From contig NZ_JAUOSB010000001.1 in NCBI RefSeq assembly GCF_030548295.1, positions 310,001 to 374,000 on the forward strand: DNA of 64,000 nucleotides, read 5' to 3'. Every line of letters starts with the position of its first letter. The first letter of the stretch is position 1. The notes under the pieces were generated by a model. The model was not told the origin of the DNA and searched no databases. It saw nothing but the letters and a program-made list of their open reading frames with translations. Made by a program: the position numbers and the translations under genes. Below, piece after piece: positions 1 through 64,000 of this stretch. This DNA is from Wenyingzhuangia sp. 2_MG-2023. GTDB lineage: Bacteria > Bacteroidota > Bacteroidia > Flavobacteriales > Flavobacteriaceae.

Positions 1-2
1 AA

Positions 3-422
3 GGAGCTGATACATATGTAATTGATACTGATGGTAACAATCTATTTTATCACTTATTTAATGCCTACAGCAGAAGAAACAGTAACAATTTTAATGCATA
101 TGTAAATACTTTGTCTGCTGCAAATGTATCTTTTAAAAATGCTTCTAAAAATAATTCTCCATTGCACATTGCTATTGAAAAAGGAGAACCTACGTTAATT
201 CAAAAAGCATTTGAATTAGGAGCTGATGTAAATCAAAAAAATAAAGACGGATTGACTCCCTTGCACTTGGCGGCTATGAAAGCCAAAGACAATAAAATTC
301 TAGAATTGTTGTTAAAGAAAGGTGCTGACAAAAATACACAAACCGATTTTGAAGAAAGTGCTTACGATTTGGCAAAAGAAAACGAATTGCTAAACAAAAC
401 AGACATCACCTTTTTAAAATAA
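3..422 (+). CDS. Ankyrin-repeat protein, 3' part (5' end outside window)
   Basis: The reading frame is open from the left edge of the window to the stop at 420-422, so this is the C-terminal ~139 residues of a longer protein. Two ankyrin units are visible: SPLHIAIEKGEPTLIQKAF followed by GADVNQKN, then TPLHLAAMKAKDNKILELLL followed by GADKNTQT. Each has the TPLHxA helix start and the GAD-N loop of the family. Ankyrin repeats are protein-binding scaffolds; the partner cannot be told. An ATG-like start near 111 lies inside the repeat fold and is not a true start. The DUF2271 gene follows 17 bases downstream on the same strand, so the two are probably co-transcribed. Confidence 0.8.
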   Translation, partial: GADTYVIDTDGNNLFYHLFNAYSRRNSNNFNAYVNTLSAANVSFKNASKNNSPLHIAIEKGEPTLIQKAFELGADVNQKNKDGLTPLHLAAMKAKDNKILELLLKKGADKNTQTDFEESAYDLAKENELLNKTDITFLK

Positions 423-439
423 CTTTAAATTAAAATTTC

Positions 440-931
440 ATGAAAGTTTCTAAATATATTCTTTCCATAGTATGCCTATCTTTAATGGCATTCTCTACTT
501 TTAAAAACAACGAACCTACACAGAAATACAAGTGCATGGTTCAATTAAAAAACTACGAAGGTGAAGGTGCTTACGTTATTGTATCTGTAGTAGACAAAAA
601 TGATAACTATGTAAAAACTTTGCAAATTTTAGGAGATGATGACAAATGGTATCCTGATTTACCTAAATGGTGGTCTTTTTTTGAAACAATTAAACAACCC
701 GATACCGATGCTATTACAGGGGCAACTATAGCCGGAGGAGAACGTTCTGTTTTTGTCTTTCATCTTAGTGAAAATGATCTTAACAACGGAAACAAATTAA
801 GATTTGAAACTGCTGTAGAACATCAAGATTATCACATAAAAGATTTGGAAGTGTCTTTAAATCCTGAAAATCTTAAGAACAAATACGAAGGAACAGGTTA
901 CATTCGTTACGTAAGAATTTTACCAAACTAA
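440..931 (+). CDS. DUF2271-family exported protein with flavinylation-like motif
   Basis: This 163-residue protein starts with a signal-peptide-like stretch (about residues 1-20) and matches the DUF2271 type of predicted periplasmic protein. Residues 90-96 read DAITGAT, which fits the D-x-x-[S/T]-G-A-T pattern where ApbE-type transferases attach FMN to the last Thr (here Thr96, codon 725-727). That pattern is known from NqrC/RnfG-type FMN-binding proteins; that it is used here is inference. The next gene, 7 bases downstream, is a membrane flavodoxin/NAD(P)H reductase fusion, an obvious electron donor for an extracytosolic flavoprotein. No apbE gene lies in the window; it may be just upstream. 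Confidence 0.75.
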   Translation: MKVSKYILSIVCLSLMAFSTFKNNEPTQKYKCMVQLKNYEGEGAYVIVSVVDKNDNYVKTLQILGDDDKWYPDLPKWWSFFETIKQPDTDAITGATIAGGERSVFVFHLSENDLNNGNKLRFETAVEHQDYHIKDLEVSLNPENLKNKYEGTGYIRYVRILPN

Positions 932-938
932 TTAACAT

Positions 939-3131
939 ATGCTTCACAAAATATGGAGATACAGTCATTTTTATCTGACTGTATCTTCTTCTTTATTTTT
1001 ACTCTTAGCTTCCGTAACTGGAGCTTTTTTGGCTTTTAAGCCTATACAAGATACGCTTCAACCTTATTACATTCATCAGGCAGAAGACATTCCTTTATCT
1101 GAATTGATAAACACACTAACCCACACCTATGATGAAGTGCTGGATGTAGAAATAGATGCTGATTATTTTGTAAAAGCAACTGTGTTTAGCAGTAAAGCAG
1201 ATGGCCAATTTTATATTGATCCTAAAAATGGTAACACTTTAACTAGCATTCCTAAACCCAATCCTTTTTTTGAGTTTTTAACCAATTTTCATCGTTCTTT
1301 ATTTTTAAAAACTCCAGGGAGAGTTTTTGTAGGAATCACCTCTTTTTTACTTTTTTTAATTGCCATCACTGGTTTATTACTAGCTATTAAAAGACAAGGA
1401 GGAGTTGTTAAGCTTTGTTCTAAAATGATTAAAGATGGATCCATACAATACAATCACGTAGCCTTAGGTAGATTGTTGTTAATTCCCATTGTAATTATTG
1501 CTTTTACGGGAACGTATTTGTCGATGGAAAAACTGTCTTTACTTCCTAAAACCAAAGCTAAAGCTCAGCATTTTAACACCTCTAACAAAACAACACTTAC
1601 TTTTGCTGAGTTTGATATTTTTAAAAACACCACACTTAAAGACATCACAAAATTAGAATTTCCTTTTTCTACCGATGAAGAAGATTATTTTATCCTAAAC
1701 GTACACGATAAAGAACTTAAAATTCACCAAAAAACAGGAGCTGCTGTTCAAGAAACTCGCTATCCTTTTATTCAAATTTTATCAGCATTCAGTTTTAAAT
1801 TACATACAGGAACAGGGAGTGTTCTTTGGTCTATCATTTTATTAATAAGCTCTTTAGGGGTTTTATATTTTATGTATTCTGGAGCAATCATTTCTTTTCA
1901 GAGATTGCGTTCTAAAACCAAAAATAAATTTAAAGCCTCCGAAGCAGAATACATTATTTTAATAGGGTCAGAAAATGGAAGTACCAAAAGATTAGGAAAA
2001 ACATTGCAACAAGCCTTGTTAGTAGCAAATCAAAAAGTGTTTTTAGACAATTTAAACAACTACAGCCAATACTCCAATATCCAACAACTAATTATAATAA
2101 CTTCTACTTACGGACAAGGAGAACCGCCAAGTAACGCCAACAATTTCTTAGAAAAATTACAACAAACAACCATTCACATACCTTTTACTTGTCATGTTAT
2201 TGGACTAGGTTCTTTGTCATATCCTAAATTTTGTGAGTTTGCAAAAAAAGTTCATTCTCAAGCTTCAGCTCATCAACAGATAAATGTTCCATCCAACACT
2301 CCTTTGTTAATCCATAATCAGAATTATGATCAGTTTAAAAATTGGGCAATGGAATGGGCAAAATCTGTGAGTTTAAATATAGATCTTCCAAAAAAACTAT
2401 CCGTACAAAAACAGAAGCAACTAAACTTTAAGGTTTTAGAGAAAAACAATATAAAAGATGAATATGATGAAACTTTTACGTTAACCTTAGCTCCTTCTAA
2501 AAGAACAAAATATGTACCTGGAGATTTGTTAAGCATCACCCCTCCTAATGAAGCCTCAGAACGATTGTATTCTATAGGAAAAAACGAAAAAGGAAATTTG
2601 CTATTAAGTATTAAAAAACATACGCATGGTGTTTGCTCTAATTACTTAAACAGTCTTGATGCAAACCAATATTTTAAAGGAACTATTCAACAAAACAAAG
2701 AATTTCACTTTCCTGTAAAAGCCAAACAGGTTATTTTAATTGCCAACGGAACAGGAATTGCTCCGTTTCTAGGAATGATACATCAAAAAACAAACGCAAA
2801 TATTAGTTTATATTGGGGAACTAGGACTCATGCTTCAGAAAAACTATACAAACCTCTGCTTACAAAAGCCATTCAAAAAGGAACTTTACACTCTTTTAAG
2901 GTAGCCTACTCTAAAGAAATTACAGAATACAACTACGTTCAAGATTTATTGGTTAAAGATGAAAAACTAATAGCCAATCAACTAAAAAACGGAGGAGTTC
3001 TCATGCTTTGTGGTTCTTTAATCATGAGAGATGATGTATTTATTCAACTAGAAAAAATCTGCATCAAGTATAAATTACAATCCTTTGATACTTATAAAAA
3101 CAACCGACAAGTGCTTACAGATTGTTATTAA
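939..3131 (+). CDS. PepSY-type membrane domain fused to flavodoxin and ferredoxin-NADP reductase domains
   Basis: This 730-residue inner-membrane flavoprotein probably carries electrons from NAD(P)H across the membrane. The N-terminal ~330 residues form a PepSY-associated membrane domain with about four helices (near residues 12-34, 125-150, 170-195 and 295-320). A flavodoxin-like domain follows (about 335-470; FMN loops near SENGSTKRLG and STYGQGEPPSN). The C-terminal ~240 residues are a sulfite-reductase-alpha/ferredoxin-reductase module with the FAD motif RLYSIG, the NAD(P) motif ANGTGIAPFLGM, YWGTR and the terminal LCGSLIMRDDV segment. It is often annotated as a sulfite reductase flavoprotein subunit, but the membrane part and the DUF2271 neighbour argue for transmembrane electron export instead. 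It starts 7 bases after the DUF2271 stop. Confidence 0.85.
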   Translation: MLHKIWRYSHFYLTVSSSLFLLLASVTGAFLAFKPIQDTLQPYYIHQAEDIPLSELINTLTHTYDEVLDVEIDADYFVKATVFSSKADGQFYIDPKNGNTLTSIPKPNPFFEFLTNFHRSLFLKTPGRVFVGITSFLLFLIAITGLLLAIKRQGGVVKLCSKMIKDGSIQYNHVALGRLLLIPIVIIAFTGTYLSMEKLSLLPKTKAKAQHFNTSNKTTLTFAEFDIFKNTTLKDITKLEFPFSTDEEDYFILNVHDKELKIHQKTGAAVQETRYPFIQILSAFSFKLHTGTGSVLWSIILLISSLGVLYFMYSGAIISFQRLRSKTKNKFKASEAEYIILIGSENGSTKRLGKTLQQALLVANQKVFLDNLNNYSQYSNIQQLIIITSTYGQGEPPSNANNFLEKLQQTTIHIPFTCHVIGLGSLSYPKFCEFAKKVHSQASAHQQINVPSNTPLLIHNQNYDQFKNWAMEWAKSVSLNIDLPKKLSVQKQKQLNFKVLEKNNIKDEYDETFTLTLAPSKRTKYVPGDLLSITPPNEASERLYSIGKNEKGNLLLSIKKHTHGVCSNYLNSLDANQYFKGTIQQNKEFHFPVKAKQVILIANGTGIAPFLGMIHQKTNANISLYWGTRTHASEKLYKPLLTKAIQKGTLHSFKVAYSKEITEYNYVQDLLVKDEKLIANQLKNGGVLMLCGSLIMRDDVFIQLEKICIKYKLQSFDTYKNNRQVLTDCY

Positions 3132-3327
3132 CTAAAATGATGACTTTAACACCACACTCACTACCCTTTACAGCATAATCTAATTATCTGAATACTCTTT
3201 TTTACGGCATATTTATTATGATTAACTCAATCTAATATTGATTATATTGATAAAATAATAACAAAAATTACATTTTGAAATTGAATCCTAAACCCTTAAA
3301 TTGATAAGCTCAAAAAAGCACTTATTC

Positions 3328-5226
3328 ATGAAGATTAAATCCTACAAACAATACAAAGACGACTACAAAGAGAGCATTCAAAATCCCGAAGTTTTTTGGG
3401 GAGAAATTGCCAGTCAATTTACTTGGCGTAAAAAATGGGACAAAGTTCTTGAAACCGATTTTACAAAGCCTGAAATAAAATGGTTTATGGGGGGTAAATT
3501 AAACATTACCGAAAATTGCTTAGACAGACACTTAGAGAAAAACGGAAACAAAACTGCTATTATTTGGGAACCTAACAATCCTAAAGAAGAATCTAGACAC
3601 ATTACATACAGCCAGCTATACTACAAAGTATCTGCTTTTGCCAATGTATTAAAAAACAAGGGAATTCAAAAAGGAGACCGAGTATGTTTGTACATGCCAA
3701 TGATTCCTGAATTGGCTATTGCCATGTTGGCTTGTGCTAGAATTGGTGCCGTACATTCCATTGTTTTTGCTGGATTTTCAGCTTCCGCTTTGGCTAGTAG
3801 AATAAACGATTCTGAATGTAAAATGTTGATTACAGCCAATGAAGTTTATAGAGGAACCAAACCCATCAATTTAAAAGCAGTTTGTGATGAAGCTTTAGAG
3901 AAAACACCTGGCATAGAAAGTGTAATTGTATACAGAAGAACCGTAGAACCTACCGAAATGAAAGAAGGTAGAGATACGTTTTGGTTTGAGGAATTGCAAA
4001 AAATAAAAGACGATTATTGCCCTGCTGTAGACATGGACAGTGAAGATATGTTGTTTATTTTATATACCTCTGGATCTACTGGAACCCCAAAAGGAATGGT
4101 GCATACTTGTGGTGGATATATGGTAGGAAGCACTTATACTTTCCAAAATGTATTTCAAGTAAAAAACAACGATGTGTACTGGTGTACTGCCGATATTGGT
4201 TGGATTACAGGACACTCTTATATTATCTATGGTCCTTTAGCTAGTGGAGCAACCACCGTAATGTTTGAAGGTGTACCATCTTATCCTGACTACGGACGTT
4301 TTTGGGAAATTGTAGACAAATTAAAAGTAACTCATTTCTACACGGCTCCAACAGCTATTAGAGCCTTGGCTAAACAACCTTTGCATTTGGTTGAAAAACA
4401 CAAATTAACTAGTTTAAAAGTATTAGGATCAGTAGGAGAACCTATCAACGAAGAAGCTTGGCACTGGTACAATGACAATATTGGAAAAGGAACTTGCCCT
4501 ATTGTAGATACATGGTGGCAAACAGAAACAGGAGCTATTATGATTTCTGCAATGGCTGGAATTACCCCTTTACGACCAACTTTTGCTACACAACCCTTGC
4601 CTGGAGTTCAACCGGTATTATTAGACGAAAACGGAAAAGAAATTACAGAATCTCCTGCCGAAGGAAGTCTGGCTATTAAAGGAGCTTGGCCAAGTATGGC
4701 AAGAACTATTTACGGCAATCATCAACGCTACAAAGAAACTTATTTTTCTGCCTTTCCTGGTTATTATTTTTCTGGTGATGGGGCTTATCGTGATGCAATG
4801 GGGAACTACAGAATTACAGGTAGAATGGATGATGTAGTTATCGTTTCTGGTCACAATTTAGGAACAGCTCCTATAGAAAATGTAATTAACGAACACGAAG
4901 ATATTGTAGAGTGTGCCATTGTAGGTTTCCCTCATGACATTAAAGGAAATGCATTGTATGCTTATGTAACCAAATACAATGATGTTACAACAGACGAAGA
5001 TGTTTTACGAAAAGAAATCAATCAATTAATTTCCAAAACAATTGGAGCCATTGCAAAACTAGATAAAATTCAATTTGTTAGTGGATTGCCAAAAACTAGA
5101 TCTGGGAAAATTATGAGAAGAATTCTAAGAAAAATAGCATCCAACGATGCAGAGAATTTAGGAGATATTTCTACTTTATTAAACCCTGAAGTGGTAGAAG
5201 AAATTAAGAAAAAAGTGATTTTATAA
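3328..5226 (+). CDS. acs: Acetyl-CoA synthetase
   Basis: It activates acetate with ATP and CoA to acetyl-CoA, through acetyl-AMP, in the cytoplasm. At 632 residues it is close to the usual length. Visible family motifs are the AMP-binding loop YTSGSTGTPKGMVHT, the WWQTETG motif, the YFSGDGAYRD segment and, near the C-terminus, PKTRSGKIMRRILRK, whose first Lys after SG is the lysine used for adenylation and regulated by acetylation in the family. I chose ATG 3328 because the family starts at about this point; an in-frame TTG at 3301 would only add nine uncharacteristic residues. It stands alone and ends at a bidirectional terminator. Confidence 0.95.
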   Translation: MKIKSYKQYKDDYKESIQNPEVFWGEIASQFTWRKKWDKVLETDFTKPEIKWFMGGKLNITENCLDRHLEKNGNKTAIIWEPNNPKEESRHITYSQLYYKVSAFANVLKNKGIQKGDRVCLYMPMIPELAIAMLACARIGAVHSIVFAGFSASALASRINDSECKMLITANEVYRGTKPINLKAVCDEALEKTPGIESVIVYRRTVEPTEMKEGRDTFWFEELQKIKDDYCPAVDMDSEDMLFILYTSGSTGTPKGMVHTCGGYMVGSTYTFQNVFQVKNNDVYWCTADIGWITGHSYIIYGPLASGATTVMFEGVPSYPDYGRFWEIVDKLKVTHFYTAPTAIRALAKQPLHLVEKHKLTSLKVLGSVGEPINEEAWHWYNDNIGKGTCPIVDTWWQTETGAIMISAMAGITPLRPTFATQPLPGVQPVLLDENGKEITESPAEGSLAIKGAWPSMARTIYGNHQRYKETYFSAFPGYYFSGDGAYRDAMGNYRITGRMDDVVIVSGHNLGTAPIENVINEHEDIVECAIVGFPHDIKGNALYAYVTKYNDVTTDEDVLRKEINQLISKTIGAIAKLDKIQFVSGLPKTRSGKIMRRILRKIASNDAENLGDISTLLNPEVVEEIKKKVIL

Positions 5227-5244
5227 CAATCATCCGTTTTAAAA

Positions 5245-5283
5245 TAAAAAAATCGAGGCCATTTTAACCTCGATTTTTTTATT
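5245..5283. terminator. Bidirectional terminator between acs and kdsA
   Basis: The arms AAATCGAGG and CCTCGATTT are separated by a short AT-rich loop. They are flanked by A-runs on the left and T-runs on the right, so the hairpin has a U-tract in both directions. It lies between two convergent stop codons (5226 and 5298). Confidence 0.9.
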
Positions 5284-5297
5284 TAATATTTCAAAAT

Positions 5298-6116
5298 TTA
5301 CAATGTATTGATCACTTTGCGAATTGCTGTTAAATCTGTCAGTAATTTTTCTAAGTATTGAATATCTAACATGTTTGCTCCGTCAGATTTTGCGTTTGCA
5401 GGATCAAAGTGAGTTTCTATAAACAAACCATCTACTCCTGCAGCAATTCCTGCTCTAGCAATGGTTCCAATCATATCAGGTCTACCTCCTGTTACTCCGC
5501 TTGTCTGGTTGGGTTGTTGTAAAGAATGTGTAACATCTAACACTGTAGGTGCAAATTCTCTCATTTCTGGAATTCCTCTAAAATCAACAATCATGTCTTG
5601 GTATCCAAACATAGTTCCTCTATCCGTAATCCAAGCTTTTTCAGAACCTGCATCTTTTACTTTTTGAACTGCATGTTGCATGGCTCCAGGACTCATAAAT
5701 TGTCCTTTTTTTAAATTCACAACTTTTCCTGTTTTAGCAGCAGCAACCACTAAATCTGTTTGGCGAACTAAAAATGCTGGAATTTGCAACACATCCACAT
5801 ATTCTGCAGCCATAGCAGCATCTGAAATCTCATGAATATCTGTAACCGTAGGCACATCAAATGTTTCAGAAACTTTACGTAAAATTTTCAAAGCTTTTTC
5901 ATCACCAATCCCAGTAAAACTATCTATACGAGAGCGATTTGCTTTTTTAAAACTTCCTTTAAAAATATAAGGAATGTTTAATTTATCTGTAATTGTTACT
6001 ACTTGTTCTGCAATTCTCAGAGCCATTTCTTCTCCTTCAATAGCACATGGTCCTGCCAATAAAAAGAAATTATCTGAATTGGCATGTTTTATTTTTGGAA
6101 TAACGTTTAAGTCCAT
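5298..6116 (-). CDS. kdsA: 3-deoxy-8-phosphooctulonate (KDO-8-phosphate) synthase
   Basis: It condenses phosphoenolpyruvate with arabinose 5-phosphate to KDO-8-phosphate, the precursor of the lipid A inner-core sugar KDO, in the cytoplasm. The 272-residue length is typical. The N-terminal motif LLAGPCAIEGEE carries Cys24 where metal-dependent (class II) enzymes such as the Aquifex enzyme have their metal-ligand Cys; metal-independent enzymes have Asn here. Other family segments are KGSFKKANRSRIDSFTG and FRGIPEMREF. No other KDO gene is adjacent. A good promoter lies upstream (6138-6168). Confidence 0.93.
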   Translation of the reverse strand: MDLNVIPKIKHANSDNFFLLAGPCAIEGEEMALRIAEQVVTITDKLNIPYIFKGSFKKANRSRIDSFTGIGDEKALKILRKVSETFDVPTVTDIHEISDAAMAAEYVDVLQIPAFLVRQTDLVVAAAKTGKVVNLKKGQFMSPGAMQHAVQKVKDAGSEKAWITDRGTMFGYQDMIVDFRGIPEMREFAPTVLDVTHSLQQPNQTSGVTGGRPDMIGTIARAGIAAGVDGLFIETHFDPANAKSDGANMLDIQYLEKLLTDLTAIRKVINTL

Positions 6117-6137
6117 CTTTTAATTATTTCTGTGGCT

Positions 6138-6168
6138 CAAAGATAGTTATTCTCTTATGCTCTTCACA
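6138..6168 (-). promoter_or_regulatory. kdsA promoter, Bacteroidota type
   Basis: On the minus strand a TTG (-33 element, 6166-6168) lies 20 bases before TATCTTTG (-7 element, 6138-6145). The predicted transcript start is about 15-20 bases before the kdsA ATG at 6116. Confidence 0.65.
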
Positions 6169-6194
6169 ATTATTTTTCTTTACACATTTGATAA

Positions 6195-6227
6195 CAAAAA
6201 AGCCTCTGAAACATCAGAGGCTTTTTA
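6195..6227 (-). terminator. Terminator of the outer-membrane barrel gene
   Basis: The stem AGCCTCTGA/TCAGAGGCT has a four-base loop and a T-run on the minus strand. It lies directly after the stop of the minus-strand gene that ends at 6244. Confidence 0.88.
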
Positions 6228-6243
6228 CTAAAAATTGTAAAAT

Positions 6244-6717
6244 TTAGAATTTATAACGAACACCTAAGGCAATTTCTAATGACAAATCACTATCTCCATT
6301 AATAATTCCTATTTCAGGTCTTGTATCTAACGACAACTGCAATGGAATTTCAAAATTGTACTCAATTCCAACATCACCTGCTAAATTCACAAACGATTCA
6401 CTTTCATTTAAAACTTCAACAGTTCCAACTCCTGCTCCAGCTCCCGCATACCAGTTAAAACCATCGGCCAAAGAACTTAAGTCCCAAACCCATTGGTAAA
6501 TACCTGATAATTTATAGGCATCTACATTGTTTTTACTTCTTAAACCCAAATCCAATTCCAATCTATTTGACTGGGACAATGCTCGTTGATAAGAAATTTC
6601 GTAACCCAAACCATCATTATCTCCTAAGCGTAAACCAAGTGCATGTTTAGACAATTCTTGAGCTTGAGTAGCAAAACCTGCTAATAAAAATCCAACTGTA
6701 AAAATTAATTTTTTCAT
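6244..6717 (-). CDS. Small outer-membrane beta-barrel protein, function unknown
   Basis: This 157-residue protein has a clear signal peptide (MKKLIFTVGFLLAGFATQAQ, cleavage after AQA/Q). Alternating hydrophobic and polar strands follow, ending in VRYKF; a terminal aromatic residue is typical of barrels inserted by the BAM complex. Gly-rich turns such as WYAGAGAGVGTVEV and paired strands suggest an 8-stranded barrel of the OmpA/OmpW-like porin class. No enzymatic motif is visible. It is a single-gene unit with its own promoter (6743-6773) and terminator (6195-6227). Confidence 0.8.
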   Translation of the reverse strand: MKKLIFTVGFLLAGFATQAQELSKHALGLRLGDNDGLGYEISYQRALSQSNRLELDLGLRSKNNVDAYKLSGIYQWVWDLSSLADGFNWYAGAGAGVGTVEVLNESESFVNLAGDVGIEYNFEIPLQLSLDTRPEIGIINGDSDLSLEIALGVRYKF

Positions 6718-6742
6718 GAGTATCTATTTTATTATGAATGCA

Positions 6743-6773
6743 CAAAACTAAGGGATGTTTACTAATAACGCAA
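6743..6773 (-). promoter_or_regulatory. Promoter of the outer-membrane barrel gene
   Basis: On the minus strand TTG (6771-6773), 20 bases, then TAGTTTTG (6743-6750) match the -33/-7 pair used in this phylum. The start codon at 6717 is about 25 bases downstream. Confidence 0.6.
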
Positions 6774-6784
6774 TTTTAACCCAC

Positions 6785-9700
6785 TTATTTCACTTGAAGA
6801 CTAATCCCTTTACTGTGACTACTGAACTCTGGTGCATACATACTTTGTAATGTTGTAATTCCATTACTAAACACACCTTTATGGCTTACTCTTAAATCAT
6901 ATTCAAATACATACACTCCTTTTGGAATCTTATCAAAAAAGAAATGTGTAGCCGCATCTTTTGTGCTTTGATAATAACCCAAACCATCTTGCCATTTGTA
7001 TGCAGACAATACTTCTACAGGTTCTAACCCTGCTGCTCTCATATCTTTCATATGAATAAATTCCATATTTCTATCCGTGTTTATTTCCAATCGAACAGTT
7101 AGTAAATCTCCAACTTTTATTAGTGTTTTTTCATCAAGTTTTTGCAATTCAGAACCTGTATCGGTATTTCTTTTCACATAAACTTCTTTCTTAATTTTTA
7201 AAGGAGTGTCTGCTCTTTTGATTTGATCCAAATCTTCAAAATATTGCCAATACAAAGCCCCCCAAGCAGCTCCTTTGTCCCTTTTTGTCAAAGTTACCGT
7301 AGCCATTTCTGAAGTAATTTCATCTGCTGTCCAATTCGTTTTAAAATATCCCGTACCAGCTTCTATATTCACCTCTTCTCTTTTTTCGGTACTCAATGGT
7401 TTTCCTCCAATTTCAACAGATACAGTTTCGTTTACAGATAACCAATCTGAACCTTGTAACAGCAATGCATATACGGCTTCGCTTGTTGCTTTGGTTGTTT
7501 TCCATTGTTGAGTTTGTTTGTTTTTTAGCAACCATTTTTTTAATTCATCAATGGTTTCTAAATCTTTATCAATCTCCGAAAAAGTTTCTATCAACAAACT
7601 TTGTGTTTCTATAGGAGCTTGGTACCAATACCAACTCGCTTTGTTTTCTTTCCAATACATTCCCATTTCCTCATTCACAATGCTATTTTCTCTCAAGGAT
7701 TTCACTATGCTTTTAGCCAATTCTTCTCTCCCATTTCGATGATGAATCAAAGCCAACAATCCTTTGTTGTACAGAGAATTTTCTTTCCAAAACTCAACAG
7801 CTTGATTGTTGTAATAAGCTACAGCCTCTTTCACCTCTTTGTTTAAGCTCCTTTTTGGATTAAAACTTAGCACGTACAAATATTGCAACTCAAAACTTTG
7901 CAAATGTTTTTGCCCCAAATACGCTTGAGCCAATTTAATTCCTTCTTTTTCTGTTTTTGCATCTTTCTTAATTTTCTCTGCTGTTTCCAATAGTCTTTGA
8001 TAAGCATCTGCCAATGCATCGTCTAAATACTTTTGTGCATTTTCCATCAGCTTCACAATCTTTTTATCATCTATAGACACACCCAAATGCTGTAAGTGCA
8101 CAAACCCTTGCACGATGTGTTGCGTAATGTATCTGTTTGCATAATCTGAACCTTTGAACCAAGGAAAACCTCCATTAGCCATTTGCATTTTGTCTAACTT
8201 TTTAACTGCTTGCTCTAAATTTTGTTCCATTTTAGACAAATCAAACAACAACGCAATTCTTTTCTTTTGTTCAGTTTCTGATTGTGCATCTCTCAGCCAA
8301 GGAGTTTCTTGAATAATAATGGATTTTAATTCTTGATTTTTTTCTAAATTACTTATCAATGCCTCTGAATTTGCCCATTGCTGAAACACCTCTTTTATTT
8401 TAGGATTGGTAGTTACAATATGGCTAGCCAACTGATTTGCATAATACCTAGCAAAAGTTTGTTCAGCACATTCATACGGGTATTCCATCAAATAAGGCAA
8501 TGCTTGCACCGCATACCAAGCAGGATTAGACGTGATTTCTAAAATCAACTGATGATTTTTTAAGGTTGCAGAAGTGTTGTTTTTCAATCTATCCAACGTA
8601 AATATTTTAGACTGACCTCCATTTACCCAAAGAGGTAACGTTTCTGTTACCAACATACGATTGGATAAAACTGGCAATACATTTTGTTCCCCATCAGAAA
8701 AGTCATTTGTTGCTGCCACTATTTTGTATTGAACTGCAGAAATGTTTTCTGGAATTTTTAAAACCCAAGAAACCAACGTATTTCCTTTTTTAGCTACTGT
8801 AAATGGTTGAGAAGCTTTGCGATTTTGCAACAAGGCATCTATGTTTTTTCCTGTCATAGGATCTGTCAATTCCAACTTAACTTTTCCTTGCTGAAATTCA
8901 TCTCCCATGTTGGCTATTTTTGTACTCAAAGTAATCACATCTCCTTCTCTTAAAAATCTTGGTAAATTAGGAATTACCATCAACTGTTTTTGAGTTACAG
9001 TGGTTAGTGTTTTGACAGCGGTATTCAATTGTTTGTCATGAGCCAACAATTGCAACTTCCAACGAGTCAAATCTTCAGGCATGGTAAATTCAAAAGAAAC
9101 TTCTCCTTTTTCATTGGTTTTTAATTGTGGAAAGAAAAATGCAGTTTCGTTAAAATTGGTTCTGGCTTTTACACTCCCCAAAGCTTGGTCTAATTTTTTC
9201 TGACCTGCTTTGGTAATAATCACCACAACACCATTAGCTCCTCTAGCTCCATAAATTGCTGTAGCTGCTGCATCTTTTAAAACATCAATACTTTCAATAT
9301 CATTAGAATCTATCTCAGACAATGAACTTTTACCCGTTTGTGCATCCATAGGTTTTCCATCCACAATGTATAAAGGATTACCATTTCCATTTAAAGACGA
9401 AATACCTCTAATAGATATACTATCTACTCTTTCAAACATCTCTGGAGACGGAGGAGGTGGTGGTGACATATTACTTAAAGAATCAGATGTCAGCCTCGAA
9501 ACAGCACCCGTAACTTCACTTTTTTTCTGAGTTCCATAACCTACCAAAACTACTGCATCTAACTCAGAAGCATCGGGACTCATTCTAACAATATAATGAT
9601 TGTATTTTTTATCAACCTGAATAGAATATTCCTTATAACCAATATATTTAAATAGGAACACCTGCTTATTCTTGGCTTCTACAGTTGCAATCCCATCAAA

Positions 9701-12700
9701 ATCAGTCGTTACATTTCCATTTTCTTTTTGAAGAGTTACTCCAATTAAAGGGTCATTTGTTTGAGCATCCAACACTGTAAACTTTACAAATCCTTTGGCA
9801 ACAGAATTATCTTTTAATTTTTTACTAGATGAATTTACATATGAAATTGACCTAATATAATTTCTCTGAATCCATGTATTGTTGACAAAACTAAAGCCAA
9901 ACCAATTGAATTTTTCTTCTGGAAGTTTGGTATTGTGGTAATAATAATCATTCTGATACGAATTCAAATTAAAAGACTCCACTCTAAAGCTATTGTTTGA
10001 CGAAACATAATCTCTTGTTTGGTAATTAATTTTCTCTTTAGGTTGAAAACTCCAAGCATGTGGTTTGAACTGATCCAAAGAAACATCGTACATAGAAGCC
10101 AAAACTTCTGCCGCAACTTTATCTTGCTGCACTCCTTTTATCTTAAAACTCCACTTTTGATGAGCTCCAGGCTCTAACAAATCTCTAAACGTCAGAGTTT
10201 CTATGCTTAAATCTGTTGGTAAATGAGGAACAGAAACATATTCCACACCACTATCCATACTATTTAAATTCACCCAATACCATTTCACAGCAAAACCTCC
10301 TCTATCTTTTTCCGAAACTGGAATTTTAAGTGTTTTGATCTCATCATTCAAATGAATTTGGTGTTTTGAAACTATTTGATGATTTTTTTCCACCTCTATA
10401 AAAACCGTGATCTCTTTAGAAGCAGATCCTACAGAAAGGGTTACAAAATCTTTCGGTTGATAGGCATCCTTATCCATAAAAATATCAAACAATTTTTGAT
10501 CAGAGACTTTTTTGGCTTTTTCATCAACCACTGTAATCACTTTTTCGTCCTTCACTTCTTGACCCCAAGAATCTTTACTTTTTGCAATGACAATGTACTT
10601 TCCTGTTTGCCATTTTTTTATTTTACCTAAAGCAATCTTTTTTGATGCTTCTGTATCAAATATTTTTTCGTAAACCAAAGCACCTTTTTTCCACTTTTCA
10701 GGACTTGAAAGATGTTCAAAATTCTCATTTGAAAACTTTTCTTCGTATTCCGTTTCAGAAATAATTGGATTGTCTGGCAAATTCCAAGCTCTTTTTCTCT
10801 GCGGAAGTTTTGGTGCTTGTAATTTGTAAATTTTCAATTCTCCTTTAACCGCTACAAACGCTCCGTTCAAGTTTTCACTTGTTAGATAAATTTCGTTGTC
10901 TTTGTCTGAAACACTTAAATTATTTTTAGTTGTTAAAGACAAATTTAACGCATGATATCCTACAGCAACTTGCGTCTCTGCACTTCTAGTTTCTCCGTTT
11001 ATATCCGTAACATCTGCATAAACATGGTAATAAAACGTTGGTTGATTTACTGCATTTACCGTAGCATCTGGCACTGCTTTGAACGTAATGGTATATTTAC
11101 CATCGTTGTCCGTAACTGTTTCTCCTTGTTCTATTTCTTGGCTGTTATTCTTACTAGGAATCCACCAGCACCAACGAGGATAGCGAGCTTCTCTCACCAC
11201 TCTGTACACTACTTTTGCTTGCGTAATATTGCTCCCTGCCAAAGCCGTTGCTGTTCCTTTTACAGAAACACTATCATTTATTTTAAACACTCCTTTTACA
11301 GACTCAAAACTAGTTTCAAACTTAGGTCGTTTGTATTCTTCTACAAAAATAGTCCCAGAATACACATTCAGACTTTTATTACCCATAAAAACTCTAAAGC
11401 GGAAAACTCCTGTCAACCCGTTCAAAGGCAATTGAAATTTCGCTGCAGCAGTTCCAAAATCATTCAATTCTAATGGAACTTTTTGAATCTCCTGATTGTT
11501 TACATCGTAAAGTCCAACTTCTATTTCTTTGTTTTCTATAATCTCCGATTCATCTTTATTACTTTCTAGCACAATTGTTTTAAAATGTACCGTTTGACCA
11601 GGTCTGTAAATGCTTCTATCTGTAAATAAAAATGCTTTTTGAACCTTGTTATCTTCTTTATCATAACGATTCGTATCTGCAGACAAATACACATTTTTAA
11701 AAACAGCAGTGTCTTTACTTGTTGTTACGGTTGTTACTACACTAGAATAATAATGACTAGGTTTGTAGGTGAATTCTCCCAAGTCATCTGTCCTGAAATT
11801 CTTATCCAAACTTCTGTCATTTCTATAGTTCTTTTCTTTCTTAAAATTCACTTTAGCATCAGAAACTACTTGTCCGTTGTATCTATCTATTACTTGAAAA
11901 TCATTTGCTCCTTTTTTTACAAACGTAAGATTGGTTACCTGAAAATCTTTATAATAAACCTCATCACTTCCTTTTATTTCACCAATCAACAGATAAGTAC
12001 CTTGAGCTAATTTTGGCAAAGCTATTTCTGTTTGATGTTTTTGATGATCTTTTAAATTTGGCAATTTCACATCCCATTCTTTTCTTTTTGACAAAGAATT
12101 TAGAAAACGAATTTCTTCTTCTTTCTTTTGAAACACTTCAAGTTTTTTTAACGTTTTTTTATTTATCTTAACAATACCAAACGTTACATTTTCTACATTT
12201 TTATAAGTCAATAAAGTTTTTGAATATTGTTGAATCGGGATGTATTTTTCCAAACGACAATTCACAGATTTTTGGAGAATTTTATTTTTTAACGTGGTAC
12301 ATGCTTCCGCTATTGTTGCTTTTGGAAACTCTTTTACAATTTGATTGCAAATAGATAAAGATTTTTCATAATCAAATTGATGTTCCGTGTTTGACGTTGT
12401 ATCATAGCTCCTTGCCAAATCAAAATAAACTTTAGCCATTTCAAAATAAATCACCGAAGAGGTTTCGTTTAACGGATAGGTATCTATTAATTTTTGTAAA
12501 AAAGCTAGCCTTACATCTGTTACATCTTCAAAAACTGCTACTTGACTTGTGTAATTCACCGCTTCTAGCAACACTTGAAAATAAGCCGTTCGATTTTTCT
12601 CTTTTTCATGAAACTGCATCAAAGATTGGTACAATTTTAACGACTGGTATTTGTTAGAGGTACTGTCTTTCGTGTTAAGTTCAATGGTTTCAAGATGTGA

Positions 12701-13375
12701 TAAATATGCTTTGTCATCTACCAAAAAAGGTTCTTTTGGCTGAGTCAAATCACTTTGACTGTCTTCATAAAAACTCAAAGCATTGTGTGCTAAAAAATCA
12801 TACAACGTAGCTCTGTATTCTGTATTTGTTTCTTTAACATCAATCAATTCTTCGTATCGTTGTTTTTTAACTTTTTGAAGGGAATCAACATCTACCAGAG
12901 ACTTTTGAAAATGAAAATGAATCTCATCAGATAATCTTTTCAAATCCCACAGTCTAAAATCTTCTCCTAAATCTTTTGAATTTGTTTGAGTTCTATTTAA
13001 AATCTTCCATCTATTTTGTCTGTAATATTCCCAATATATGTTTGCCAACAAGCTATGCAATACTGCTTTGGTTGCTTTATCAGACGTACTGTTTATAGAA
13101 CTTTTAAAATTCTGTACTACTTTTAATTGTGCATCCTCTTCCAAAGTCAAAGCAAACTTGCTTTGATATATCAAACATTTTATTTTCTGAACATCATTTT
13201 CATCATGCTTCGCTTTTTTGTAAATAGCATTCACTTTTTCCAAAGCAGATTTTGGTAGCAAATTTAATTCGTCTTGATATACCTTTTCCCAAAGACTTTT
13301 ATAGTTTTGATTAGATCTCTGAGCAGAAGTAACTATAGAGATTAAAAGGAAAACAAGAAGGATATTTTTTTTCAT
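6785..13375 (-). CDS. Alpha-2-macroglobulin-like protein with internal carboxypeptidase-regulatory/SusC-type plug module
   Basis: This 2196-residue exported protein has a signal peptide (1-18, no lipobox Cys). Residues ~20-370 are a helical N-terminal region. Macroglobulin domains follow, with the MG2 signature DRSIYRPGQTVHFK near residue 580. At ~1190-1265 there is a carboxypeptidase-regulatory-like domain (DPLIGV, TDFDGIATVEA, FKYIGYKE). It is followed by a SusC-type plug at ~1270-1395 (VGYGTQKKSEVTGAVS, then SIRGISSLNGNGNPLYIVDG and IYGARGANGVVVIITKAG), but no TonB-receptor barrel. The A2M domain resumes (PEDLTRWKLQLLAHD), and the thioester motif CAEQ is at Cys1636 inside YPYECAEQT. Bacterial A2Ms are thought to trap proteases in the periplasm. 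The plug sits roughly where a bait region is expected. The divergent neighbour is a murein-peptide ligase gene. Confidence 0.9.
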   Translation of the reverse strand: MKKNILLVFLLISIVTSAQRSNQNYKSLWEKVYQDELNLLPKSALEKVNAIYKKAKHDENDVQKIKCLIYQSKFALTLEEDAQLKVVQNFKSSINSTSDKATKAVLHSLLANIYWEYYRQNRWKILNRTQTNSKDLGEDFRLWDLKRLSDEIHFHFQKSLVDVDSLQKVKKQRYEELIDVKETNTEYRATLYDFLAHNALSFYEDSQSDLTQPKEPFLVDDKAYLSHLETIELNTKDSTSNKYQSLKLYQSLMQFHEKEKNRTAYFQVLLEAVNYTSQVAVFEDVTDVRLAFLQKLIDTYPLNETSSVIYFEMAKVYFDLARSYDTTSNTEHQFDYEKSLSICNQIVKEFPKATIAEACTTLKNKILQKSVNCRLEKYIPIQQYSKTLLTYKNVENVTFGIVKINKKTLKKLEVFQKKEEEIRFLNSLSKRKEWDVKLPNLKDHQKHQTEIALPKLAQGTYLLIGEIKGSDEVYYKDFQVTNLTFVKKGANDFQVIDRYNGQVVSDAKVNFKKEKNYRNDRSLDKNFRTDDLGEFTYKPSHYYSSVVTTVTTSKDTAVFKNVYLSADTNRYDKEDNKVQKAFLFTDRSIYRPGQTVHFKTIVLESNKDESEIIENKEIEVGLYDVNNQEIQKVPLELNDFGTAAAKFQLPLNGLTGVFRFRVFMGNKSLNVYSGTIFVEEYKRPKFETSFESVKGVFKINDSVSVKGTATALAGSNITQAKVVYRVVREARYPRWCWWIPSKNNSQEIEQGETVTDNDGKYTITFKAVPDATVNAVNQPTFYYHVYADVTDINGETRSAETQVAVGYHALNLSLTTKNNLSVSDKDNEIYLTSENLNGAFVAVKGELKIYKLQAPKLPQRKRAWNLPDNPIISETEYEEKFSNENFEHLSSPEKWKKGALVYEKIFDTEASKKIALGKIKKWQTGKYIVIAKSKDSWGQEVKDEKVITVVDEKAKKVSDQKLFDIFMDKDAYQPKDFVTLSVGSASKEITVFIEVEKNHQIVSKHQIHLNDEIKTLKIPVSEKDRGGFAVKWYWVNLNSMDSGVEYVSVPHLPTDLSIETLTFRDLLEPGAHQKWSFKIKGVQQDKVAAEVLASMYDVSLDQFKPHAWSFQPKEKINYQTRDYVSSNNSFRVESFNLNSYQNDYYYHNTKLPEEKFNWFGFSFVNNTWIQRNYIRSISYVNSSSKKLKDNSVAKGFVKFTVLDAQTNDPLIGVTLQKENGNVTTDFDGIATVEAKNKQVFLFKYIGYKEYSIQVDKKYNHYIVRMSPDASELDAVVLVGYGTQKKSEVTGAVSRLTSDSLSNMSPPPPPSPEMFERVDSISIRGISSLNGNGNPLYIVDGKPMDAQTGKSSLSEIDSNDIESIDVLKDAAATAIYGARGANGVVVIITKAGQKKLDQALGSVKARTNFNETAFFFPQLKTNEKGEVSFEFTMPEDLTRWKLQLLAHDKQLNTAVKTLTTVTQKQLMVIPNLPRFLREGDVITLSTKIANMGDEFQQGKVKLELTDPMTGKNIDALLQNRKASQPFTVAKKGNTLVSWVLKIPENISAVQYKIVAATNDFSDGEQNVLPVLSNRMLVTETLPLWVNGGQSKIFTLDRLKNNTSATLKNHQLILEITSNPAWYAVQALPYLMEYPYECAEQTFARYYANQLASHIVTTNPKIKEVFQQWANSEALISNLEKNQELKSIIIQETPWLRDAQSETEQKKRIALLFDLSKMEQNLEQAVKKLDKMQMANGGFPWFKGSDYANRYITQHIVQGFVHLQHLGVSIDDKKIVKLMENAQKYLDDALADAYQRLLETAEKIKKDAKTEKEGIKLAQAYLGQKHLQSFELQYLYVLSFNPKRSLNKEVKEAVAYYNNQAVEFWKENSLYNKGLLALIHHRNGREELAKSIVKSLRENSIVNEEMGMYWKENKASWYWYQAPIETQSLLIETFSEIDKDLETIDELKKWLLKNKQTQQWKTTKATSEAVYALLLQGSDWLSVNETVSVEIGGKPLSTEKREEVNIEAGTGYFKTNWTADEITSEMATVTLTKRDKGAAWGALYWQYFEDLDQIKRADTPLKIKKEVYVKRNTDTGSELQKLDEKTLIKVGDLLTVRLEINTDRNMEFIHMKDMRAAGLEPVEVLSAYKWQDGLGYYQSTKDAATHFFFDKIPKGVYVFEYDLRVSHKGVFSNGITTLQSMYAPEFSSHSKGISLQVK

Positions 13376-13473
13376 TTTACAATTGTTTTTTTGTGTAACA
13401 AAATACTGATTTTAGCAGAATCTATTCAAAATAGTATGTTAAATAACTATTTTTACATTTCAAACGCATTCTT

Positions 13474-14829
13474 ATGAACATTCACTTTATTGCTATTGGC
13501 GGAAGCGCTATGCACAACCTAGCCATTGCACTACATAAAAAAGGTTATCAGATTACTGGTAGTGACGACACCATTTTTGAACCTTCAAAATCTAGATTAG
13601 ACAAACACGGACTCTTACCTTTAACCTTTGGTTGGTATCCTGAGAAAATTACTAGCAATTTGGATGCCATCATTTTAGGAATGCACGCAAAACCAAACAA
13701 TCCTGAATTGCTAAAAGCACAGGAAATGGGAATGAAAATTTATTCTTATCCTGAATTTTTATACGAGCAATCTAAAGATAAAACACGTGTGGTTATTGGA
13801 GGATCTCACGGAAAAACCACTATTACATCTATGATTTTACATGTGTTGAACTACCATGATATCAATGTAGATTATATGGTAGGAGCACAATTGGAGGGAT
13901 TTGACACCATGGTGCATTTGACCAAAGAGAACGAATTTATTGTTTTAGAAGGCGATGAATATTTATCTAGTCCAATAGACAGACGTCCAAAATTTCATTT
14001 GTACCAACCCAACATTGCTTTGCTAAGTGGTATTGCTTGGGATCACATCAACGTATTTCCTACTTTTGAAAACTACACAGAACAATTTTCCATTTTTACC
14101 GATTCTCTAACGCCTGGTGGAATTATGGTTTACAATGAAGAAGATATTGAAGTAAAAAAAGTGGTTGAAAACTCTGAACACACCATTAAAAAGTATCCTT
14201 ATCATACTCCAAAATACACTATAGAAAACGGAATCACTTTGCTAGATACTCCCGAAGGTGATATGCCTTTAGAAATTTTTGGAAAGCACAACTTACAAAA
14301 CCTAGCAGGTGCCAAATGGATTTGTCAACACATGGGCGTGGGAGAAGAAGAGTTTTACGAAGCAATTGAAAGTTTTAAAGGAGCCAGCAAACGATTGGAG
14401 AAAATTGCAGAAAACAAGATTTCAGTTATCTTTAAAGATTTTGCACACTCCCCAAGTAAAGTAGCTGCTACAACTGCTGCCGTTAAAAATCAATATAACA
14501 ACAGAACTGTTTTGGCCTGTTTAGAACTGCACACCTACAGTAGTTTGAACGCTGAATTTTTAAAAGAATACGAAGGAGCACTGAACAAAGCTGACAAAGC
14601 TGTTGTGTTTTACTCTCCAAAAGCAGTAGCTATTAAACAATTAGAAGAAGTTAGCGAAGAACAAATAAAAAATGCTCTTAAAAGAGAAGATTTGATTATT
14701 TACACTAATCCAAACGATTTTAAACAATTTTTATTCTCTCAGAATTTAGAAAACTCAGCCGTGCTATTAATGAGTTCTGGAAACTATGGAGGACTGGATT
14801 TTGAAGAAGTAAAAAAGTTAATTTCTTAA
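13474..14829 (+). CDS. mpl: UDP-N-acetylmuramate:L-alanyl-gamma-D-glutamyl-meso-diaminopimelate ligase-like Mur ligase
   Basis: Mpl joins recovered murein tripeptide to UDP-MurNAc, which recycles cell-wall peptide in the cytoplasm. This 451-residue protein has the Mur-ligase layout: an N-terminal nucleotide-binding domain starting HFIAIGGSAMHNLA, the central ATPase with P-loop GGSHGKTT (residues 109-116), the ELEGDEY-like acidic motif (LEGDEYLSSP), the His motif ALLSGIAWDHINVFP, and a C-terminal domain with FKDFAHSP and LELHTYSSLN. GSAMHNLA in place of the MurC GIGMSGLA-type motif, and the DFAHSP segment, favour Mpl over MurC. It is divergent from the A2M gene with 98 bases between them and is followed by a strong terminator. 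Confidence 0.85.
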   Translation: MNIHFIAIGGSAMHNLAIALHKKGYQITGSDDTIFEPSKSRLDKHGLLPLTFGWYPEKITSNLDAIILGMHAKPNNPELLKAQEMGMKIYSYPEFLYEQSKDKTRVVIGGSHGKTTITSMILHVLNYHDINVDYMVGAQLEGFDTMVHLTKENEFIVLEGDEYLSSPIDRRPKFHLYQPNIALLSGIAWDHINVFPTFENYTEQFSIFTDSLTPGGIMVYNEEDIEVKKVVENSEHTIKKYPYHTPKYTIENGITLLDTPEGDMPLEIFGKHNLQNLAGAKWICQHMGVGEEEFYEAIESFKGASKRLEKIAENKISVIFKDFAHSPSKVAATTAAVKNQYNNRTVLACLELHTYSSLNAEFLKEYEGALNKADKAVVFYSPKAVAIKQLEEVSEEQIKNALKREDLIIYTNPNDFKQFLFSQNLENSAVLLMSSGNYGGLDFEEVKKLIS

Positions 14830-14842
14830 ATTATTCTATAAT

Positions 14843-14878
14843 AAAAAAGACCTCTTTAAAATTAAAGAGGTCTTTTTT
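14843..14878. terminator. Bidirectional terminator between mpl and leuA
   Basis: A long hairpin with arms AAAGACCTCTTTA and TAAAGAGGTCTTT and a four-base loop. It has an A-run before and a T-run after it, so it can end transcripts from both convergent genes. Confidence 0.92.
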
Positions 14879-14897
14879 TATTCTATATAGATAATTA

Positions 14898-16061
14898 TCA
14901 ACTCATTTTGATGCTACTTGTTTCCATCAAAATATGAATATCTTCGTCTACAATTTCTTTTTTAGTATCTGCGTAATCCAAAAACTTAGGATAAATTTCA
15001 TCCAATTCTAATTTGGTCAACTCATATCCAACTTTTTTAGCTCTGTATGCCAGTGCTGCTCTACCACTACGTGCTGTTAACACAATAGCAGATTCTGTAA
15101 CACCTACATCCGCTGGATCCATAATTTCGTAAGTCTCTCTATTCTTAATCACACCATCTTGATGAATTCCTGATGAATGCGCAAACGCGTTAGAACCTAC
15201 AACAGCTTTGTTTGCTTGTACAAACATTCCCATATGTTCTTGTACCATTTGAGAAGTACTGTACAATAATTTTGTATTGATACCTGTATCCAAATTCAAA
15301 TCTGGATGCTGCTTCATTATCATCACCACTTCTTCTAAAGAAGTATTTCCAGCCCTTTCTCCAATACCATTAATAGTACACTCTATTTGACGAGCTCCAT
15401 TAATTGCACCTTCTATAGAATTTGCTGTAGCCAAACCTAAATCGTTATGACAGTGACAAGACAATACTGCCTTTTCTATTCCTTTAACGTTTTCTTTTAA
15501 ATATTTAATTTTAGCACCATACTCATGAGGCAAACAATACCCCGTAGTATCTGGAATGTTTAACACCGTTGCTCCAGCTTTTATGACAGCCTCACAAACT
15601 CTTGCTAAATATTCATTATCTGTACGTCCTGCATCTTCTGCATAAAACTCAACATCTTCTACAAATGTTTTTGCAAACTTAACTGCTGCAACTGCTCTTT
15701 CGATGATTGCATCTCTGTTAGAATTGAATTTGAATTTTATATGAGAATCTGAAGTCCCAATTCCAGTATGAATTCTTGGTCTTACTGCATATTTTAAAGC
15801 TTCAGCTGCAACCTTAATATCGTTTTCAACCGAACGAGTTAGTCCACAAACTGTCGCATTTTTAACCAATTTAGCAATAGCTTCTACCGATTTAAAATCT
15901 CCAGGACTAGACACCGGAAAACCTGCCTCAATAATGTCTACCCCTAAAATATCTAAACGCTCGGCAATGATTAATTTTTGCGCTGTATTTAGCTTACATC
16001 CAGGGACTTGCTCTCCATCTCTAAGAGTAGTATCAAATATTTGTACGTGATCCTTAGCCAT
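14898..16061 (-). CDS. leuA: 2-isopropylmalate synthase, short form without regulatory domain
   Basis: It condenses acetyl-CoA with 2-oxoisovalerate, the first committed step of leucine synthesis. The catalytic TIM barrel is complete: [14 protein letters not shown] at the N-terminus, the metal site [15 protein letters not shown] and the [14 protein letters not shown] loop. The protein ends at residue 387, after the second subdomain, so the ~130-residue C-terminal LeuA_dimer domain that binds leucine in the ~515-residue enzymes is absent. Short forms of this kind are usual in flavobacteria. No other leu or ilv gene is adjacent. A well-formed promoter is at 16092-16120. Citramalate or homocitrate synthase is less likely given these motifs. 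Confidence 0.85.
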
Positions 16062-16091
16062 TATTCTTGTATTTTAACTTAATTGAAGAAA

Positions 16092-16120
16092 CAAAAATAA
16101 GTGTATGACCATGCCGACAA
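16092..16120 (-). promoter_or_regulatory. leuA promoter
   Basis: On the minus strand TTG (16118-16120, within TTTTG), 18 bases, then TATTTTTG (16092-16099). It lies 30 bases upstream of the leuA ATG. No leader peptide or attenuator hairpin is visible. Confidence 0.6.
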
Positions 16121-16234
16121 AAGACTCATTAAATTATCTTTCCTTTAGCCAAAAAGACAATATATCACAAAACACCAACAAACACTAGGTAAATTAACCT
16201 ATAACTTTACGATATCCAACGCTAAAAATCTGAA

Positions 16235-16250
16235 TATTTTTGTATTTTTG
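16235..16250 (+). promoter_or_regulatory. Tandem TATTTTTG boxes before the helical-repeat gene
   Basis: TATTTTTG occurs twice back to back (16235-16242 and 16243-16250). Both copies fit the -7 consensus TAnnTTTG. The second is 25 bases before the ATG at 16276. Confidence 0.45.
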
Positions 16251-16275
16251 AACAACTCATTACCATGAAAAACCC

Positions 16276-17820
16276 ATGAGAAAAGAAAAAAAAGATCCAT
16301 TATTCTCTTTGATCAAGTCATTGAGCAAATCTGAAAAAAGACAATTCAAATTGTATGCTGGTAGACTGGGTGGAAATATTGAATCTAACTTTATGTCTTT
16401 GTTTGTGTTGATGGACAAAATAACGGTTTATGATGAAAAATTAATTCTGATCAAAACCGGAATTAAAAAACAACAGATTTCCAACACAAAAGCGCATTTA
16501 TATCGACAAATTTTAATCAGCCTCCGTTTGAGTCCTATTCATCAGAACAGCATTACTCAGATTAGAGAACAGATAGATTTTGCCACCATATTGTATACCA
16601 AAGGTCTGTACAAACAAAGTTTACGCTTGTTAGACAAAACCAAATCTGTAGCAGTAAACAAGGAACAATACAACTTGGCTTACGAAATTATTGAACTAGA
16701 AAAAGTTATAGAATCTCAATACATTACTCGTAGTATGAGTGACCGTGCGGATACTTTGGCCATTGAAGCAAAAAACATCAACCAAAAAAACGTGGTTACC
16801 AGCAAACTGTCCAACCTTTCTTTACAGTTGTACAGTTGGTTTCTAAAACATGGTTATGCTAGAAACGACAAAGACACCCATCTTGTAGAAAAATATTACA
16901 AAGATCGTATTCCAAAATACAACTTTACAGAACTTGGTTTTACAGGTAAAATGTATCTATACCAAGCCAATTTGTGGCAAGGATTTATTACCCAAGATTT
17001 TTTGTCTTGTTATAGAAACTCACAAAAACTAGTGCAGCTTTTTCACGATATGCCAGACATGAAAAAACTACATCCTGTATTTTATTTAAAAGCCGTAAAC
17101 TATTTATTAGAATCTCTATTTTATTTACAGAGAAAAGAAAAATTTCAAGAGATTTTAAATGAGTTGACGAAGGAAATTAAAGACGAAAAAAAATTCTCTT
17201 CAGAAAACACTCAAAACTTATGTTTCTTGTATTTGTACCAACACAAAATCAACTCTTTTTACCTAACTGGTGAATTTAGCAAAGGAACCGAATTTGTAGA
17301 AGAAGTATTGAGTGAACTGAACAAAACCGATAAGAAAATTGATGCTCACCACGTAATGTTATTCTATTACAAAATAGCATGTATGTACTTTGGTGCAAGT
17401 GATTATGAAAACTGCATCTACTTTTTAAATAAAATCATTAAAAACAGAGATTTAAAAATGCGTGAAGACTTACTTTGCTACACGCGTGTTCTGAATTTGG
17501 TAGCTCATTATGAATCTGGAGAAGATGAACACATTGAGGAATTGATCAAATCTACCTATAAATTTTTGTTAAAAATGGACAACCTTTATGAGGTTCAGAG
17601 AAAGATGATTAAGTTCTTAAGAAATTTAAGCAACCTGTACCCTAATCAATTGAAAAAAGCGTTTAATGAATTGTATGATGAACTTAAAGTATATGAAGAT
17701 CATCCTTATGAAAAACGTTCTTTTTTATACTTAGATATTCTTTCTTGGCTAGAATCTAACATAAAAAGTGTTCCTGTAGAAGAAATTGTAAAACAAAAAA
17801 TGCACCGCCTAAAACATTGA
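16276..17820 (+). CDS. Conserved helical-repeat (TPR-like) cytoplasmic protein, function unknown
   Basis: This 514-residue protein has no signal peptide or membrane segment. Amphipathic helix pairs run through its whole length (for example LYLYQHKINSFYLTGEFSKG and YYKIACMYFGASDYENCIYF), resembling degenerate tetratricopeptide repeats. The highly charged start (MRKEKKDPLFSLIKSLSKSE) resembles a family found in Bacteroidota, but I do not recognise a function. An upstream ATG at 16264 opens a four-codon frame (ATG AAA AAC CCA TGA) whose stop overlaps this start. The stop codon overlaps the TTG start of the pseudouridine synthase gene, so the two are translationally coupled and may share a role in RNA or translation. 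Confidence 0.75.
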   Translation: MRKEKKDPLFSLIKSLSKSEKRQFKLYAGRLGGNIESNFMSLFVLMDKITVYDEKLILIKTGIKKQQISNTKAHLYRQILISLRLSPIHQNSITQIREQIDFATILYTKGLYKQSLRLLDKTKSVAVNKEQYNLAYEIIELEKVIESQYITRSMSDRADTLAIEAKNINQKNVVTSKLSNLSLQLYSWFLKHGYARNDKDTHLVEKYYKDRIPKYNFTELGFTGKMYLYQANLWQGFITQDFLSCYRNSQKLVQLFHDMPDMKKLHPVFYLKAVNYLLESLFYLQRKEKFQEILNELTKEIKDEKKFSSENTQNLCFLYLYQHKINSFYLTGEFSKGTEFVEEVLSELNKTDKKIDAHHVMLFYYKIACMYFGASDYENCIYFLNKIIKNRDLKMREDLLCYTRVLNLVAHYESGEDEHIEELIKSTYKFLLKMDNLYEVQRKMIKFLRNLSNLYPNQLKKAFNELYDELKVYEDHPYEKRSFLYLDILSWLESNIKSVPVEEIVKQKMHRLKH

Positions 17821-18602
17821 AATATCCAAACGACAGCTATTACCTCATCCAATTTCAGTATCTAGGATTTCGTTTTCATGGATGGCAAAAACAGCCCGAA
17901 GTAAAAACCATTCAAGGTACATTGGAAAAGACATTCCGATTTATTTTTAAGCACGATAATTTTAAGACACTGGCTTCCGGAAGAACTGACACCATGGTTT
18001 CTGCCAACGAAGCTCTATGCCATTTGACCACCAAAACATTTTACGAAACAGATTGGTTGTTTCATCAACTAAACAAAAACTTGCCTCAAGATATTCAAAT
18101 CTTAAAAATAGAATCTGTAAGTGCCGATTTTGACATTTTACAGAACACCAAACAGAAAGAATATCATTATTTATTTTCCCATGGAGAGAAAATCCATCCT
18201 TTTTGCGCACCCTTGCTTACAGGAAAAAATCATGTTTTAGACATTGAACTAATGCAACAAGGAGCTAAATTATTTGAAGGTAAACACAATTTTAAAAAGT
18301 ACACCGTACGACCTAGTGAAAACACCAAATTTGTAAGAACCGTTCTATCTTCTGAAATTTTAGAAAACACATTGTATCAAGCTAATTTTTTTCCAAAAAA
18401 CAGTTTTATTTATCGAGTGAAGGGCCCTGGATTTATGCGTTATCAAATCAGAATGATGATGGGACAATTGTTTTTACTAGGCATGCACGAAACCACTTTG
18501 GAAGAAATTAAAAACTCTTTAATTTTTTGGGACACTGACCACAAGAACAAAGAAATTGCACCTGCCAGCGGATTGATTTTACACAAAAACACCTTAAAAT
18601 AA
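17817..18602 (+). CDS. TruA-family tRNA pseudouridine synthase, divergent paralogue
   Basis: TruA enzymes isomerise uridine to pseudouridine in the tRNA anticodon arm. This 261-residue protein has the TruA fold order: YLIQFQYLGFRFHGWQ at the N-terminus, the catalytic-Asp motif SGRTDTMVSA (Asp58) and FMRYQIRMMMG near the C-terminus. In canonical TruA the motif is GRTDAGVHA; here the residues after Asp differ (TMVSA), and HYLFSHG replaces the usual R-Y-x-Y segment, so it may act on a different site. The start is TTG at 17817, overlapping the preceding stop as TTGA; no ATG precedes the conserved N-terminus. A hairpin terminator follows at 18621. Confidence 0.82.
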   Translation: MKYPNDSYYLIQFQYLGFRFHGWQKQPEVKTIQGTLEKTFRFIFKHDNFKTLASGRTDTMVSANEALCHLTTKTFYETDWLFHQLNKNLPQDIQILKIESVSADFDILQNTKQKEYHYLFSHGEKIHPFCAPLLTGKNHVLDIELMQQGAKLFEGKHNFKKYTVRPSENTKFVRTVLSSEILENTLYQANFFPKNSFIYRVKGPGFMRYQIRMMMGQLFLLGMHETTLEEIKNSLIFWDTDHKNKEIAPASGLILHKNTLK

Positions 18603-18620
18603 TTCACATTATTCACCTAT

Positions 18621-18664
18621 TGGGTATTAACACTACTTTGCTTTAAGTAGTAATACCCATTTTC
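18621..18664 (+). terminator. Terminator after the pseudouridine synthase gene
   Basis: Two stacked stems, TGGGTATT/AATACCCA and ACTACTT/AAGTAGT, with a three-base bulge and a six-base loop. A short T-run follows. Confidence 0.65.
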
Positions 18665-18749
18665 AATAACTATCAACAAATCCATTAGCTTACGCATACT
18701 TCATTTTGTATTTTAGAGAAATTTTAAAATCATATTCTAGAAATATAAA

Positions 18750-19901
18750 ATGAAAATAACAAAACTATACAAGGAATTTTTTAATAGTGAAAAAACAAGT
18801 GGACTGATATTGATTATCTGTACCATCTTATCTTTAACAATCGCCAACTCAAATTCTGGCACAGATTACAACTCTTTTTGGAATATCCAATTTGCTGGAC
18901 ATAGTATTATACACTGGATTAACGATGGGCTAATGACCATTTTCTTTTTATTGATCGGTTTGGAATTAGAGCGAGAAATTTATCACGGGGAACTTTCTAA
19001 CATAAAAGACGCCTTGTTGCCAATTTTTGCAGCCCTTGGTGGAATTATAATTCCCGCTGGAATTTTTATGTACTTCAACATAGGCACAACTACTCAATCT
19101 GGAGCAGGAATTCCTATGGCCACAGACATTGCTTTTGCATTAGGAATTTTATCATTACTAGGAAACAAGGTACCCACTTCTTTAAAAATATTTTTAACTG
19201 CCTTAGCTGTTATTGATGATTTAGGAGCTATTTTAATTATTGCTATTTTTTACACCAAAGCTATTTTTTGGATAAACTTATTAATTGCCTTGTCCATTTT
19301 TGGGCTCTTGCTACTACTGAACAAACTACAAGTAAAGAAGCTTTTTATCTATTTAATTGGTGGAGTTGCTATGTGGTACTTTATGCTTAATTCTGGAGTA
19401 CACGCTACCATTACAGGAGTTTTATTGGCTTTTGCTATTCCTTATAAAGACGGTGGAGAAAATTCTGCTTCCTACAGATTACAACACTTTTTACACAAAC
19501 CGGTAGCTTTTATTATTCTACCTGTTTTTGCACTAGCAAACACGGCTATTATTTTAGACAGTAATATTAGCGAAACACTGTCTCAAAACTCTAGTATAGG
19601 AATTGCTTTGGGATTGATTGCAGGAAAACCATTAGGTATTTTTTGTCTAAGCTTTTTAGCAGTTGCTCTAGGTTTTTGTAAACTACCAGATGATTTAAGT
19701 TGGAAATCTGTTATAGGTGTTGGTTTTTTAGGAGGTATTGGCTTTACCATGTCCATTTTTATAACCTTACTTGCTTTTGATGATCAAGAAATTATCAACA
19801 AAGCAAAATTTGTAATTCTAATATCGTCTTTAATTGCTGGACTTATTGGTTTCATCAGCTTAAAATTAATTTTAAATAAAGAATGTAAAGAACAATCCTA
19901 A
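18750..19901 (+). CDS. nhaA: Na+/H+ antiporter NhaA
   Basis: NhaA expels Na+ in exchange for protons at the inner membrane and controls sodium and pH balance. The 383-residue length is normal. About 12 hydrophobic helices are visible. The ion-binding aspartate pair is present in TALAVIDDLGAILIIAIFY (helix V), preceded by MATDIAFALGILSLLG (helix IV). The C-terminal half (from HFLHKPVAF, near residue 245) recurs as a broken copy at 27363-27800, and the last part of the two copies is identical in DNA for 103 bases. The response regulator gene starts 48 bases downstream. Confidence 0.95.
   Translation: MKITKLYKEFFNSEKTSGLILIICTILSLTIANSNSGTDYNSFWNIQFAGHSIIHWINDGLMTIFFLLIGLELEREIYHGELSNIKDALLPIFAALGGIIIPAGIFMYFNIGTTTQSGAGIPMATDIAFALGILSLLGNKVPTSLKIFLTALAVIDDLGAILIIAIFYTKAIFWINLLIALSIFGLLLLLNKLQVKKLFIYLIGGVAMWYFMLNSGVHATITGVLLAFAIPYKDGGENSASYRLQHFLHKPVAFIILPVFALANTAIILDSNISETLSQNSSIGIALGLIAGKPLGIFCLSFLAVALGFCKLPDDLSWKSVIGVGFLGGIGFTMSIFITLLAFDDQEIINKAKFVILISSLIAGLIGFISLKLILNKECKEQS
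19768..19870 (+). repeat. 103-bp perfect direct repeat, copy 1 (inside nhaA 3' end)
   Basis: This stretch matches 27673-27775 without a mismatch, at an offset of 7905 bases. Both copies begin TACTTGCTTTTGATGATC and end AGCTTAAAATTAAT. The bases just outside differ (for example T/C at 19767 versus 27672). Copy 1 encodes the NhaA C-terminus. Confidence 0.95.
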
Positions 19902-19949
19902 GATGATAAACTTCTAAATTTATTCAGATTTGAAGTGTAAATTAGTCTT

Positions 19950-20627
19950 ATGAAAATTCTATTGATAGAAGACGAACAAGAATTGGCTAAAAGCATTCAG
20001 AATTACCTATCTACAAATCAATTTATTTGTGAATGGGCAAAAGATAAAACCAATGCCATAGAAAAAACAATCATGTACAATTACGATTGTATTTTATTAG
20101 ATTTAATGCTACCCGACGGAGATGGTTTAGAAATTTTAACTTCTTTAAAAAAACAACAAAAAACAGAAGGAGTAATTATTATTTCTGCTAAAGAAAGTTT
20201 AGGCACCAAAATAAAAGGTTTTCAACTAGGAGCAGATGATTATTTAACCAAACCTTTCCATTTATCAGAATTATTAGTTAGAATACAAGCATTAATTAGA
20301 CGTAAAAGTTTTAAAGGCAACAACCTTATTACTTTTAACGAAATAGAAGTTGATGTATTTTCCAAAATCTTAAAAGTTAATAATAGTCTTATTGAAATTA
20401 CCAAAAAAGAAATTGACTTACTGCTGTTTTTAATTGCCAACAACGACAAAGTTCTATCCAAAAGTGCCATTGCAGAACATCTCTCTGGCGATATGGCTGA
20501 CCTGTTAGACAATCATGATTTTGTGTACACACATATTAAAAATCTAAAAAATAAATTAAAAAAACACACCACTAACAATTACATAAAATCTGTATATGGA
20601 TTGGGTTATAAATGGCAAGATGACTAA
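19950..20627 (+). CDS. OmpR/PhoB-family response regulator
   Basis: This 225-residue two-component regulator has a receiver domain (1-~115) with acidic pocket EDE at residues 7-9, phospho-acceptor Asp51 in CILLDLMLPDG and the Lys in DDYLTKPF. The C-terminal winged helix (about 125-225) ends in SVYGLGYKW, typical of OmpR-type DNA-binding domains. Its last codons overlap the histidine kinase start. It probably controls the efflux operon that begins at 21985, where a palindrome abuts a promoter-like box; that link is inference from position. Confidence 0.92.
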   Translation: MKILLIEDEQELAKSIQNYLSTNQFICEWAKDKTNAIEKTIMYNYDCILLDLMLPDGDGLEILTSLKKQQKTEGVIIISAKESLGTKIKGFQLGADDYLTKPFHLSELLVRIQALIRRKSFKGNNLITFNEIEVDVFSKILKVNNSLIEITKKEIDLLLFLIANNDKVLSKSAIAEHLSGDMADLLDNHDFVYTHIKNLKNKLKKHTTNNYIKSVYGLGYKWQDD

Positions 20628-21885
20628 AAAATTACTACATAAAACATCCAGAATACACCTGCTATTTTCTATCATTATATTGATTGTAACAGCTCCTGTT
20701 TTTTATTTTATCACCAAACAATTATATCTAGATGATGCCGACGAGACTTTAATTCTTAGAAAAAAAGAATTTTTAAAACAGTCTCATCCTCAACTAAAAA
20801 AAAGTGACATTTCTACTTGGAACAAATTTAACCGAGATGTTAAAATTATAAAAGGTAAAAACCTTAAAAAAGACAGTATTTTTAACACTTTTTATTTTGA
20901 TGCTTTAGTTGATGAAAACGAACCTTACAGAGAGTTAAATGCACCTATTTTTATAGAAAGAACTCCTTATACTTTTACTAGCAGAATAGATTTAGTAGAA
21001 TCCGAAGATTTAATATTGAGCATTGCCGAATTATATCTGATCCTTATTTTTCTGTTCTTAATCGGACAATACATCATCAATAAAAAGTTATCTGAAATAA
21101 TTTGGAAACCTTTTTATAATACTTTAAAACAAATTGAAGCGTTTGAAATAGACAAAGCAAGCAAACCAAAATTTTTAAAAACTTCTATAGAAGAGTTTAA
21201 TCGTCTAAATCAGAGCATAGAGAATTTAATTGATAAAAATCTTCGTATTTATCAACATCAAAAGGAATTTACAGAAAATGCTGCACACGAATTACAAACT
21301 CCTCTAGCTGTATTTCAAGGAAAATTAGACTTGTTAATACAACAAGAAAACATCAGCCAAGAACATTTTGAAATTTTAACCTCTTTAAACAACAGTGTTG
21401 CGCACCTAAAAAGACTCAATAAAAATTTATTACTGTTTTCTAACATTGAAAACAATACGTTTATTGATACAGAATCTTTAATCGTAAATAATTTCTTTCT
21501 TAAAAATTTAGACTTTTTTAAAGAACAAGCAAAGGCTACAAAACTAAAGTTGCATATAGATCTTTCTACAAAACTTCACGTAGTCTCAAATCCTATATTG
21601 TTAGAAATTCTCATCAATAATTTATTTCTAAATGCTATTAAACACAATATTTTTAGTGGTAGCATTCATATTTCTATTACAGAAAACTGTCTTGCTTTTA
21701 CAAACACAGGTACAAACGTTGCACTAAACTCTGAAAAAATATTTTCTCGTTTTTCTAAAGCTGCAACATCCAAAAATGGAAATGGATTGGGATTGGCAAT
21801 TGTAAAAAAAATTACAGACCTCAACCACTGGAAAATAACCTATTCTTACACCAACCACCACCATTGTTTTATCCTTCATTTTTAA
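20620..21885 (+). CDS. Membrane sensor histidine kinase
   Basis: This 421-residue partner of the preceding regulator has two membrane helices (about 12-32 and 133-153) enclosing a ~100-residue periplasmic sensor. The H-box is NAAHELQTPLAVFQGK, with phospho-acceptor His223. The ATPase domain has N-box NNLFLNAIKHN and G-box GNGLGLAIVKKI. I chose ATG 20620, which overlaps the regulator stop (ATGACTAA); the in-frame ATG at 20596 lies deeper inside the regulator gene and adds eight residues unlike a kinase start. The signal is unknown; the linkage to an RND pump suggests a toxic compound or metal. Confidence 0.9.
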   Translation: MTKKLLHKTSRIHLLFSIIILIVTAPVFYFITKQLYLDDADETLILRKKEFLKQSHPQLKKSDISTWNKFNRDVKIIKGKNLKKDSIFNTFYFDALVDENEPYRELNAPIFIERTPYTFTSRIDLVESEDLILSIAELYLILIFLFLIGQYIINKKLSEIIWKPFYNTLKQIEAFEIDKASKPKFLKTSIEEFNRLNQSIENLIDKNLRIYQHQKEFTENAAHELQTPLAVFQGKLDLLIQQENISQEHFEILTSLNNSVAHLKRLNKNLLLFSNIENNTFIDTESLIVNNFFLKNLDFFKEQAKATKLKLHIDLSTKLHVVSNPILLEILINNLFLNAIKHNIFSGSIHISITENCLAFTNTGTNVALNSEKIFSRFSKAATSKNGNGLGLAIVKKITDLNHWKITYSYTNHHHCFILHF

Positions 21886-21895
21886 ACTCCTAAAT

Positions 21896-21913
21896 ATCTT
21901 CAAAATTGAAGAT
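21896..21913. promoter_or_regulatory. Palindromic operator candidate before the efflux operon
   Basis: ATCTTCAAAATTGAAGAT has eight-base arms around a central AA. It directly abuts the promoter-like box at 21914, so a bound regulator would sit over the spacer/-33 region. The neighbouring response regulator is the natural candidate. Confidence 0.5.
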
Positions 21914-21921
21914 TAGGTTTG
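21914..21921 (+). promoter_or_regulatory. TAGGTTTG -7 box of the efflux operon
   Basis: It matches TAnnTTTG and lies 63 bases before the tolC-like ATG. Placed right after the 18-base palindrome, it suggests that the efflux genes have a regulated promoter of their own. Confidence 0.45.
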
Positions 21922-21984
21922 TCTTTTAATATTTAAACAACCCCTAAAAAATCATCTTGTTGTTAAATAATTAAAGACATTTAT

Positions 21985-23271
21985 ATGAAGACAACTTTCC
22001 TTTTATTATTTCTCTTTGTCCTGTGTACTCAGACCAATGCATCTGCACAAAAAACTGTAGATTATTACATCCAACAAGCCATTAAACACAGTCCTTTAAT
22101 TCATGAGAAACAAAACAGAGACACCATTAATCAACTAGAAATAAAACGATTAAAATCTGTTTATTTAAAACCTACAATAAGCGCAATTGCCAATGTATTT
22201 GTAGCTCCTGTTATTGAGAGTAACAACAACAAAACAAGACTGATATTAAACCCTAAAGACCCTATTAGATATAATGGTTACGACATGAGCGTATCTAACG
22301 GAGGACAATATCAGGCACTATTAAATATATCTCAACCTTTGTTTAACAAAAAGAATTATAATACAGTTGCAGAGCAAACATTCATTGCTTCTAAACTAAA
22401 CACCTATGGAATTAAATTAAGTAAACATGATTTAGAAAAAACAGTAATAGACCAATACATATTATGCAACATAGATCAAAAACAAGTACATTCCACGCAA
22501 GAAATTGTAAACCTGCTAAACAAGCAAAAAGATATTTTAACAGAATTAACTCGTAGTGGAATTTATAAAAATTCTGATTTAACTTTATTAAAAATCACCC
22601 TTCAGACTTATCTGATTCAGCTTTCTAATTTCGAAGCTAATTATCATAAATATTTTTTTGATTTAAATATTCTTTGCGGAATTAATAGTAAAGAGATTGT
22701 CAACTTACAAAAAATCAGCCTTCATTTAAAAAAAGAAGAATCCTCTTCTCTTTTTATTCAAAAACACAAACTAGATAGTTTGGCTATCACCAATCAACAA
22801 AAACAATTTGAGTTAAAATACCTACCTCAAATCAGTTTGTATGCCAATACAGGACTCAACACTTCTTACAGCGCAACCATTCCTCACAGATTAGGAACTG
22901 GATTTGGTATTAGCCTTACTTACAATTTATGGGATGGACATCAAAAAAATATATCTCGTAGCAAAACAAAACTACTAACGGAATCTATTGCTTATTACAA
23001 AAGAAATTTTAAAAGCAATAATGATATTCGAAAATTAAAAATAAAAAAACAAGTAACCGCTTATACTGAACAAATATTAATTACAAATCAACAATTAGAA
23101 AACTACAACACTTTAATTAACAGCTATCAAAAAGAAATGATATCGGGACAACTTTCTATTGTAAATTTTATTACTGTCTTAAAAAACAAGGTTAATGCTC
23201 AACTAAACCTTGCTTTATTAAACTCACAAAAACAATTATTAATTAACGCTTACAATTATTGGAATTGGTAA
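21985..23271 (+). CDS. TolC-family outer-membrane efflux channel
   Basis: This 428-residue outer-membrane component of the tripartite pump has a signal peptide (about 1-22, ending NASAQ). Two long helical/strand repeats typical of TolC follow, with YLPQISLYANTGLNTSY and LGTGFGISLTYNLWDG as the barrel-strand segments. It would form the exit duct joined to the adaptor and RND permease encoded downstream. One base separates its stop from the adaptor ATG, so the genes form an operon. Confidence 0.85.
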   Translation: MKTTFLLLFLFVLCTQTNASAQKTVDYYIQQAIKHSPLIHEKQNRDTINQLEIKRLKSVYLKPTISAIANVFVAPVIESNNNKTRLILNPKDPIRYNGYDMSVSNGGQYQALLNISQPLFNKKNYNTVAEQTFIASKLNTYGIKLSKHDLEKTVIDQYILCNIDQKQVHSTQEIVNLLNKQKDILTELTRSGIYKNSDLTLLKITLQTYLIQLSNFEANYHKYFFDLNILCGINSKEIVNLQKISLHLKKEESSSLFIQKHKLDSLAITNQQKQFELKYLPQISLYANTGLNTSYSATIPHRLGTGFGISLTYNLWDGHQKNISRSKTKLLTESIAYYKRNFKSNNDIRKLKIKKQVTAYTEQILITNQQLENYNTLINSYQKEMISGQLSIVNFITVLKNKVNAQLNLALLNSQKQLLINAYNYWNW

Positions 23272-23272
23272 T

Positions 23273-24199
23273 ATGAAAAAAAATATTTTTATCAGCATTC
23301 TAGGAATTTATATATTTTCTGCTTGTACTCACAACTCACAAACATCATCTACAAAAACACAAAGACCTAAAACTCCTGTAGAAGTTGTTTCTATTAACCA
23401 TGGTATCATCAATCAAAACTTAGAGTTTTTTGGTTCTACTATATACTTAAAAAAGAATTTAGTTACCGCTCCTATTCCTTCTTTTATTACTAACGTACAT
23501 GTTCTTTTAGGAGATAACGTTAAAAAAGGCGACATTCTTTACACACTAAGGTCTAAAGAAAGTAAAGCTTTAGGAGATGATATTTCTCTACAAAACAACT
23601 CCATTAAAAACTTTGGTATTATTCAAGTAAAAGCATCCGCTTCTGGAATTGTAAGTACTTTAGACAAACAACAATCGGGAGATTATGTGTTAGAAGGAGC
23701 TCAACTTTGCTCTATAATAGAAAATAACAATTTAGCTTTTCAAATAAACATACCGTTTGAATATGCTCACTTGGCAAAACTTAAAAGCATCTGTAAAATT
23801 ACATTGTCCAATCACCAAGAATTTACAGCCACTTTTACCAAAAAATTAAATTCTATAAACACAACTACACAAACGCAAACCTTTTTAGCAAAAGCAACCA
23901 AAACCAAAATATTGCCAGAAGGATTATTTGTAAAATCAACTCTAATAAAAGAACAAGAAGAACAACATCAAATTTTACCCAAATCTTGTGTTTTAAGTGA
24001 TGAAATGCTACACGACTTTTGGGTGATGAAAATAACAAATGATAGTACTGCTATAAAAATCCCTGTTGTTATTGGAAACAAAAACAAGGATTCTATTGAA
24101 ATTTTAACACCTCAATTTAGCGATACCGATAAAATTATAAGCGTTGGTAATTACGGTTTGCCAGAAACAGCTTTTGTTAGTATTAACAACAAAAAGTAA
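23273..24199 (+). CDS. RND-pump periplasmic adaptor lipoprotein (HlyD/AcrA family)
   Basis: This 308-residue adaptor starts with a lipoprotein signal (lipobox around Cys18 in IYIFSACTHNS), so it is probably tethered to the inner membrane. A biotinyl-lipoyl-like domain is visible (ITNVHVLLGDNVKKGDILYT, then VSTLDKQQSGDYVLEGAQLC), with no long alpha-hairpin between the halves, followed by barrel and membrane-proximal domains. It is shorter than AcrA (~370 residues). It bridges the TolC-like channel and the RND permease on either side. Confidence 0.85.
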   Translation: MKKNIFISILGIYIFSACTHNSQTSSTKTQRPKTPVEVVSINHGIINQNLEFFGSTIYLKKNLVTAPIPSFITNVHVLLGDNVKKGDILYTLRSKESKALGDDISLQNNSIKNFGIIQVKASASGIVSTLDKQQSGDYVLEGAQLCSIIENNNLAFQINIPFEYAHLAKLKSICKITLSNHQEFTATFTKKLNSINTTTQTQTFLAKATKTKILPEGLFVKSTLIKEQEEQHQILPKSCVLSDEMLHDFWVMKITNDSTAIKIPVVIGNKNKDSIEILTPQFSDTDKIISVGNYGLPETAFVSINNKK

Positions 24200-24203
24200 C
24201 ATA

Positions 24204-27200
24204 ATGAATGCTAATCCAAAAAATTATTTTACCGCGTTTAAAAAACCCATTTTATTTATTGGTTTACTGTTAACCATTGCAGGAATTTATGCGTATACAC
24301 AAATGCAAACCAACCTTTTTCCAGAAGTTTTGTTTCCACGTATTACGCTTGTTGCAGATGTAGGTCAACAACCTATAGACCGCATGATGATTACCATTTC
24401 TAAACCTTTAGAAAGTGCCGTTAAAAAAGTAAAAGGAGTACAAGTAGTTAAAACAACTACCAGTAGAGGAAATGCCGTTATTGATGTTTTTTTTGATTGG
24501 GGAACTGATATCTATCAAGCCAAAACAAAAATAGAAGGTAGAATTAATGAAATTAAAAATTACTTACCTCCTAACGTAAACATTGCTATAGAGGCTATGA
24601 ATCAATCTACGTTTCCTGTATACGGTTATACATTGGAAAGCAACAGTTATGGATTGGTTACTTTAAAAGATCAAGCAAATTTAATAGCTCGCCCTATCTT
24701 TTCTCAAGTAAACGGAATTTCTGTTGTAATTGTACGAGGTGGTAAAAATAAAGAATTTGCAATTATTCCCAACCCTACCAAAATGAGTACTTTGGGTATT
24801 ACACCTAACACCATTATAAATGCTTTTAAAGACAATAACTATATTTTATCTAACGGAGTTGTTCAAGACTATAAACGTCTGTATTTATCACTTACCGAAA
24901 CAAGATCCAATAGTGTTGAAGATTTAAAAAACATCATTCTTAAAAGCAACGGAAATCAATTTATAAAAGTAAAAGATGTTGCCCAAGTTGAACTTAAAGA
25001 ACAACTAGAATTTATTATTGTAAATGCCAATGGTCACGATGCCGTTCTTTTAGATTTAATAAAACAACCAGGTATAAATCTTATTGATTTTGCTAAAGAT
25101 TGCGAAATCAAAGCTCAAGAAATTCAGAAACAATTACCCAAAGGAGTTACTCTAAAACCTTACTACAATCAAGCTTCTTTTGTAGGAAACAGTATCCAAA
25201 GTGTCATTAAAACCATTTACGAAGGATTGTTTTTAGCCATTTTAGTAATGATTCTTTTCTTAAAATCTTGGAGAGCAAGTTTGGTTGTTACTTTAACCAT
25301 TCCTATTACACTTGCCTTTTCTATTCTGGTTTTAAACATGGTAGATATCAGCATCAATATCATGTCGTTAGGAGCCATTGCTGCCTCTATTGGTTTAATT
25401 ATAGATGATGCAATTGTAATCATTGAGCAAATTTACAGAAAACACGAAGATCACCCTGAATTAGACAAATTCTCCGTAGTAAAACACGCTATCAAAGAAC
25501 TGTTTCCTGCAATGATTGGTTCCTCTTTAGCCACCATTGTTATTCATTTCCCTTTTGGATTGATGAGTGGTTTAGCTGGTAGTTTTTTCAAAGAATTATC
25601 AGACACTATGCAATTAACTATGGTCACTTCTTTTTTAGTCACCTGGTTATTACTACCTGTTTTTCATATTATTATTGGCTTTAAACAGTCTAAAAATAAA
25701 GTTCACATCTCCGAAGAAAAAAGATTACAGCAATTAAGCTGGTTGACCTGTTTTTTTAAAAAACCTATTTTCGCCATTATTCTTGTCTTTGGATTTGGTA
25801 TTTCAGCTTGGTTTAGTTTTCAAAAACTAGAAACTGGTTTTTTACCTGATTTGGATGAAGGTGCCATTGTATTAGATTATTATATGCCTCCTGGAACGTC
25901 GTTAAAAGAAACAGATAGAGTATTAAAAGAGATTGAAAAAATTATCATTGCGCATCCTGAAGTAGAAACCTACAGCAGAAGAACAGGAATGGCCATGCAT
26001 TTTGGAGGTGTACCACCAAATTATGGAGATTATTCCATTCAACTAAAACAACACCACACACAAACTACGGCAGACGTAATAACCGATTTAAGAAATGATA
26101 TTTCGGCTAAATACCCTGTATTAAATATAGAGTTTGGACAACGTATTGCTGATTTATTGGGTGATTTAATGAGTACAGCTCAACCTATTGAAGTAAAGTT
26201 TTTTGGAGATAATTATGAAAACCTCCAACATATTTCACAAAAAGCGGAAGAAATTTTAAGCAATATACCAGGTATTGAAGACATTGATAATGGTTTACGT
26301 ATGGCAGGTTCTTCTATCATTTTTAAACCTAGGCAAGAGTTATTGAGTCAATACAACATCTCTTTGTTAGATTTTCAAAATCAGTTGGCTATTTGTACCA
26401 ACGGAGTTTCATTAGGAATCAATGCAAATCAACCCACACCTTCTCCTTCACAAGCCGCAATGACTTCTGGCCTACAAGTAGGAGAAATACAAGATGGAGA
26501 ACAAATGAGAAGAACCATTATGAGATATGCTGATTTTGAATCTAACGATATTGAAAAAATAAAAAGACAACTTATTTTTTTACCTAATGGAACAACCAAA
26601 AGAGTAGATTTTTTCTGTGATATTGAAATAAATCCAGGCGAAACAGAACAACAAAGAGAAGATTTAAAATCAGTAGTAGTTTTAACAGCTCGTTTGGACA
26701 ATCGTGATTTAGGAAGTGCTATTACCGAAATTCAAAACAAATTAAACACAACTTTAGCATTGCCCAAAGGATATAACATTGTATACGGAGGTGCTTATTC
26801 CGAACAACAAAAATCATTTAAAGAACTAATGCTTATTTTACTCACAGCATCACTATTGGTTTTTGGTGTTTTTATGTTCTTGTTTAAAGAATGGCTACTT
26901 TCTACTATTCTATTATTTACATCAATGATGGGAATTACAGGTTCAATTTTAGCATTGTATTTAACCAACACTCCTTTAAATGTAAGTAGCTATACTGGTA
27001 TTATTATGATTGTTGGAATTCTAGCTGAAAATGCCATTTTTACCATTTCTCAATACCAAGCCAATATGAAAAAGAATAACAATATAGACTTGGCCATTAA
27101 TTATGCCATCGCATTAAGAATTCGACCTAAATTAATGACCGCAATTGGAGCTATTTTAGCGTTAATGCCTTTGGCTTTAGGAATTGGTTTGGGTGCACAA

Positions 27201-27320
27201 ATGCAACAACCTTTAGCCATTGCTGTTATTGGTGGATTTGTGGTTGGTTTGCCTATGCTGTTAATTGTACTGCCTAGTTTTATAAGGGTTTTGTATAAAC
27301 GAAAAAAAGCTCTTTTATAA
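24204..27320 (+). CDS. RND-family efflux permease
   Basis: This 1038-residue proton-driven inner-membrane pump has 12 membrane helices and two large periplasmic loops. The first-half motif GLIIDDAIVIIEQ carries the aspartate pair Asp401/Asp402 (like AcrB 407/408). The second-half helix reads GILAENAIFTISQ, with Glu942 where AcrB has its relay Lys940. It therefore mixes drug-type (HAE) and metal-type (HME) features and its substrate is unsure. I chose ATG 24204 because it follows the adaptor stop by four bases and gives the usual N-terminus (NYFTAFKKPILFIGLLLTIAG); an earlier in-frame ATG at 24144 lies inside the adaptor gene. Confidence 0.92.
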   Translation: MNANPKNYFTAFKKPILFIGLLLTIAGIYAYTQMQTNLFPEVLFPRITLVADVGQQPIDRMMITISKPLESAVKKVKGVQVVKTTTSRGNAVIDVFFDWGTDIYQAKTKIEGRINEIKNYLPPNVNIAIEAMNQSTFPVYGYTLESNSYGLVTLKDQANLIARPIFSQVNGISVVIVRGGKNKEFAIIPNPTKMSTLGITPNTIINAFKDNNYILSNGVVQDYKRLYLSLTETRSNSVEDLKNIILKSNGNQFIKVKDVAQVELKEQLEFIIVNANGHDAVLLDLIKQPGINLIDFAKDCEIKAQEIQKQLPKGVTLKPYYNQASFVGNSIQSVIKTIYEGLFLAILVMILFLKSWRASLVVTLTIPITLAFSILVLNMVDISINIMSLGAIAASIGLIIDDAIVIIEQIYRKHEDHPELDKFSVVKHAIKELFPAMIGSSLATIVIHFPFGLMSGLAGSFFKELSDTMQLTMVTSFLVTWLLLPVFHIIIGFKQSKNKVHISEEKRLQQLSWLTCFFKKPIFAIILVFGFGISAWFSFQKLETGFLPDLDEGAIVLDYYMPPGTSLKETDRVLKEIEKIIIAHPEVETYSRRTGMAMHFGGVPPNYGDYSIQLKQHHTQTTADVITDLRNDISAKYPVLNIEFGQRIADLLGDLMSTAQPIEVKFFGDNYENLQHISQKAEEILSNIPGIEDIDNGLRMAGSSIIFKPRQELLSQYNISLLDFQNQLAICTNGVSLGINANQPTPSPSQAAMTSGLQVGEIQDGEQMRRTIMRYADFESNDIEKIKRQLIFLPNGTTKRVDFFCDIEINPGETEQQREDLKSVVVLTARLDNRDLGSAITEIQNKLNTTLALPKGYNIVYGGAYSEQQKSFKELMLILLTASLLVFGVFMFLFKEWLLSTILLFTSMMGITGSILALYLTNTPLNVSSYTGIIMIVGILAENAIFTISQYQANMKKNNNIDLAINYAIALRIRPKLMTAIGAILALMPLALGIGLGAQMQQPLAIAVIGGFVVGLPMLLIVLPSFIRVLYKRKKALL

Positions 27321-27362
27321 TTATTTATGGAATAAGTGATAACATCACAAGGTGATTCGTAA

Positions 27363-27800
27363 TTATACCCATTTATATTTGTTTGTATACACTTTTTACA
27401 CAAGCCGGTAGCTTTTATCATCCTTCTTGTATTTGCTTTAGCAAACACTGCTATTGTATTAAGTGGTGATATTGGAGAAACTTTATCGCAAAACTACAGT
27501 ATTGGTATTGCCTTAGGATTAATTATAGGAAAGCCATTGGGAATTTTTGCTATTACATTTTTAGCGGTATCCCTTAAACTTTGCAAACTCCCTAGTGATT
27601 TAAATTGGAAGTCTATTATTGGAGTAGGATTCTTAGGAGATATTGGTTTTACCATGTCTATTTTTATTACCCTACTTGCTTTTGATGATCAAGAAATTAT
27701 CAACAAAGCAAAATTTGTAATTCTAATATCGTCTTTAATTGCTGGACTTATTGGTTTCATCAGCTTAAAATTAATACTAAAGAAAGAGTGTAAAGAATAA
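27363..27800 (+). pseudogene. Truncated second nhaA (C-terminal part only)
   Basis: The frame is open from 27363, and NhaA similarity starts at 27390 with HFLHKPVAF, matching the intact NhaA from about residue 245 to its end. About 19 of ~137 aligned residues differ by eye, all before the final ~40. The N-terminal half with the ion-binding aspartates is missing, no ATG precedes the homologous part, and a conserved GGIGFTMS motif is changed to GDIGFTMS. It is therefore a relic rather than a working antiporter. A -7-like box TATATTTG (27374-27381) sits just before the truncation point. It follows the RND gene by 42 bases. Confidence 0.88.
27673..27775 (+). repeat. 103-bp perfect direct repeat, copy 2 (inside the truncated nhaA)
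   Basis: It is identical to 19768-19870 and in the same orientation. Together the copies bracket about 7.8 kb holding the two-component and efflux genes. Divergence is clear both upstream and downstream of the repeat, which points to recombination or gene conversion rather than recent whole-gene duplication. Confidence 0.95.
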
Positions 27801-28046
27801 AAAAACACTGTACATAAAATTACTCAGCCTTAAAATCCCAGTTTACAAAAGATTAAAAATGAATACATTACTAAAACAAACCCAACTATTTCATCATTAA
27901 GAACCTATAACTACTTAATTGAAAATAATGTTTTTAGTCAACTTAGGATTAAGAACAGCCAAACAACAGTAATTCTATCCATAAAAAACTCATAATCAAC
28001 AATTAGAAAAACACTTTCACCTATATTTATATTTAAATAAAAAATG
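27801..28046. other. AT-rich intergenic stretch without a gene
   Basis: Between the nhaA relic and the rpsO promoter I see no frame with coding character, no tRNA-like fold and no strong terminator. The only open frames are of about a dozen codons. With the rpsO leader, the gene-free span reaches 28109. Confidence 0.7.
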
Positions 28047-28054
28047 TATCTTTG
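28047..28054 (+). promoter_or_regulatory. rpsO promoter -7 box
   Basis: TATCTTTG fits TAnnTTTG exactly. It predicts a transcript start near 28058-28061, right at the base of the leader hairpin, and a 5' leader of about 50 bases. Confidence 0.6.
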
Positions 28055-28060
28055 CCGTCC

Positions 28061-28079
28061 GATTCTCAGAGAGAGAATC
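28061..28079 (+). promoter_or_regulatory. rpsO leader hairpin
   Basis: GATTCTC/GAGAATC forms a seven-pair stem with a five-base loop at the very start of the predicted transcript. Ribosomal protein S15 often represses its own mRNA through leader structure, so this may be such a site or simply a 5' stabilising stem. Confidence 0.45.
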
Positions 28080-28109
28080 CGCATAATAATCATTTACATA
28101 AATATTAGC

Positions 28110-28379
28110 ATGTCATTATCAAAAGAAGCAAAAGCAGAGATTTTTGCAAAACACGGAAAGTCAGCAACTGACACAGGTTCTACAGAAGCACAAATTGCAT
28201 TATTCACAAAAAGAATTGCAGACTTAACAGAACACTTAAAAGTAAACAGAAAAGATTACAACACTCAACGTTCATTAGTACGTTTGGTAGGTAAGCGTAG
28301 ATCTTTATTAGACTACTTAACAAAAGTAGACATCTTACGTTACCGTGCAATTATCAAAGAATTAGGATTAAGAAAATAA
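28110..28379 (+). CDS. rpsO: 30S ribosomal protein S15
   Basis: This 89-residue protein binds 16S rRNA early in small-subunit assembly and forms a bridge to the 50S subunit. The sequence shows the family segments TGSTEAQIALFTKRI and RRSLLDYLTKVDILRY. I chose ATG 28110 because it gives the standard length and N-terminus (MSLSKEAKAEIF); the in-frame ATG at 28044 overlaps the promoter. It is followed by its own terminator and then pnp, an order also found in Escherichia coli. Confidence 0.97.
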   Translation: MSLSKEAKAEIFAKHGKSATDTGSTEAQIALFTKRIADLTEHLKVNRKDYNTQRSLVRLVGKRRSLLDYLTKVDILRYRAIIKELGLRK

Positions 28380-28387
28380 TTCACACT

Positions 28388-28417
28388 AAAGAGAGGCTTA
28401 ACCGCCTCTTTTTTTTA
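28388..28417 (+). terminator. rpsO terminator
   Basis: The stem AGAGGC/GCCTCT has a six-base loop and is followed by eight or more T. Confidence 0.88.
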
Positions 28418-28572
28418 TTTTAGACACTTCACACTGAATCACATTCAGTTGGACACATAAAGAAGTCAGAATTTAATTTCTGAGTCCATTGTTAACAAAA
28501 AGACCCTACAACAACACAACATTTTTGTTCAACAAACATCGTTGAGAAACCTCAACACAAAAACATTATTTT

Positions 28573-30804
28573 ATGATACCAAAGGTATTTAAAGAAGTTA
28601 TCGATTTAGGAGACGGGAGAACCGTATCTATCGAAACAGGAAAATTAGCAAAACAAGCACATGGTAGTGTTGTCGTACAAATGGGTAAGGCAATGTTGTT
28701 ATGTACTGTAGTATCTAACTACAAACAATCTGATGTAGACTTTTTGCCCTTAACAGTAGATTACCGTGAAAAGTTTGCTGCTGCAGGTAAATATCCAGGT
28801 GGTTTCTTTAAAAGAGAAGCTAGACCTAGTGATGACGAAGTTTTAACCATGCGTTTGATAGACCGTGTATTACGTCCTTTATTCCCTAAAGACTACCATG
28901 CAGAAACTCAAGTAATGGTACAATTGATGTCTCATGACCCTGAAGTAATGCCAGATGCATTGGCTGGATTAGGAGCTTCTGCTGCTATTCAGTTGTCTGA
29001 CATCCCTTTTGAAACTCCAATTTCTGAAGCTCGTGTAGCTAGAGTAAACGGAGAATTTGTAATCAATCCAAGTCGTGCTCAATTGGCTGAATCTGATTTA
29101 GACATGATGATTGGAGCTTCTGCAGATTCAGTAATGATGGTAGAAGGTGAGATGGATGAAATTTCTGAAGAAGAAATGGCTGATGCAATCAAATTTGCTC
29201 ATGAATCTATCAAATTACAATGTGCTGCTCAAGTTCGTTTGGCTGAAGCTTTTGGGAAAAAAGAAACTCGTGAATACGATCAAGCTGAAGAAAACGAAGA
29301 ATTAGCTGCTAAAATCAAAGAATTAACATACGACAAATGTTATGCTATTGCTGCTAAAGGAACTTCTAAGGTAGAAAGAACAGATGCTTTTGCAGTTGTA
29401 AAAGAAGAAGTAAAAGCTGCTTTTACGGAGGAAGAATTAGCAGAATACGGAGACTTAGTTGGAAAATACTTTAACAAATCTCAAAAAGAAGCAGTTCGTG
29501 AATTAACACTAGCGGAAGGTTTACGTTTAGATGGTCGTAAGACTACTGAAATTAGACCAATCTGGGGAGAAGTAGATTATTTACCTTCTACTCACGGATC
29601 TTCTATTTTTACTCGTGGAGAAACTCAAGCATTGGCTACTGTAACTTTAGGAACTTCTAGAGATGCAAACATTATAGATTCTCCAACAAACGAAGGAGAA
29701 GAAAAATTTTATTTACATTACAACTTTCCTCCTTTCTGTACAGGAGAAGCAAGACCTTTAAGAGGTACTTCTCGTAGAGAAGTTGGACACGGTAACTTGG
29801 CACAACGTGCATTAAAAGGAATGATTCCTGATAGCTGCCCTTACACTGTAAGAGTTGTATCAGAAGTATTAGAATCTAACGGTTCTTCATCTATGGCAAC
29901 AGTATGTGCTGGAACTATGGCTTTGATGGATGCAGGAGTTCAAATTACAAAACCAGTTTCGGGTATTGCAATGGGATTAATTTCTGATGGTGATCGTTAT
30001 GCTGTATTGTCTGATATTTTAGGTGATGAAGATCATTTAGGAGATATGGACTTTAAAGTAACAGGTACTGCTGATGGTATTACTGCTTGTCAGATGGATA
30101 TTAAAGTAAAGGGATTGTCTTACGAAATTTTAGTAAATGCTTTGAAACAAGCTCGTGAAGGACGTATGCATATCTTAGGAAAAATTACAGAAGTAATTTC
30201 TACTCCTAATGCAGATGTAAAATCTCACTCTCCTAAAATGATTACTAGAGTAATTCCTAACGATTACATTGGTGCTTTAATTGGACCTGGAGGGAAAAAC
30301 ATTCAAGAATTACAAAAAGTTACAGGATGTACTATCGTGATTAACGAAGACCCTGTTACTACAGAAGGAATTGTTGAAATTTTAGGTACCGGACAAGAAG
30401 GTATTGATAAAGTTTTAGCAAGTATTGAATCTATGTTATTTAAACCAGAAGTAGGAAAAGCTTACAAGGTTAAAGTAATTAAGATGTTAGACTTTGGAGC
30501 TGTTGTAGAATATTTAGATGCACCAGGAAACGAAGTTTTATTACACGTAAGTGAATTAGCTTGGGAACGCACAGAAAACGTTACTGATGTAGTAAATATG
30601 GGAGACGAATTTGAAGTAAAATACTTTGGAAAAGACCCTAAAACTCGTAAAGAGAAAGTTTCTAGAAAAGCTTTGTTAGAAAAACCAGAAGGTTTTAAAC
30701 CAAGACCACCAAGAGAGAATAATGATCGTGGTGGACGTGATAACAGAGGTAGAGACAATCGTAGAGACGATAGAAAACCTAGAGAAGAGAAAAAAACTGA
30801 ATAG
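28573..30804 (+). CDS. pnp: Polyribonucleotide nucleotidyltransferase (PNPase)
   Basis: This 3'-5' phosphorolytic exonuclease degrades mRNA and trims RNA. At 743 residues it has the usual layout: two RNase PH domains (the second with [17 protein letters not shown] and the active-site segment [17 protein letters not shown]), then a KH domain ([16 protein letters not shown]) and an S1 domain ([19 protein letters not shown]). An Arg/Gly/Asp-rich basic tail of ~35 residues (for example [15 protein letters not shown]) extends past S1 and may add RNA binding. It has a 190-base leader region after the rpsO terminator. Confidence 0.97.
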
Positions 30805-30826
30805 TTTTTAACTTTTACATATATAG

Positions 30827-30857
30827 AATCCCTTTCAATTAATTTTGAAAGGGATTT
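30827..30857 (+). terminator. pnp terminator
   Basis: The stem AATCCCTTTCAA/TTGAAAGGGATT has a short AT loop and is followed by a T-run. Confidence 0.88.
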
Positions 30858-30945
30858 TTATTTTGAATAGCATTCCGGTTATAACTACCAAAATTTTTGA
30901 TTTGTTTAACTTTAATCCCAAAACAATAAAAATCATAAATAAATA

Positions 30946-32706
30946 ATGATAGCATATTACCAAGCAAAAAAAGAAAAACATCAAGAAACATTACAAAGAA
31001 CTCAACAACAATTAAATTGGTTAAGTGGTATTCGTTTTCTTGTTTTTGTCACCACTTTTTTTGTTATCTATTTATTTTGGGGTCATCAAAATATAATGAT
31101 AGCTTCTTCTATACTTGGAATAATTGTATTTATTTTTTTACTAAACAAATATCTTAAACTAACTCACCAAAAAAAACGTTTACAAAAATTAGTTCTCATC
31201 AACAGCACAGAAATAGCATATCTAGAAAGGAATTACTCAACTTTTGATACTGGAGAAGAGTTTATAAATGCTAAACACTTTTTTAGTTATGATATTGATT
31301 TGTTTGGGCAAGGCTCTTTTTTTCATTTTATCAATAGAACAGCAACCAAACAAGGTAAATTTATTTTATCAACCTTACTAACCAACAATAACATTGATAA
31401 TGTTACACAAAAGCAAGAAACTATTAAAGAACTTTCTCAAAAATCAGATTGGAGACAACTTTTTTCAGCAACAGCTAGCCTTATAGAAATTACTACTCCT
31501 GTTGATTCCATCTTAAAATGGATTGAAGAACACAAACCTTTATTCTCTAAAAAAAACTTGCTGCTTACTAATATTTTTTCGTCAATTTCTGTGATACTAA
31601 TAATTGTTGTTTCTTTTGATTTTTTAGAGTTTTCTTATTTAATTACTTGGTTTTTTATAGGAGTGCTTATCTCTGGATTCTATTTTAAAAAAGTAAATAT
31701 TATTCATCAACATGCTTCACAAACAACAGCTACTTTTCAACAATATTATAAAATTTTAGAATTGATAGAAAACGAACAGTTCTCTACGGATGAATTATTA
31801 AAAAAACAAAAGAAATTATCTTCTGAAAATCAAAAAGCATCAGATGTTTTTAAAGCATTTTCCAAAATATTAGATGCTTTAGATCAACGCAATAATATCT
31901 TATTAGCTATTATAAGAAATGGTTTGTTTCTATCAGATCTAAAACAAGCAAGTAAAATTGAAATTTGGATTCTTCAACATAAAAACATCACCAAAGAATG
32001 GTTTGATATCATTGCTTTTTTTGATGCACAAAACAGCCTAGCCAATTTCAAATTCAATCATTCAGAATTTGTTTTTCCTAAAATTTTAACTGAAGAAAAT
32101 ATGATTAAAACTAAAGATTTAGGACATCCGTTAATTCATGCTGAAAAGAGAATTACAAACAATTACACCATAGATGCACAATCTTTTTTTATCATTACAG
32201 GATCTAACATGGCAGGAAAAAGTACTTTTTTAAGAACAGTCGCTTTAAACATTGTAATGGCCAACATAGGTTTGCCTGTTTGTGCTAGTTCCATGGCATA
32301 CAAACCTATTAAACTGATTACAAGCATGAGAACTTCTGATTCTTTAACCGACAACACCTCTTACTTTTTTGCAGAGATTAAACGATTAAAATTTATCATC
32401 AACACCATTAAAGATGAACCCTACTTTATTCTTCTAGACGAGATTTTAAAAGGAACCAACAGTGTTGACAAAGCCAATGGTTCACAAAAATTTGTTGAGA
32501 AATTAATTGCATCTAAAGCAACAGGTATAATCGCTACTCATGATTTAAGTTTATGTAGCATTGCAGATACCCATTCCGAAATCAGAAATTATTATTTTGA
32601 TTCTGAAATCACCAAGAACGAATTGGTTTTTGATTACAAATTAAAAAAAGGTATTTGTAAAAACATGAACGCTTCTTTTCTACTAAAGAAAATGGAGATC
32701 ATTTAG
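30946..32706 (+). CDS. Membrane-anchored MutS-family ATPase
   Basis: This 586-residue protein has the C-terminal MutS ATPase: Walker A GSNMAGKST (residues 419-427), ASSMAYKPIKLITSMRTSDS, Walker B FILLDEILKGTNS (~496) and the TGIIATHDLSL His motif. Unlike MutS it has no mismatch-binding domain I. Two hydrophobic hairpins (about residues 25-70 and 205-245) predict four membrane helices, so the ATPase and lever regions are held at the cytoplasmic face. Relatives are common in Bacteroidota and are usually annotated as MutS-domain proteins of unknown role. Mismatch repair at the membrane is possible but unproven. It stands alone between terminators. Confidence 0.85.
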   Translation: MIAYYQAKKEKHQETLQRTQQQLNWLSGIRFLVFVTTFFVIYLFWGHQNIMIASSILGIIVFIFLLNKYLKLTHQKKRLQKLVLINSTEIAYLERNYSTFDTGEEFINAKHFFSYDIDLFGQGSFFHFINRTATKQGKFILSTLLTNNNIDNVTQKQETIKELSQKSDWRQLFSATASLIEITTPVDSILKWIEEHKPLFSKKNLLLTNIFSSISVILIIVVSFDFLEFSYLITWFFIGVLISGFYFKKVNIIHQHASQTTATFQQYYKILELIENEQFSTDELLKKQKKLSSENQKASDVFKAFSKILDALDQRNNILLAIIRNGLFLSDLKQASKIEIWILQHKNITKEWFDIIAFFDAQNSLANFKFNHSEFVFPKILTEENMIKTKDLGHPLIHAEKRITNNYTIDAQSFFIITGSNMAGKSTFLRTVALNIVMANIGLPVCASSMAYKPIKLITSMRTSDSLTDNTSYFFAEIKRLKFIINTIKDEPYFILLDEILKGTNSVDKANGSQKFVEKLIASKATGIIATHDLSLCSIADTHSEIRNYYFDSEITKNELVFDYKLKKGICKNMNASFLLKKMEII

Positions 32707-32775
32707 AGAGTTTTATAATTAAAATAAAAAAACACAGAAACATCCAAACAACTGATCAATTTTAATTTTTCTACC

Positions 32776-32816
32776 TAAAAAAAAAAAGCACTTCATTTAT
32801 GAAGTGCTTTTTTTAT
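32776..32816. terminator. Bidirectional terminator between the MutS-family gene and glyS
   Basis: The stem AGCACTTCAT/ATGAAGTGCT has a two-base centre, a long A-run before and a T-run after. It serves both convergent genes. Confidence 0.92.
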
Positions 32817-32838
32817 ATATACAATTTGATGTCTATAA

Positions 32839-34383
32839 TTATTTTGTCTTGTTTAACCAAACTCCCATATTTACTTCAGCATCAATAATTGATTTTAAAT
32901 CTGAAATAGCCACACGTTTTTGTTCCATGGTATCTCTATGACGAATAGTAACCATATTATCGTCTTTAGTTTCGTAATCTACAGCAATACAAAAAGGAGT
33001 TCCGTTTGCATCTTGACGACGGTAACGACGACCAATAGCATCTTTTTCATCGTAAGCAATATTAAAATCGAACTTTAATGCATCAAAAATTTCTTTTGCA
33101 ATTTCTGGCAATCCATCTTTTTTAACCAATGGTAAAATAGCTGCTTTATATGGAGCTACTACTGATGGTAATTTTAATACGGTTCTAGAACTTCCATCTT
33201 CTAATTCTTCTTCTTGCAAAGAGTTAGAAAAAACAGCCAGGAACAATCTATCCAAACCAACAGACGTTTCTACTACATAAGGAGTATAATTTTCGTTGAT
33301 TTCATTATCAAAATACTGGATTTTCTTACCTGAATGTTCTTGATGAGCTTTTAAATCAAAATCTGTACGAGAATGAATTCCTTCCAATTCTTTAAACCCA
33401 AAAGGGAATTTAAATTCAATATCCGCAGCAGCATCTGCATAATGAGCTAATTTATCATGATCGTGGAAACGGTAATTATCCATTCCTAACCCTAAAGATA
33501 AATGCCATTTTAAACGAGATTCTTTCCAAGTCTCGTACCATTCTTTTTGTGTACCAGGACGCACAAAGAATTGCATTTCCATTTGTTCAAATTCACGCTG
33601 ACGGAAAATAAACTGACGAGCTACAATCTCATTACGGAACGCTTTACCTGTCTGTGCAATTCCAAAAGGAATTTTCATTCTTCCTGTTTTCTGAACATTC
33701 AAGAAATTCACAAAAATACCTTGTGCCGTTTCAGGACGTAAATATAAGTCGGTTGAATGTTCTGCAGAAGCTCCTATTTTGGTTCCAAACATCAAGTTGA
33801 ATTGTTTTACTTCTGTCCAATTTTTAGAACCTGACAGAGGACAAGCAATTCCTAATTCTTCAATTAATGCTTTTACATCATCCAAATCTTCTTTTTCCAG
33901 AGATTTACCCATTCTAGATAAAATAGCAGCACCTTTTGCTTTGTAATCTAAAACTCTAGGGTTGGTTTCTAAAAACTGTGCTTTATCAAAAGATTCTCCA
34001 AAACGTTTTGCTGCTTTGGTAACTTCTTTTTCTATTTTATCATCGTATTTAGCAACGTAATCTTCAATTAACACGTCTGCTCTATATCTTTTCTTAGAAT
34101 CTTTATTATCTATCAACGGATCGTTAAAAGCATCTACGTGGCCAGAAGCTTTCCAAGTAGTTGGGTGCATAAAAATTGCTGCATCCAAACCTACAATGTT
34201 ATCATGCATTTGCACCATTGCTTTCCACCAGTACTCACGTAAGTTTTTCTTTAACTCCACCCCGTTTTGTGCATAATCATACACCGCACTTAATCCATCA
34301 TATATTTCACTAGATTGAAATACGTATCCGTATTCTTTTGCGTGAGATATTACCTTTTTAAATTGATCTTCTTGTTTCGCCAT
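32839..34383 (-). CDS. glyS: Glycyl-tRNA synthetase, single-chain dimeric type
   Basis: It charges tRNA-Gly with glycine. This is the eukaryote-like alpha2 class II enzyme, not the bacterial alpha2beta2 form. The 514 residues show YGYVFQSSEIYDGL and WWKAMV at the N-terminus, class II motif 2 (FRNEIVARQFIFRQREFEQME), motif 3 (ETSVGLDRLFLAV) and the anticodon-binding domain (VVAPYKAAILPLV). The TAnnTTTG box ends only four bases before the start codon, which suggests a leaderless mRNA. Confidence 0.97.
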   Translation of the reverse strand: MAKQEDQFKKVISHAKEYGYVFQSSEIYDGLSAVYDYAQNGVELKKNLREYWWKAMVQMHDNIVGLDAAIFMHPTTWKASGHVDAFNDPLIDNKDSKKRYRADVLIEDYVAKYDDKIEKEVTKAAKRFGESFDKAQFLETNPRVLDYKAKGAAILSRMGKSLEKEDLDDVKALIEELGIACPLSGSKNWTEVKQFNLMFGTKIGASAEHSTDLYLRPETAQGIFVNFLNVQKTGRMKIPFGIAQTGKAFRNEIVARQFIFRQREFEQMEMQFFVRPGTQKEWYETWKESRLKWHLSLGLGMDNYRFHDHDKLAHYADAAADIEFKFPFGFKELEGIHSRTDFDLKAHQEHSGKKIQYFDNEINENYTPYVVETSVGLDRLFLAVFSNSLQEEELEDGSSRTVLKLPSVVAPYKAAILPLVKKDGLPEIAKEIFDALKFDFNIAYDEKDAIGRRYRRQDANGTPFCIAVDYETKDDNMVTIRHRDTMEQKRVAISDLKSIIDAEVNMGVWLNKTK

Positions 34384-34387
34384 TGCG

Positions 34388-34395
34388 CAAAAATA
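34388..34395 (-). promoter_or_regulatory. glyS -7 box directly before the start codon
   Basis: TATTTTTG on the minus strand is followed by CGCA and then the ATG at 34383. If used, transcription starts at or within about two bases of the ATG. No clear -33 TTG is visible. Confidence 0.5.
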
Positions 34396-34446
34396 TAAAA
34401 GCTTTTTATAATATATTCAGTCTGTAATAAAAACTGCAAATTTAAT

Positions 34447-35358
34447 TTAAAAAACGCCTAAAAAACTATTTTTTAATTCAAAAGACTCATTCGCTAACAA
34501 GCCATCTAAGCTATAGAACTCTAATGTATAAGTTCCTTTTTCCAAAGGCACGTCAGACAAAGAAATAACATCACTTACAGGCATGGTTTCTCCATTTAAA
34601 ATTAAACGAGTTCCATCAGTAAATTTTGTCAACACTCCCTCATACAAGAAATCTCCGTTAGAAGCCAATATCAAACCCTCTTGATTTTTCAACACGTAAA
34701 AAATATCACACTCTACGTTTTTCAATGCTTTGTTGTTTAAGACATTGTATTTTACTTGTAGTCCGTTTACTTTTTTATATTTTTCAGTTTGTTTTATTTC
34801 TCCTGATTCTTTTTGTTGAATAGCAAATACTTCAACCTTTGCAATCTGTACTTTAGTTGCCTCTGACAATTTAAAAGACAATTCTTTGCTTTGTAGTTTT
34901 TCTGAATTCAATTCAGATTTGGTAACAGCAATCGTCACCATCAAACTATCATTTAACGTTTTTATAGAGTCTAAACTTCTAAACAACATTCTATTTCCTG
35001 ATCTTACTTCTTGCAGCGCATTTTTCACCTCTTGTAAAGATTTAAAACTTGTTTCTTCAGAATTTGTCAATTGCTTTTTCAGCCCTTCAACATCTTCTTT
35101 AGATTTTCTAAGCTGAGCTCTAATCACTAACAATCTATCATTTGCCTCCATAAAATCTTTGGTAATGGCAATATTTTGTTGTTGACTAACATTTAAATCT
35201 TCAATAGTTAACTCTAGTTCAGTATTCAACATTTCTTTTTCGTGTTGAATTTCTTGCTTATAGGTGTTGTTTTCTATGTTAACTTTAGAAACATAAAAAA
35301 TCAACCCTATGATAGACAGCAATAAAAGCCCTATCAAAATGTTTTTCAGGTTCTTCAT
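34447..35358 (-). CDS. Membrane-anchored coiled-coil protein, function unknown
   Basis: This 303-residue protein has one N-terminal membrane helix (about residues 7-25) followed by a long coiled coil (~30-175, rich in Glu, Lys, Leu, Gln and Ser). A mostly beta C-terminal domain (~180-303) includes the strands YNVLNNKALKNVECDIFYVL and GTYTLEFYSLDG. The layout suggests a periplasmic or envelope structural protein, but no family is recognised. It is divergent from comF and downstream of no obvious operon partner; glyS lies 63 bases beyond its stop on the same strand. Confidence 0.75.
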   Translation of the reverse strand: MKNLKNILIGLLLLSIIGLIFYVSKVNIENNTYKQEIQHEKEMLNTELELTIEDLNVSQQQNIAITKDFMEANDRLLVIRAQLRKSKEDVEGLKKQLTNSEETSFKSLQEVKNALQEVRSGNRMLFRSLDSIKTLNDSLMVTIAVTKSELNSEKLQSKELSFKLSEATKVQIAKVEVFAIQQKESGEIKQTEKYKKVNGLQVKYNVLNNKALKNVECDIFYVLKNQEGLILASNGDFLYEGVLTKFTDGTRLILNGETMPVSDVISLSDVPLEKGTYTLEFYSLDGLLANESFELKNSFLGVF

Positions 35359-35423
35359 AATTTGATTTTTATATTGGGATGGAATTCAATCTAAAAATAT
35401 TGTTTATTTTTAAAATAAAAGCT

Positions 35424-36110
35424 ATGAATTTACTGAAAGATGTTAAGTTATTGTTTTTACCTAATAGATGTCTCCATTGCAAAACTATTATTAATGAAAA
35501 CGTCTCTTTTTTGTGTTTAGACTGTAGTTTAAAGTTAGAATACGCACATTACACTCAGACCGATGACAATCCCATCAAAAAAATATTTTGGGGAAGGATA
35601 AATCTTATCAACGCAACTACTTTATATATTTATCAAAAAAATTCTCCAATACAATCTCTGTTAAAAGAATTGAAATACAAAGGCCTAACATCTTTTGGAA
35701 CCTACGCAGCTAAAGCCATTATCTCAGAGATAGATCAATCTCCTTTTTTCAACACCATTGACTATGTAATTCCCATTCCTCTACATCCCAAAAAAGAACG
35801 CAAAAGAGGCTACAATCAAGTAGAGTTGTTTGGCACAACACTTGCAAATTATTTTCAAGTTCCGTTTGTAAAAAATGCCCTCATCAAAACGGATAACAAC
35901 CAATCGCAAACAAAGCAAAACAAAGATGAACGATACAAAAGCGTTAAAAACTCATTTCTTGCCAATAAAAAACACGACTTTCATCAAAAACATATTTTAC
36001 TTGTAGACGATGTTTTAACTACCGGTGCCACACTTATTTCTTGTTGCAAAGCCTTACAAAAAGAACACACTATAAAAATCTCTATTATTACTATTGCTTA
36101 CGCGATTTAA
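35424..36110 (+). CDS. comF: ComF-family phosphoribosyltransferase-like protein
   Basis: The ComF family is linked to DNA uptake and competence. The 228-residue protein has the N-terminal zinc-finger pairs RCLHC and LCLDC, then a phosphoribosyltransferase fold with PIPLHPKKERKRGYNQ and the PRPP-binding loop ILLVDDVLTTGATL. I chose ATG 35424 because it places the zinc finger near the N-terminus as in the family; the in-frame ATG at 35379 adds 15 hydrophobic/basic residues. Competence in this organism cannot be inferred from this gene alone. The Ig-like lipoprotein gene begins 33 bases downstream. Confidence 0.88.
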   Translation: MNLLKDVKLLFLPNRCLHCKTIINENVSFLCLDCSLKLEYAHYTQTDDNPIKKIFWGRINLINATTLYIYQKNSPIQSLLKELKYKGLTSFGTYAAKAIISEIDQSPFFNTIDYVIPIPLHPKKERKRGYNQVELFGTTLANYFQVPFVKNALIKTDNNQSQTKQNKDERYKSVKNSFLANKKHDFHQKHILLVDDVLTTGATLISCCKALQKEHTIKISIITIAYAI

Positions 36111-36143
36111 TTATCATAAAAAATCAGTTTCTTTGTACCAGAT

Positions 36144-37727
36144 ATGATGAAAAAAACAGCCGCATTTATTTTATTGATACTCGTAACAAAACTAACGAGT
36201 TGTGCAAGAGTTGGAAGTCCTGACGGAGGTCCCAAAGACAGTATTCCTCCCGTTATGGCCTTTGCCAAACCAATGAACAAAACGACATCTTTCAAAGAGA
36301 AAAAAATTACCATTCTTTTTGATGAATACATACGTTTTGAAAAATTAACAACACAGCTGATTATCTCTCCTCCTATGGAGAAAAAGCCTCAAATAAGACC
36401 TACTACTGAAGTTTCTAAGAAAATTACTATTGAGTTTTTAGAAGAATTGATGCCAAATACTACATATACAATCAATTTTGGAAACAGCATTGTAGACAAC
36501 AATGAAGGAAATGAGTTGGGTAGATTTTCTTACGTATTTAGCACAGGTCCTGAATTAGATTCTTTAAGCGTTGCAGGAAATATTTTTGATCCTTTGGATG
36601 AAAAAGAATTGGAAAGTATTAGCGTAATGGCCTATAAAAATGCTAATGACACTTTGGTTGGGCACTACACACCAAATTACTTAACCAATACGCTAAAAGC
36701 AATTGATTATAGCTTGGAGAATTTAGCTGAAGCAACCTACAAAGTAATTGCCCTTGAAGATTTAAATAGCAATTACAAATATGATAAGGGCTTGGAAAGA
36801 ATTGGTTTTTTAAACGAATCTATTGACTTAAAAAAACCAATTGATTCTATAGATTTTACGATTTTTTTAGAAGACAAAGACCCTAAAATTTTTAGACCTA
36901 CACAAACCAAAGGAAATCAAATTATTTTTGGGTTTAACGGAAAAAAAGAACCTTTATTAACAGTAGAAGGGCTAAATAAAAACGATTATTACATCAGTAA
37001 AGAAGCAGACAAAGATTCACTGTACTTCTGGTTTAAAGAAATTCCCGCAGATACGTTACGTTTGACTTTGGAATTAGACACTCTAAAACAAGAATTTGCT
37101 CTAAAGCCTAGAACTTTAGAAAAGGATTCTATTAAGATTTCTAGCAAAATAAACTCAACATTGCACCCAAGAGATACGCTGACCTTATACACAAACATAC
37201 CTGTAGACTACATTAACAACGACAGTATTGTAATGTTAGAAAAAGATTCTATACCCATTCCTTTCAACATTATTTCGGACAAAAGAAATCATCGTTTGAT
37301 GGTTAATTTTGAGAGACAAATTAAAACCAACTATTCTTTAATTTTAAAAGAACATGCTTTTACAGATTTCTTAAATTTCAACAGTCACGCTAAGAAAATT
37401 TCTTTCAACACCTTGGATCCTGAAGAATATGGAGAAATAATCTTAGCCATTTCCAACCCAAACAACATCAATCTTATTGTAGAATTGATAGAAACTACTA
37501 AGAAAGAAAAAATTACCAAGATCATTAAAGGTTCAGACAAAATACACTTTAAAGATTTGGTAGCCAACAAATACCAAATCCGAATTATTAAAGACGAGAA
37601 CAACAACAACATCTATGACAATGGTGACTTTGAAAAACGCAGACAACCTGAAAAAGTCATCAACTTTAATAAAATTATTACATTAAGAGCCAACTCAGAA
37701 ATTAACGAAAATATTACCGTTGAATAA
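36144..37727 (+). CDS. Lipoprotein with N-terminal bacterial Ig-like (SbsA-type) domain
   Basis: This 527-residue lipoprotein has a lipobox ending at Cys20 (VTKLTSC) followed by ARVGSPDGGPKDSIPP, a start typical of a conserved Bacteroidota family. An Ig-like domain of the Big_5/SbsA type covers about residues 35-135 (ITILFDEYIRF, LMPNTTYTINFGNSIVDNN, YVFSTGPELD). The remainder is beta-rich, with LEDLNSNYKYDKG and IKDENNNNIYDNGD segments that resemble calcium-binding or prealbumin-like repeats. The function is unknown; it is an envelope protein. It lies 33 bases after comF and probably shares its transcript. Confidence 0.82.
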   Translation: MMKKTAAFILLILVTKLTSCARVGSPDGGPKDSIPPVMAFAKPMNKTTSFKEKKITILFDEYIRFEKLTTQLIISPPMEKKPQIRPTTEVSKKITIEFLEELMPNTTYTINFGNSIVDNNEGNELGRFSYVFSTGPELDSLSVAGNIFDPLDEKELESISVMAYKNANDTLVGHYTPNYLTNTLKAIDYSLENLAEATYKVIALEDLNSNYKYDKGLERIGFLNESIDLKKPIDSIDFTIFLEDKDPKIFRPTQTKGNQIIFGFNGKKEPLLTVEGLNKNDYYISKEADKDSLYFWFKEIPADTLRLTLELDTLKQEFALKPRTLEKDSIKISSKINSTLHPRDTLTLYTNIPVDYINNDSIVMLEKDSIPIPFNIISDKRNHRLMVNFERQIKTNYSLILKEHAFTDFLNFNSHAKKISFNTLDPEEYGEIILAISNPNNINLIVELIETTKKEKITKIIKGSDKIHFKDLVANKYQIRIIKDENNNNIYDNGDFEKRRQPEKVINFNKIITLRANSEINENITVE

Positions 37728-37759
37728 AAAAGGAGAATCACTATGATTCTCCTTTTTTA
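37725..37759. terminator. Bidirectional terminator after the Ig-like lipoprotein gene
   Basis: The stem AGGAGAATCA/TGATTCTCCT has a three-base loop, with an A-run before and a T-run after. It sits between convergent genes. Confidence 0.92.
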
Positions 37760-37782
37760 TTTTGTTTGTGTCAGTTTACACC

Positions 37783-38247
37783 TTACACCAATTTTCTCAA
37801 TGCTAGAATAGCTCCTAAGTGAATTCCTTCATGAAAATTATTGAAATCAATCGCTTTTTCCACGCTATCTAACACAACTCCAACACTTGTTTCGTATTCA
37901 TTGTAAGAAACAAAAACTCCTTTTCCATAGTCCTCCTCTGTAGAATTTGGCAACTCTAAAAACAGTTTTTTAATTAAATCCCACTCACGCTCTTCTATAA
38001 CCTGTTCTTTTGGATCTGTTCCCTTTCTATATTTAGAAATCATTTCTTCAGACACTCCATTTTCTAATCCAGAAAACTTGTAACACAACAATTGCTGAGT
38101 TACTACCAAATGACCAACATTCCACCCTATATTGTTGTTAAATCCTTCTGGAATCTGATTGATCTGCTCTAAAGAAAAGTTTTCAATCAATCTTAAAATC
38201 AATGCTCTTCCTTTTTTTAATATATCAATTTGTTTTTCAATTGCCAT
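37783..38247 (-). CDS. DinB-family (YfiT-like) metal-binding protein
   Basis: This 154-residue four-helix-bundle protein of the DinB/YfiT superfamily usually binds a divalent metal through three histidines. These are visible as His46 (WNVGHLVVTQQ), His139 and His143 (FHEGIHLGAI). Family members include thiol transferases and damage-inducible proteins of unclear role. I chose ATG 38247 because it gives the normal start (MAIEKQIDIL); an in-frame ATG at 38316 would add 23 residues and overlap the divergent ArsC-like gene. Confidence 0.85.
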   Translation of the reverse strand: MAIEKQIDILKKGRALILRLIENFSLEQINQIPEGFNNNIGWNVGHLVVTQQLLCYKFSGLENGVSEEMISKYRKGTDPKEQVIEEREWDLIKKLFLELPNSTEEDYGKGVFVSYNEYETSVGVVLDSVEKAIDFNNFHEGIHLGAILALRKLV

Positions 38248-38269
38248 CTGTTCGTTTTTTATATTTTTG
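38241..38269 (+). promoter_or_regulatory. Promoter of the ArsC/Spx-like gene
   Basis: TTG (38241-38243), 18 bases, then TATTTTTG (38262-38269). It lies 29 bases before the ATG at 38299 and overlaps the first codons of the divergent DinB-family gene. Confidence 0.55.
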
Positions 38270-38298
38270 GTCTTGTAAAGATAGAAAGACATTATACT

Positions 38299-38646
38299 AT
38301 GAAAAAAATTTATCATTTAAAAACTTGTGACACTTGCAAACGAATTTTGGCTCAATTAAACCTTGATGGATTTGACATACAAGAAATAAAAAGCAGTCCT
38401 GTTACAGAAAATCAACTAGAAGAAATGTATGCTTTTACTCAATCTTACGAAGCTTTGTTTAACAAAAGAGCTAGACTATACAAAGAGCAGGGATTGAAAG
38501 ATAAAAACTTAAAAGAAGAAGACTACAAACAATTTATTTTATCTGAATACACCTTTTTAAAAAGACCCGTAGCCATTGTTGACAATGAAATTTTTGTTGG
38601 AAATAGCAAAAAAACAGTAGTAAATTTGATTGCCAAAACTGCATAA
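38299..38646 (+). CDS. ArsC/Spx-family thioredoxin-fold protein
   Basis: This 115-residue protein of the arsenate reductase/Spx family has the redox motif CDTC (Cys10 and Cys13) in YHLKTCDTCKRILAQL and the cis-Pro region LKRPVAIVDNEIFVG. The CxxC is closer to Spx/YffB-type than to plasmid ArsC. No arsenic genes are nearby, so arsenate reduction is doubtful. I chose ATG 38299 because it opens directly into the conserved first strand and follows the promoter; an earlier in-frame ATG at 38230 lies upstream of that promoter box. Confidence 0.85.
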   Translation: MKKIYHLKTCDTCKRILAQLNLDGFDIQEIKSSPVTENQLEEMYAFTQSYEALFNKRARLYKEQGLKDKNLKEEDYKQFILSEYTFLKRPVAIVDNEIFVGNSKKTVVNLIAKTA

Positions 38647-38674
38647 AAAACCGAGACAATTGTCTCGGTTTTTT
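38645..38674. terminator. Perfect palindromic terminator shared by the ArsC-like and GH16 genes
   Basis: The 15-base arms AAAAAACCGAGACAA/TTGTCTCGGTTTTTT are perfectly symmetrical with no fixed loop. The hairpin exactly fills the gap between the two convergent stop codons. Confidence 0.93.
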
Positions 38675-39652
38675 CTATTTACTTTTCAACTTCCACGTTC
38701 TTACCCAATCTACTCTCATCGTATTGATTGAATCGTCCAACAATTCTTCCTTTTCGGGCAAACCTCCAACCCACGGAGAATCTTGCGTCCATAAATCCCA
38801 AATTAAAAATTGTTCCAAAGTAAAGGGTTGTGTTGTTGTGATATTACCAGATGGTTCACCATCCAAATAAAATTGAACATTGTAAGCGTCTTTCCACCAA
38901 GCACCTACCACATGATAAGCTTCATTCCATTTTACTCCTTTTAAAGTATTTCCTTCCGATAAATTTTTATTACTAGAATTTCCTTTAGCTCTTTCTGTTT
39001 CTCCATTTTTCACAATAAAGTATTGTGAATTCATTTGCCACGGGTATTCATCTAACGCAAAACTAGTAGTTGGAGACAACGTTGGTTTAGAGTTGTTTTC
39101 TATAATATCAATTTCATCTCTATTATTACTATCTCCGTTATTTAGCCAAAAAGTGTTGAATGCAGAAATATGTGCTGTTTTAATGCTGCACTCTGTATAC
39201 ATCGGGAATTTTATTTTTGCTTTAGAACGTATTCTAGAAGTTTTAAACCACTGCTCTTCACTTGAATCATCCAACGTAGCTTTGATCCATAAATTACCAT
39301 CAGCAACACCTGAATTGGTGTTTACCATATTTACAGGTGTCCCCCCGTAATTCCAATTTGTTTTTTGCCACTTGGCATCGTTCCAAGTATCAAATTCATC
39401 AGACAATTCTACTACCTTTTCCCAAACCATTCCCTCTGGAGTTGTATCTTCAAAAGACACGAACGTAGGAAGATTTGAATCCGCTTGAGTTACATCAATT
39501 ACTTTTACTTCTTCTACTGTTTCTTTTTCTATAGGATCATCTTCTGTAATTGGAGGATCAAAATTTGCAGAATCACTTCCACAACTTCCTATTACCACAA
39601 ACAAAGAAAACAACATCACCGATCCTTTTTTCAACACATTAACTCTAGCCAT
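38675..39652 (-). CDS. Glycoside hydrolase family 16 lipoprotein (agarase/carrageenase-like)
   Basis: This 325-residue lipoprotein has a lipobox ending at Cys24 (FVVIGSC) and a ~50-residue acidic linker. A GH16 beta-jelly-roll domain follows from about residue 80 (LSDEFDTWNDAKWQ). The catalytic motif is DEIDIIEN: Glu180 nucleophile, Asp182 and Glu185 acid/base in the E-x-D-x-x-E spacing of agarases, porphyranases and kappa-carrageenases rather than the E-x-D-x-E of laminarinases. It would cut a galactan at the cell surface. The neighbouring minus-strand galactose operon fits that substrate. It has its own transcription unit, since a terminator separates it from galT. Confidence 0.87.
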   Translation of the reverse strand: MARVNVLKKGSVMLFSLFVVIGSCGSDSANFDPPITEDDPIEKETVEEVKVIDVTQADSNLPTFVSFEDTTPEGMVWEKVVELSDEFDTWNDAKWQKTNWNYGGTPVNMVNTNSGVADGNLWIKATLDDSSEEQWFKTSRIRSKAKIKFPMYTECSIKTAHISAFNTFWLNNGDSNNRDEIDIIENNSKPTLSPTTSFALDEYPWQMNSQYFIVKNGETERAKGNSSNKNLSEGNTLKGVKWNEAYHVVGAWWKDAYNVQFYLDGEPSGNITTTQPFTLEQFLIWDLWTQDSPWVGGLPEKEELLDDSINTMRVDWVRTWKLKSK

Positions 39653-39767
39653 AATTCTCTAATTTTTAATATCCTAAAATTAAATCAAAGGCATTCTATT
39701 AGTTACAACATATGTTTAAATCTCTACAACATACAAACCGTTCAGAAAATATCTAGACCTCTAAAAC

Positions 39768-39797
39768 AAAAAAGGCTACACAATGTGTAACCTTTTT
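39768..39797 (-). terminator. galT terminator
   Basis: The arms AAAAAGG-TACAC and GTGTA-CCTTTTT pair apart from one mismatch. The minus-strand T-run follows. It closes the galactose operon before the GH16 gene. Confidence 0.8.
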
Positions 39798-39818
39798 GCA
39801 AAACTAAAATAGCTCTTA

Positions 39819-40841
39819 TTATAACAAATCTCTTAATCTTTGCGCTGCTCCTTCTGCAGTAATGTCTCTCTGTGGAGTTCCAAACATTTCGTAACCTACC
39901 ATAAATTTCTTAACGGTTGCACTTCTTAACAACGGTGGATAAAAACTCATATGCCAGTGCCAGTGAGCATTATCACCTCCGTCTGTGGGAGCTTGGTGAA
40001 TTCCACTAGAATACGGGAAAGAAGTATTGAACAACTTATCGTAAACTTTTGTCAAAACAGAAATTGCCTCTGCATACAACACTTCTTCTTCTTCTGTCAT
40101 ATCCAAAATAGAATTTTGTTGATTTTTTGGAGCAATCATCGCTTCAAAAGGCCAAATAGCCCAAAAAGGAATCAAAACTACAAAAGCATCATTTTCAAAA
40201 ATGATACGCTCTCTATCTCCATTTAATTCTTGTGCCAAGTAATCACCTAACAAACTAGATTTTTTATCGTCAAAATATGCTTTTTGAGTTCCATCTTTTT
40301 TAGATACCTCGTTTGGCAAACTAGACTGAGACCAAATTTGTCCGTGTGGATGAGGATTACTACATCCCATTACTGCTCCTTTGTTTTCAAAAATCTGAAC
40401 ATATTTAATAGCATCGTTTGCACCAATTTCTTTGTACTCACGTTGCCAAGTTTTTACAACTTCTGTAATTCCAGGAACATCCATATCTGCCAAACTTTTA
40501 GAGTGGTCTGGACTAAAACAAATTACTTTACAAATACCTGTTTCGCTTTGCGCTTGCAACAAACCGTCGTTTACTTCAAAAGAAGGCGAATCTTTTTGCA
40601 ATGCAGCAAAATCATTTGTAAAAACATAAGTTCCGGTGTATTTTGGATTTACATCACCAGAAATTCTTGTATTTCCAGCACACAAATAACAAGACTCATC
40701 ATATTCAGGTCTTTTTTCGTTATTTACAGCTTCGTTTTGTCCTTGCCAAGGACGTTTAGATCTATGAGGAGAAACTAAAACCCATTCTCCTGTTAAAATA
40801 TTCAGTCTTTTGTGTGAGTAATCTTCTAAATTCTTATCCAT
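39819..40841 (-). CDS. galT: Galactose-1-phosphate uridylyltransferase
   Basis: It swaps UMP between UDP-glucose and galactose 1-phosphate in the Leloir pathway. The 340-residue protein shows the active-site HPH triad in [11 protein letters not shown] (the first His carries the uridylyl group) and the zinc pair CYLCAGN. It also has [14 protein letters not shown] and the [11 protein letters not shown] metal-site region. It is the last gene of the operon regulator-epimerase-galK-galT, 28 bases after galK. No galE lies in the window. Confidence 0.96.
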
Positions 40842-40869
40842 TTTATTGAATGTATTTCTAAGTTAAGTT

Positions 40870-42015
40870 TTAAATTTTGTGAGTTCCGTCAGACAATGCT
40901 ACTTCATAAGGAGAACATGCATGTCCAAATTTTTCTGTATATGTTGTAACTGCTGTTTTCTTAAATTCTTCTACCGCCGTTTTCTTAATCAAGTTGATGG
41001 TACAACCACCAAAACCTCCACCCATCATTCTAGCTCCTAAAATGTCTGAATTTTCTTTTGCCAAGTCTACCAAGAAATCCAACTCTTCACAACTTACTTT
41101 GTACTGATGTTGCAACCCGTTATGAGAACCATAAATTAATTGCCCTAATTCAACCAAATCTCCTTCTTTCATAGCTACGGCAGCAGCTTGAGCTCGGTTA
41201 TTTTCTTGCACTACATACACTACTTTTTGAAAATCTTCTGCTGACAATTGATCTTTTACTTTTTCTAAATCCACTTCTGTAGCATCTCTCAAAGCATCAA
41301 TCCCTAACAATTCTGCTGTTTTTTCACACACAGCTCTTCTATCATTGTAAGCACTGTCAGACAATTTGTGTTTTACGTTGGTATTGAACAACAACAATTG
41401 ATAATCTTTAAAATCTATTGCAAAAGGTTCTGCTTTTGCTGTTCTACAATCTAACAACAAAGCACTATTTTCTATTCCAAACATAGATGCATATTGGTCC
41501 ATAATTCCACATTTCACACCTACATAATTGTGTTCTGCTGCTTGAGAAATTAAAATCATTTCATATTTAGTCAACCCTAAACCAAACAATTCATTGATTC
41601 CAAAAACCACACTATTTTCTAATGCTGCAGAAGATGACATTCCAGCTCCATCAGGAATATTCCCTCCAAAAACAATGTCAAAATTTCCTACAGTTTTTCC
41701 TAATTTTTGCGTTTCTGCAACCACTCCTACTACATAACTTGCCCAGCCTGACAAATTAGAAGTATCCAAATTATCTGTATCAAACTGAATGGTTTCGTCC
41801 ATATCTATTGCTGTAGCAGTAGAAACAGACCCTTCTGCTTTTTGAATAGCAGCTACAATTCCTTTATCTATTGCTGCAGGAAACACAAACCCAGCATTGT
41901 AATCTGTATGTTCTCCAATAATGTTGATACGTCCTGGTGAAAAAATTAACACAGGCTCTGATGAAAAGCTTTTTGCAAAACTTTCTGAAACTTTTTGAAT
42001 TAAATTAGTATCCAT
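40870..42015 (-). CDS. galK: Galactokinase
   Basis: It phosphorylates galactose at C1 with ATP. The 381-residue GHMP-family kinase has the galactokinase signature GRINIIGEHTDYNAGFV, the ATP loop IPDGAGMSSSAALENSV and the third motif GARMMGGGFGGCTINL. The length is standard. It sits between the epimerase gene (48 bases upstream) and galT (28 bases downstream) under the presumed control of the GntR-type regulator. Confidence 0.96.
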   Translation of the reverse strand: MDTNLIQKVSESFAKSFSSEPVLIFSPGRINIIGEHTDYNAGFVFPAAIDKGIVAAIQKAEGSVSTATAIDMDETIQFDTDNLDTSNLSGWASYVVGVVAETQKLGKTVGNFDIVFGGNIPDGAGMSSSAALENSVVFGINELFGLGLTKYEMILISQAAEHNYVGVKCGIMDQYASMFGIENSALLLDCRTAKAEPFAIDFKDYQLLLFNTNVKHKLSDSAYNDRRAVCEKTAELLGIDALRDATEVDLEKVKDQLSAEDFQKVVYVVQENNRAQAAAVAMKEGDLVELGQLIYGSHNGLQHQYKVSCEELDFLVDLAKENSDILGARMMGGGFGGCTINLIKKTAVEEFKKTAVTTYTEKFGHACSPYEVALSDGTHKI

Positions 42016-42063
42016 ATGATGAATTTATTTTATGGTTTTTATTAATTAAGAACATAATGACGT

Positions 42064-42945
42064 TTAAATAGTCACTGTCCATGTGATTTCATAACTAGCT
42101 CCAGCAGACAATTCTTGTACACCCATTTGGTTGTTCAAACTATTTGAAACACCTGTTACAGGTTCTAAAGCGATAGTATTTGCTTTTGGTGGAGTATACA
42201 TTTGAAAGAAATTTTCTTTTGCTGTAGAATCAATTGTCATTTTATATTTAGGTGTTGCAAAAACAACGGCACTTTTATCTAACGCATAACAATTATCCAA
42301 CTGTTTGTCTTTAATTTCAAGCGGCATAGCCACTTCACCTTCAACAATATTTTTGGTAATCATTCTTTCATCAAATTCCACGGATTTATTACTAGAAAAA
42401 ATCAAACTACTGTTATACAAATCATCACTTAAAAAATAAGGATGCCACCCCAAAGTAAAAGGAAAACTCGTAACATCATTATTCTCTACCCCTAACTGTA
42501 AAGCCAAACCGTTCTGAGTTAACGTATATGTTACTGTTACAGTAAACAAATAAGGAAAACCAACCGCTTTGTTTGTTTCTACATATTCCAGAATTACCGA
42601 AGCACTATTCTCTGATGTTTTAGAATTTTTAACGGTAAACAACTTGTCATACACCAAACCATGCAACGCATTGTTTAAATTGGCTTCGTTACAATCTAAC
42701 TGAAAAGTTTTTCCTTTGTAATCATATTTCCCATCTTTAATTCTATTGGCAAATGGAAACAAAATAGACGAAGCATACGTATCTTTATACTCTAACGGAT
42801 TTAAATCTACGATAACTGGAATTTGGTTCAATACCAATTCTTCCAAAGCCACACCCCTGTCTAAACAAATTTTTGCGCTAGCATTAGCCCCAACTATTTG
42901 AACATAGTTTAAGCCATTTTCTTGTGTTTGATTGATTGTATACAA
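42064..42945 (-). CDS. Aldose 1-epimerase (mutarotase) family protein
   Basis: This 293-residue protein of the galactose-mutarotase-like fold interconverts sugar anomers and so supplies alpha-galactose to galactokinase. Visible segments are SILFPFANRIKDGKYDYKGK, the catalytic His region NALHGLVYDK and GWHPYFL. The C-terminal Glu region (ALEPVTGVSNSLNN) holds the usual catalytic base. No signal peptide is seen, so it is cytoplasmic. It follows the regulator gene by 17 bases. It is closer to the GalM/YphB-like bacterial type than to hexose-6-phosphate mutarotase, but the exact sugar is inferred from context. Confidence 0.88.
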   Translation of the reverse strand: MYTINQTQENGLNYVQIVGANASAKICLDRGVALEELVLNQIPVIVDLNPLEYKDTYASSILFPFANRIKDGKYDYKGKTFQLDCNEANLNNALHGLVYDKLFTVKNSKTSENSASVILEYVETNKAVGFPYLFTVTVTYTLTQNGLALQLGVENNDVTSFPFTLGWHPYFLSDDLYNSSLIFSSNKSVEFDERMITKNIVEGEVAMPLEIKDKQLDNCYALDKSAVVFATPKYKMTIDSTAKENFFQMYTPPKANTIALEPVTGVSNSLNNQMGVQELSAGASYEITWTVTI

Positions 42946-42962
42946 TTGTTTCTATTTTTAAC

Positions 42963-43961
42963 TTATAATGATTTTCGCAAAATAAGATGGTTAGTATTTT
43001 CTATTTGTACATGCTCATTTTCATTAATCATTTGAGCCAAACGTTTTCCCATTTCTTTAAAATCGGTTGAAATGGTGGTAATTCCTCCCTCTACAATTTC
43101 CTTCAACAAAGTATCGTTGTAAGAAATAATTCCTAAATCTTCTGACAAAACAAAACCTTGTTCTTTGATTTTTTTCACCACACGAATCAAATTTCTATCA
43201 TCTGGAATCACATAAATTTCACCTTTGGTCAATTCACGATCTTCTACGGAATCTAACACTTCAAAGTCTAAATGATTTTCTTGACAAAACAGTTCAAAAC
43301 CTTTTTTCATCCCTAAAGGTTGTGTGCGTTCTGAAAACAATAAAACAAGTTTGGCATATTTTTGAATTAGCGACAAACCTTCTGTTAAGTTGGTATAAAT
43401 GTCTCTTTCAAAATTCTGATAAATGGCCGCGTACGAAGTGAATTCTTCGTGCATTTGATCTAAGATGTATACTTTTTCTTTTGGCAACTTCTCCACCACA
43501 CCTAATGTGTTTTCCAAATTAGCCGTCATAATAACATAAGAACTATAATTCCCTATATTTTCATAGATCAATTTACTAAACACTGAAGGATTAAAATGAT
43601 GAAAATAAATATCCACTTCTGTATTCACATCTAAATTCTTTAAAAAAGTATTGTATAAATCCTCTTTAAAAGCATTCAGTTCATCAAATAATAAAAAGAC
43701 TTTTTTTTCAGTTCCTACATCTTCGCTCAACACATAATATCCTTTTCCAGCAATGGATTGGATAATTCCACGGGTTTTCAATTCACTCAACGCATTTAAA
43801 ACTGTATCTCTTGAAACCTTATTGTCTTTTTGAATACTACTAATAGAAGGCAACTTATCACCTTTCTTTAATTTTTCATCAACAATAGCCTCCTCCACAG
43901 CACTAATAATCTGCTTGTACTTAGGAGTTCCTAGTTTTTTTATGATTGGATTTAAAGTCAT
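42963..43961 (-). CDS. GntR-family regulator with sugar-binding (LacI-like) sensor, gal operon regulator
   Basis: This 332-residue transcription factor has an N-terminal GntR winged helix (about 1-75; KLPSISSIQKDNKVSRDTVL, then IQSIAGKGYYVLSED). A C-terminal domain of the periplasmic-binding-protein/LacI fold follows (VFLLFDELNAF to GGITTISTDFKEMGKRLAQM), which in this type binds a sugar effector. It is the first gene of the operon with galM-like, galK and galT, so galactose or a derivative is the likely effector. A 16-base imperfect palindrome lies just upstream (43982-43997). Its promoter box ends four bases before the ATG, suggesting a leaderless mRNA. Confidence 0.9.
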   Translation of the reverse strand: MTLNPIIKKLGTPKYKQIISAVEEAIVDEKLKKGDKLPSISSIQKDNKVSRDTVLNALSELKTRGIIQSIAGKGYYVLSEDVGTEKKVFLLFDELNAFKEDLYNTFLKNLDVNTEVDIYFHHFNPSVFSKLIYENIGNYSSYVIMTANLENTLGVVEKLPKEKVYILDQMHEEFTSYAAIYQNFERDIYTNLTEGLSLIQKYAKLVLLFSERTQPLGMKKGFELFCQENHLDFEVLDSVEDRELTKGEIYVIPDDRNLIRVVKKIKEQGFVLSEDLGIISYNDTLLKEIVEGGITTISTDFKEMGKRLAQMINENEHVQIENTNHLILRKSL

Positions 43962-43965
43962 ACCT

Positions 43966-43973
43966 CAAATATA
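43966..43973 (-). promoter_or_regulatory. gal operon -7 box directly before the start codon
   Basis: TATATTTG on the minus strand is followed by AGGT and the ATG at 43961. The short distance implies a leaderless or nearly leaderless transcript. Confidence 0.5.
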
Positions 43974-43981
43974 AATAAAAA

Positions 43982-43997
43982 ACTAGTACGAACTGGT
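43982..43997. promoter_or_regulatory. Candidate operator of the gal regulator
   Basis: ACTAGTACGAACTGGT is symmetrical at 12 of 16 positions and lies 8 bases upstream of the -7 box, over the spacer. The position and size suit a GntR dimer repressing its own operon. Binding is inferred. Confidence 0.5.
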
Positions 43998-44142
43998 ATG
44001 GTTTTGATAAAAATGTATTTTTTAAGACATCAATTAGTTGGTTGATGATTTTTATACCTCATTTTTAAATAATTATAATATTTTAAGCAATTCTCAAAAA
44101 AAGGATTGTAAAACAGTCAATTACGATTACTGCAAATTAGAC

Positions 44143-44184
44143 CAAACTAAAAAACCTCAGCAATTGCTGAGGTTTTTTAGTTTG
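44143..44184 (-). terminator. recA terminator, 42-base perfect palindrome
   Basis: Two 21-base arms, left CAAACTAAAAAACCTCAGCAA, pair completely. The GC core CCTCAGCA and the T-run lie just after the recA stop at 44200 on the minus strand. Confidence 0.92.
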
Positions 44185-44199
44185 TAAAAGATCAAACCT

Positions 44200-45216
44200 T
44201 TATTCTACTACTGGGTTTTTGATAGCATCAATAATTTTAGCTTCCAATTCATCTGCCAATTCAGGATTGTCTTTAATCAATGCTTTTACAGCATCTCTAC
44301 CTTGTCCTAACTTGGTATCACCATAGCTAAACCAAGAACCACTCTTTTTTATAATTCCGTAGTTCACACCAATATCTAAAATTTCTCCAACTTTAGAAAT
44401 TCCTTCACCATACATAATATCAAATTCTGCTTGTTGAAATGGTGGTGCAACTTTGTTTTTAACAATTTTAACTTTGGTAGCGTTACCAATAACTTGGTCA
44501 CCATCTTTTAACTGAGTTCTTCTTCTGATATCTACACGAATAGATGCATAAAATTTTAAAGCGTTACCTCCTGTTGTAGTCTCTGGGTTCCCAAACATAA
44601 CTCCAATTTTATCACGCAACTGGTTGATAAATATAACCGTACATTTAGTTTTACTAATAGTTCCTGTTAATTTACGCAGAGCTTGAGACATCAAACGAGC
44701 ATGCAATCCCATTTTGGAATCTCCCATTTCTCCTTCTATTTCACTTTTTGGAGTCAAAGCAGCAACCGAGTCAATAACAACAATGTCAATTGCACCAGAA
44801 CGAATCAAGTTTTCGGCAATCTCCAACGCTTGTTCTCCATGATCTGGCTGAGAAATAATTAAATTATCTATATCAACACCTAAGTTTTCAGCATAAAAAC
44901 GATCAAAAGCATGTTCTGCATCAATAAAAGCAGCAATACCTCCTGCTTTTTGAGCTTCAGCAATAGCATGAAGCGTAAGCGTTGTTTTACCTGAAGATTC
45001 AGGTCCAAAAATTTCAATAATACGACCTCTTGGATATCCACCCACACCCAAAGCTAAATCCACACCTAACGATCCTGAAGAAATAACTTCTACATCTTGC
45101 ACAGCCATATCTCCCATTTTCATTACGGAACCTTTACCATAAGTTTTATCTAATTTATCTAAGGTTAGTTGTAATGCCTTTAACTTATCTTCTTTTTCAT
45201 TCTTCTCTTTTGCCAT
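44200..45216 (-). CDS. recA: Recombinase RecA
   Basis: This DNA-dependent ATPase forms filaments on single-stranded DNA for homologous recombination and the SOS response. The 338 residues include the P-loop [10 protein letters not shown], Walker B region [20 protein letters not shown], the L1/L2 segments and the [18 protein letters not shown] motif. The length is standard. It stands alone with a strong terminator. No LexA-type box is apparent upstream, as is common in this phylum. Confidence 0.98.
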
Positions 45217-45433
45217 ATCGAGTTGGTGTTTTTGTGTTTTGATTGAGAGCTAAAATACGAATTTATAGATGATAATTGAGGTTCTTTTATTTTTTGATTC
45301 ACAGAGCAAAAAAAACAACTAACAGCATCATTACGATGCACTTAACTAACGAATCACTATTGTTTTTTAAATTTTTAAAAAAGTGTGTGTGGAAACAGAA
45401 CACATATTGACTTCTATTTTGACGAAAACACTT

Positions 45434-47749
45434 TTAAATACCAAACTTTAGCCCTACAAAAAAAGTTCTAGGTCGTTGAGGTCCGTAAATATAAGTAACA
45501 TCTCTATCAGCTCCTTGATCAAAATCTTCTTGATACGCATTGAATATATTTTGAATTCCTAGCGCAAGTTCAAAATATGAATGTTCGTGATCGTCCATAT
45601 AAAACTTATATGCTGATTTCCAATTCAGTTCAAAAAAAGAAGGAGATTTTTCTAGCGTATCTGTAGGAATATACCCTGCTAAATGCTGTACATGCATAGG
45701 TCCTGTAAACACTCCAGAAAAATTATTCTGAAAAGCTTTGATCGGAGCATAAGTAACCACAAAATTCGCATATACATTTGGAGTTTTGTTAAACTCTTTA
45801 GTAGCTTGATCCAATTCATCTTCTGACCACTCCACTTTGTCATTATACAAAGCACGTTGTAGTGTAGCACCAGCTTGGAATAACCACTTTTCATCAGGTG
45901 CATATTTTGTTTCTATGTTTACTCCATACACTTTTGCCCCAGAAGTATTCACCCTAATCCATTCAAAAATACCTGAATCTGGAGCCGTTTCTGTCCCTTG
46001 TTCCAAAGCAAAAGCATCGTTTAGTTGGGTATAAAACAATTCTGAAACCAACGAAAAATCTCCATTAGCCAATTCTTTATTCCAATCTAAAGAAGTTAAA
46101 AAACTATGAGACGTCTCCGAGGTCAAACCATCCGAATTTCTAATTCTACTAATTTCACCTGCAGCCAACCCCGCATGCACGTCTTCTCCATAAATTTGAG
46201 GAGCTCTAAATCCTTTGGCATAACTAGTTCTCCAACGTAAATTCTCACTAATACTATACAAAATGTTTGCTCTTGGATTGACAACAACAAACTCATCAAC
46301 CAAATTGTGAAAATCTGCCCTAACACCTCCTAAAACCCTAAGTTTATCACTTAACACCCACTCTTGCTGGGCATAAACACCTAAAATATGTGTGGTTTGT
46401 AAAATAGGTTCAAAATCTGGATTCTCTTTTCGATCATCAATGTCATTGTATTTGTATTCCAAACCTCCAGTAAATGTTCCTTTATTATTTAAGAATTTCT
46501 TAAAGGAATGCACCCATTGTCCACCGGTAACGAAAGTAAGATCTTTTGATTTTCCAAACCCCTTTATGCTTTCTTTAATATTACTTTCAGTCGCTTGGTC
46601 TCCTGCCAAACCTCCATAAAAATTTTTATTTTTAGAAACTGAAGTAGAAAAATAACTTGAAAAAGTATTGTTTCTATTTGGATTTATATAATCATAAGTT
46701 ACCCCTCCAGAAACTACTGTAGATTCAATTTGTTCTGTAACATCTGCTAAAAAAGGCAACAGGTTTAAATTATTCCCACCACGTCTAAATTCATTATTGG
46801 CATTAAACTCGGCTGTAATTTTTTTTCTATCATTAACTCTTGTAAAAGCTTTTAAACCAAAAGAAGTATTTTCCATTTTAGTAATTTCGGTAAAACCATC
46901 ATTATCGGCATCATAATCATCTCTTAAGCGTTTCATTCCAAAAAGAGCAATTCCAGTATCTAAATTTTCGTTAATTACAGTTCCGTTAAAATTGATTGTT
47001 TTGTCTTGAGACATTCCATCTATCAATGCCAAATTACTTCCTACACTAAAGCTATTTTTTGTTGGGTCTTTGGTAATGATGTTTATCGTTCCCGCAATAG
47101 CATTAGAACCGTACAATGCAGAACCTCCACCTCTAACAACTTCTATTTGCTTGATGATATTCGCTGGAATTTGATCCAAACCATAAACACTATTTAATGC
47201 ACTAAAAATAGGCCTACTATCAATCAATATTTGTGAATAAGAACCTCCTAGTCCATTCATTTTTACTTCGGAAGTACCACAATTTTGACAATTGGTTTCC
47301 ATTCTTAATCCTGGCTGAAAATTTAGTCCCTCAGACAAACTCACAGCTTGAGTTGCTTCTAAAACTTTGGCATCTGTAACCGTTACAATTACAGGTGTTT
47401 TTTTACGATTTAAATATCCTCTAGTAGCAGTCACAACTACTTTGTCTAATCCTAAAACATCTTCTTTCAATTCAATATTTAAAATTTTAATGTTTTTAGA
47501 GTTAAGAATAATATTTATTTCTTTGGGTTTATACCCAACAGCACTAACACTTAAGGTATAATTTCCATCAAACGTTTTTAAAACGTAGTTACCATTTATG
47601 TCTGTGCTGGTACTGTTGTTATTTTTTTTAATAACAATATCTGCTAATACAGGAAATCCCTTGCAGGTAATTTGTCCTTTTAACACAGCCTGTTGCGAAT
47701 ACGCAATAAAGTTGATTAATAAGCCAATAGAAAGTAATAAAGTTTTCAT
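45434..47749 (-). CDS. TonB-dependent outer-membrane receptor, probably metal-related
   Basis: This 771-residue receptor has a signal peptide (1-18, ending AYSQ) and an N-terminal carboxypeptidase-like beta domain (about 22-100). The plug domain follows (VVVTATRGYLNRKKTPV onwards; IEVVRGGGSALYGSNAIAG), then a 22-strand barrel ending in FVGLKFGI. The plug carries Cys154 and Cys157 in TNCQNCGTSEVKMNG, a CxxC seen in a group of Bacteroidota metal or haem receptors. It is divergent from a DtxR-family regulator and a TroABCD-like ABC transporter, with a palindromic operator in between. Its cargo is therefore probably a metal ion or metal chelate. Confidence 0.9.
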   Translation of the reverse strand: MKTLLLSIGLLINFIAYSQQAVLKGQITCKGFPVLADIVIKKNNNSTSTDINGNYVLKTFDGNYTLSVSAVGYKPKEINIILNSKNIKILNIELKEDVLGLDKVVVTATRGYLNRKKTPVIVTVTDAKVLEATQAVSLSEGLNFQPGLRMETNCQNCGTSEVKMNGLGGSYSQILIDSRPIFSALNSVYGLDQIPANIIKQIEVVRGGGSALYGSNAIAGTINIITKDPTKNSFSVGSNLALIDGMSQDKTINFNGTVINENLDTGIALFGMKRLRDDYDADNDGFTEITKMENTSFGLKAFTRVNDRKKITAEFNANNEFRRGGNNLNLLPFLADVTEQIESTVVSGGVTYDYINPNRNNTFSSYFSTSVSKNKNFYGGLAGDQATESNIKESIKGFGKSKDLTFVTGGQWVHSFKKFLNNKGTFTGGLEYKYNDIDDRKENPDFEPILQTTHILGVYAQQEWVLSDKLRVLGGVRADFHNLVDEFVVVNPRANILYSISENLRWRTSYAKGFRAPQIYGEDVHAGLAAGEISRIRNSDGLTSETSHSFLTSLDWNKELANGDFSLVSELFYTQLNDAFALEQGTETAPDSGIFEWIRVNTSGAKVYGVNIETKYAPDEKWLFQAGATLQRALYNDKVEWSEDELDQATKEFNKTPNVYANFVVTYAPIKAFQNNFSGVFTGPMHVQHLAGYIPTDTLEKSPSFFELNWKSAYKFYMDDHEHSYFELALGIQNIFNAYQEDFDQGADRDVTYIYGPQRPRTFFVGLKFGI

Positions 47750-47787
47750 AAGAACTAAAATAAGGTTTTGTTAAAAATAATTTTACA

Positions 47788-47795
47788 CAAAGCTA
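47788..47795 (-). promoter_or_regulatory. Receptor gene -7 box
   Basis: TAGCTTTG on the minus strand lies 38 bases upstream of the receptor ATG at 47749. The metal-regulator palindrome lies immediately upstream of it. Confidence 0.55.
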
Positions 47796-47799
47796 CATA

Positions 47800-47823
47800 A
47801 TTTTTTAGACAAGTCTAAAAAAT
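47800..47823. promoter_or_regulatory. Palindromic operator between receptor and DtxR-family regulator
   Basis: The 11-base arms ATTTTTTAGAC and GTCTAAAAAAT are perfectly paired around a central AA. The core TTTAGAC-AA-GTCTAAA resembles DtxR/MntR/TroR-type boxes. It covers the spacer/-33 region of the receptor promoter and lies 27 bases upstream of the regulator's own -7 box, so one site could control both directions. Confidence 0.7.
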
Positions 47824-47850
47824 ATTTTAAAGTTATATTTCAAAAATGTT

Positions 47851-47858
47851 TACCTTTG
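47851..47858 (+). promoter_or_regulatory. DtxR-family regulator -7 box directly before the start codon
   Basis: TACCTTTG is followed by ACTCA and ATG 47864. Transcription would start at or next to the start codon. This also argues against an in-frame ATG at 47846, which lies upstream of the box. Confidence 0.5.
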
Positions 47859-47863
47859 ACTCA

Positions 47864-48532
47864 ATGGAAATAGATTTATCACAAGCAGAAGAAAATTACC
47901 TAAAAGCTATTTATAGTTTGTTTGTAGTGGCAAACAAAGCGGTAAGCACTAATAAAATTGCAGAAAAATTAAACACCAAAGCTTCATCTGTTACCGATAT
48001 GGTAAAAAAGCTATCGGAAAAGGAATTGGTGAATTATGTAAAATACCAAGGAGTTTCTCTAACTACTGAGGGAAAAAATTTGGCTGTGCATGTAATTAGA
48101 AAACACCGTTTGTGGGAAGTTTTTTTGGTTCGTCATTTGGGTTTTAAATGGGATGAAGTACACGAAGTAGCCGAGCAGTTGGAGCATGTAAAATCTGTAA
48201 AACTGACAAATGGTCTAGATGCTTTTTTAGACTTTCCAAAATACGATCCACATGGAGACCCCATTCCGGATAAAGAAGGAAATTTCATCAAAAGAAATAT
48301 TACAATTTTATCTTCTTTAAAAATAAATGAAGAAAGTAAAATTGTAGGTGTAAAAGATAGCTCTAGCGCTTTTTTAAAATATTTAGACAATGCTGACATC
48401 AAATTGGGAGCAGAAATTAAAGTAATACACAAAGAAAATTTTGACAACTCTATGATGTTGTTGATTGAAGGACAAAAAATATCCATTTCACAACAGATTT
48501 CTAGCAATTTGTATGTAAAACAAAACGACTAA
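47864..48532 (+). CDS. DtxR/MntR/TroR-family metal-dependent regulator
   Basis: This 222-residue repressor has an N-terminal winged helix (EENYLKAIYSL, KLNTKASSVTDMVKKL, LTTEGKNLAVHVIRKHRLWE), a dimerisation and metal-binding region (HEVAEQLEHVKS, FPKYDPHGDPIPDKEG) and a C-terminal FeoA/SH3-like domain (about 150-222). Members repress metal uptake when Fe2+ or Mn2+ is bound. It is followed within six bases by the transporter lipoprotein gene and is divergent from the TonB-dependent receptor. I chose ATG 47864 because a family-like N-terminus (MEIDLSQAEENYLKAIY) starts there and the promoter box precedes it. Confidence 0.9.
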   Translation: MEIDLSQAEENYLKAIYSLFVVANKAVSTNKIAEKLNTKASSVTDMVKKLSEKELVNYVKYQGVSLTTEGKNLAVHVIRKHRLWEVFLVRHLGFKWDEVHEVAEQLEHVKSVKLTNGLDAFLDFPKYDPHGDPIPDKEGNFIKRNITILSSLKINEESKIVGVKDSSSAFLKYLDNADIKLGAEIKVIHKENFDNSMMLLIEGQKISISQQISSNLYVKQND

Positions 48533-48538
48533 AAGAAC

Positions 48539-49450
48539 ATGAAAAAAATAATTACACTGTTAATGTTGATGGCTTTAGTGGCTTGTAAGCCTTCTGTAAA
48601 AAAAGAAAACTCAAAGTTTACAGTAGTTACCACCACCACTATGATTACCGATTTGGTAAAAGTATTAGGAGGTGATGCTATAGAAGTAAAAGGAATTATG
48701 GGTGCTGGAGTAGATCCGCATTTGTACAAAGCTTCTGAAGGAGATGTCACCAAATTATCTAGTGCTGATTTGATTATTTACAACGGTTTGCATTTGGAAG
48801 GAAAATTGGTTGATGTGTTCGAAAAAATGAACCAAATAGGAAAAGAAACCATTGCCTTGGGAGATTTTTTAGCCCATGACCAGATCATAAATTCTGAATT
48901 ATTTGCTAGTTCTCACGATCCACATATTTGGTTTTCTATCAACAATTGGCAAACAATTACAGAAAAATTAATGCTGTCATTGATTAAGGCCGATCCAGAA
49001 AACACAGCTATTTATCAAAAAAACGGAAAGTCATATTTGGAAGAATTAGAAACATTAAAAATAGAAATGAATACAATAATAACCACACTGCCCAAAGAAA
49101 AAAGAATTTTGGTTACTGCACACGATGCTTTTTCTTATTTTGGAAAAGAGTTTGGTTTTGAGGTTGTTGGACTACAAGGCTTGTCAACAGCAACAGAAGC
49201 TGGTGTAAAAGATGTACAACGTATTTCTGAATTTATCATAACTAATAAAATTAAAGCCATTTTTGTAGAAAGTTCCGTGCCTAAAAGAACGGTTGAAGCG
49301 CTACAGGCTTCGGTACAATCAAAAGGACATCAAGTAAATATTGGAGGACAATTGTTCTCGGATGCTTTGGGAGATCCTTTAAAAGAAACAGGAAAATACA
49401 TAGGCATGTATCGTTACAATGTAAACACCATTGTACATGCTTTAAAGTAG
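48539..49450 (+). CDS. TroA-like metal-binding lipoprotein of an ABC transporter
   Basis: This 303-residue cluster A-I solute-binding lipoprotein has a lipobox ending at Cys16 (MLMALVAC). The expected metal ligands are His61 (GVDPHLYKAS), His129 (HDPHIWF), His195 (TAHDAFSYFGKEFGF) and Asp275 (FSDALGDP). The third ligand is His as in Treponema TroA; in the manganese-specific PsaA type it is Glu. TroA binds Zn2+ and Mn2+, so the metal remains open. Similarity to TroA is strong around the third and fourth ligands (GFEVVGLQGLST, VESSVPKRTVEAL). ATPase and permease genes follow. Confidence 0.9.
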   Translation: MKKIITLLMLMALVACKPSVKKENSKFTVVTTTTMITDLVKVLGGDAIEVKGIMGAGVDPHLYKASEGDVTKLSSADLIIYNGLHLEGKLVDVFEKMNQIGKETIALGDFLAHDQIINSELFASSHDPHIWFSINNWQTITEKLMLSLIKADPENTAIYQKNGKSYLEELETLKIEMNTIITTLPKEKRILVTAHDAFSYFGKEFGFEVVGLQGLSTATEAGVKDVQRISEFIITNKIKAIFVESSVPKRTVEALQASVQSKGHQVNIGGQLFSDALGDPLKETGKYIGMYRYNVNTIVHALK

Positions 49451-49513
49451 TCTTTGACTAAAATTAATAAGGATTGAATAATGTTATAAAAGAGACAAGT
49501 TTCTCAAAAAAAT

Positions 49514-50251
49514 ATGGAACAAAAAATAGCAATATCAATAGATGATTTAACGGTAGCTTACAATTATAAACCTGTATTATGGGACATCGATTTGCAAATT
49601 CCAGAAGGAGTTTTAATGGCTATTGTAGGACCTAACGGTGCGGGTAAATCTACACTGTTAAAATCTGTTCTAGACATCATCAAACCATTAGCAGGTTCTG
49701 TTACCGTCTACGGAAAACCTTATAAAAAACAAAGACATTTAGTAGCATATGTTCCACAAAAAGGAAGTGTTGATTGGGATTTTCCGACAACAGCTTTGGA
49801 TGTTGTAATGATGGGAACTTATGGTGCTTTGGGCTGGATTAAAAGACCAGGACAAGCTCAGAAAAAACAAGCATTAGAGGCATTGGAAAAAGTAGGAATG
49901 TTGCCTTTCCAAAACCGACAAATTTCTCAATTATCAGGAGGACAACAGCAACGTATTTTTTTAGCCAGAGCTTTGGTGCAAAATGCCGCTATTTATTTTA
50001 TGGATGAACCTTTCCAAGGAGTAGATGCAACTACAGAAAAAGCAATTATTCAAATTTTAAAAGAATTGAGGAAAGCAGGAAAAACAGTGATTGTAGTACA
50101 CCACGATTTGCAAACTGTGCCAGAATATTTTGATTGGGTTACTTTTTTAAACGTTAAAAAAATTGCTACAGGTCCTGTTGCCCAGATTTTTAATGATGAT
50201 AATTTGACCAAAACTTACGGAATTAATTACAAAACAAGTATTGTAGAATAA
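49514..50251 (+). CDS. Metal ABC transporter ATP-binding protein (TroB/MntB-like)
   Basis: This 245-residue ATPase powers the metal importer from the cytoplasmic side. It has Walker [13 protein letters not shown], the Q-loop [14 protein letters not shown], the ABC signature LSGGQQQR, Walker [13 protein letters not shown] and the switch His in [18 protein letters not shown] after the Q-loop is typical of the manganese/zinc/iron subfamily. Its stop overlaps the ATG of the first permease by one base (TAATG). Confidence 0.95.
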
Positions 50252-51363
50252 TGATGACACAATATTTAGACTTATTAATGACGGATTACACCTTGCAAAT
50301 CATCACACTTGGAACTGCTGTTTTGGGTGCCTTGTGTGGTATGTTAGGGAGTTTTGCCGTATTGAGAAAACAAAGTTTGTTAGGAGACGCTATTTCTCAT
50401 GCATCACTGCCAGGAATTGCAATTGTTTTTCTGGTTTTGGGTGTAAAAGACAATAATGGATTGTTGTTAGGTGCATTGCTAAGCGGTTTGGTAAGTGCTG
50501 TGTTTATCAAAGGAATTATTTCCAAAACACACTTAAAATCAGATACGGCTTTAGGAATTGTATTGTCAACTTTTTTTGGTTTTGGAATGTTGTTGTTAAC
50601 CTATATTCAAAAATTACCCAATGCAAATCAATCGGGTTTAGAAAAATACCTGTTTGGACAAGCTGCAACTTTGCTCGCAAGTGACGTTTGGTTGATGTCT
50701 TCCATTGCAGGAATTGCTTTGCTCATTGTTTTGCTTTTTTGGAAAGAATTTAAAATTGTTTTGTTTGATGCGGATTATACTACAACTTTAGGATTTCATG
50801 TCAAATTTATAGACACATTAATGACATCGTTCATTGTAATTGCGATTGTCATGGGATTGCAAACCGTAGGAGTGGTTTTAATGAGTGCTATGTTGCTAGC
50901 TCCTGCTGCTGCTGCAAGACAATGGACCAATAGCTTATCCATAATGGTTTTTTTGGCCGGAATTTTTGGAGCTGTTTCTGGTATTTTAGGAACTGCTATC
51001 AGTGCAAGTGCCAACAATTTATCTACCGGCCCTGTAATTGTTTTGGTAGCTACCTTTTTTGTGATGATTTCATTTGTGTTTTCACCCATTAGAGGTTTGT
51101 TGTTTAAGCAAATCAAATTGTGGAAAAATAGAAATGATCTAAAACTGATGAAAACATTGATGTTCATGTACAATATTGTGGAAGATCATGATAACATTTC
51201 GCACCCACACAAAATACAATTGTTGAATAATTTTCAGGGATATACCAAAAAAAGCTTAAAAAGTTTACAAGCAGAAGAATTGATTTTATTAGAAAAAGAC
51301 TCTTGGTCATTGACAGAGAAAGGATTTCAGGTTGCTAAAAATTTATACACCCAACAATCATGA
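50251..51363 (+). CDS. Metal ABC transporter permease with C-terminal winged-helix-like tail (TroC/MntC-like)
   Basis: This 370-residue inner-membrane permease of the ZnuB/MntB family has about eight helices in residues 10-285 and the family segment RKQSLLGDAISHASLPGI. About 80 residues beyond the usual permease end (from ~290, nucleotides 51118-51360) look like a winged helix: LKLMKTLMFMYNI, then TKKSLKSLQAEELILLE and a wing/helix reading SLTEKGFQVAKNL. That last part resembles LTTEGKNLAVHV in the DtxR-family regulator of the same operon. The start could also be ATG 50254. The stop overlaps the next ATG (ATGA). Confidence 0.9.
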   Translation: MMTQYLDLLMTDYTLQIITLGTAVLGALCGMLGSFAVLRKQSLLGDAISHASLPGIAIVFLVLGVKDNNGLLLGALLSGLVSAVFIKGIISKTHLKSDTALGIVLSTFFGFGMLLLTYIQKLPNANQSGLEKYLFGQAATLLASDVWLMSSIAGIALLIVLLFWKEFKIVLFDADYTTTLGFHVKFIDTLMTSFIVIAIVMGLQTVGVVLMSAMLLAPAAAARQWTNSLSIMVFLAGIFGAVSGILGTAISASANNLSTGPVIVLVATFFVMISFVFSPIRGLLFKQIKLWKNRNDLKLMKTLMFMYNIVEDHDNISHPHKIQLLNNFQGYTKKSLKSLQAEELILLEKDSWSLTEKGFQVAKNLYTQQS

Positions 51364-52520
51364 GCAATGCGCAAATAGAAATACAATTAATTTTAAGTTT
51401 AGTGGCAGTTGCCTGTGCATTGCCAGGAGTGTTTTTAGTGCTTAGAAAAATGGCTTTGATTAGTGATGCTATCAGTCATTCCATTTTACCAGGAATTGTA
51501 GTTGGATTTTTTATAACACATGATTTAGCTTCTCCATTGTTGATTTTGATGGCTACTTTGACAGGAGTTTTAACTGTGGTATTAGTAGAATACATTCAGA
51601 AAACAGGTTTGGTAAAAGAAGACACCGCAATTGGGTTGGTTTTTCCATCGCTCTTTAGCTTGGGAGTCATATTAATTGCCCGAAATGCCGGAGACGTACA
51701 TTTAGATGTTGATGCCGTTTTGTTAGGAGAAGTTGCTTTTGCTCCTTTTGACAGATGGATGTACAACGGAATGGATATGGGGCCAAAATCATTATGGATG
51801 ATGGGTGGAATTTTAACCATGACCATTACCTTACTGTCTTTATTTTATAAAGAATTAAAAGTAGCAACGTTTGATGCTGGCTTGGCAGCTTCTTTGGGTT
51901 TTGCTCCCATGGCTATTCATTATGGATTGATGACAGTTTCGTCTGTTACTACCGTAGGAGCTTTTGATGCTATTGGAGCTATTCTAGTTGTTGCTTTTAT
52001 GATTGTGCCTGCAGCTTGTGTGTATTTACTGACCAATAATTTAAAAAAGTTATTGATTTTTTCCTCTTTACTGGGGATTTTTGCTTCAATTTCAGGATAT
52101 TGGTTAGCCCACGCAATGGACACTTCTATTGCAGGAACAATAGCCACCGTGTTAGGGTTGATTTTTTTCTTGGTTTATTTATTTGCTCCCAACAGAGGTT
52201 ACATCTCTCAATGGTACAAAGAGAAACAACAAAAAACAGAGGTTGCATTGTTAGTCTTTTTATTGCATTTAGCAAATCATGAAGACGAAATGGAAAGGAA
52301 CAGCAATCATTTGCAAGAGCACATCAATTGGAGCCATCAATTAGCCAGAAAGGTGCTAAAATTGGCAAATCAAAACAATATGATTGAAATAGAAAATGAA
52401 ATTATCTCACTAACACCTAAAGGACTGGAATTTACAGAACAAGCAATATCTTACATTACAGACAATAAAAACTCAGAGTTAGAAGGGATTAAGCAAAATT
52501 ACTTTTTGTTTAGAGGTTAA
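51360..52520 (+). CDS. Second metal ABC transporter permease with C-terminal winged-helix-like tail (TroD-like)
   Basis: This 386-residue permease has about eight membrane helices and the family segment RKMALISDAISHSILPGI. It pairs with the preceding permease, as TroC and TroD do. After the last helix (LIFFLVYLFAPNRGYI) about 100 cytoplasmic residues (nucleotides 52219-52517) again resemble a winged helix: TEVALLVFLLHLANHED, HQLARKVLKLANQNNMIEI and ISLTPKGLEFTEQA. It starts four bases inside the previous gene and ends the operon. No clear terminator follows. Confidence 0.9.
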   Translation: MSNAQIEIQLILSLVAVACALPGVFLVLRKMALISDAISHSILPGIVVGFFITHDLASPLLILMATLTGVLTVVLVEYIQKTGLVKEDTAIGLVFPSLFSLGVILIARNAGDVHLDVDAVLLGEVAFAPFDRWMYNGMDMGPKSLWMMGGILTMTITLLSLFYKELKVATFDAGLAASLGFAPMAIHYGLMTVSSVTTVGAFDAIGAILVVAFMIVPAACVYLLTNNLKKLLIFSSLLGIFASISGYWLAHAMDTSIAGTIATVLGLIFFLVYLFAPNRGYISQWYKEKQQKTEVALLVFLLHLANHEDEMERNSNHLQEHINWSHQLARKVLKLANQNNMIEIENEIISLTPKGLEFTEQAISYITDNKNSELEGIKQNYFLFRG

Positions 52521-52601
52521 ATTTTTCGGTATGTTATTTGAAGTTGTGTATTTGCATCTAAAATATTATATTTAAGTAGCAACCAATAAAATAAAAAGCC
52601 T

Positions 52602-53045
52602 ATGTCAATTATGAATGTTTTTTTGAGCGGGACTCAAAGAAAAAATAGAGGTCACTTGGCCAATATTGTTAAAATAGCCCGTTCTAACGGAAAATTAAAT
52701 AGAGATGAAATTAGATTGTTGAAGAAAATAAAAGAAGAGTTAAATATTAGTGATTTGGCTTTTAGAAAAATCATCAGAACTCCAGAATTATATCCTATCA
52801 ATCCTCCTTCTAACTACGACGAAAGAATTGAACGTTTGTACATGTTGACTAATATGTTATTAGTAGACAAAGAATCTTTTGAGTTGTCTTTAAAATTATT
52901 AGAAAAACTAGCAGTGGGAATTGGTTTCCCTTTAAAAACTCATGAAGAAGTGGTTCGTTTGGCTGTAGAAATGGCACAAAAAAATATAGATCTAGATTCA
53001 TTCACCAAAGAAATTAAAAGAGCGAATGGTAGTACGAAAGAGTAG
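52602..53045 (+). CDS. TerB-like small helical protein
   Basis: This 147-residue, all-helical cytoplasmic protein is of the TerB (tellurite-resistance B-like) kind, which binds divalent metal at acidic residues. ARSNGKLNRDEIRLLKKI near the N-terminus and NMLLVDKESFE in the middle resemble the two acidic helix-turn motifs of the fold. Bacteroidota often carry such single-domain TerB proteins, and their role is unknown. It stands alone between the metal transporter and the AddA-like gene and has its own terminator. Whether it has anything to do with the metal operon is unknown. Confidence 0.7.
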   Translation: MSIMNVFLSGTQRKNRGHLANIVKIARSNGKLNRDEIRLLKKIKEELNISDLAFRKIIRTPELYPINPPSNYDERIERLYMLTNMLLVDKESFELSLKLLEKLAVGIGFPLKTHEEVVRLAVEMAQKNIDLDSFTKEIKRANGSTKE

Positions 53046-53065
53046 CTTTTATTTGGTTCTTTATT

Positions 53066-53102
53066 AAAAGAGATTGTTTATTTTAGACAATCTCTTTTTT
53101 TG
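53066..53102 (+). terminator. Terminator after the TerB-like gene, abutting the addA-like start
   Basis: AAAAGAGATTGT pairs with ACAATCTCTTTT across an eight-base loop, with a T-run to 53102. The addA-like ATG is only four bases further on. Confidence 0.85.
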
Positions 53103-53106
53103 TATT

Positions 53107-56100
53107 ATGATTTCAGAAAGTTTTTTTAAAGTTTACAATGCCTCCGCTGGTAGCGGTAAAACCTATACACTTGTTAAGGAGTATTTAAAGGTAGCATTAA
53201 GTAATGGCGAATTTGAGTTTCAAAAAATATTGGCGATCACTTTTACCAACAAAGCAGCTGCGGAAATGAAACAACGCGTGCTGAATACGTTGAAAGATGC
53301 CTCTAGAAAAAAAGAGAACCCTATAATTATTGATATTGCCACAGAAATAGGACTGAGTATAGAAGAGATTCAAAGGAAATCTCAAAAAGTACTAGAGAAT
53401 ATTTTACACAACTATGCTAGTTTTCACATTATTACTATTGATAGTTTTACCCACAAACTAATTAGAACTTTTTCTTTAGATTTAGGATTACCTTTGGATT
53501 TTGACGTAGAAATGGATGTTGATCCTCTTCTAAAAGAAACCATAGATTTGTTGGTCTCAAAAATAGGTGAAGACAAAGAATTGACAAAAGTTTTGGTAGA
53601 CTATGCACTCCATCAAGTAAATGAAGACAAGTCATGGAACATTAATGATTCTTTGGTAGATGTAGCTAGATTACTGCTGAATGAAGAAAATGAAGTTGAA
53701 GTTTCTAAATTAATCAATACAAGTCTTTCAGATTTTCAAGCTTTAGAAAAAAGATTAAGAAAGTATGTAAAAGATACTGAAGAGGCATTTTACAAAGTTG
53801 GACACGAAGCATTATCTCTAATTCAAGAACACAATATTGAGCAAAGTACTTTTGCTTATGGAGATTTGCCTAAGTATTTTGAAAAATTGAAAAGCACTTG
53901 GTTCTTAAAAGAAGAATTACCCGCTAGTAATAGATTGGTTAAAAATATGGAGCAAGGTGTTTTGTATTCTAAATCCGTTCCTAAAGATGTTAAAAAAAGA
54001 GCTGATAGAGATGCAATTGATTCCATAAAAGAAGAGCTAATCACCTATTATCAATTTTCTCAACAAATATGCGATGCACATTTTGGATCGTATTTTTTGG
54101 TCAAGAAGATATTAAAATCCATTGTTCCATTAACCGTATTGAGTTATATACACAAAGAGTTTTCCAATTTAAAAGAAGAAAATAATTTTCGTTTGAATGC
54201 CGAATTCAATCGTGTGATTAGCAAACAAATTAAAAATGAGCCAGTTCCTTTTATTTACGAACGTTTAGGAGAGAAGTTTCAATACTTTTTCATTGATGAA
54301 ATGCAAGACACTTCCGAATTACAGTGGCAGAATTTAATTCCACTAATTCACAATGCATTGTCTCAGAACAAAGGTGGTTTGATGTTGGTGGGAGATGCAA
54401 AACAGTCTATATATAGATGGAGAGGTGGAAAAGCATCACAATTTGTAGAATTATCAGATGAAAATGCAGAAAACGAATTTTTTATAAACAAAGAGGTTGT
54501 GACTCTAGGCACTAATTACAGAAGCTATAGCAATGTCATCAATTTTAACAACGATTTCTTTTCGTATCTCTCTGGTTTTTTAAAAGAACCTGCTTATCAA
54601 GAAATTTATGCAAGTGAAAAACATCAAAAAACCAATTCAAAAGAAGGTGGTTATGTATATGTAGACGTACACGAAAGAGACGATGATTTTGATACCTATA
54701 CTTATTATTCAGAAAAAATCCATCAGCAGATTTTAGAAATAGAAACAAATGGTTTTGACAAAGGAGATATTTGCATATTAACTAGAAATAAAAAAGATGG
54801 TATTGCTATTGCCGATTATTTGGTGTCCCAAAAAATAGAAGTGATATCACCAGATAGTTTGTTGTTAAAAAATAATTCAGTAATTCAATTCCTAATTTAT
54901 TTGTTAAGATGGATAGAAAATCCAGAAGACAAAGAGGTTTTGATGGAGGTGTTACACTTTTTATTCCAACATTTTGATATTCAAATAGATCAACATGAGT
55001 TCTATCAGAATTCGTTAGCATGTAAAGATGTAGCATTGTTTACAGATTATTTACAAATAGATTTTTCAGAATCTGAATTTTTCTCATTGTCCTTGTACGA
55101 TGGATTGGAATATTTGATTAGAGTCTTTAGATTAGAAAAGGTGATGGATGTTTTTGGTCAAACCTTTCTCGATGTCGTACTTCAGTTCCAGTTAAAAGAA
55201 TCAGGAGGACTACAGGCTTTTCTTGAATTTTGGGATCGAAAAAAAGAAAAGTTAAAAGTAGAAATAGCATCAAACAAAAATGCCGTCCAAATTATGACCA
55301 TTCACAAGTCTAAAGGATTAGAATTTCCCGTGGTTATTTTTCCTTTTGATTTGAATACAGAAAATATTTCAAGAGAGTCAATCTGGTATCAAACGGACAA
55401 CAAAAGTTTGTTTGGTAATTTTACTAGCTTTAGAATCAACGCTTCTAGCAAGTTAGATTTGTATGGGGAACAAGGAGGTGTGTATTTAAAAAAGGTAAAC
55501 GAAGAAATTCAATTAGACAATATAAATTTATTATATGTTGCGTTAACAAGAGCCGAAGAACAATTGTATGTGTTTTCAGACTTTAAGAATTCCAAATCAG
55601 ATGATTTGAAAAATTATTCTGATTATTTCAAACAATTTATAGCTGACAAAGGAGAAGATTTAATTTATGAAATAGGAACTCCAACAAGATTGTCTGAATA
55701 CAAGAGACATGAAGATCATTTTGTTTTAGACAACTATTTTAGTGTTAACAAAGAAGATAATAAAATTCACGTAGTTGAGAATTTACAAAGCGATGAGGAT
55801 CCAAGAATTTTTGGAAATATAATTCATAAAGCATTTGAAAAAATTATAACTTTTGAAGATGTTGCTTTAGCTATTGCATATATCAATCAACAAGGGTTGT
55901 CAGAAGAACTGAATCAAAAAGCTGTAAAAACTATAACTAATATCATAAACCATCCACTACTAAAAAAATATTATCAAAAAGAAATAAACGTGTATAATGA
56001 AAGATCTTTTTTAACAGAAAAAGGAGATGTTTTAATTTTAGACAGACTTGTTTTTATAGAAAATAAAGCGGTAATAATTGACTACAAAACAGGACATTTC

Positions 56101-56226
56101 AACAATTCTCACGAGTCACAAATAAGAAGCTACTCTACTCTTATTCAGAATCTAGGACTCAAAGTGTTACATGCTTTTCTAGTATATTGTAATGATGAAA
56201 TAAATGTGAATTTAGTCACAATCTAA
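53107..56226 (+). CDS. AddA-like UvrD-type helicase/nuclease
   Basis: This 1039-residue protein belongs to the AddA/RecB class, which processes double-strand breaks for RecA loading. The UvrD-like helicase has Walker A NASAGSGKTYTLV (Lys18), motif Ia ITFTNKAAAEMKQR, Walker B FFIDEMQDTSELQW, VGDAKQSIYRWRGG (motif III), IMTIHKSKGLEFPVV (motif V) and LLYVALTRAEEQLY (motif VI). The C-terminus has a RecB-type nuclease with ILDRLVFIE and VIIDYKTGHF (Asp and Lys of the PD-(D/E)xK site). I chose ATG 53107 because it sits just before the P-loop and after the preceding terminator. Its likely partner, the AddB-like gene, lies 3.5 kb downstream behind two OmpA genes. Confidence 0.9.
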   Translation: MISESFFKVYNASAGSGKTYTLVKEYLKVALSNGEFEFQKILAITFTNKAAAEMKQRVLNTLKDASRKKENPIIIDIATEIGLSIEEIQRKSQKVLENILHNYASFHIITIDSFTHKLIRTFSLDLGLPLDFDVEMDVDPLLKETIDLLVSKIGEDKELTKVLVDYALHQVNEDKSWNINDSLVDVARLLLNEENEVEVSKLINTSLSDFQALEKRLRKYVKDTEEAFYKVGHEALSLIQEHNIEQSTFAYGDLPKYFEKLKSTWFLKEELPASNRLVKNMEQGVLYSKSVPKDVKKRADRDAIDSIKEELITYYQFSQQICDAHFGSYFLVKKILKSIVPLTVLSYIHKEFSNLKEENNFRLNAEFNRVISKQIKNEPVPFIYERLGEKFQYFFIDEMQDTSELQWQNLIPLIHNALSQNKGGLMLVGDAKQSIYRWRGGKASQFVELSDENAENEFFINKEVVTLGTNYRSYSNVINFNNDFFSYLSGFLKEPAYQEIYASEKHQKTNSKEGGYVYVDVHERDDDFDTYTYYSEKIHQQILEIETNGFDKGDICILTRNKKDGIAIADYLVSQKIEVISPDSLLLKNNSVIQFLIYLLRWIENPEDKEVLMEVLHFLFQHFDIQIDQHEFYQNSLACKDVALFTDYLQIDFSESEFFSLSLYDGLEYLIRVFRLEKVMDVFGQTFLDVVLQFQLKESGGLQAFLEFWDRKKEKLKVEIASNKNAVQIMTIHKSKGLEFPVVIFPFDLNTENISRESIWYQTDNKSLFGNFTSFRINASSKLDLYGEQGGVYLKKVNEEIQLDNINLLYVALTRAEEQLYVFSDFKNSKSDDLKNYSDYFKQFIADKGEDLIYEIGTPTRLSEYKRHEDHFVLDNYFSVNKEDNKIHVVENLQSDEDPRIFGNIIHKAFEKIITFEDVALAIAYINQQGLSEELNQKAVKTITNIINHPLLKKYYQKEINVYNERSFLTEKGDVLILDRLVFIENKAVIIDYKTGHFNNSHESQIRSYSTLIQNLGLKVLHAFLVYCNDEINVNLVTI

Positions 56227-56390
56227 CATTCAAAAACTACATTTATTAAAAAGGATGAAAAAAATCATAAAAAAAAAGACGTTTGTTGATAGATATCCAA
56301 TACATCGACAAAAACATTGCTTTTTTTGAAATAAAAGTCTTCATTTACATTTTTATAACATAAAAATTAAAATGAGGCATGTTAATTTTA

Positions 56391-56398
56391 TATATTTG
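56391..56398 (+). promoter_or_regulatory. -7 box of the first OmpA/TSP3 gene
   Basis: TATATTTG matches TAnnTTTG and lies 41 bases before the ATG at 56440. It suggests that the OmpA gene is transcribed separately from the addA-like gene upstream. Confidence 0.5.
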
Positions 56399-56439
56399 TC
56401 ACTAAATTGAATTAAATCTCGAAAAAAAAAAATAAAAAA

Positions 56440-57840
56440 ATGAAAAAATTATTACTACTAGTTCTGGTATTGGTTTTTGTAAACTCCAATGCACAAGATA
56501 AAAATCGTCCATGGGCCATAGGAGTTGGTATTAACGGAATTGACTTAACTCACTATGGAATTGACAATGTAGGTCAGCAATTCAAAGACTACATAACTGT
56601 AAACGACTTAAATGTAATTCCTGTATTAAGTAGAATTTATGTAGCTAAATACATAGGAAAAGGATTTTCTTTAGACTTAGCAGGTTCTATTAACAAAATT
56701 GACAAAGGAGCTCATTATGAACCCTTAGAAGAAAAAACATACTATTCTTTAGATTTAGGTGTTAGATATGATGTAAACAATTTAATTGGAGAAACAGGAT
56801 GGTTTGATCCTTATGTAAAATTTGCTGCTGGTACTGCATGGTTAGATGGTAACGCTTTGGCAGCTCTTTCTCCTGGTTTAGGTTTTAACACTTGGTTTAA
56901 TGACAAGATTGGATTGAATTTTGAAACTGCTTACAAGTCAAGTGCTATCTTTAAAAATGATGGAGATAGTGATTTGGTATATGCATTTGATATTAAAAAC
57001 TACCACTTCCAACACTCTATATCTTTAGTTTACAAGTTTGGAGCAAAAGACGCTGATAAAGATGGTGTTCCTGACAAAGAAGATTTATGTCCTGAGATTG
57101 CTGGATCTAAAGAATTCTTTGGTTGTCCTGATACAGATGGTGATGGTATTGTTGATAAAGATGATTCTTGTCCTGAATTAGCTGGAACTGCAAAAACAAA
57201 AGGTTGTCCTGATAGTGATGGTGATGGTGTTGCTGACAAAGACGATGCTTGTCCACAACTAGCTGGAAAAGCTACTTTAAAAGGTTGTCCTGATACTGAC
57301 GGAGACGGTGTTGCTGATAAAGATGATGCTTGTCCTGGTACTGCAGGAGCAATTGACGGAGGAGGTTGCCCTGATAGTGATGGTGATGGTGTTGCTGACA
57401 AAGATGACAATTGTCCTAATGAAGTTGGACTTACATCTAACAACGGATGCCCTGAAAACTTATCATTAGACTCTGAAGGAGTAACTAAAGTAAAAGGTGA
57501 TTTGATTAAAACTGTAGAATTCAACTTTGGAACTTATACTTTCAAAGCTGGTGTTGCAAAAAGATTAGATGAAGTAATTGCTCAATTAAATGAGTCTGAC
57601 ATCATTGGTTTGTTTGTAGAAGGTCATTCTGATAGTACTGGTCCTGCTGCTTACAATGTTAAATTATCTCAACAGAGAGCAGATGCTGTAGCAGATTACT
57701 TTATCTCTAAAGGTATCGAGAAATCTCGTTTGGTTATCATGGGATACGGTGAAACAAAACCATTAGAAAGCAACAATACCTCTAAAGGTAGAGCTGAAAA
57801 TAGAAGAGTTGAAATTTCAATCTTAGAATTGAAAAAATAA
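56440..57840 (+). CDS. OmpA-family outer-membrane protein with five thrombospondin type 3 repeats
   Basis: This 466-residue envelope protein has a signal peptide (1-19, ending NSNAQ) and an N-terminal beta-barrel (about 20-200). Five calcium-binding TSP3 repeats of 27 residues follow (DxDGDGVxDKxDxCP pattern, 57049-57453). The C-terminal OmpA domain binds peptidoglycan (VEGHSDSTGPAAYNVKLS, SQQRADAVADYF, GRAENRRVEI). It would tether the outer membrane to the wall. A paralogue follows 372 bases downstream. This gene has its own promoter and terminator, so it splits the AddA-like and AddB-like genes. Confidence 0.93.
   Translation: MKKLLLLVLVLVFVNSNAQDKNRPWAIGVGINGIDLTHYGIDNVGQQFKDYITVNDLNVIPVLSRIYVAKYIGKGFSLDLAGSINKIDKGAHYEPLEEKTYYSLDLGVRYDVNNLIGETGWFDPYVKFAAGTAWLDGNALAALSPGLGFNTWFNDKIGLNFETAYKSSAIFKNDGDSDLVYAFDIKNYHFQHSISLVYKFGAKDADKDGVPDKEDLCPEIAGSKEFFGCPDTDGDGIVDKDDSCPELAGTAKTKGCPDSDGDGVADKDDACPQLAGKATLKGCPDTDGDGVADKDDACPGTAGAIDGGGCPDSDGDGVADKDDNCPNEVGLTSNNGCPENLSLDSEGVTKVKGDLIKTVEFNFGTYTFKAGVAKRLDEVIAQLNESDIIGLFVEGHSDSTGPAAYNVKLSQQRADAVADYFISKGIEKSRLVIMGYGETKPLESNNTSKGRAENRRVEISILELKK
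57049..57453 (+). repeat. Five tandem 81-bp units encoding TSP3 repeats
   Basis: Five in-frame units of exactly 81 bases encode DxDxDGxxDKxDxCP...GCP. Units three to five are very alike in DNA (GATGGTGATGGTGTTGCTGA recurs), so copy number could vary by slippage or recombination. Confidence 0.85.
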
Positions 57841-57860
57841 AACTTATATAATTCAAAATC

Positions 57861-57889
57861 AAAACCCGCTCAATGAGCGGGTTTTTTTA
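57861..57889 (+). terminator. Terminator of the first OmpA/TSP3 gene
   Basis: The arms AAAACCCGCT and AGCGGGTTTT surround a short loop and are followed by a T-run. Confidence 0.92.
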
Positions 57890-58212
57890 TACTTCATAAT
57901 GTCCTGATTCTAAAAACATCATACACAGCTATTTAGGAACTAAAAAATAAACTCTACCAAGTAACATTTAGAGTTTCACAATAAATTTTGAATCAAAAAA
58001 TAATACAATTGAGAAATCATGTTTTTTTCAAACGTAAAGATTTCACATTTTTCACATACACACATTGTATATTTTTAAAAAAACAATGATTTTATCATGA
58101 AATAAGAAGCAAAACTATCATTTAATTATTTTACTGATTTAAGAATTAAAATATAAAAAACAGGTAGTTTGTTTTTTATATTTATACAAGTAGAATCTAA
58201 CTTTTAACTGAA
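57890..58212. other. AT-rich intergenic stretch between the two OmpA genes
   Basis: No coding frame or tRNA-like fold is seen. One moderate hairpin (AAACTCTA/TAGAGTTT, 57949-57976, 12-base loop) has no T-run. The rest is very AT-rich leader-type sequence before the second OmpA gene, with no clear TAnnTTTG box. Confidence 0.6.
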
Positions 58213-59571
58213 ATGAAACAAAAATTAACACTTCTTTTCTTGGTCATTATTTCTTTGCAAAACTATGCCCAAGACAAATTGAAACCATGGTCTGCTGGTA
58301 TCGGTATCAACACCGTAGATATATCTCCGTATACTATTTCGCTATTTGGAGATCAGTTTGCTAATGATTATTTAAACCCTTTTACAGACACAAATACCTT
58401 CCCGTTTTTTAGTAGAGTCTTTATAACTCGTTATTTAAATAAGAACTTTACTTTAGATTTAGCTTTGGCTTACAATAAGTTAAAAAAACAATATGGAGAT
58501 TCGGAAGTTTTGGATGATTTGAATTATTTATCTGGAGATCTTGGTGTAAGATATGACATCAACAACATTATAGGAAAAACAGGGTGGTTTGACCCCTATG
58601 CAAAGTTAGGTGCTGGTTTGTTATTGGTTGATGGGAATGACATGAGCATACCTTTACTAGGAGGTTTGGGATTCAATATTTGGTTTAATGATGTATTAGG
58701 ATTAAATATTGAAACAAATTACAAGTCAAGCTCTCTATTTGGAACATCTAGTATTGCTACAGTAAAAGGTGTTGGAGATTACCATTTTCAACACGCTATT
58801 TCTTTGGTATACAAATTCGGAGCAAAAGACAAAGACAAAGATGGTGTTCCTGACAAAGAAGATGTATGCCCTGAAGAATCAGGTTCTGAAAAAATGAATG
58901 GTTGTCCTGATTTAGATGGCGACGAAGTTATTGATAAAGAAGACAAATGTCCCGAAACACCAGGTACTCAAGAATTATTTGGCTGTCCTGAAGAAAAAGA
59001 TCAGGACAATGATGGTGTTCCTGATAAAATAGATAAATGCCTTGAGTTGGCAGGTTCTAGCAAAACTTTAGGATGCCCTGATTCAGATAACGATGGAATT
59101 GCTGATGACATTGATAAGTGTCCAACAATAGCAGGTCCTAAAGAAAATGAAGGATGCCCTGAACCAGAAGCATTAAGTTTGTCAGATTCTGATGCTGCTA
59201 ATTATTTAAAATTAAAGGGAAAACAACTTCAAACTATTCAATTTAAATTTGGTGCAATTGCAATAGAACATAGTGTCCAAGAAAAACTAAATGATATTGT
59301 TAAAATGTTATTAGAAGATGAATCTAAAGTTGCCGGATTGTATGTAGAAGGACACACTGATAGTGTTGGAGCGGCTAGTTTCAATATGAAATTATCAAAA
59401 CAAAGAGCTGAATCTATTGCTCAATACATCGTTGATCAAGGAATTGACAGGTCTAGATTATATGTTCTGTGTTTTGGAGAAACTATGCCTATAGCAACAA
59501 ATACAACTACTGAGGGTAGGGCTAAAAACAGAAGGGTTGAAGTTTCTATACTTGTTCTGAAAAGAAATTAA
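58213..59571 (+). CDS. OmpA-family outer-membrane protein with four TSP3 repeats (paralogue)
   Basis: This 452-residue tandem paralogue of the preceding protein has a signal peptide (ending NYAQ), an N-terminal barrel (about 20-205) and four TSP3 repeats. The repeats are less regular than in the first copy; one starts EEKDQDNDGVPDKIDKC, and the second has DGDEVIDKED in place of DGDGVxDKxD. The C-terminal OmpA domain follows (VEGHTDSVGAASFNMKLS, GRAKNRRVEV). The paired genes share barrel motifs such as YDVNN/YDINN and TGWFDPY, so they arose by duplication. It has its own terminator. Confidence 0.92.
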   Translation: MKQKLTLLFLVIISLQNYAQDKLKPWSAGIGINTVDISPYTISLFGDQFANDYLNPFTDTNTFPFFSRVFITRYLNKNFTLDLALAYNKLKKQYGDSEVLDDLNYLSGDLGVRYDINNIIGKTGWFDPYAKLGAGLLLVDGNDMSIPLLGGLGFNIWFNDVLGLNIETNYKSSSLFGTSSIATVKGVGDYHFQHAISLVYKFGAKDKDKDGVPDKEDVCPEESGSEKMNGCPDLDGDEVIDKEDKCPETPGTQELFGCPEEKDQDNDGVPDKIDKCLELAGSSKTLGCPDSDNDGIADDIDKCPTIAGPKENEGCPEPEALSLSDSDAANYLKLKGKQLQTIQFKFGAIAIEHSVQEKLNDIVKMLLEDESKVAGLYVEGHTDSVGAASFNMKLSKQRAESIAQYIVDQGIDRSRLYVLCFGETMPIATNTTTEGRAKNRRVEVSILVLKRN

Positions 59572-59592
59572 AGAATCAATCTTACAACAATT

Positions 59593-59622
59593 AAAAACCC
59601 CGCAAAACTAGCGGGGTTTTTT
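59593..59622 (+). terminator. Terminator of the second OmpA/TSP3 gene
   Basis: The arms AAAACCCCGC and GCGGGGTTTT surround a seven-base loop, with Ts continuing after the stem. Confidence 0.92.
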
Positions 59623-59718
59623 ATGCCCTAATGTTACTGTTGTAATAAATAGATAAGTTATATCTTTATCATTGCTATTAATAACCGCTAAAAGAGCAAG
59701 CGGTTTTCTTAAAAATCT

Positions 59719-62469
59719 ATGGAAACTTTCTTACAAGAAACAGCACAAGCTATTATAAATAGGAATACAGATTTTAAAAATATTATTTGTGTACTCCCCA
59801 GTGAACGAGCTGGAATCTATTTAAAAGAAGCTTTAAAAAACAAGTCAATAGGAAAAGCTATTTTTTTACCTAAAATAATCAGTATTGAGAAGTTCATCAA
59901 AGAAATTTCAGAAATAGAAAGCATGGATCAAGTCTCCTTGGTTTTTGAATTGTTTCATGTATATAAAAAGCACTGTAAAAAGAATCAGTTAGATACTTTT
60001 GAGAGATTTATAGGCTGGGCAACAATTGCTATTCAAGATTTTAACGAAATAGATAGACACTTAGTAAAGGCTGATGAAATTTTTAGTTATTTAACAGACA
60101 TCCAAAAAATAAAGGATTGGTCTCCAGAAAAAGATGAGACTACTCCCACCATTAAAAACTATATGAGTTTTGTGGAAGATTTGCACGTGTACTACCAAGA
60201 ACTAAACAAGGTTTTACAACAAAAGAAATCAGGTTATCAAGGATTGATTTATCGTGAAGCTTATCATAAATGTGAAGAATATCTTAATAATCATGATGAT
60301 GAAATTTTTTATTTTATAGGTTTCAATGCATTGAACAAAGCTGAAGAGAAGATTTTTAATCTTTTTTTAGACAAGGAACACAACCACATTTATTGGGATA
60401 TTGATAGTTATTACTTTGACGGCAAACACGAAGCAGGTACTTTTGTTCGAATTTTTTTTAATGAATGGGATTGTTTAAAAAACGAAGACAGAAAAAACTG
60501 GATACATTCTAACTTCAAACAAAAAAAGAACATTCGGGTACTGGGTAGTTCCTTAAATGTTACAGGAATTAAGGCAGTTAGCTCTTTTTTAGGGAAAGAT
60601 TTAGACCCTAAAGAAACTGCAATGGTATTGGCAGAAGAATCTTTGTTGCCTGTGGTGTTAAATTCAATTCCAGAAGAAGTAAAAAAAGTAAACATTACTA
60701 TGGGGTATTCTCTTAGTAACATTCCACTTTCGGGCTTATTTCAATCTTTATTTGAGCTCCATTTAAACAAACAAAAATTAGGAAAAAATGCATTTTATTA
60801 CAAAGATGTTTTATCTTTTTTAAGGCACCCTTACCTTAACAAGGTGACTGAAAACAAACTAAACTCTATAATCCAGAATATTGTTAAAAATAATTTGGTT
60901 TTTCTTTCTGAAGAAATGATGTCTACTTTTTTTAAAGACTCTAAGATTGAAATTTCTCTTTCAAATTTATTTTTGTTAAAAGATGATGTGTCTACTTTTC
61001 TCCAAAAAATTATTGAATTTCTAGATTTTTTAAATAAAAAATTAGAGGGAATTGAGTTATTATATGTTGAAGGATACAGAAAAGTTTTTCAAGAGATTAT
61101 CAACTTAAACAATCAATATAGTTATATAGATACTTTTAAAGTTTTACACAAAGTATTTAAGAAACTGATTCCTTTAGAAACGGTTGATTTTAGAGGTGAA
61201 GCTTTAGAAGGGATGCAATTGATGGGAATGTTAGAAACTCGTTGTCTAGATTTTAAGAACGTAATTTTAACCTCTGTGAATGAGGGAGTTTTACCCTCTG
61301 GAAAAAGTGAAAGATCCTTCATCTCTTTTGAAGTAAAAAAACATTTTAAAATGCCTACTTATTTGGCCAAAGATGCTATTTTCTCATATCATTTTTACCG
61401 ATTGATACAAAGAGCCGAAAACATTTATTTGTTATACAATACACAAACGGATGATTTTGGTGGTGGTGAAATGAGTCGTTTCTTAACCCAGTTGATGCTA
61501 GATAAAGAAGACGAAATTACATATCAGAATGTAGTTTCTAACACAAATGAAAATGATCATAGAACTAAAGAAATAGAAAAAACACCCAAAGTGATGGAAG
61601 CTCTTTTTACCTATTTTAAAAAAGGAGCCTCCCCTAGTAGAATTACAGAGTACATGAACGATCCCTGGGAATTTTATCAAAAAATGGTATTAAAAATTCG
61701 TGAAACAGACAAGGTTGAAGAAGAAGTTGCACACAACACTTTGGGAACTATTGTTCATGATTCTTTAGAGTTTTTATATCAACCCTATTTGAATAAAATA
61801 TTGATTCCTAACGATATTCTAGACATGAAAACCAATGCTACTAAAATGGTTTCAGAAAAGTTTAGAGAACATTTTAAAGAAGGAGATATAACCACGGGAA
61901 AAAACAAATTGATTTTTGAAGTTGCCAAACAATTTGTATTGAACTTTTTAAATAATGAGTTGAATGAAATTCAAGCAGGTAAAGAAATCATCGTTAAAGA
62001 ACTAGAAACAGATTGTAATGTTCAATTTACAACACCTAACGGACATCAAATAGCTTTGAGAGGAAAGATAGATAGAGTAGATGAAGTAAATGGAGTACGC
62101 AGAATTGTTGATTACAAAACAGGAAAAGTAGAAGCAAAAGATTTAAAACTAAGTGATATTTCTTTAGCAACCTCAGATTACAAATACCATAAAATAGTTC
62201 AAGTAATGACCTATATGTTGTTGTATAGTACTACTCAAAATTTGGAGGTTGATAAGATGGAGTTACAAGCGGGGATTTATTCCTTCAAAAACTTAAAAGC
62301 TGGATTTTTAGCTATGAATTTTTCAGAAACATACAAGAAAGAGCATTCAATCACAAAAGCACATATCGAATCGTTTAAAATGAGTTTGTTGACTATGATT
62401 GATGAGATTCTAGACAACAAACTTACTTTTGTAGAAAATATTGATCGAAAATTTAAAAAAGAAGCATAA
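59719..62469 (+). CDS. AddB-like PD-(D/E)XK nuclease
   Basis: This 916-residue protein resembles AddB, the partner of AddA in double-strand-break processing. The N-terminal part is helicase-like but lacks a P-loop: the usual Walker A position reads CVLPSERAGIYLKEALKN. The C-terminal nuclease has SPSRITEYMNDPWEFYQ, ALRGKIDRVDE and RRIVDYKTGKV (Asp and Lys of the active site). The four iron-sulfur cysteines that flank the nuclease in Bacillus AddB are not seen; the final ~180 residues hold a single Cys. It is followed two bases later by the hydrolase gene. Confidence 0.85.
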   Translation: METFLQETAQAIINRNTDFKNIICVLPSERAGIYLKEALKNKSIGKAIFLPKIISIEKFIKEISEIESMDQVSLVFELFHVYKKHCKKNQLDTFERFIGWATIAIQDFNEIDRHLVKADEIFSYLTDIQKIKDWSPEKDETTPTIKNYMSFVEDLHVYYQELNKVLQQKKSGYQGLIYREAYHKCEEYLNNHDDEIFYFIGFNALNKAEEKIFNLFLDKEHNHIYWDIDSYYFDGKHEAGTFVRIFFNEWDCLKNEDRKNWIHSNFKQKKNIRVLGSSLNVTGIKAVSSFLGKDLDPKETAMVLAEESLLPVVLNSIPEEVKKVNITMGYSLSNIPLSGLFQSLFELHLNKQKLGKNAFYYKDVLSFLRHPYLNKVTENKLNSIIQNIVKNNLVFLSEEMMSTFFKDSKIEISLSNLFLLKDDVSTFLQKIIEFLDFLNKKLEGIELLYVEGYRKVFQEIINLNNQYSYIDTFKVLHKVFKKLIPLETVDFRGEALEGMQLMGMLETRCLDFKNVILTSVNEGVLPSGKSERSFISFEVKKHFKMPTYLAKDAIFSYHFYRLIQRAENIYLLYNTQTDDFGGGEMSRFLTQLMLDKEDEITYQNVVSNTNENDHRTKEIEKTPKVMEALFTYFKKGASPSRITEYMNDPWEFYQKMVLKIRETDKVEEEVAHNTLGTIVHDSLEFLYQPYLNKILIPNDILDMKTNATKMVSEKFREHFKEGDITTGKNKLIFEVAKQFVLNFLNNELNEIQAGKEIIVKELETDCNVQFTTPNGHQIALRGKIDRVDEVNGVRRIVDYKTGKVEAKDLKLSDISLATSDYKYHKIVQVMTYMLLYSTTQNLEVDKMELQAGIYSFKNLKAGFLAMNFSETYKKEHSITKAHIESFKMSLLTMIDEILDNKLTFVENIDRKFKKEA

Positions 62470-62471
62470 AT

Positions 62472-63317
62472 ATGGTTCATAAAAATATTCAAATAGCAGG
62501 ACTGCATCAAAAACCTATTTTAACGGACATACATTACACTAAAAATAATCAGAAAAAAGGAATTGTAATTTTTTGCCATGGCTACAAAGGTTACAAAGAC
62601 TGGGGAGCTTGGAATTTGATGGCTACGGAATTTGCCAAACAAAATTTCTTTTTTGTAAAGTTTAGTTTTTCGCATAGTGGAGGTACCGTAAAACAACCAA
62701 TAGATTTCCCTGATTTGAAAGCTTTTGGTCAAAATTCATACACCAAAGAACTGGATGATTTACAATCTGTAATAGATTTCATTGTCAACCAAGAAGAATT
62801 TGCTGATCAATTGGACACAGAAAATATCACATTGATTGGTCACTCTAGAGGAGGTGGGGTTGTTACACTAAAAACAGGAGAAGATTCCAGAATCAAGAAT
62901 GTTGTTTCTTGGGCAGGTCTTTCAGATTTAGAAGCAAGATTTCCAAAAGGATTCAAACTTTGGTGGTGGAAAATTAGAGGTGTTGGTTATGTGGTAAATG
63001 GAAGGACAAAACAAAAAATGCCTCATTATATTTCATTTTACAAAGATTATGTTCAGAATAAAGAAAGATTCAATATTCAAAAAACAGCACAAAATTTAAA
63101 TGCAAATCATTTGTTGATTCACGGAACCAATGACGAAGTTGTGCTACCTGTAGAGTCAGAAAATGTACACAAATGGAATCCTAAGAGTACATTGGTTTGG
63201 ATAGAAAAAATGAATCATTCTTTAGGATGCTCTCAGCCTTATACAGAGAAAGAAATGCCAGAAGATTTGAAAAAAGTGGTTCAAAAAACAATTGATTTTA
63301 TACATGCGCAATCCTAA
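62472..63317 (+). CDS. Alpha/beta-hydrolase-fold protein, substrate unknown
   Basis: This 281-residue cytoplasmic hydrolase has the nucleophile elbow IGHSRGGG (Ser125), the oxyanion-side HGYKGYKDWGAWN, the catalytic-Asp region IHGTNDEVVLP and the catalytic His in EKMNHSLG. It resembles dienelactone hydrolase- or peptidase-like serine hydrolases, but the substrate cannot be told. ATG 62472 is two bases after the AddB-like stop, and the MATE gene starts 14 bases inside this gene, so the three are probably one operon. Confidence 0.85.
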   Translation: MVHKNIQIAGLHQKPILTDIHYTKNNQKKGIVIFCHGYKGYKDWGAWNLMATEFAKQNFFFVKFSFSHSGGTVKQPIDFPDLKAFGQNSYTKELDDLQSVIDFIVNQEEFADQLDTENITLIGHSRGGGVVTLKTGEDSRIKNVVSWAGLSDLEARFPKGFKLWWWKIRGVGYVVNGRTKQKMPHYISFYKDYVQNKERFNIQKTAQNLNANHLLIHGTNDEVVLPVESENVHKWNPKSTLVWIEKMNHSLGCSQPYTEKEMPEDLKKVVQKTIDFIHAQS

Positions 63318-64000
63318 GCTATCATTCAAGCATATCAATAGCATTGCTGTGCCTGCAATTATTTCGGGAGTTATAGAGCCCATACTTTCTTTAACGGACA
63401 CTGCCGTGGTGGGTAATGTCTCTCTTAATGCCAAAGAGGCATTAGCTGCTGTGGGAATTGCAGGGTCTTTTATTGCCACTCTAGGCTGGGTTTTTACACA
63501 AAGTAAAGTTGCTATTGCCGCTTTGGTTGCTGAATATTTAGGGAAAAAAGAATTGGATAAGATTATGGGTTTGCCAGCGCAAATGATTGGAATTAACATT
63601 GTGCTAGGAACTTTGGTATATGCAATTACCTATTTTGCAACCGTATCTATTTTTAAATGGTACCATGCAGAAGATTTGGTGTTGGAATACACCATTTCGT
63701 ATTACCGAATTAGGGCCTTAGGTTTTCCTTTTCTCTTGTTTATTGTGTCTGTATTTGCCATTTTCAGAGGCTTACAGAATACATTTTGGCCCATGGTGAT
63801 TAGTGCTATTGGAGCAGTATTAAATATAGGATTGGATTTTATATTGGTTTACGGAATTGAAGGATGGATTCCAGCAATGCATGTTGAAGGAGCAGCTTGG
63901 GCTAGTTTGATAGCTCAACTTGTAATGTCTGTTTTAGCATTGATTTTATTGTTTCTAAAAACACCTTTCAGATTAAAAATTCAATGGAAAATTCATCCCG
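63304..64000 (+). CDS. MATE-family exporter, N-terminal part (continues beyond the window)
   Basis: The frame is open from ATG 63304, overlapping the hydrolase stop by 14 bases, to the window edge (232 codons). The segment PAIISGVIEPILSLTDTAVV matches the first helix of DinF/NorM-type multidrug and toxic-compound exporters. Further helices read TLGWVFTQSKVAIAALVAEY, YYRIRALGFPFLLFIVSVFA and GAVLNIGLDFILVYG. These pumps expel organic cations or metabolites using a Na+ or H+ gradient. About six helices are present, roughly half of the protein. Confidence 0.9.
   Translation, partial: MRNPKLSFKHINSIAVPAIISGVIEPILSLTDTAVVGNVSLNAKEALAAVGIAGSFIATLGWVFTQSKVAIAALVAEYLGKKELDKIMGLPAQMIGINIVLGTLVYAITYFATVSIFKWYHAEDLVLEYTISYYRIRALGFPFLLFIVSVFAIFRGLQNTFWPMVISAIGAVLNIGLDFILVYGIEGWIPAMHVEGAAWASLIAQLVMSVLALILLFLKTPFRLKIQWKIHP

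Follow-up and report, generated by a model that had tools for sequence, protein, structure and literature searches.

An RND efflux cassette that looks acquired between nhaA and rpsO in a Wenyingzhuangia genome, next to a mosaic remnant of a second nhaA

The 64,000-nucleotide stretch of the Wenyingzhuangia sp. 2_MG-2023 genome analysed here (hereafter, the window) raises the question of how a set of regulated efflux genes came to lie between an intact nhaA gene and the 3' end of a second one, the two sharing a long, perfect direct repeat. The features of the locus are listed in Table 1.

Direct comparison of the two places confirms the repeat predicted from the sequence at exactly 103 bp, perfectly identical and offset by 7,905 bp (segments B1 and B2). 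The homology between the nhaA 3' ends totals 412 bp (19484-19895 and 27389-27800), is gapless and amounts to 83% identity. Two details of the original prediction need correction: the second copy was placed from 27363 on, but nhaA homology starts at 27389, the bases before it being open frame only, and the identical run was taken for the last shared bases, whereas the copies differ again past it. Mismatches between copy 1 (the intact gene) and copy 2 number 67 of 284 in segment A, none of 103 in segment B and 5 of 25 in segment C, which runs to the stop of copy 2. Since differences resume after the run as well as before it, the identity is bracketed on both sides, and the locus shows what is expected of a gene conversion tract, namely an identical stretch with differing paralogous sequence at either side. 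A simple tandem duplication would predict even likeness along the copies and can be rejected. At the mismatch rate of segment A (entered as 66/284; the actual count is 67), about 1e-10 runs of at least 103 identical bases are expected by chance in 412 positions. The proteins encoded by A1 and A2 agree at 80.9% across 94 residues, in line with the earlier count of 19 differences in about 137 residues if most of these fall there. A query with the NhaA protein matches this genome at these two places only; a DNA query (18600-20000) yields one extra match, of 46 bp (E 7e-4), which involves the bases immediately before nhaA.

Table 1. Features of the nhaA-rpsO locus and of the neighbouring pnp patch (positions in the window)
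Feature	Coordinates	Strand	Basis
Intact nhaA, Na+/H+ antiporter, 383 aa, resident copy	18750..19901	+	ORF; PF06965 461 bits; TIGR00773 above cut-off
Segment A1, part of intact nhaA differing from copy 2	19484..19767	+	67/284 mismatches; 7/21 G006-private variants = background
Segment B1, identical to 27673-27775	19768..19870	+	Repeat comparison
Segment C1, end of intact nhaA	19871..19901	+	5/25 aligned bases differ from copy 2 end
Cassette leader	19908..19949	+	Homology to other cassettes starts here, 7 bases past nhaA stop
OmpR-type response regulator	19950..20627	+	PF00072 + PF00486
Sensor histidine kinase, NCBIfam PorY family	20596..21885	+	NF052314 422.7 bits (cut-off 350), from residue 12 on
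TolC-type outer-membrane efflux protein	21985..23271	+	PF02321
RND periplasmic adaptor	23273..24199	+	PF13437 above cut-off; TIGR01730 66.5 bits, under cut-off 94.9
RND efflux permease, 1038 aa from ATG	24204..27320	+	PF00873 619 bits; 75% to Flavobacterium sp. 7A
Segment A2, 5'-truncated second nhaA, probable G006-like import	27389..27672	+	95.0% nt to G006; 18/20 private variants; 99/99 tree support
Segment B2, identical to B1, not G006-like	27673..27775	+	84% nt to G006
Segment C2, end of copy 2 including stop	27776..27800	+	ORF; 5/25 vs C1
rpsO, right flank of site	28044..28379	+	ORF from first ATG
Second G006-like patch, 3' part of pnp	30253..30732	+	17/19 private variants vs 6/25 in rest of pnp

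The proposal that the cassette was acquired at the nhaA locus is borne out by empty sites in relatives. Among six other genomes of the genus (G001-G006), four (G001, G002, G003 and G006) have a single nhaA, flanked by truA and rpsO, and lack cassette genes at this site; a layout shared by all relatives, named beforehand as the outcome that would speak against the proposal, did not occur. The intact nhaA shows 81-89% amino acid identity to the copies of these four genomes, which have the same neighbours. G004, complete in one contig, has no nhaA match and no cassette, truA adjoining rpsO, and the draft G005 (85% complete) has no nhaA match. An orthologue of the permease is absent from the congeners: the best matches listed are at 25-26% in five of the six, and the best in G005 has an E-value of 1e-39. 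Because four of six congeners have one nhaA without the cassette and one complete relative has neither, the 7.4-kb cassette looks acquired between two housekeeping genes; loss from the five other readable lineages is a less simple alternative to gain. The empty sites belong to other species; what they record is therefore a gain (or loss) on an evolutionary time scale rather than excision under way now.

The cassette consists of five genes on the same strand, encoding the regulator, the kinase, the TolC-type protein, the adaptor and the RND permease. With an ACR_tran permease, an adaptor and a TolC-type protein in one gene run, it has the composition of an RND tripartite efflux system. The permease falls under the cut-offs of the named subfamilies, CusA/CzcA heavy metal (TIGR00914, 469.6 bits against 701) and multidrug (NF033617, 444.5 against 1250). 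Read from its first ATG, the kinase frame runs into the regulator gene, and the kinase probably begins further downstream; likewise, rpsO proper probably starts near 28110. The profile search covered the five cassette genes, and none of these encodes an integrase, another recombinase, a transposase, a relaxase or a replication protein; the cassette also has three antisense ORFs of 90-115 aa. No inverted pairs of at least 25 nt (seed 14) were found between 14000 and 34000. The notion that the nhaA 3' end is an attachment site for an integrase was discarded, none of the five genes being an integrase.

Homology to the leaders of other cassettes begins at 19908-19909, with the nhaA stop at 19901: the leader together with the first 38 coding bases (19908-19987) is 76% identical over 80 bp to that of Flavobacterium sp. 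7A, and the match to Niastella vici is at 72% over 79 bp. Since this homology begins just past the nhaA stop, the acquired DNA has a sharp left border and carries a leader of its own. The right border lies at or before 27389, the start of the foreign nhaA; between 27290 and 27400 nothing of note matched in the loci compared. A sequence scan counted 53 promoter-like sites (48.2 expected) and one terminator-like site (3.5 expected), and was therefore given no weight.

Related cassettes are scattered over Bacteroidota. In 395 genomes drawn from the order, 16 including this one have a permease match at E <1e-200, and three of these 16, besides this one, reach at least 60% identity. With two peptide patterns, 49 permease loci with 47-76% identity (best segment) were recovered from named genomes, in Lacibacter, Arcicella, Flavobacterium, Dyadobacter, Cytophaga, Chryseobacterium, Spirosoma, Hymenobacter, Prevotella and others. 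These were compared together with three loci from whole genomes, two of which are on the same contigs as listed loci. By best hits, regulator and kinase included, all five genes have matches in 42 of the 52 loci; in some of these 42 the regulator and kinase are turned or shifted downstream. At least four Bacteroidota plasmids carry a permease at 58.7-67.7%, the next best among the matches listed being at about 33%. Given these scattered relatives and the cassette-free congeners, the related cassettes appear to form a patchy gene set across Bacteroidota that was gained here. Sequence similar to nhaA lies 6-8 kb away in 3 of the 52 loci. A truncated nhaA 3' end is also present in an Arcicella metagenome-assembled genome (L090), about 6 kb from a related cassette; the fragment is 62% identical over residues 252-377, and its start falls within about 10 codons of that of copy 2. 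We do not count L090 as a parallel with a common breakpoint, since its fragment abuts a resolvase gene and an ORF of 467 aa that has no Pfam match; a search for a terminal repeat linking the two loci found none, and the likeness may be coincidental.

The origin of copy 2 is indicated by its similarity to one congener, G006. Segment A2 is 95.0% identical to G006 at the nucleotide level and 91.5% at third positions (94 codons), against 78.6% and 60.0% for A1. Its third-position identity ranks 6th among 646 windows of 94 codons, with a median of 61%; these come from 117 of 371 open frames, antisense frames included, after dropping frames with less than 60% protein identity, fewer than 100 codons or no match in the fetched part of G006. 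The five windows above A2 comprise two in a patch of pnp, two in the frame at 40250 and one elsewhere in the genome. At 40250, third positions are more alike than the frame overall, a pattern that an antisense frame would give.

Bases private to G006 were counted for nhaA against four relatives, because G004 has no nhaA, and for the other genes against five. A2 shares 18 of 20, whereas A1 shares 7 of 21, the 5' part of the intact nhaA 9 of 32, and the genes leu, g514 and truA 11 of 39, 8 of 39 and 12 of 36. Past A2 the shared fraction falls to 1 of 4 in B and 0 of 2 in C, and it is 2 of 2 in the first part of rpsO and 0 of 3 in the rest. In pnp, 17 of 19 are shared at 30253-30732, 2.6 kb beyond copy 2, and 6 of 25 in the remainder. 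Fisher tests separate A2 from A1 (p = 0.0003), from the pooled background of 40/146 (p ~9e-8) and from B2 (p = 0.018, resting on 4 informative sites, 1/4 against 18/20), and the pnp patch from the rest of the gene (p ~2e-5, uncorrected, the patch borders having been picked after viewing the profile). In a seven-row tree built from segment A, copy 2 joins G006 at 99/99, the other inner branches being unsupported. The first 40 codons of rpsO, from about 28110, are 97% like G006 with just 2 informative sites. In the spacer that follows copy 2, likeness to relatives is confined to the part next to rpsO, where 46 bp match G006 and 88 bp match G004.

With 18/20 private variants against 40/146 in the background, A2 has the profile of a recent import from a congener. 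The reverse assignment, with copy 2 native and the intact nhaA incoming, is ruled out: the third positions of A2 agree at 91.5% against a median of 61%, and the intact gene is at background. Judging from these sequence comparisons, copy 2 is a chimera of a G006-like piece, 103 bp like the resident gene and an end that may be of either origin. The mosaic that the original prediction ascribed to recombination or gene conversion is thus upheld, copy 2 carrying a congener-derived segment and an identical stretch B between differing flanks.

The reading that we favour, and consider moderately probable, is that DNA of a G006-like congener, recombined in patches, brought the truncated nhaA and probably the cassette, and that B was later converted from the intact nhaA. 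On this reading, a TolC/adaptor/RND cassette under two-component control was gained between nhaA and rpsO. The truncated nhaA would be what is left of a second nhaA, foreign and contributed by a near relative of G006 within the genus, through homologous recombination in separate patches that would comprise A2, the 3' part of pnp and perhaps the beginning of rpsO. By gene conversion between the nhaA 3' ends, the 103 bp would have passed from the intact gene to the remnant, probably at a later date. The cassette would have come on the same donor molecule as A2, which is the simplest assumption because its right end directly joins the foreign nhaA piece; we infer this joint arrival, since no genome seen carries the cassette-nhaA' junction. 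A2 has two substitutions, P to L (LPVFALAN to LLVFALAN) and G to D (LGGIGF to LGDIGF), at residues kept in the six other rows of the tree, which fits what would be expected of a dead fragment. Given these changes in A2 and the identity of B2 with the intact gene, copy 1 is the probable source from which B2 was renewed. Counterpoints to this reading are the end of copy 2, with none of 2 G006-private bases, and the limited likeness of the spacer before rpsO to relatives. DNA uptake is the presumed route. Families of the ComEC and DprA types are present in the genome, which says little on competence because they are common in control genomes as well (matches in 10 and 11 of 14, E. coli included).

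The identical 103 bp can also be explained without gene conversion, if the cassette entered with a perfect native duplication, for example by a single crossover with a circular molecule that bore the nhaA 3' end, and cassette-free G006-like DNA later overwrote A2 and part of pnp, leaving the 103 bp as a leftover. Replacement of part of pnp, away from the cassette, agrees with such an overwriting, but the import must then have ended at the cassette on its left, and some further change is needed because the copies differ again past the 103 bp, where copy 2 has no G006-private bases. We regard this course of events as rather doubtful, although it deserves consideration. In a Campbell-type event, a circle consisting of a donor nhaA 3' end and the cassette would have crossed once with the resident nhaA, the 103 bp marking the exchange point with heteroduplex repair. 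Such an event predicts that copy 2 is foreign on the 5' side of the crossover and that the two 3' ends differ, and both are observed. The occurrence of related permeases on plasmids is compatible with such a circle, and the event would be reversible, restoring an intact nhaA and the circle. The G006-like pnp patch is not accounted for, however, the end of copy 1 should be donor-like yet has 0 of 2 G006-private bases, and the five cassette genes include no replication gene, so that this origin appears unlikely.

A 103-bp repeat can tangle a short-read assembly graph. Since the genome is a draft of 253 contigs, a wrong join at the repeat has to be considered, by which a cassette fragment belonging to an extrachromosomal element or to a strain present as a minority would have been assembled into the chromosome; the same reads would also be compatible with a chromosome plus a circle. 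The region lies inside an 842-kb contig of a genome that is 99.99% complete with 0.41% contamination, and the G+C content of the cassette (30.1%) is near that of the genome (32.2%), which makes an artefact of this kind highly improbable.

RecA-mediated exchange between the 103-bp repeats, which the original prediction raised as a possible source of instability, is possible on paper and would yield an intact nhaA of 381 residues and a circle of 7,905 bp. As these products are clean, loss of the cassette is plausible, with nhaA kept whole should the repeat recombine, and re-entry at any related nhaA is conceivable. It is a long shot that the nhaA 3' end serves as a landing pad through which the cassette moves between congeners by RecA exchange, without a recombinase of its own, and takes up with every transfer a piece of nhaA specific to the species. 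The locus provides an unusually legible record of how a regulated efflux cassette that has no mobility genes itself apparently entered a chromosome, in which the likely donor clade, the borders of the patches and a probable later conversion tract can be read at one place.

The processes invoked, horizontal gain, patchwise recombination of DNA from a congener and, probably, gene conversion, are each well known, and the locus would be a new example of their action. The PMC literature yielded no paper on a truncated nhaA and, judging by titles and the beginnings of abstracts, none on such a locus under nhaA, direct repeat, efflux and Bacteroidetes. The gene content is that of other two-component-regulated RND efflux sets of Bacteroidota, with the same regulator, kinase, TolC, adaptor and RND genes; the position differs, the set lying here between nhaA and rpsO, whereas elsewhere nhaA-like sequence is 6-8 kb off (in the 3 of 52 loci) or absent. 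Discontinuous donor patches have been reported for natural transformation in B. subtilis (PMC13344027), and the donor-like segments at 27389-27672 and 30253-30732 are likewise discontinuous and close; that report concerns transformation experiments, whereas here the route is deduced from one natural genome. One-sided homology combined with a homology-free joint on the other side is a known way of DNA gain (PMC3240628). In terms of the homology-facilitated illegitimate recombination described there, the homologous side would be nhaA'/rpsO/pnp and the other joint is without visible homology; the present locus differs from that account in that the left joint lacks a donor for comparison and two nhaA 3' ends persist, with 103 bp identical between them.

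The locus of a complete congener, G004, has truA adjoining rpsO with no nhaA between them, so that nhaA itself has been gained or lost at this site. In the locus of an Arcicella metagenome-assembled genome that encodes an RND relative of the cassette permease (75%), a 3' fragment of nhaA lies approximately 6 kb from the pump, and its cut point is within about ten codons of that of the 5'-truncated second nhaA of the window. This fragment is adjoined by a serine resolvase gene and a 467-aa open reading frame that has no Pfam match.

G006-like DNA is present outside nhaA as well. The 3' part of pnp carries variants private to this congener among the relatives compared in 17 of 19 cases and is a separate patch of congener import. 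Another stretch, on the minus strand of L171, with 92.6% third-position identity to G006, is possibly a further import. The gene after pnp, which we take from its sequence to be MutS-like, is common to the window, G001 and G003 (73%); no match of like identity was found in the compared stretches of G006 and G002, and the G004 stretch, ending 0.4 kb past pnp, is uninformative.

Coordinates of the features discussed
Feature	Sequence	Position	Strand
Sensor kinase	window	20596-21885	
pnp, 3' part	window	30253-30732	
MutS-like gene	window	30946-32706	
G006-like stretch	L171	near 16793	minus
nhaA 3' fragment with adjoining ORF and resolvase gene	L090 (Arcicella)	12763-15231	
truA-rpsO region	L185 (G004)	8008-9181	

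The cassette kinase scores above the NCBIfam cut-off for the PorY family, a name that comes from type IX secretion, yet the genes beside it encode an efflux pump and a regulator of the OmpR type; the family may be named too broadly.
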